Part shown: positions 1-21,946 of the stretch, one piece after another
Layout of the letters: each line of letters opens with the position of its first letter
Position numbering within the stretch: the first letter of the stretch is position 1
Source: a virus
Strand: one strand, 5' to 3'
Virus record (IMG/VR): IMGVR_UViG_3300030406_003111
Location: 1 to 21,946 of that record
Length of the DNA stretch: 21,946 nucleotides
The notes under the pieces: model-generated
Database searches by the model: none
Told to the model about the DNA's origin: nothing
The model's input: the letters and a program-made list of their open reading frames with translations, nothing else
Position numbers and translations under genes: made by a program

Positions 1-2
1 CA

Positions 3-2084
3 TTGAAAGATAACAACAACACGATACCAACAAATGAATTATACACAGCAGGTACTAAGAGAACCGTTGACATAACAATGGCAGGGCTTCCTAGTGTTAT
101 TGATGGTACTTTAGATGGTCAAGCAAAGGCAACTGGCAGTGTTGAGATAGATTCTGTATCTAAATCAACTATACAGGCATATGATACAACAAAGAGACTG
201 ACTATACCATCGACTAGTTCCCTATCATTGAACTTCTATTTCTTCGACCACAGTTCAGATACAAATGTTGCACTTAATGGAAGACCGTTAACCAATTCAT
301 TTTTCGATGGAGACGAATTGAATGGTAGTTATTCAGGGACTGATATCGCTGTCATAAGCAGCACAAACACATCAGCGGGTTTCGCTGCGGCGTTGAATGC
401 TGCTATAAATTTCAACAACAACACAAACTTACACTCAGGAAACTTCGATATAGACTCTAATGTAAATTTGAGTAATTCGAGCAAGGTAGATTTAGAAGCA
501 GATACATTCGGAACTGCCTACAATCAAGGTATTGTGGAGGGAAGCGCACATACGATGACTGTGACAGGATTCTCAGGTGGAGCCAGTGGTGTTGTTGAAC
601 AATACCTCACAATAACGATGAAGACCAGTTCTTCCAACACAGTCACAAAGAGATTCAAGTATTTCACTGGGTCTGCTTCAGATAACGGTACAACGACAAC
701 AGTAGGTAGTAATCCTAGTATTACTGTACATAAAGTAATCATAGATAGTGATGAAGATGGCACTGCTACTAGACTCATAAATGCCATCAACACAGCATTC
801 GCTAACACCGAAGCAGTTGCTAGTAAACCTAGTACAAATGTCGTGAGAGTAGAGCAGCAATACGTCGGTAGTGGCTTTGGCTCAGGCAGTTCCGTATCAG
901 AGACAAGCGCATACAACAGCGATACGCTGCACACTATAGGCTCCTTCACATCAGGAACACAAGCCTCAGACACAACATACAACAAGTTCATCAAGATAAA
1001 CAACAGTTATTTCTCTCCATGTGATAGTGTATCATTAGCAGGAACGACCAAGACGATAACCGACGGCTCAGGCACTGTCACCTCTAGGCTCTTTAGAGCA
1101 GACTCAAGTGTAGCAAATACTGTCACTGACATCGTGAATCGGATAGACACGGATGTCAGCAACAACGGCTCTTCGATAATAACATCGTCTAACACATCTA
1201 CAGGAGTGATTAATTTCGAGTTGAATGACTTCACTCCTACTATGACCTTAACAACTAATCTAACAAATACGTCAGAGACAGGTATTAGTGGTGGTCAGGA
1301 ACTTACAGCCTTTATCTCGATAACAGATGCTGCTGGTGTAGAGAGAAAATACAAACCTGCTGTGGATGAGAACACTGCCGCTAGTGATGGAACATATGTT
1401 TTCTTCGAGGCATCCTCTGATACCGCCGCAACTGCTGCTCAGTTGGAGTTGGCAATAGAGAGCGCGAATGGTCACAATGGCTCACTTACTGTCAATAGGT
1501 CAAATAGCACTCTGACACTGACAGTGACGACTAATGGTACTAATGAGACAATGAGCCTAGACAATACCAACATCACATCCTCCAATGTCACATTGACTGC
1601 ATTCGCTGGTGCGCCGAATACCGTCACCGTATCGCAGAGTCAGACGGGATTGTTGGGTGCTGGAAACAAGATATACGATAGCAGTGGCACATTCATCGAT
1701 ACTGTAGCAAGTGTCAATGGCACACAGATAACACTGTCAAACGCACAGTCATCCATAACAAGCACCATATACAAAGAGCAACCTAAAGAGGCATTCTACG
1801 TCAATAGCCTGTACAAAGTATCCTGCGTATTGGAGAAGAGTGGTAGATTGAGACTATTCTTGAATAACGCTATGATTGCTGAGACAGTAGTGCCAAACTT
1901 CTCATTTGACATGACGAATGAGGATTGCTTCATTGCACAGGATGGGACGAATGTAAGCACTCAGTTCATGGGAGAGTTGTATGAGATAGCAATGAAGAAG
2001 GGAGCGCAGCCATCTGCTTCTCTACATACACTAGAACCCGGATACAGTGACATTATCTTCTACTATAGGTTTGGTGATGAGTAA
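3..2084 (+). CDS. Tail adhesin/fibre-like structural protein with C-terminal LamG-type domain (5' end possibly cut)
   Basis: This is probably a virion surface protein of the tail tip. The first usable codon is a TTG at base 3. Only two bases precede it and no Shine-Dalgarno site can be seen, so the true start probably lies outside the window. The body (about residues 60-545) is Ser/Thr/Asn-rich and made of diverged repeats. Each has a beta-strand followed by a helix of the type TAAQLELAIES or TRLINAINTAF and a strand such as SLTVNRSNSTLTLT, a pattern seen in marine phage tail proteins. Residues about 593-680 (VNSLYKVSCVLEKSGRLRLF, then a strand with FMGELYEIAMKKG) resemble a concanavalin A/LamG jellyroll, which would suit glycan binding. 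The stop overlaps the next start in TAATG, so it is co-translated with the hub gene. The structural role is likely. The sugar-binding role is inference. Confidence 0.75.
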   Translation: MKDNNNTIPTNELYTAGTKRTVDITMAGLPSVIDGTLDGQAKATGSVEIDSVSKSTIQAYDTTKRLTIPSTSSLSLNFYFFDHSSDTNVALNGRPLTNSFFDGDELNGSYSGTDIAVISSTNTSAGFAAALNAAINFNNNTNLHSGNFDIDSNVNLSNSSKVDLEADTFGTAYNQGIVEGSAHTMTVTGFSGGASGVVEQYLTITMKTSSSNTVTKRFKYFTGSASDNGTTTTVGSNPSITVHKVIIDSDEDGTATRLINAINTAFANTEAVASKPSTNVVRVEQQYVGSGFGSGSSVSETSAYNSDTLHTIGSFTSGTQASDTTYNKFIKINNSYFSPCDSVSLAGTTKTITDGSGTVTSRLFRADSSVANTVTDIVNRIDTDVSNNGSSIITSSNTSTGVINFELNDFTPTMTLTTNLTNTSETGISGGQELTAFISITDAAGVERKYKPAVDENTAASDGTYVFFEASSDTAATAAQLELAIESANGHNGSLTVNRSNSTLTLTVTTNGTNETMSLDNTNITSSNVTLTAFAGAPNTVTVSQSQTGLLGAGNKIYDSSGTFIDTVASVNGTQITLSNAQSSITSTIYKEQPKEAFYVNSLYKVSCVLEKSGRLRLFLNNAMIAETVVPNFSFDMTNEDCFIAQDGTNVSTQFMGELYEIAMKKGAQPSASLHTLEPGYSDIIFYYRFGDE
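2073..2078 (+). promoter_or_regulatory. Shine-Dalgarno site for the hub gene
   Basis: GGTGAT lies 5 nt before the ATG at 2084, inside the last codons of the upstream gene. It matches the end of the GGAGGTGAT anti-SD complement and supports this start at the TAATG junction. Confidence 0.6.
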
Positions 2085-5000
2085 TGTCTGCTGCGGTGAA
2101 TATACTCAACGCCGGAGTAAATGAAAGCACAGTGTCATACAACGCATCTGCTATAGCAGCATTAGATTCGGGTGAGAGAGCAAATGTATTCACTGAGGTA
2201 TCTGTGACTCCCACAATCAAGACAACGGGCCTATCGACTGTGGCGAACAAGTCATTCATAGAGATACGAAAGACTGCTACTTTCTCTAGTGATACCGCTG
2301 GTACAGCAATTGGTGGTTCTTTCCACAACAGGCTCTATCCAGCAAGCAGTACGATATCTCAAAGAGCCAAGAATAAAGAAGAAACAAAGTCATTCAGGAT
2401 AAAGACATTTGACTCAGATGAGAATGCAAGCAATGATACGAATAGAAAGTTCACGTACACAGAATTAGACCTAGAGGATTTTGACTACTTCGTTCTAATC
2501 AACCCTGAGATTGTAGGTGAGGCAAACACTACCATAGTCAAACCGCACTTCGCTAGGATAACCGCTGTCATAGGAATAGATGAGTTTGGTGACGGGATAG
2601 AGTTTGAACCTGCATATCCCACTGTGATACCAAAGGACACCAACTTCGAGATATACAAGGGACCAGCCAAGACGGATACCAGCATAGTAGCAGTATCATA
2701 TGGTCTAGAGGGAGATGCAGATGCGAATACGAACAAGTATGATGTCGTGAATACAATCAGCATACCCACTGCCTACTTCTACAACGAGAGGCTGCATGAG
2801 GACAATCAGTTGGATTACGAGACTAAGTATGCCTTCCTCTATAAGAACAAGAATGCATCTGCTGAGACAGACCAAGACTCTTGGTTCATGACAGAGGCCA
2901 AGTTCGATAGAACGATACAGAACCTAGGAAGAAAGACACTGGATGCTGTTCTAGTGGATAAGACGAAGGATGATGCTACAGATTATGCTCCACTAAACCA
3001 AACTGGCTTCCTGAACGATTTCTATAGGGATGCCAGTGGTGATGTCAGGAGATACATCTACTTCGACAAGAAGGAGTTCAAGAATAGTAGAATACCATCT
3101 ACTATGCAAGTGGTCACAAACGCTCCTAAGAACAGACTCAGTAAGTTTGGTAGTGTAAAATTCACAGACAATGCAGGTATAGCACATCTAAAATATAGAG
3201 AAGAAGATGAGTTGTATATTAGAAATGGGATATTCAACAGTAGTATTCAAACGATAAAATCTCCATTCAACGCTACTCATGATGCTAGTAATGTCATTGA
3301 GATACTCGATATGGATGATGAGTATGATGTCAAAGCACTATTGAGCGTAAACTCGATGTTGGAGATAGATGGGTATCACTATATCGTGAATACGATAGCG
3401 GCAAAGTCAGGTGGAACACAAGCCATAACAACGAAGGCTAGGAAACTGACTACTGCAAATACGTTCACTACCACGAATACTGTGCATTCATTCACCAATA
3501 AGGAAGTCAGATATGCGCCATTCACATTATCCACTTCAGGAAAGCACAGACTGAACACCACTTTCGCATCTGACACCAAAATAAAGGTCAATGAGTCTGA
3601 TAGAATAACCCTTGATGATAGAACCATAGCAAAGGAGAACACTACGATATACAACAGTAAATTGTCTACTGCCAACAATACCTCATTCTACATTGATTTA
3701 GAGAAGGGGGATGCAGTACACAAGTACATCGAGTTCGCAAACAATGCTACGAATTACTACCAAAGTGACTATCCCTTCATGTATTATCTCTCAGGCGGAT
3801 ACACACTTCATGAGACAGTGTTTGAGGGATTTATTGAGGATGCTGAGAGTAAGAATGAGAATGGATTACTATCATTCCAACTGACAGGAAGAGATGAGAT
3901 TGGTGATTTACTAAGCACCGCTATAACTAGAAATCTAAATTTCACTAATGACATTGTATATTCGACAAGCAACCCAACTGTCGAATCCACATTGACTAAT
4001 TTCACAACCGGGACTATTGCATCTTCAGGAAATATCGCAGTTGGCGATACATCATTCACCACCACTGCTAACCTATCAGTTAGTGCGGGAGATTTAGTGT
4101 ATAATCAAAGCACACCATTTCAACTGATAGGTGAGGTTTTATCGGTAAATGGTGCTGGAACCACGATTACGCTAGTGATGCCAGCACTGCATACCACGAC
4201 TAGCAGCAATGTGTCAATCTACAAAAACACAAAGAGCATCTCAGGGTTGAAGGCATTATCCTCCAATACATTAGAAACAAACCGAACAACTGACTTTTCA
4301 AGCATATCAGGTAGGGGACTAGTATACTCCACAGGTAAAGACACTTCAGGTGATTCACTGGTTTCTACATCTGATACTGGATTGTACTCGAAAGATGGAA
4401 CATTAGGATATCATATCTCTAGGACAGATTCAGTAAATGGTGATTCTACACATCTTTTATCTGTAGGTGTCGATGATGGTTTTGAGTCTGTGGTTCAGAT
4501 AAATAGAACGTTCAACACAGAGAGTCTATCAGTGGTAAGTATTGAAAATATTGAAGACAACAATAATCTCGTTAGACTCGCTCCCTCTCTCCCAGTCGTA
4601 CTGGGTAGGTTGGACAACGGTAAGTTTTACCATATAAATACAAATATACCGCTAGGAGGCTATCTGCATAAACTAGTTAATAACAGTGCTAATAGTCCTA
4701 AGTCAGAGGACTTCTATCGCTATTACAATGCTAACAGATTTAATCCGGGTGCATTAAATTACACACATAGCAGCATATACGCAGATGCATCCAGTACAAC
4801 TCAGAAGATTTCAGGCTACTCTGATTTAGTTCATTTCAGTGATGATGTAAGTAGTGTCACTAGTAATTACACCACTAGTTCAAACTCTTCTTCACCATTG
4901 ACCGCTAATGTGACCGCTGGTTCTAATCATGTACCTAAAGAGATACATTTCGGTGGTTCGGTGAGAGAAGAGCCACTATCAGCACTGACACAGATAGACA

Positions 5001-8000
5001 GGAGAACAATACCATACGAGTTGTATGGGTTAGGAGATATTCTTCCATTCTCATACAAGAGAGCAAACTCACTAGGTAGGTCTGCACAAGGGATGGCGAA
5101 CTTCGGCTTAATGTTTGAGGATGATAAGGTAGGCACTGGGACTGAGATAACACACACCAACTATACTGAGAAGACGAAATATAGAACTAAATCAGATAGA
5201 AACTATGACTTCTCTACAATTAGTTCTGCTTCGATAGACACTAATGCAATGAGAAGATGGGGAGTGATGAGGCTCGTTGAGGCTACATTTGACTGGCACT
5301 TCAACCCGGTGGATGCAGAGTCTATCCCAAAGACCTCCGATATTGCTAAGGTGAAATATCCTCTTTATTATAGACACACTGAACCTACAGGGTCATACAA
5401 TGTCACAGCAAATGGTTCTGATATAACCATATCAACACAGACATCATTCGTCAGTGGAGATTCAGTATATCTTTCGGATGGTAGGCTAGTAGCAGTCATC
5501 AATGGAACACTTACTAATGTGACATCATTAACAAGTAGCAACACATCCTATATTGATTCATCAAAAATAACTGGTACGGTTGCGGGTAAAACTGTCAAAA
5601 TAAATGCATCTAAGATAGTTCATGATGATGGTGATGGGTTGAATGGTGACGACGATACCACTGAGGGGACTTATGTATACATAGATAATCTCACAGAGAC
5701 AGATAATCTACAGACTCTCATAGATGTACATCTTCTCTCCCCGATAATAAATAGAGATTATCTAATATACACAGAACATGACCATTTCACAAAACCTCCT
5801 AATGTAGTTCTACCTCTTTGGACACAGTTCAACACCAGTATAGCCGATGTAGATGCAGGTGTCTCAACAGATACTACTTTCGCTACTAGTGATGACTATC
5901 CTTCCTTATACCCGATAAATAGAATGGTTAGTTCGTTTATACATACATCCAAAGTAATACATGCAATTTTGCATACTAAACCGGATAGACAAGGAACAGT
6001 AGCGAACTCAAGATACGTTTCTCATGCGTTGACGCATTTCGATATAGAAGGTGACAAGCACCTCTATGAGAATTGTAGGTTGCAGTTCACTGACTTTAAA
6101 TCAGCAATACAAAGAACAGATAATGTTCGTAAACCAACCCTTACTTCATCAGATATTTTACTAACAGACATATCAGGAAGTGCTGATGCGACTGATGTGA
6201 ATGATATTTTCTCGTTCTATCCATCTCAAACGCTGATGACTCTAGGTTATGTATGGAAGAATGAGGCGAGTAAATCACTTACTGCCGGTACTAATGAAGA
6301 CGGAAGTAGTATTGCTCAAACACAATCATTCGTAGCACCAGCAACCACAACATCGGATTATGTCAATGAAGGTAAATCAGACTACAGGGATATGACAAAT
6401 AAGAGTAATCTCACACCATCAGATAGTAAGGGACAAGCATACAGGGCGCAGATGTTTGTCAAACCGATACTCACGATGTCGGGTAGTGGTAGTTCGGTGC
6501 AGAAGAATATGAACAGTTCCACTGATGCTATTTGGTTGGAGTTTGTTCCCAATCTGACAGGGTACTATGTCGTCAGGGACTTTGAAGGCACTACCTCTCA
6601 AATAGCCAAGATAACAAATCATACGAGGACGGTATCAAATAACATCGCCACACACACCCTGACATTTGACAACACCATAATGGCAGCAGACTATAGAATA
6701 ATGCGAGTTGCAGAGACTACCTTTGAGGATACGCCTAACAAGATAGAGTTCAACAAATTATTCGATACAGGGCTACAATACGATAGAGTAGCGCAGGACT
6801 TGCGACACTCTGAGAGAAGGGACCAAAAGACGAAGTATCAGGAAGGGATACATTCTATGTTCCTGTTCGTAGATATTGATAATCTAGATAATTCTAATCA
6901 AAAGCACATAGATAGGAGAGACATAACTCAGTTAGACAATGTATTCACGAATGGCGAGCAAATACAGGCTTATGTCACAGATGGCAAGAATACATCTGAG
7001 AAAACAGTCACAATAGATACCACAGGAAATGACTTCAGTATATCATACGATGGAAAGTTGAGTGGTGATGGAGTGGTATCCTTCGGTGAAATATTCGATG
7101 TAGTTATTCCAAAGAGACTCAACATAAACCCTGTTAATGCATATCTAGGGACTACGATATCAATTGGTTCAGAGGTCGAGACTGAGATAACAGATATACT
7201 CAAGGAAATAGAATTAGATTTGGATGCAGAACAATCTCTAAGAGAATACACAGGAGCGATAGTGAATAATCCAACTGCAAGTTCAACCACGATAACGTAC
7301 ACCGGAACAACAGATATCGCAGTAGATGATGTTCTATATACACATGAAGGATTCCTACTAGGTAAGGTTTCTAACATAACATCAACCACGATAACATTCG
7401 ATTCAAAGGAATTTATTCCTGCACAGTATGATGAGATAATCCGAAGAAATAAGAAGACATTCATCTCACTCGCCAATTTCAATGATGTGGATGCATTTTC
7501 GGTAATCAACTATCTAGCGTCTAAGAAGGGGTTAGATTACACAATAGAAAACAAGAAGATGATTATCAAGAGACTAGATGATGACTATGGATTGAGGACG
7601 TATCAACTAGACTATCTCACTAATAATAGAATAACTAAGGTGGATAGCAACAGAAGCCTGTTTGATAAGGCTAACAAAGTCATAGTGATAGGTGACGCAG
7701 TGAGAGCGGAGGCTGAAGTACCAACCAAGAAGAGAACGAGGGAAGTCGTTGTGGTAGAGCCTAACATAAAATCACTCAATGATGCTAGAATAAAGGCAGA
7801 ACAGACATTGAGAACCCTACAGTCAGATGCTAGGAAAGTCAAGATACAGGTTCAGAAAGAAGGTATAGAACTAATCAAACCCGGAGACATAGTTAGCCTA
7901 GACTTCCCTAACCACGATATTCCAAAGGCAGACTACCAAGTATTCGAGATTGAGAATGCACTGACTTCTTTAGTCACATTATCGGTGAATACCTTCAATA

Positions 8001-8257
8001 AATCAATCGCTGAAAGACTAAGCGAACTTGGTGTTGAACAAAAGGTAGGTATTGGGAAGATACTGACTAGAAACTCTGAGCAAGAGGTCATCGGTAAGTT
8101 GTTCTTCGACACTGTAAACATAAATAACATCAGCGTGAAATACCAAATATCGAGGAACGAGAATGCATTGGGATTCAATAACACATTAGGATTCAACAGT
8201 CAACTAGGATTAGACATAACAGATGAGACACCACATATTACGGAGAGGGATGAGTAA
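2084..8257 (+). CDS. Giant baseplate/tail-hub-like protein
   Basis: A 2057-aa tail protein that probably forms the tail tip on which the fibres sit. The N-terminal part (about residues 135-210) holds a compact beta-rich segment with FGDGIEFEPAYPTVIPK. Residues about 503-620 look like the first barrel of the gpD/gp27/gp44 hub fold: short strands, then VFEGFIEDAE and LLSFQLTGRDEIGDLLS. Residues about 1793-1988 look like the rest of that fold: FSVINYLASKKGLDYTIE, then ANKVIVIGDAV, a long basic helix (ARIKAEQTLRTLQ), IKPGDIVSLDF and YQVFEIENAL. Between them lie about 1150 residues not seen in ordinary hubs, rich in Ser/Thr/Asn/Asp. The C-terminus carries three LGFN-like hexads. There is no signal peptide or membrane segment. 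The hub assignment comes from motif order and operon position. The function of the insertion is unknown. Confidence 0.75.
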   Translation: MSAAVNILNAGVNESTVSYNASAIAALDSGERANVFTEVSVTPTIKTTGLSTVANKSFIEIRKTATFSSDTAGTAIGGSFHNRLYPASSTISQRAKNKEETKSFRIKTFDSDENASNDTNRKFTYTELDLEDFDYFVLINPEIVGEANTTIVKPHFARITAVIGIDEFGDGIEFEPAYPTVIPKDTNFEIYKGPAKTDTSIVAVSYGLEGDADANTNKYDVVNTISIPTAYFYNERLHEDNQLDYETKYAFLYKNKNASAETDQDSWFMTEAKFDRTIQNLGRKTLDAVLVDKTKDDATDYAPLNQTGFLNDFYRDASGDVRRYIYFDKKEFKNSRIPSTMQVVTNAPKNRLSKFGSVKFTDNAGIAHLKYREEDELYIRNGIFNSSIQTIKSPFNATHDASNVIEILDMDDEYDVKALLSVNSMLEIDGYHYIVNTIAAKSGGTQAITTKARKLTTANTFTTTNTVHSFTNKEVRYAPFTLSTSGKHRLNTTFASDTKIKVNESDRITLDDRTIAKENTTIYNSKLSTANNTSFYIDLEKGDAVHKYIEFANNATNYYQSDYPFMYYLSGGYTLHETVFEGFIEDAESKNENGLLSFQLTGRDEIGDLLSTAITRNLNFTNDIVYSTSNPTVESTLTNFTTGTIASSGNIAVGDTSFTTTANLSVSAGDLVYNQSTPFQLIGEVLSVNGAGTTITLVMPALHTTTSSNVSIYKNTKSISGLKALSSNTLETNRTTDFSSISGRGLVYSTGKDTSGDSLVSTSDTGLYSKDGTLGYHISRTDSVNGDSTHLLSVGVDDGFESVVQINRTFNTESLSVVSIENIEDNNNLVRLAPSLPVVLGRLDNGKFYHINTNIPLGGYLHKLVNNSANSPKSEDFYRYYNANRFNPGALNYTHSSIYADASSTTQKISGYSDLVHFSDDVSSVTSNYTTSSNSSSPLTANVTAGSNHVPKEIHFGGSVREEPLSALTQIDRRTIPYELYGLGDILPFSYKRANSLGRSAQGMANFGLMFEDDKVGTGTEITHTNYTEKTKYRTKSDRNYDFSTISSASIDTNAMRRWGVMRLVEATFDWHFNPVDAESIPKTSDIAKVKYPLYYRHTEPTGSYNVTANGSDITISTQTSFVSGDSVYLSDGRLVAVINGTLTNVTSLTSSNTSYIDSSKITGTVAGKTVKINASKIVHDDGDGLNGDDDTTEGTYVYIDNLTETDNLQTLIDVHLLSPIINRDYLIYTEHDHFTKPPNVVLPLWTQFNTSIADVDAGVSTDTTFATSDDYPSLYPINRMVSSFIHTSKVIHAILHTKPDRQGTVANSRYVSHALTHFDIEGDKHLYENCRLQFTDFKSAIQRTDNVRKPTLTSSDILLTDISGSADATDVNDIFSFYPSQTLMTLGYVWKNEASKSLTAGTNEDGSSIAQTQSFVAPATTTSDYVNEGKSDYRDMTNKSNLTPSDSKGQAYRAQMFVKPILTMSGSGSSVQKNMNSSTDAIWLEFVPNLTGYYVVRDFEGTTSQIAKITNHTRTVSNNIATHTLTFDNTIMAADYRIMRVAETTFEDTPNKIEFNKLFDTGLQYDRVAQDLRHSERRDQKTKYQEGIHSMFLFVDIDNLDNSNQKHIDRRDITQLDNVFTNGEQIQAYVTDGKNTSEKTVTIDTTGNDFSISYDGKLSGDGVVSFGEIFDVVIPKRLNINPVNAYLGTTISIGSEVETEITDILKEIELDLDAEQSLREYTGAIVNNPTASSTTITYTGTTDIAVDDVLYTHEGFLLGKVSNITSTTITFDSKEFIPAQYDEIIRRNKKTFISLANFNDVDAFSVINYLASKKGLDYTIENKKMIIKRLDDDYGLRTYQLDYLTNNRITKVDSNRSLFDKANKVIVIGDAVRAEAEVPTKKRTREVVVVEPNIKSLNDARIKAEQTLRTLQSDARKVKIQVQKEGIELIKPGDIVSLDFPNHDIPKADYQVFEIENALTSLVTLSVNTFNKSIAERLSELGVEQKVGIGKILTRNSEQEVIGKLFFDTVNINNISVKYQISRNENALGFNNTLGFNSQLGLDITDETPHITERDE
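8164..8214 (+). repeat. Triplicated LGFN-type hexad at the hub C-terminus
   Basis: The end of the hub protein reads ALGFNNTLGFNSQLGLD, three imperfect copies of a six-residue unit (18 nt in DNA). The third copy has Leu for Phe and Asp for Asn. Such short Asn/Gly repeats could form a beta-solenoid turn or a flexible linker. No function is claimed. Confidence 0.6.
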
Positions 8258-8592
8258 TGATAGTAAACGATGGGAAGGACAACTTAGCAAGTCTGCTTGC
8301 TAGTAATTACACTAAGATAAGAATAGGTGATGGCTCTGATGGCACTGCTGCATCACAAGAGAAACTAGACCATGAAGTAGGTACGGAAAAGACAGTCACG
8401 CCAACAAGAGTAAATAATCTTCTTACATGGAATGTGACATATACGGGGGCTGAACTGCCTCCAAGTGGTGCAACGGAGTTGGGTGTGTTCAATAGCAGTG
8501 GTATTATGTTGACTAGGGTGACATTCAAATCAACTGGGCCTGTTGCGGCAGGTGATAGTGTGACGTTCACAGTCAAGTTGGAGGTGGCCTAA
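8257..8592 (+). CDS. Small tail-collar/fibre-attachment-like protein
   Basis: This 111-aa protein has the layout of the small phage and haloarchaeal-virus tail proteins that begin with a short helix, then TKIRIGDGSDGTAAS (a usual form is 'thiavGtGttaps'). A strand pair (NNLLTWNVTYTGAEL), a GATELGVFNSSGIMLTRV segment and a final strand follow. In other tailed viruses such proteins lie beside the baseplate or at the fibre base, which agrees with its place between the hub and the long fibre. Its start is in TAATG with the hub stop. A G-rich stretch (GGAGAGGGAT) lies upstream but is a poor Shine-Dalgarno site, so translation may depend on coupling. The exact role, as fibre adaptor or collar, is inference. 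Confidence 0.65.
   Translation: MIVNDGKDNLASLLASNYTKIRIGDGSDGTAASQEKLDHEVGTEKTVTPTRVNNLLTWNVTYTGAELPPSGATELGVFNSSGIMLTRVTFKSTGPVAAGDSVTFTVKLEVA
8580..8587 (+). promoter_or_regulatory. Shine-Dalgarno site for the long fibre gene
   Basis: GGAGGTGG lies 4 nt before the ATG at 8592 and matches GGAGGTG of the canonical site. It sits in the last codons of the 111-aa gene and fixes the start at the TAATG junction. Confidence 0.7.
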
Positions 8593-11500
8593 TGACGGAT
8601 TTTAATGGAACAGTAGGGTCAGGCGCGATAAAGCACATTACTGGTTTGAACAGCCTAGCAGTTATTGATGACAATACTGATTCAATGCATACTGGTATCA
8701 TTCAGTATCTCAATGCCGCTGCTGCTGGTAATCATGTGGTTGACGGGATGACAATCACACAAAGCGATGCTGGAACTTTTACTAGATTTACCGTCTCTGC
8801 TGGTAGTTATTTTCAGAATCATGTGCTAAAATCATTCAGTCAGGCCACAAAAGACCTTGATGCCAACTTCAATGCTGCTGATTTTACATACTACATATTC
8901 CTAGTAGTGGATTCAAGTGGCTCCTTGCAGTTAAGAGGCAATGAGTCAGATGGTGCATCTGAGACTGATGTGGGTAATCTATCTGATGGAGACATACCGA
9001 TAGCACTCATAGAGATAAACAAGGCTTCAGCAGACGATGCTACAGACAGAAAGATACAGCATTATGGTGCAACAGCCAAAAGCAGAGGATTTAGCGTCAC
9101 AGATGCCAATGGAAATGAAGTCCTACAACTGAAGCCTGACGGTACTCTAGTAAATAGTGGTGGAACACTTACCCTACCCAGTGCTACAGATACATTAGTT
9201 GGTAGAGCCACTACTGATACATTGACTAACAAGACCATAAGTGGCTCATCCAATACCATAACAAACATACCAAACTCAGCATTGTCAGGAGTAAACTTCA
9301 CTGTATCTGATGGCTCAAACTCATCTACAGTCGCCCTAGGAGAGACAATAACAATACAAGGAACCAGCAATGAGGTAGAAGTCGCTGAGAGCAGCAAGAC
9401 ATTCACAATAGGTCTACCATCATCTATCACCGCAAACGTCACAGGGGCTTTGACAGGCAATGCAGATACTGCTACAACAGCAACCACTGCAACTACCGCC
9501 ACGACTGCGACAAACATCACAGTATCTGCCAATAACTCAACAGATGAGACAGTGTTCCCATTGTTCGTTGATGGTGCTACAGGTGGGCAAGGTGCAGAGA
9601 CAGATACGGGATTCACATACAATCCATCCACAGGTATGTTGACAGCAACTGGTTTCACAGGTGCTTTGACTGGAAATGCAAGCACTGCCACACAATTAGC
9701 CAATGCTAGAAACTTCTCTATTACTGGTGATATAACTGCAAGCGCAATCAGTTTCAACGGCACTGGTGCTGTGGAATTGGATGCCACCATAGACAATAAC
9801 AGCGTAGCACTTGGAACAAAGACCACAGGCTCATATGTCGCTCAAGGGGCTACATCAGGAAATGGTATTAGCGGTGCTGTAAATACAGAGGGAGGAACAT
9901 TCACTGTCACATCCAATGCTACGAATGCGAATACAGCAAGCACCATAGTATTCAGAGACAGCAACGGTGATTTCAGTGCTGGAACAATCAGTGCTGCATT
10001 GACAGGCAATGTGACAGGAAACGTCACAGGAACAGTCAGTTCTCTATCCAATCATGATACTGGTGACTTGGCAGAGGGAACCAACAAGTATCTGACTCTC
10101 GCTAACTTGAAGTCGCAACTCAACGCAAGTATGCCTTCTAATGCGCTTACCATTGGCGATAGCGATGATACAATCACTATTCCCGGTAGTTTAGTTGTCA
10201 CAGGAACAACTACAACAGCAAGTGTTGAGACAGTAAGCACAAGCAACGGAATTGTCTTTGAGGGGTCCACTGCTGATAATAATGAGACAACTCTAGTCGG
10301 TGGTAATCCATCAGGAGACATAACGATAACACTACCAACAACAGCAGGTACTGTTGCACTAACAACTAGTGACATAAGCGGTAATGCTGCTACTGCAACT
10401 CAGTGGGCAAATGCTAGAACGATAACCTTGGGTACTGATTTATCGGGTTCTGTGTCAATAGACGGCACTGGTGATGTCACTCTCAATGCGACAATAGCCG
10501 CAGATAGCGTTGCTCTAGGAACAGATACCACAGGTAATTATGTCGCTTCAATCACAAATGGAGGTTTCCTCACTGGTGGAAATGGTGGAAGTGAGGGAGC
10601 AGCACTGACCCTAGCAGTCGATGCTACAAACTTGAATACTGCATCAAAGGTAGTCGCTAGAGATTCAAGTGGAAACTTCTCTGCTGGCACTATAACTGCT
10701 ACACTATCAGGAAACGCATCTACTGCAACTCAGGTAGCAAACCTGAACAATCACGATACAGATGACTTGAGTGAGGGTAGCAATCTCTACCATACGACTG
10801 AGAGAGTGCAAGATGTAGTTGGTGGGCAGTTTGTCACAAATGGAAGCCATACCAACATAACAGCAGCATATGATGATAATGGTGATGGTGCTATTGACCT
10901 ATCCATAACAGATGGCACAATAAGAGGAAAGATAAGCGTCACAGACTCAGGTGGCGATGGTTCCCTAGCATACAACAACTCTACTGGTGTAATTACCTAC
11001 ACTGGCCCATCTGCATCAGATGTAAGGGCGCATTTCAGTGCTGGTACTGGTGTGGGGATAAGTTCAGGAGAGATATCCATAGGACAGGCAGTTGCCACAA
11101 ACAGCAACGTACAGTTCGGAACGATAACTGGAACTACAATAACAGGTAGTAGTATCGTTAAGAGCGGTGGGAGTTCCTCTGAGTTCTTGAAGGCAGATGG
11201 CAGTGTTGACTCAAGCACATATCTCACGGCTCACCCTAATATCAGCGGGGCTTCAACTGTATCAGCATCTACAGCCACTTTCATCGACGGATTAACTTTT
11301 GACAGTAATGGTCATGTCACCGCAACAAGCACATCAACTGCTCTGATTGGTGTCACTGATGGTAATCTGATAGACACTAGTACAACAAACGGAAACGTCA
11401 CGATAGCCGTTGATTTGAGTGAATTAACAGATATGACTGAGAGCGTAGATAAGACACAGGATGAGTTAGTCATATTGGACAATGGCTCACAGAAAAGAAA

Positions 11501-14500
11501 ACTAATATCGGAGATACCAATATCTGCACTGAACAATGACGGTAGTGCATTGAACCCTGCTAACTTCTCAGAGAAGAGCAGTTTCGACCACACAGGAGGG
11601 GCAGTGACAAATGAGGATACTTTCATCATAGCAGATACCGCTGCATCAAATGCAGGTAAGAGAATACTTGCTGGTAATATTCCTCTATCTGCTTTCAATA
11701 ATGATAGTGGATTTACAACTAACAATGGCGATATAACGGCAATTGTATCGGGTACTGGTTTGACTGGTGGAGATACGAGTGGTTCTGTCACACTGAATGT
11801 GGACCTCTCTGACCTAACCACTTCCACTAGTGATGGAGATGGTGATTTCTTCATCGTTGTTGATTCATCCAACGCACAGAAGAAACTGACAAAGGGCAAC
11901 ATCAACCTCTCAGGATTCAACAATGATAGTGGATTCCTCACTGCTCACCCGAATATATCAGCAGCGAGTAGTAGCGATAACTCAGGAAGAACATACATAC
12001 AGGATTTGACACTTGACTCGAATGGTCATGTCACAGGTATAGCGACAGCGACAGAGACAGTCACGAACTCATTCAGAACAGTATCAGTAGATACAAATGG
12101 AGATGGAAGTGCTAATAACACATTAGGAGCGAGCGAGACTCTAACTCTAAAGAAAGGCTCAAACATAACACTAGCAGAAGCAAGTGGAGTAATCACAATA
12201 AGTTCTACAGATACTAATACGAATCAATTAACCACATTCAATATTGGTGTAGATACAAACACAAATTCTACGACTATTGCTCACAATGAAACTCTAACAT
12301 TTACTGGTGGCACTGGTATCTCAACAGAAACTACTGCTGATGGAACTGTGACGATAACGAATGATTCTCCACACGTTGCAACGAACTTAGGAAGCACAAC
12401 CGCCACCGGTCAAATTACCATTACAAGTAGTACAGGAAACAATGTAGTCATTGGAGAAGCAACTGGTAGTATTGCTGGATTAATGTCAACTACTCATCAT
12501 GATAAGTTGGATGCCATCGAAGCATCTGCTGATGTCACAGATACGGCTAACGTCACTGCCGCAGGTGCATTGATGGATTCAGAGGTGAGCAATCTCGCAT
12601 TTGTGAAAGGATTGACATCGGGAATATCAGATGGGAATGTATTAGTCGCTGACTCCAATGTGGCAGATGATGATTTTCTAAGAGTTGCTGGAACATCCAT
12701 CGAAGGCAGAAGCGCAACAGAGGTAAGGAGCGATTTAGGTTTAGGTGCTGCCGCTTTGAAAGCAGTCGCTACTGATGGCACTAGTGGAGTAGCAAACGGA
12801 GAATCAGGTCTAGTCACTGGTAATGCTGTCTTTGACTACATAGAGGCACAGAACTTTGCTTCTTCAGGGGCATCTAACTTCGTTGTTGGAGACATCACAG
12901 GACAGGCAGAATTGTCAAGTGGGCTTGAATCCACTGATGAACTAGTATTGAGTGATGGTGGTTCTCTTGCGAGAATGGACATCTCCGTTCTACAATCATA
13001 TATGCAGAGCAATCTGACATTTACCACTGATACCAACACGTTCCGAACTGTGACAGCAGGAGGAAATACATTAGGTGGGTCAGAGACACTAGCCTTCACT
13101 GCTGGCTCCAATGTGACAATAACAGAAAGCGGGGGAGCAGTGACTATTGCCTCAACTGACACTAACACACAGTTGACATTACTAGACGAAGACAATATGA
13201 GTTCAAACAGCGCAACTGCTGCTGCTAGTCAACAGTCAATCAAAGCATATGTAGATGCGGAAGTTGCAGGGCTTGTAGACTCAGCACCATCTGCTCTAAA
13301 CACACTTAACGAACTTGCTGCTGCTCTTGGTGATGATGCTTCCTTCTCAACAACAACCGCTACATCATTAGGAAACAGATTGAGAGTTGACGTTAGTAAT
13401 CAAGGACTTACTTCTACTCAACAAGGAAATGCTTTGACGAATCTAGGCATCACTGCTTCATTAGCAGAAATAAACATACTAGACGATGGGCTTGCAGCAA
13501 GTGATATACCAAACCTAGCGGCTTCTAAAATTACTAGTGGAACACTAGGAACTGCTAGGATACCAAATCTTGCTACAAGCAAAATCACATCAGGTACATT
13601 CGCAGATGCAAGAGTAGCGGAGAGCAACGTGACTCAGCATCTAGCAGTTGGTTCAGGTGGAGGTATCGGTCTATCAGGTAAGACATTCTCACTAGACATT
13701 GATGGAATGACTGACATTGGAGCAGCATTGGTAGATGCAGATTTATTCATCGTAGATGATGGGGCTGATGGAACTAACAGAAAGGCTACGATGTCTAGAT
13801 TAAAGACATACATGCAAAATAATCTTACTTTTACTACGAATACGAATACGAACCAATTGACCACCTTTACTTTGACTGGTGATTCGGGGAGCGACCAAAC
13901 TATTGCTCATGGTAATACCCTTGATATTGCTGGCGGTACAGGTATAACTACAACAGTCGGTGCTACAGATACGTTAACAGTCGCTATTGACGCTGCTCAA
14001 ACAGGAATTACTTCCGCACTAAATACAAGTCTAGTGGTCGGTAGGGATGCTGATAACCAAATTAAGTTCTCCACTGATGACCAAATAATATTCAGGGTTG
14101 GAGCAGGAGATGGTGTCACTTTCAAGGCATCAGGAGAAATAGAAGCAACTAGCCTAGATATCAGTGGGGATGTAGATGTCGATGGTACTTTAGAAGCCGA
14201 TGCGATAACTCTTGGTGGTACGGCAGTTGCAGTATCAGGTGGTGCTTTCCATGACGGCTTCTCTGACTTCGTTGCCAACGAACACATAGACCATACCAGC
14301 GTGTCTATAGTTGCAGGTGATGGATTAACTGGTGGAGGAACTATCGCCTCTAGTAGAACTCTTGCTGTTGGTGCTGGAACTGGAATAGATGTAGCAGCAG
14401 ATGCGATATCTGTGGATGTATCTGACTTCATGACCAACGGCTCAAACAACAGAATTCTCACCGCCACTGGAACAGATGCGATGAACGCAGAGGCGAACCT

Positions 14501-14873
14501 CACCTTCGATGGTAGCACTCTAGCAGTCACAGGAGCATTAACAGCCACAACCAAGTCTTTCGATATAGAACATCCAACGAAAGAAGGAATGAGATTACAT
14601 CATGGTTCTCTTGAGGGACCGGAGCATGGTGTCTATATCAGAGGTAGATTGGAAGGAAATGAGATTGACCTGCCTGATTACTGGCTAGGCTTGGTGGATG
14701 ATGATACCATCACAGTTCAACTCACACCAAACAAGGGATTCCAGCAGATTTATGTCGAGGACATATCAGACAATAAGGTGTACGTCGGCACACAGAGCGA
14801 CAAACCTATTGATTGCTTCTACTTCATACAGGCAGAAAGAAAGGACATTGACAGAATGGAGGTCGAGTATTAA
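8592..14873 (+). CDS. Long tail fibre protein, 2093 aa, modular repeats with conserved tip domain
   Basis: The long receptor-binding fibre. Residues 1-165 form a globular N-terminal domain that probably attaches to the baseplate. Next come fibre modules common in marine phages: ATTDTLTNKTISGSSN, a (Thr-Ala-Thr)5 tract at residues 293-307, and GNASTATQLANARNFSITGD with a second copy about 240 residues later. There are also paired HDTGDLAEGTNKY/HDTDDLSEGSNLY units and two LTAHPNIS...LDSNGHVTG units. Several shaft units follow the pattern 'D-ELVI-D-G---K', for example ESTDELVLSDGGSLARMDIS. The last 105 residues (from KSFDIEHPTKEGMRLHHG through SLEGPEHGVYIRGR and LPDYWLGLVDD to FIQAERKDIDR) match the C-terminal fibre tip I know from T4-like marine cyanophages. 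That tip is the probable host-contact or trimerisation knob. It is coupled by TAATG to both neighbours and shares modules with the next fibre. Confidence 0.88.
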   Translation: MTDFNGTVGSGAIKHITGLNSLAVIDDNTDSMHTGIIQYLNAAAAGNHVVDGMTITQSDAGTFTRFTVSAGSYFQNHVLKSFSQATKDLDANFNAADFTYYIFLVVDSSGSLQLRGNESDGASETDVGNLSDGDIPIALIEINKASADDATDRKIQHYGATAKSRGFSVTDANGNEVLQLKPDGTLVNSGGTLTLPSATDTLVGRATTDTLTNKTISGSSNTITNIPNSALSGVNFTVSDGSNSSTVALGETITIQGTSNEVEVAESSKTFTIGLPSSITANVTGALTGNADTATTATTATTATTATNITVSANNSTDETVFPLFVDGATGGQGAETDTGFTYNPSTGMLTATGFTGALTGNASTATQLANARNFSITGDITASAISFNGTGAVELDATIDNNSVALGTKTTGSYVAQGATSGNGISGAVNTEGGTFTVTSNATNANTASTIVFRDSNGDFSAGTISAALTGNVTGNVTGTVSSLSNHDTGDLAEGTNKYLTLANLKSQLNASMPSNALTIGDSDDTITIPGSLVVTGTTTTASVETVSTSNGIVFEGSTADNNETTLVGGNPSGDITITLPTTAGTVALTTSDISGNAATATQWANARTITLGTDLSGSVSIDGTGDVTLNATIAADSVALGTDTTGNYVASITNGGFLTGGNGGSEGAALTLAVDATNLNTASKVVARDSSGNFSAGTITATLSGNASTATQVANLNNHDTDDLSEGSNLYHTTERVQDVVGGQFVTNGSHTNITAAYDDNGDGAIDLSITDGTIRGKISVTDSGGDGSLAYNNSTGVITYTGPSASDVRAHFSAGTGVGISSGEISIGQAVATNSNVQFGTITGTTITGSSIVKSGGSSSEFLKADGSVDSSTYLTAHPNISGASTVSASTATFIDGLTFDSNGHVTATSTSTALIGVTDGNLIDTSTTNGNVTIAVDLSELTDMTESVDKTQDELVILDNGSQKRKLISEIPISALNNDGSALNPANFSEKSSFDHTGGAVTNEDTFIIADTAASNAGKRILAGNIPLSAFNNDSGFTTNNGDITAIVSGTGLTGGDTSGSVTLNVDLSDLTTSTSDGDGDFFIVVDSSNAQKKLTKGNINLSGFNNDSGFLTAHPNISAASSSDNSGRTYIQDLTLDSNGHVTGIATATETVTNSFRTVSVDTNGDGSANNTLGASETLTLKKGSNITLAEASGVITISSTDTNTNQLTTFNIGVDTNTNSTTIAHNETLTFTGGTGISTETTADGTVTITNDSPHVATNLGSTTATGQITITSSTGNNVVIGEATGSIAGLMSTTHHDKLDAIEASADVTDTANVTAAGALMDSEVSNLAFVKGLTSGISDGNVLVADSNVADDDFLRVAGTSIEGRSATEVRSDLGLGAAALKAVATDGTSGVANGESGLVTGNAVFDYIEAQNFASSGASNFVVGDITGQAELSSGLESTDELVLSDGGSLARMDISVLQSYMQSNLTFTTDTNTFRTVTAGGNTLGGSETLAFTAGSNVTITESGGAVTIASTDTNTQLTLLDEDNMSSNSATAAASQQSIKAYVDAEVAGLVDSAPSALNTLNELAAALGDDASFSTTTATSLGNRLRVDVSNQGLTSTQQGNALTNLGITASLAEINILDDGLAASDIPNLAASKITSGTLGTARIPNLATSKITSGTFADARVAESNVTQHLAVGSGGGIGLSGKTFSLDIDGMTDIGAALVDADLFIVDDGADGTNRKATMSRLKTYMQNNLTFTTNTNTNQLTTFTLTGDSGSDQTIAHGNTLDIAGGTGITTTVGATDTLTVAIDAAQTGITSALNTSLVVGRDADNQIKFSTDDQIIFRVGAGDGVTFKASGEIEATSLDISGDVDVDGTLEADAITLGGTAVAVSGGAFHDGFSDFVANEHIDHTSVSIVAGDGLTGGGTIASSRTLAVGAGTGIDVAADAISVDVSDFMTNGSNNRILTATGTDAMNAEANLTFDGSTLAVTGALTATTKSFDIEHPTKEGMRLHHGSLEGPEHGVYIRGRLEGNEIDLPDYWLGLVDDDTITVQLTPNKGFQQIYVEDISDNKVYVGTQSDKPIDCFYFIQAERKDIDRMEVEY
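9468..9512 (+). repeat. (Thr-Ala-Thr)5 low-complexity tract in the fibre
   Basis: Fifteen consecutive codons encode five copies of Thr-Ala-Thr (fibre residues 293-307). Synonymous codons vary from copy to copy (gct/gca/gcc/gcg and aca/acc/act/acg), so the DNA repeat is degraded while the peptide period is intact. This suggests selection on the protein rather than recent slippage. Confidence 0.8.
11307..11320 (+). repeat. Fibre shaft repeat, copy 1 (second copy 12021-12034)
   Basis: AATGGTCATGTCAC occurs at both places, inside longer similar modules that run from LTAHPNIS to LDSNGHVT. It is the best-conserved core of an internal duplication about 714 nt apart in the long fibre. Confidence 0.65.
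12786..14535 (+). repeat. Fibre module series A-B-C-D, long-fibre copy
   Basis: Four modules here recur in the same order in the second fibre (about 15032-16875). A has VANGESGLVTGNAVFDYIEA. B has STDELVLSDGGSLARMDIS and then SYMQSNLTFTT. C has LDEDNMSSNSATAAASQQSI and then KAYVD. D has DFMTNGSNNRILTATGTDAM and then NAEANL. Approximate starts are 12786, 12925, 13178 and 14400, against 15032, 16050, 16523 and 16740. A 20-nt perfect identity sits in module B (12996-13015 and 16127-16146). Confidence 0.75.
14858..14863 (+). promoter_or_regulatory. Shine-Dalgarno site for the second fibre gene
   Basis: GGAGGT lies 9 nt before the ATG at 14873, within the end of the long fibre gene. It supports independent initiation in addition to TAATG coupling. 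Confidence 0.6.
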
Positions 14874-17719
14874 TGGCAAATAGCGATAAGGACATCAAGA
14901 TTACACCAAATACAGGGGAGTCTGCTTCGCCTAAGATAGAGGTGACAGGTGCGGATAACGCAACCAAGACCATAACGATAAACGATGATGGCACTATATC
15001 GTTTGACTCCACTATAGCAGCGACTTCAGGCTCAGTGGCAAATGGAAATGCGAATCTAGTCACAGGAGATGCGGTATTCGATTATATTGCAGCACAGGGA
15101 TTTACTACGAATACAGGTGACATAACAGGAGTTGACTTGACCGGTGGTACAGGTGTGACCATAGGTTCTGAAACTAATACCCAAAGTGGCGCATATTCTT
15201 CAACAATATCTATCGGTCAAGCAGTTGGTACTTCAGATGATGTGACATTCTCAACATTGACACTTGCTAGTGACTTGATTCACTCAGGCGACACCAATAA
15301 TAAAATCGCATTCGGCACAGATACGCAGTCTTTCCAAACAGGAGGAACTGCTAGATTCAATATCAGTGATTCAGGATTGCAGATTGGAAGCGGGGCTAGA
15401 GTCACAACAATCAACACAGGATTCTCAGACAATAACACTTCTTTGATGACTTCAGCAGCCATCAATGACAGAATAGAATCCTTCGGCTACATCACTTCTC
15501 AGATGACATTCATTCTAGAGGATGACGATGGCACTGAGGTTTCCATATCAAACGCTGAAGAGATTAAGTTCCACAGTAGCGATACTAGTATTGACATCAA
15601 CTATACTGACATATCTCCGGGTTCAGACTCAGACCCATTCGATTTGAGTTTCAAAACTCTACACGCTCCTTATTTGAAAACAGCAGATGATAGAGACTTT
15701 GCTCCTGAAGATTTAACCACTAGTCAAAGACAAATCTTCGGATTATTCTCATCAAAGACAGGTTTGGAAGACGGTTCAACTGCTGGCTCTGATTATACTG
15801 ATACTCTAGTGTTTGATACTTACACAAGTGGCTCAGGTGGAGATGCTAACCTACTAGCACTATCTAAGACTAGTACGAAAAGAATCTATCATTATCGTGC
15901 TGCTAGAGATGCTACTAATTGGGGAACTGCCTCAACTGTTGCGTACATTAGTGATATCCCAACAAACACCAATCAACTAACAAATGGTGCAGGTTTTATC
16001 ACATCAAGACTGGCTGCATCAGATATTACAGGTGCAACTGCACTTACAAGTGGTCTAGCATCAACTGATGAATTAGTATTGAGCGATGCTGGAACTCTGA
16101 AGAGAATGGATGTCTCTGTTCTTCAGTCATATATGCAGAGCAATCTCACCTTTACTACTAACACGAATACACAGTTGTCAAATGAGCAAGTACAAGATAT
16201 CGTTGGAGGCATGTTCTCTAGTAACACTGAGACAGGTATAACGGCAACATACCAAGACAGTGATGGCACAATTGACTTAGTGGTTGGCACGTTGAATCAG
16301 GATACGACAGGGAATGCAGCGACAGTAACAGTTGCTCTTGATGAATCTACTAATGCCAACAATACTATTCCATTCCTTAGAAGTGATGGAACATTGGCAA
16401 AGGATGGTGGTTTCAGATTCAATCCTTCTATTGATACATTAACTGTGCCAAAGATTCTCACATCAAGTAGTGCAGATATTGCCGCATTGAGCCTCAACGG
16501 TGAAGTGCTACAAGTGACTTCAATTTTAGATGAAGACGATTTGGCTTCTAATTCTGCTACTGCTTTGGCAACTCAACAGTCTATCAAAGCATATGTCGAT
16601 TCAGAGATATCAGGAGTAGGTGGTGGAAGCGGAGACATCACCGCAGTTGTAGCAGGTAACGGTCTAACTGGTGGAGCAACTACTGGTTCTGCAACACTCA
16701 ACATCGGTGCAGGAACTGGTATTGATGTAACCGCAAATGCAATTGCAGTAGACGTATCTGACTTTATGACCAATGGTGCAAACAACAGAATTGTAACTGC
16801 AACAGGCACAGATGCCATGAATGCAGAAGCAGGTCTCACTTGGGATGGTAGCACACTAACAGTCAGTGGAGGTGCGGGAGATGCAGTATTATCATTACAA
16901 GCAGACTCAGACAACTCAGGTGAATTAGACCAACCATACATGGAGTTCGTATTAGATGGAGGTACAACACACTCATCTATTGGACATTCATCTGATGTAT
17001 TCCATAATGACAATACAGACAATAACACATTGATTATCGCTAACTCAGTAGCAGCAAACGATTCAGGTTCAGGAATAGTGTTGAAGACAGGACAATCAGC
17101 AGGACATGAGAATGCTGTTGAAAGAATAAGAATATCACCTACTGGTGGTATTAAGTTCCACGATGAATACACATTCCCCGCATCGGATGGTAGTAATGGG
17201 CAGGTTCTAACTACCAATGGTAGTGGAACATTATCCTTTACAACAGTAAGCGGTGGTGGTTCAGATACCAATACCTTCGTTATTGTCGGTGAGGAGTCTG
17301 ATGTTCATATCGCTAGTACGGCGGCTGCTGGTGGAGCAAATGGTTTCCAAATGTCTTTCGGTAATGGAGCAAGGAACACAACTAATTCTTCAACAGGAAC
17401 AGACTTTGGTGTTGCTTTACCTGTTGCTTGCACATTGTCAAGAATAGACATAGCATTCGGTAATAATGGTAGTGAAACAAATTCCAGCAATCAGACAATG
17501 ACCGTTTTCAAGAATAGGTCAGCCAGTACAACTACAATGCAATTCAATGCTAGTGGGACTGGTGGTAATGCGTTTGTTAGGTCATTCACATCATTAAGTG
17601 GAACTGGTGTATCTTACGCAGCAGGAGATACTTTCAACTTAAGAACAACAGGAATGCAGGGATATACTAATACACAGGTTGGCCCTGCAAGAATGACGGC
17701 ATACTTTACGGTAGCATGA
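14873..17719 (+). CDS. Second tail fibre protein, 948 aa, with a different C-terminal tip
   Basis: A shorter receptor-binding fibre. The N-terminus (DKDIKITPNTGE, IEVTGADNATKTITINDDGT) is the usual attachment segment of marine phage fibres. Shaft units such as HSGDTNNKIAFGTDTQSFQT follow. Residues about 230-362 hold a separate domain (IKFHSSDTSIDI ... TSQRQIFGLFSSKTGLEDGS ... TKRIYHYRAARDATNWGT) that the long fibre lacks. Modules shared with the long fibre come in the same order before and after it. Near residue 770 is a typical pre-tip motif (DEYTFPASDGSNGQVLTTNG). The last 150 residues are a Gly/Asn/Thr-rich beta domain (PVACTLSRIDIAFGNNGSE, SGTGVSYAAGDTFNLRTTGM), jellyroll-like in pattern and unrelated to the long fibre's tip. 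This tip is the probable host-range determinant, which is inference. Confidence 0.85.
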   Translation: MANSDKDIKITPNTGESASPKIEVTGADNATKTITINDDGTISFDSTIAATSGSVANGNANLVTGDAVFDYIAAQGFTTNTGDITGVDLTGGTGVTIGSETNTQSGAYSSTISIGQAVGTSDDVTFSTLTLASDLIHSGDTNNKIAFGTDTQSFQTGGTARFNISDSGLQIGSGARVTTINTGFSDNNTSLMTSAAINDRIESFGYITSQMTFILEDDDGTEVSISNAEEIKFHSSDTSIDINYTDISPGSDSDPFDLSFKTLHAPYLKTADDRDFAPEDLTTSQRQIFGLFSSKTGLEDGSTAGSDYTDTLVFDTYTSGSGGDANLLALSKTSTKRIYHYRAARDATNWGTASTVAYISDIPTNTNQLTNGAGFITSRLAASDITGATALTSGLASTDELVLSDAGTLKRMDVSVLQSYMQSNLTFTTNTNTQLSNEQVQDIVGGMFSSNTETGITATYQDSDGTIDLVVGTLNQDTTGNAATVTVALDESTNANNTIPFLRSDGTLAKDGGFRFNPSIDTLTVPKILTSSSADIAALSLNGEVLQVTSILDEDDLASNSATALATQQSIKAYVDSEISGVGGGSGDITAVVAGNGLTGGATTGSATLNIGAGTGIDVTANAIAVDVSDFMTNGANNRIVTATGTDAMNAEAGLTWDGSTLTVSGGAGDAVLSLQADSDNSGELDQPYMEFVLDGGTTHSSIGHSSDVFHNDNTDNNTLIIANSVAANDSGSGIVLKTGQSAGHENAVERIRISPTGGIKFHDEYTFPASDGSNGQVLTTNGSGTLSFTTVSGGGSDTNTFVIVGEESDVHIASTAAAGGANGFQMSFGNGARNTTNSSTGTDFGVALPVACTLSRIDIAFGNNGSETNSSNQTMTVFKNRSASTTTMQFNASGTGGNAFVRSFTSLSGTGVSYAAGDTFNLRTTGMQGYTNTQVGPARMTAYFTVA
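15032..16875 (+). repeat. Fibre module series A-B-C-D, second-fibre copy
   Basis: Counterpart of 12786-14535, with the same order of four modules but different spacing. About 880 nt more separate A and B (this includes the extra residue 230-362 domain). About 1 kb less separates C and D. Synonymous changes are frequent, so the duplication is not recent. Confidence 0.75.
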
Positions 17720-17725
17720 GGTGAT
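17718..17725 (+). promoter_or_regulatory. Strong Shine-Dalgarno site for the chaperone gene
   Basis: GAGGTGAT matches eight consecutive bases of the GGAGGTGAT anti-SD complement and ends 3 nt before the ATG at 17729. It overlaps the stop codon of the second fibre. This is the only late junction without start-stop overlap, and the strongest late-operon SD match. Confidence 0.75.
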
Positions 17726-17728
17726 TAG

Positions 17729-18073
17729 ATGGCAATAGGAGAACATGGAGAAGAGATAACGATTAGCATGGAAGAGGCAATGGCAAAGGTCAGATACTCT
17801 AGGGACTGGATGTTAGAAACATATGTAGATTTTTATCAATCTAAACCTCTGTTGTATAATGCATTAACACCGACAGAACAACAGGAATTAGCAGATTACA
17901 GACAGGCACTTCTCGATTGGCCTGAAGTGTTGCAACAGATATACGGTGACACACCGCCTAACTCATACGCTAAACATCAACCATACCAACCTGATTTCTT
18001 TCAGAATCACCCAAGAGGTATAATGTTCGTAGACCCACAATCTCCATTGGGTAGAACACTGAACGGGAACTAA
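17729..18073 (+). CDS. Tail fibre assembly chaperone-like protein
   Basis: A 114-aa protein, last of the late operon and directly after the fibres, the classic place for a fibre assembly protein. Residues about 20-70 read VRYSRDWMLETYVDFYQS and then LTPTEQQELADYRQALLDWP. This matches the Phage_tail_APC/tail-fibre-assembly signature (R-x-x-W/L near the start, then 'L...EQ..ladYRQALrDlPe'). Family members help fibres fold or trimerise and are usually absent from the virion. The C-terminal 40 residues (HQPYQPDFFQNHPRGIMFVD) are Pro/aromatic-rich, look extended, and might contact the fibre. The stop TAA overlaps the stop of the convergent minus-strand gene. The family match is fairly confident. 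Which fibre it serves is unknown. Confidence 0.75.
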   Translation: MAIGEHGEEITISMEEAMAKVRYSRDWMLETYVDFYQSKPLLYNALTPTEQQELADYRQALLDWPEVLQQIYGDTPPNSYAKHQPYQPDFFQNHPRGIMFVDPQSPLGRTLNGN

Positions 18074-18351
18074 GCCTTCTTCTTTCTTCCCTTCTTAGGA
18101 GTCAGGATGTTTCTAGCAGTCTGACAACAATAGCGAATCTTCTGAGTTGACTCTAACTTCCAAAAGGAGTCTCTCTCCAATCCGAACTTATCCTCGATAT
18201 GACAACACAACTCATACCTGCTCATCTTAGCAAAGTCATCGTCAATCTCCAAACCTAGAACTGGCCCTTCGGGATGGTCTAGTTTCTTATCCAACCAAAC
18301 ATAGGTATGGCCCATGAAGGAAATCAATTTTCTAATCAGCCACTGTTTCAT
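18070..18351 (-). CDS. Small basic protein of unknown function, 93 aa
   Basis: I do not recognise this family. The N-terminus (MKQWLIRKLISFMGHTYVWL) is amphipathic or hydrophobic and could touch a membrane. An acidic centre (LEIDDDF) follows. Two Cys-Cys pairs (C49-C50-H51 and C75-C76) could bind a metal. The last residues (PKKGRKKKA) are strongly basic. The ATG is in a 4-nt ATGA overlap with the 104-aa gene upstream, so the two are very likely co-translated. The TAG stop overlaps the TAA of the convergent late operon. The A-rich codons of the basic tail also make a pyrimidine-rich tract (about 18075-18098) on the plus strand, just past the late operon's end. Nucleic-acid or DNA-packaging contact is only a guess. 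Confidence 0.7.
   Translation of the reverse strand: MKQWLIRKLISFMGHTYVWLDKKLDHPEGPVLGLEIDDDFAKMSRYELCCHIEDKFGLERDSFWKLESTQKIRYCCQTARNILTPKKGRKKKA
18075..18098 (+). terminator. Possible late-operon terminator (pyrimidine tract)
   Basis: Directly after the late operon's stop the plus strand runs through a TTCTTCTTTCTT-type tract. Archaeal termination favours T-rich non-template tracts, so this may end late transcription. No run longer than TTT is present and the tract is also explained by Lys codons on the other strand, so the call is weak. Confidence 0.2.
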
Positions 18352-18662
18352 TTCTTAGCCTCCGTCTTCTTCTTCTGCTGCTCGATGAACTTCCTGTATA
18401 TGGCTGCCTCCTTAGTCTTACCCATTTCTCTTGCTCTTTGCTCCATTGCTATTGCAGCCTGAGTCTTATGTGCGTGGCTTCTATCGCTTCTTCTTATCTT
18501 GGCTACTGATTTTCTAGATGTCTCCTCATCCTTGAATCCTAATCCGTGAATAGTTCCCTTTGGATTCTCATCAGTATACAAATCAGAATGCTTCTTTGAG
18601 TTTCTTCTTTGTCCCTTCTTTCTTGGAATACGAGGTGCTTTCACTGTGTCAAACCAACTCAT
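18348..18662 (-). CDS. Small highly basic protein, 104 aa, unknown function (start corrected to internal ATG)
   Basis: I set the start at the ATG at 18662 (MSWFDTVKAPRIPRKKGQRR) rather than the in-frame ATG ten codons upstream at 18692. The 18662 start forms an exact ATGA overlap with the stop of the preceding 35-aa gene, the same arrangement as its own 3' junction. Residues 5-25 are very basic. Residues 36-63 (KGTIHGLGFKDEETSRKSVA and KIRRS) resemble the short 'GLGFkdeetArksI..I' module found in small viral proteins of unknown function. Residues 64-98 (HAHKTQAAIAMEQRAREMG, then KEAAIYRKFIEQQKKK) are predicted helical and Lys/Arg-rich. Nucleic-acid binding is plausible from charge alone. No catalytic motif is visible. 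Confidence 0.72.
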   Translation of the reverse strand: MSWFDTVKAPRIPRKKGQRRNSKKHSDLYTDENPKGTIHGLGFKDEETSRKSVAKIRRSDRSHAHKTQAAIAMEQRAREMGKTKEAAIYRKFIEQQKKKTEAKK

Positions 18663-18766
18663 ACATACGCCCCGCAATAAGTGCAGAAGCATCCTTGTCT
18701 TGAAAACACGATTGGTCTAATCCATTCACAAGTGATACATACGCCTAAGTCGAACTCACTTTTCAT
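18659..18766 (-). CDS. Zinc-finger microprotein, 35 aa
   Basis: A 35-aa ORF found by manual translation. Five Cys residues in 35 form a probable zinc site: C10-x2-C13 (VCITCEW) and C28-x2-C31 (CFCTYCGAYV), with an extra C26. The knuckle spacing and the short aromatic-rich ending are typical of zinc ribbons. The start ATG overlaps the stop of an 18-aa ORF (ATGA) and its own TGA overlaps the start of the 104-aa gene (ATGA), so it sits inside a chain of coupled genes. A GGAGTAGGT stretch 7-15 nt upstream could serve as a weak SD. A role in transcription control or protein-protein contact is possible but not shown. Confidence 0.6.
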   Translation of the reverse strand: MKSEFDLGVCITCEWIRPIVFSRQGCFCTYCGAYV

Positions 18767-18819
18767 GGTCTGAACCTACTCCAACACCACAGCCCACGAC
18801 ACAGTTCCCATATAATCAT
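18763..18819 (-). CDS. Possible 18-aa bridging microORF
   Basis: The ORF encodes MIIWELCRGLWCWSRFRP. Its ATG overlaps the TGA of the 23-aa ORF and its TGA overlaps the ATG of the 35-aa zinc-finger gene, both as exact 4-nt ATGA. The peptide is Trp/Cys/Arg-rich and short, so it may act only to carry terminating ribosomes to the next start. A second frame in the same place (ATG at 18823, 15 aa) is also open. It is kept because of the double overlap. Confidence as a functional product is low. Confidence 0.3.
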   Translation of the reverse strand: MIIWELCRGLWCWSRFRP

Positions 18820-18887
18820 TCATCATCCCATTCTTTGAACATCTCTTCTAGGCATCGTAGAAACATTGCACTGTTTGATTTACTCAT
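18816..18887 (-). CDS. Possible 23-aa acidic microprotein
   Basis: The ORF encodes MSKSNSAMFLRCLEEMFKEW followed by DDE, which would form one amphipathic helix. GGAGTGGT (the end of the preceding gene) lies 5 nt before the ATG and looks like a Shine-Dalgarno site. The preceding TAA is separated by a single base. The 3' end is in an ATGA overlap. I know no family for it. Support is from SD, coupling and codon use only. Confidence 0.4.
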   Translation of the reverse strand: MSKSNSAMFLRCLEEMFKEWDDE

Positions 18888-18888
18888 T

Positions 18889-19020
18889 TTAACCACTCCA
18901 TTTTAGATATGCTATACCAGCAAAAGTGAGAATCAACATCACTATACCTAACGGCATAAGGTTGATTTCTATTTCAGCGTTTATTACGTCTTTTATTATT
19001 CGGTCATCTACTAGAAGCAT
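18889..19020 (-). CDS. Single-pass membrane microprotein, 43 aa
   Basis: First gene of the left minus-strand operon, found by manual translation. Residues 1-20 are charged (DDRIIKDVINAEIEIN). Residues 21-39 (LMPLGIVMLILTFAGIAYL) form a clear transmembrane helix, and the end is KWSG. The positive C-terminus suggests an N-out/C-in orientation by the positive-inside rule. No Shine-Dalgarno site precedes the ATG, but a TATA-like element is centred about 31 nt upstream, which fits a leaderless mRNA. Possible roles include holin-like, superinfection-exclusion or membrane-anchor activity. None is supported beyond the single TM helix. Confidence 0.55.
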   Translation of the reverse strand: MLLVDDRIIKDVINAEIEINLMPLGIVMLILTFAGIAYLKWSG

Positions 19021-19044
19021 ATAGTTTATTTTCTACACTAGGAG

Positions 19045-19057
19045 GTAAAAATAAATT
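19045..19057 (-). promoter_or_regulatory. Putative archaeal TATA-box promoter for the microgene operon
   Basis: On the minus strand AATTTATTTTTA lies about 26-37 nt before the ATG at 19020. Archaeal TATA boxes are centred about 26 nt before the transcription start, so RNA would begin at or a few bases before the ATG, giving a leaderless transcript. That agrees with the lack of an SD site. It is also downstream of the terminator of the right operon. No clear BRE is visible. Confidence 0.4.
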
Positions 19058-19095
19058 ACGACTTTAAGTGCGCTGCTGTTGCTTGAAAATTGCCC

Positions 19096-19144
19096 AAAAA
19101 AAACCAAAAAAAAGGCGAAGTGGCCTAGTAAAATTAATTACTAG
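19096..19144 (-). terminator. Terminator: inverted repeat followed by two T8 tracts
   Basis: Reading the minus strand there is an inverted repeat (CTAGTAA, 6-nt loop, TTACTAG; 19144-19125) whose loop contains the stop codon of the 45-aa gene. Next come GGCCACTTCGCC, T8 (19113-19106), GG and a second T8 (19103-19096). Repeated oligo-T runs are the hallmark of archaeal factor-independent termination. The element ends the early/replication operon. Confidence 0.7.
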
Positions 19145-19271
19145 ACCACAACGCTTTACATTCTCTGCACTGCCATATGTGCAAAGTCTCAGAAGAACCA
19201 ACTACCTTGCCTTCTATTCTTCTAGGAATAGTTTCCCTAGAACACTGAAAGCAAACTTTAGCGAGTGCCAT
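19134..19271 (-). CDS. Zinc-ribbon microprotein, 45 aa
   Basis: A small gene found by manual translation, last in the early operon. Two CxxC knuckles, C7-F-Q-C10 and C35-R-E-C38, lie 24 residues apart with a basic, Gly-containing hairpin between them (PRRIEGKVVGSSETLHIWQ). This is the classic zinc-ribbon arrangement. It overlaps the end of the 52-aa gene by 14 nt in another frame and has no strong SD, so it is probably translated by coupling. The stop lies inside the terminator hairpin. Small viral zinc ribbons often modulate host or viral transcription. That role is inference here. Confidence 0.7.
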   Translation of the reverse strand: MALAKVCFQCSRETIPRRIEGKVVGSSETLHIWQCRECKALWSSN

Positions 19272-19416
19272 TACGACCACGTTCGTCTTCAATCAAGTTC
19301 TCCATGTATTCTTCAATGCTTGACTCAGTATACTTACTGTTTCCAAACGCAGCGAAGAATAAAAGAGATATGATGATGACGAATATAATCCATCCGAACC
19401 ATTCCCAAGGACTCAT
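19258..19416 (-). CDS. Single-pass membrane microprotein, 52 aa
   Basis: The product starts MSPWEWFGWIIFVIIISLLF. Residues 5-24 are a strong transmembrane helix with Trp residues at the membrane interface, followed by a charged cytoplasmic-type tail (SSIEEYMENLIEDERGRNG). The ATG follows the TAG of the exonuclease gene with no gap. A perfect GGAGGTGA Shine-Dalgarno sequence lies 8 nt upstream, one of the best in the window, so translation is very likely. I know no family. Membrane anchoring of the replication machinery or a lysis or exclusion role are only possibilities. Confidence 0.7.
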   Translation of the reverse strand: MSPWEWFGWIIFVIIISLLFFAAFGNSKYTESSIEEYMENLIEDERGRNGTR

Positions 19417-20010
19417 CTACCACTTCACCTCCAATTCTTTTGCTTTTTCTTCTTCTATGGAAAAACCTTTGACTATATTGTTTTCCTTGCCGTATACCCA
19501 CAAGTCATAGACCAATTCACAATCCTTCAGACAGTAATCTGCTACTTCAGTGTATCTACCTGCTTTCCATACTAGAGGAGCATCAGCACTTTCCATTAAC
19601 TTCTCAGCACCTAATGTGTGATGAACAAGATTGGAAAGGCTGAATCTCTCACCGTATTCCTTATTCAATATCCTGCTAGTATCGATGTATGCTTTCTTAT
19701 CTAGGTATTCCTTGATGCAATAGATGTCCATTGCATTCTTCAGCACAGCCAAATCAAAAGAGACAATGTTATGTCCTAACAATACACCATCGTTCTGTCG
19801 ATGTGCATCCAAGTCAAACTTCAATTCTGATAATGGTTTGACAACCACATTTGATTTGCGTATGGATGATATTGGCTCGTCAATATAGACTGTTCCAGTG
19901 TTTCCATCCCATGTGCATACAGTAGACACTTGAAACATGTGAGTATTACCCCAACCCCCAATTTCATGAGAGTAGTTCTTTGTCTCAATGTCAAGGGCTA
20001 AGACGTTCAC
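19417..20010 (-). CDS. DEDDy-family 3'-5' exonuclease (DnaQ/PolB-exonuclease-like), stand-alone
   Basis: A 197-aa RNase H-fold nuclease expected to remove 3' nucleotides with two metal ions. All DEDD motifs are visible: ExoI D7-x-E9 (LALDIET), ExoII N81/D86 (GHNIVSFDLAVL), and ExoIII Y159-x3-D163 (VADYCLKDCELV), giving the DEDDy subtype used by family-B polymerase proofreading domains. An extra ordered segment has D110 (YIDTSRIL). No polymerase domain follows, so this is a free exonuclease for proofreading in trans, recombination or host-DNA breakdown. The GTG start overlaps the preceding stop (GTGA). Operon position beside an ATPase and an XPF-type nuclease argues for replication or repair. 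The catalytic class is confident, the pathway role inferred. Confidence 0.88.
   Translation of the reverse strand: MNVLALDIETKNYSHEIGGWGNTHMFQVSTVCTWDGNTGTVYIDEPISSIRKSNVVVKPLSELKFDLDAHRQNDGVLLGHNIVSFDLAVLKNAMDIYCIKEYLDKKAYIDTSRILNKEYGERFSLSNLVHHTLGAEKLMESADAPLVWKAGRYTEVADYCLKDCELVYDLWVYGKENNIVKGFSIEEEKAKELEVKW
19425..19432 (-). promoter_or_regulatory. Strong Shine-Dalgarno site for the 52-aa membrane microprotein
   Basis: GGAGGTGA, inside the last codons of the exonuclease gene (encoding LEVK), lies 8 nt before the ATG at 19416. It is the key reason to accept this short gene. Confidence 0.75.
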
Positions 20011-20258
20011 TCGTCACCACTTTCCCCTGTCCAAAGATTTGCAAGTTTCTTAGCCTGAGCCTCTTTTGGATTTGGTGCTTGGATTAGGTTTGGTTTAACC
20101 ATCCATGCAACTAGATGTTCTCCACCACCAACTGTTATCATTGTTGATAGATACCATCCATCGTTCCCATATGTATTCAGGGACTCATTTATCGTTTTTG
20201 GGCCATCACTTACTGGAAACACCAAGAATTGATGTTCGTATGTATCTTTTTTTGTCAT
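20007..20258 (-). CDS. Small DUF4177-like protein, 83 aa
   Basis: Residues 8-55 (EHQFLVFPVSDGPKTINESL, then NTYGNDGWYLSTM and a last strand VAWMVK) follow the DUF4177 pattern: a first strand ('yeykvv'), a helix ending in 'LN.lG.eGWelv', and a closing strand. Such proteins are small alpha-beta folds of unknown biochemical function, common in phages and bacteria. The C-terminus (PKEAQAKKLANLWTGESGDE) is a charged helix. The start is well supported by AGGAGG 7 nt upstream and by the ATGA overlap with the ATPase gene. The end is in a GTGA overlap with the exonuclease. Co-translation with both suggests an accessory role in replication, unproven. Confidence 0.65.
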   Translation of the reverse strand: MTKKDTYEHQFLVFPVSDGPKTINESLNTYGNDGWYLSTMITVGGGEHLVAWMVKPNLIQAPNPKEAQAKKLANLWTGESGDE

Positions 20259-21724
20259 TCTTTTTCCTCCTTACTTTTCATTCTCACATATGCTCGTATG
20301 CCGATTTTCTTGTTATCGAACATATCTGAAATCTCCTTAAACTGTCTGTATATGGTTGCTTGTCCTTTCTTAGTATCTTCCCTTACTTTTCCTAACAATA
20401 GTGCTTTATTCACCCAACCATCATCATCTTCTCTTAGCAACTTAGTGTATGCTGTTCTAAACGCATTAACATTTACTTTCTCATGTAAAGCAGTTGCCTT
20501 CACCTTCAAGGCTACATCAAGCCACGTTACCAGCGATTTATAGCATTGTCGAATGACCGAAGAGGCTTGACGTACATGCCTTTCAGTGACAATGAACCTC
20601 TTTTCTTTGTCTTTGATGTTCGGTGCTTCAGCGATACAACACAGGACTGCGAGCCTAGTCATAGTCTGATTCAGCCTTGTGATGAAGTTGCCAGCAATCT
20701 CAAACACTTCGGGTCTACTGCTAGATACATAGTTTCTCATCTTGTTAGATTCATTCTTTAATGCATCATTAAATCCTCTACCAAATCTAATTGTATGTAG
20801 GGGGTCATTACCTGCATCTTCATATCTCTCCCTGAGAGCATCGTAGATTAAACCAAAGTTGTTAGCATGTTTCTGAATAGGTGCATTCTTTGGTTTGATT
20901 GTTCCTATCTCATCTAGAATCATGTCTCTCAACTCATCCTGTATTTCCTGTGGAACTTCTTGGATGTAGATGAGGGTTCTTTGAATAACACCTTTCTCTG
21001 CAATCACATTTGTTAGTGTCTTAGGAATATATGTTGTTGAGTATAGACTTCTTTGGCTTCTGCACTCAATCATATCTCCTTCCTTTAGTTTCTTTTCTAT
21101 AATCCAGTTCTCTCCCCAAAGAGTGTTCATTAACTTATTCAAGTACATGATAACATTCTCTTTGTGTTGAGACACTTTGAAAACTCCTGAGTATTCAAAC
21201 TCATCATAGGCAATCAATCCACTTCCCTCTAGGCCACCATCGATTTTGACAATCTGTTCTTCCCAAGTAGTGTTTCCTTCTTCATCCTCTACTGCTACTC
21301 GTTCCTTCGTGTTAGAACCTATCAAGGCAGCATCAGTAGCATCGTCCACAGAAAAGACATTGAACTCAGTTCCGTGTTTCGCATTTATCATTCTGAATGA
21401 TTCCCTAGCAACAGGCCCAAAGAAGTTATACAATTCTGTTTTTCCTGTTCCTGATGTCTGCATCCAAATAAATTGTATTCTAGTATCATCTCTTCTAGTA
21501 CCACTTGGTATAACAACCATGTCTTTTGCTAACTGTCCTAAGATAACAAAGAAACCAATTGCTGCTGGTATCTCATTATACTTCGACATGTCTGCTGCAT
21601 CTTTCACATACTGTTCTACTACCTTTGGCAAACTGTTCTTCTTCTCTATCGGAGTGATTACATTCTCACTCAATCCTTCGTAGTATAGTCGGTCTTCATC
21701 ATATTCATCATTTTCATTATTCAT
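20255..21724 (-). CDS. DUF3987-like P-loop ATPase / putative replicative helicase with winged-helix C-terminus
   Basis: A 489-aa ATPase, probably the viral helicase or initiator-like motor. The N-terminal helical region (residues 31-75, LPKVVEQYVKDAADMSKYNE, IGFFVILGQLAKDM) resembles the start of DUF3987 proteins. The P-loop at residues 89-96 is QTSGTGKT, with Gln in place of the first Gly of GxxxxGKT. Walker B is LIAYDE (D174-E175). A candidate sensor lies at about 229-239 (STTYIPKTLTN) and a candidate arginine finger at R249 (GVIQRTLIYIQEVP). Residues 379-400 form a helix like the arm next to archaeal MCM winged helices. Residues about 434-480 (GWVNKALLLGKVREDT ... IYRQFKEISDMFD) look like a winged helix for DNA. 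The start follows the preceding TGA with no gap and has GGTGAT 4 nt upstream. MCM or another AAA+ class remains an alternative. Confidence 0.72.
   Translation of the reverse strand: MNNENDEYDEDRLYYEGLSENVITPIEKKNSLPKVVEQYVKDAADMSKYNEIPAAIGFFVILGQLAKDMVVIPSGTRRDDTRIQFIWMQTSGTGKTELYNFFGPVARESFRMINAKHGTEFNVFSVDDATDAALIGSNTKERVAVEDEEGNTTWEEQIVKIDGGLEGSGLIAYDEFEYSGVFKVSQHKENVIMYLNKLMNTLWGENWIIEKKLKEGDMIECRSQRSLYSTTYIPKTLTNVIAEKGVIQRTLIYIQEVPQEIQDELRDMILDEIGTIKPKNAPIQKHANNFGLIYDALRERYEDAGNDPLHTIRFGRGFNDALKNESNKMRNYVSSSRPEVFEIAGNFITRLNQTMTRLAVLCCIAEAPNIKDKEKRFIVTERHVRQASSVIRQCYKSLVTWLDVALKVKATALHEKVNVNAFRTAYTKLLREDDDGWVNKALLLGKVREDTKKGQATIYRQFKEISDMFDNKKIGIRAYVRMKSKEEKE
20266..20271 (-). promoter_or_regulatory. 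Shine-Dalgarno site for the DUF4177-like gene
   Basis: AGGAGG lies 7 nt before the ATG at 20258, within the end of the ATPase gene, and fixes that start. Confidence 0.7.
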
Positions 21725-21946
21725 TCATATCACCATTTCTTCTTCTTTGTTCAGCACATCGATTACCCTCTTGGCAATCACCTTACCAAAGCCTTCCAGT
21801 TCACATATCTCTTCAACTGATGCTTCTCCTATCTCCATAATAGAGCCGAACTTATCTATCAGGAGTTTCGCTTTCTTCGGGCTTATGCCCTTTATTGTGC
21901 ATAGCACATCTATTCTCAAATCAGTAGTCGCTATACGCTTTCTGAT
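21725..21946 (-). CDS. C-terminus of an XPF/Hef-type structure-specific nuclease (partial, runs off the right edge)
   Basis: The reading frame is open to the window edge, and the TTG at 21919 is not a believable start. The preceding codons continue in frame as IRKRIATTD. Residues after that form a tandem helix-hairpin-helix: the first hairpin in CTIKGISPKKAKLLIDKFGS, the second in ICELEGFGKVIAKRVIDVL. A basic lead-in, 'GIS.k.AklLl..FGSi', and then 'GfGk..AkrV..vl' is the classic C-terminus of XPF, Hef and ERCC4 nucleases, where it binds branched DNA and mediates dimerisation. The ERCC4 catalytic domain (GDXnERKX3D) should lie just outside the window. It heads the visible early operon. XPF/Hef proteins are archaeal and eukaryotic, which is the best host clue here. 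A UvrC- or ligase-type HhH end is the alternative. Confidence 0.72.
   Translation of the reverse strand: MRKRIATTDLRIDVLCTIKGISPKKAKLLIDKFGSIMEIGEASVEEICELEGFGKVIAKRVIDVLNKEEEMVI
21729..21734 (-). promoter_or_regulatory. Shine-Dalgarno site for the ATPase gene
   Basis: GGTGAT lies 4 nt before the ATG at 21724, in the last codons of the nuclease gene. It supports the chosen start. Confidence 0.6.

Follow-up and report, generated by a model that had tools for sequence, protein, structure and literature searches.

A variable microgene cassette of magroviruses and a shared N-terminal peptide that may address its exchangeable proteins to the virus head

We propose that a cassette of six small genes in a magrovirus is a mobile accessory operon, and that the genes exchanged at one of its seams encode head cargo, addressed to the prohead by a short N-terminal tag that works like the capsid targeting sequence (CTS) of phage T4. 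We put the probability of this reading at roughly 0.6. The slot in our sequence is occupied by g104, which on our best reading would be a basic virion cargo protein that its tag sends to the prohead for packaging. The window, that is, the whole stretch of DNA analysed here, comprises 21,946 nucleotides of the viral record IMGVR_UViG_3300030406_003111. Its relevant features are the following.

17729-18073, plus strand: tail-assembly-chaperone-like gene (PHROGs tail fibre / tail fibre assembly, E 7e-5 to 2.5e-4)
18070-18351, minus strand: g93, 93-aa protein (MKQWLIRKL...VLGLxIDDD...STQKIRF); pN/pS 0.11
18348-18662, minus strand: g104, 104-aa basic protein in the swap slot, domain KKHSDLYTDENPKGTIHGLGF, phrog_727 match; pN/pS 0.012
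18639-18662, minus strand: tag MSWFDTVK, the N-terminus of g104; same tag on 368 distinct proteins
18659-18766, minus strand: z35, 35-aa zinc-ribbon-like protein, found at 20 loci; pN/pS 0.22
18763-18819, minus strand: m18, 18-aa microORF MIIWELCRGLWCWSRFRP; pN/pS 0.33, frame-specific
18816-18887, minus strand: m23, 23-aa microprotein MSKSNSAMFLRCLEEMFKEWDDE; pN/pS 0.11, frame-specific
18889-19020, minus strand: t43, 43-aa single-TM microprotein; pN/pS 0.44, frame-specific (p = 0.04)
19045-19070, minus strand: promoter-like block CACTTAAAGTCG-TAATTTATTTTTAC, conserved with the cassette
19106-19126, minus strand: terminator-like element after z44, a small GC-rich hairpin followed by T8, conserved in relatives
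19134-19416, minus strand: upstream flank with t52 (single TM) and z44 (zinc ribbon), the end of the replication operon, conserved in relatives
19417-21946, minus strand: replication operon, recognised from PHROGs and relatives

The virus and its relatives

Judged by gene content, the source virus is a magrovirus (Magrovirales), a tailed virus with Marine Group II archaea as hosts; to our knowledge, no magrovirus is in culture so far. The assignment follows from the gene set of its relatives, which we collected via the 489-aa replication gene and which have the operon of the window in common with it. Their contigs of 80–98 kb encode a family B polymerase (PolB), a clamp loader, an archaeal-type ATP-dependent ligase, a TFIIB zinc ribbon, an ERCC4-type nuclease, an SU10-type capsid protein and an S78 prohead protease. 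The polymerase is in two parts in some of them (G002, for example) and a single long ORF in others. Magrovirales are viruses of Marine Group II archaea (PMC10768690), and we find what is expected of them: a two-part PolB, a clamp loader, a ligase, an ERCC4-type nuclease, HK97-type head genes and a genome of about 90 kb. The likeness to Magrovirales / Aoguangviridae (Poseidoniales virus YSH_150918) covers the split PolB, the clamp loader, the ATP-dependent ligase and the TFB zinc ribbon, and extends to the two opposed gene clusters and the size of 80–100 kb (PMC10768690). The ICTV profile of this group describes neither a tag nor a cassette (PMC10768690).

Two contigs deserve separate mention. 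L082 is a shorter contig; the proteins it has in common with the window are identical, and both probably come from the same virus population. L403 (184733 bases) is tagged and magrovirus-like but about twice the usual genome size, which could make it a concatemer, a chimera or a large relative.

The replication operon encodes an exonuclease (197 aa), an 83-aa protein, a 489-aa ATPase-like protein and the C-terminus of an ERCC4/HhH-type nuclease, the last two names being suggested by sequence features. Its terminal genes t52 and z44 are kept in relatives with and without the cassette, and the hairpin and T8 behind z44 are kept in most relatives, cassette-less ones included. On the other side, the tail-chaperone-like gene converges on the cassette and shares 4 nt with the end of g93. 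The original prediction had placed the cassette between the replication and tail operons, at an early/late boundary. As the tail gene is convergent, the cassette is found where the replication operon and the tail operon meet tail to tail, and an early/late boundary in the sense of a divergent switch is not supported. Further into the window lie very large, repetitive tail/fibre-like genes (2084-8257, 8592-14873 and 14873-17719, encoding 2057, 2093 and 948 aa). The 948-aa protein differs strongly between relatives with replication genes of about 90% identity or more.

A cassette of real genes

The six minus-strand ORFs of 43, 23, 18, 35, 104 and 93 aa are transcribed in the order t43, m23, m18, z35, g104, g93. 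Their coordinates and lengths were predicted exactly, and so were the four ATGA overlaps (18816-18819, 18763-18766, 18659-18662 and 18348-18351) and the 1-nt gap at the first junction (t43/m23). A 4-nt overlap is possible in 25% of same-strand neighbours (89 of 351 in four related genomes). Four overlaps at five junctions are a mild enrichment (binomial ~0.016). Hence, the ATGA chain by itself is only mildly unusual for this type of genome, and we rejected it as a special signature.

All six ORFs are real genes under purifying coding selection; pN/pS across relatives, given in the feature list, is lowest for g104. For the four small ORFs the selection is frame-specific. Among 500 column shuffles none was as low as observed for m18, m23 and z35, and p was 0.04 for t43; this frame test covered these four ORFs and left out g104 and g93. 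The view that this is a discrete module of real small genes with its own promoter-like block is thus supported by the pN/pS values and by the conserved upstream block. That its content is undescribed is borne out within the libraries searched: Pfam, PHROGs and NCBIfam yield no function for t43, z35 or g93.

The T/A-rich box of the promoter-like block (AATTTATTTTTAC) ends 24 nt before the ATG of t43. The block (CACTTAAAGTCGnAATTTATTTTTAC) is near-identical in most cassette-bearing relatives and missing from cassette-less ones. The three cassette-bearing genomes that we scanned have one copy each, invariably 24 nt upstream of the ATG that opens the cassette, and with a single copy per genome we rejected a general late promoter.

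The small genes differ in how well they are kept. The least conserved is t43, which is replaced or missing in four records (L091, L092, L093 and L095). In the z35 alignment, C10, C13, C26, C28 and C31 are invariant. The ORF m18 is ATGA-coupled on both sides (to m23 and z35) and is also found elsewhere, ahead of g93 or a tagged gene (L159, L161). One could argue that m18 serves in translational coupling or as a leader, irrespective of its peptide: its stop-start overlap holds whichever gene comes next (z35, g93 or a tagged gene), and in L092 it is broken by two in-frame stops and has no ATG, so it is dispensable there. Yet intact copies show a pN/pS of 0.21 in frame versus 0.88 and 1.43 in the other frames, which leaves the coupler a possible but doubtful explanation for m18. 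Stops in the microORFs of relatives had been named in advance as evidence against the module; they do occur in the m18 of L092, with z35 and g93 intact, but elsewhere m18 is under purifying selection.

The last gene, g93, has homologues on 61 contigs at identities down to 49% and is present in 17 of 31 magrovirus records searched. Its AF2 model (pLDDT 81) has no PDB match in Foldseek, and BFVD gave only an unnamed 84-aa homologue. As g93 is widespread in magroviruses and often found among the cargo genes, our guess is that it could have a role in head assembly.

An accessory operon with an exchange slot

The cassette is an accessory operon that is found at different genome positions. In six records (L099-L103 and L108) the operon stops after z44, the tail gene follows about 60–110 nt further on, and the cassette is absent. 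A tree of the 489-aa protein places cassette-bearing and cassette-less records on two sides. In L142 the whole cassette, from t43 to g93, lies inside the head operon, and in L159, L162 and L164 g93 precedes the large terminase gene, with tagged genes around it. Two further cassette-less loci (L096:12974-13522 and L105:12955-13503) carry other genes on the opposite strand past z44, including one for a 182-aa methyltransferase-like protein, which also adjoins the cassette in L086.

Between z35 and g93 the cassette changes its content. This seam is empty in L087, L088, L089, L092 and L095, where z35 joins g93 directly. It is filled by g104 in L082, L083, L085 and L090, by a 98-aa gene in L086, by a 235-aa gene in L091 and by two tandem genes in L147. 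Whether g104 is there or the slot is empty, the stop-start seams fit exactly. The phylogeny of the 489-aa protein (helicase) requires 3–4 changes for g104 and 5 for the empty slot. Even the very close sisters L090 and L091 have different occupants. The slot occupants have been exchanged recently.

The slot replacements start with MNWFSIVK and MSWFSILK, and g104 starts with MSWFDTVK. Tagged genes also precede g93 in L146, L147, L159, L161, L162 and L164; L093, without g93 at that place, has an untagged 67-aa gene in the corresponding position. Copies of g104 that are about 98% identical lie in the head modules of G005, which is cassette-less, and of L001, whereas the only g104 copy found in G002 is in the cassette. 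This gene has relocated between head module and cassette. Among the loci compared, no other slot gene was found in the head module of another genome.

The original prediction had thought of host-takeover or lysis genes. In such an operon the ATGA chain would be ordinary compact packing and g104 a chance acquisition. The small TM and zinc-ribbon proteins, the promoter-like block of its own and the variable content would all fit, and ATGA-type overlaps are common, as described above. Against this, the replacements of g104 bear the head-module tag and other magroviruses have the cassette within their head operon, so that we regard the idea as improbable. Pfam, PHROGs and NCBIfam reveal no lysis domain. 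A lysis cassette is not supported, as these libraries gave no match of the holin, endolysin or spanin type; short TM proteins alone cannot decide the matter. Host takeover by the small genes is possible.

The N-terminal tag

The tag consists of eight residues with the consensus M-[ST]-W-x-[DNS]-[ITV]-[LV]-K. Neither the tag nor the exchange slot, the more interesting side of this region, figured in the original prediction. The magrovirus proteins that it heads fall into 202 unrelated families (BLAST), nearly all encoded in the head module. Four magrovirus genomes that we scanned contain 9, 7, 13 and 7 ORFs starting with the tag; about 0 are expected, and a chance motif was therefore rejected. 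With the exception of the slot, all these ORFs lie in the strand cluster of the head module, and some 14-kb stretches contain 15–16 tags. When one narrow DNA spelling of the tag was sought in the whole viral collection, 72 of the 80 loci examined were magrovirus-like. The tag was not found in the related halovirus HVTV-1, and the bacteriophage loci tested gave one chance-like match only (L073).

Conservation ends abruptly with the tag: the entropy rises from 0.24 bits at K8 to 3.9 at residue 9. Every one of the six leucine and three isoleucine codons is used. Since synonymous codons vary, the peptide is what is selected. It could still be argued that the shared N-terminus is a DNA-level element, such as a recombination seam or a translation signal, for tagged genes vary rather little at their 5' ends (ATGAGTTGG) and are exchanged as whole units at ATGA. 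But at positions 4–8 it is the peptide that is kept while the codons vary, and the motif can also be internal: DDSWFNILRMGGAV in L155 matches the N-terminal MNWFDQLKMTGAV of L161. A DNA-level element is hence very improbable.

What the tagged proteins do is visible in few cases. Pfam and PHROGs provide few functions, and the known domains are PAP2 phosphatase, pentapeptide repeats, a tRNA-ligase-type phosphodiesterase domain and a DEK C-terminal domain. A head-module protein starting with VSWFDAIK (L120:17120-17920) combines a PAP2 phosphatase domain with a small basic domain (phrog_17747). The portal, capsid protein, terminase and protease do not bear the tag, and no shared cleavage site is visible after residue 8. 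Within the cassette, t43, m23, m18, z35 and g93 are untagged. As the microproteins lack the tag, not all products of the cassette have to be virion cargo.

The tag could also be a docking motif for another late assembly partner, such as the terminase, the portal, a tail protein or a protein of the replication compartment. Tagged proteins would then be assembly factors that are not kept in the virion. Tagged genes do adjoin the genes for TerL, the portal and a possible TerS, and the matching copies in L155 and L161 suggest that the peptide motif acts wherever it is placed. However, about 200 unrelated families and rapid turnover fit variable cargo better, as assembly factors are usually conserved. 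We consider the docking of assembly factors unlikely, if the most serious competitor of head cargo.

The g104 domain in marine phages

Residues 9–92 of g104 match phrog_727 (E 8.7e-6), and relatives of g104 are encoded in at least 593 viral stretches. In its predicted model the basic N-terminal part is of low confidence, and three helices follow towards the C-terminus. Foldseek found no PDB match for the model, and a sequence search of the PDB returned nothing credible. The protein is a small basic domain that probably binds DNA.

The same domain is found at about 80% identity over 91 residues in T4-like marine phages (S-SM2 SSM2_109, Bellamy gp123, P-TIM68). More generally, the module occurs in cyanophages and pelagiphages, often as part of a larger protein. 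In these phages the phrog_727 domain is mostly one module of proteins of 200–900 aa, set between acidic linkers, whereas in magroviruses g104 is a stand-alone tagged protein. The phage modules are bounded by linkers of the types ..(K/N)EES (xEES) and ..MNE[A/E/G/S], which by their sequence may be prohead-protease sites. In front of four marine phage copies stands MKTLQQFLES, a sequence similar to MKTFKEF, with which T4 internal protein I begins. At the marine bacteriophage loci (L007-L080) we also observed large modular proteins with exchangeable small domains and MNE[AEGS] and xEES linkers. They look like polyproteins that a prohead protease would cut into many head peptides.

Discussion

If slot proteins are head cargo, the cassette would work as follows. 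It is probably transcribed from its own archaeal-type promoter and probably translated by stop-start coupling at the ATGA seams. The core consists of t43, m23, m18, z35 and the conserved g93, and the z35-g93 seam is the slot, at which whole ORFs are exchanged and the neighbours left undisturbed. The products of the slot genes, which begin with M-[ST]-W-[KEFQ]-D-I-L-K or something very near it, would be head cargo. The tag peptide probably docks the protein into the prohead core; the docked protein would then be packaged, perhaps to be ejected with the DNA. Genes for an S78 prohead protease and an SU10-type major capsid protein are present in these genomes.

The nearest known parallel is the CTS of the T-even phages, the only part that is conserved among their otherwise diverse internal proteins (PMC3012670). 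Both systems have a short N-terminal peptide on unrelated, variable and often small head proteins, and in both a prohead protease is encoded. The first hallmark of the T4 system, a conserved short peptide at the N-terminus of diverse proteins, is present (368 proteins, 202 families); the identical peptide is absent, as MKTFKEF of T4 IPI and MSWxDILK of magroviruses share no sequence identity. T4 has a handful of CTS proteins, whereas magroviruses have 7–16 or more tagged proteins. The magroviruses, moreover, are archaeal viruses, and for their tagged proteins packaging and cleavage are putative. Because the peptide differs, the tag would be an analogue of the T4 CTS by function and not a member of it.

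A second parallel exists in the giant phages SPN3US and phiKZ, whose N-terminal propeptides presumably direct diverse proteins into the head (PMC5694885). As with the tag, N-terminal regions of diverse proteins are concerned. The propeptides of the ejection proteins, however, are mostly long (about 80–160 residues) and their cleavage has been mapped, whereas the magrovirus tag has eight residues.

In the open literature that we searched the tag is not described; the original magrovirus paper lies outside that scope. Titles on the capsid targeting sequence include no archaeal virus, and a search for internal head proteins of archaeal viruses returned no paper.

Beyond the cassette, we lean towards the view that M-S-W-x-D-I-L-K is a general head-loading label of magroviruses. 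With it each genome would have a dozen or so unrelated, rapidly exchanged proteins packaged and delivered into archaeal cells, with exchange at ATGA stop-start seams at no fewer than two sites, the head operon and the cassette.

Magroviruses probably rank among the most abundant viruses in surface waters of the ocean (PMC10160649). Nearly all of their small genes are unnamed, and one peptide motif now groups about 200 unknown families as probable head cargo. The small g104 module, at about 80% identity, spans archaeal viruses and phages of marine bacteria. If the tagged proteins are indeed packaged, they would enter the archaeal cell right at the onset of infection, where one would naturally look for counter-defence. 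The tag might also be of use for loading proteins into particles of archaeal viruses.
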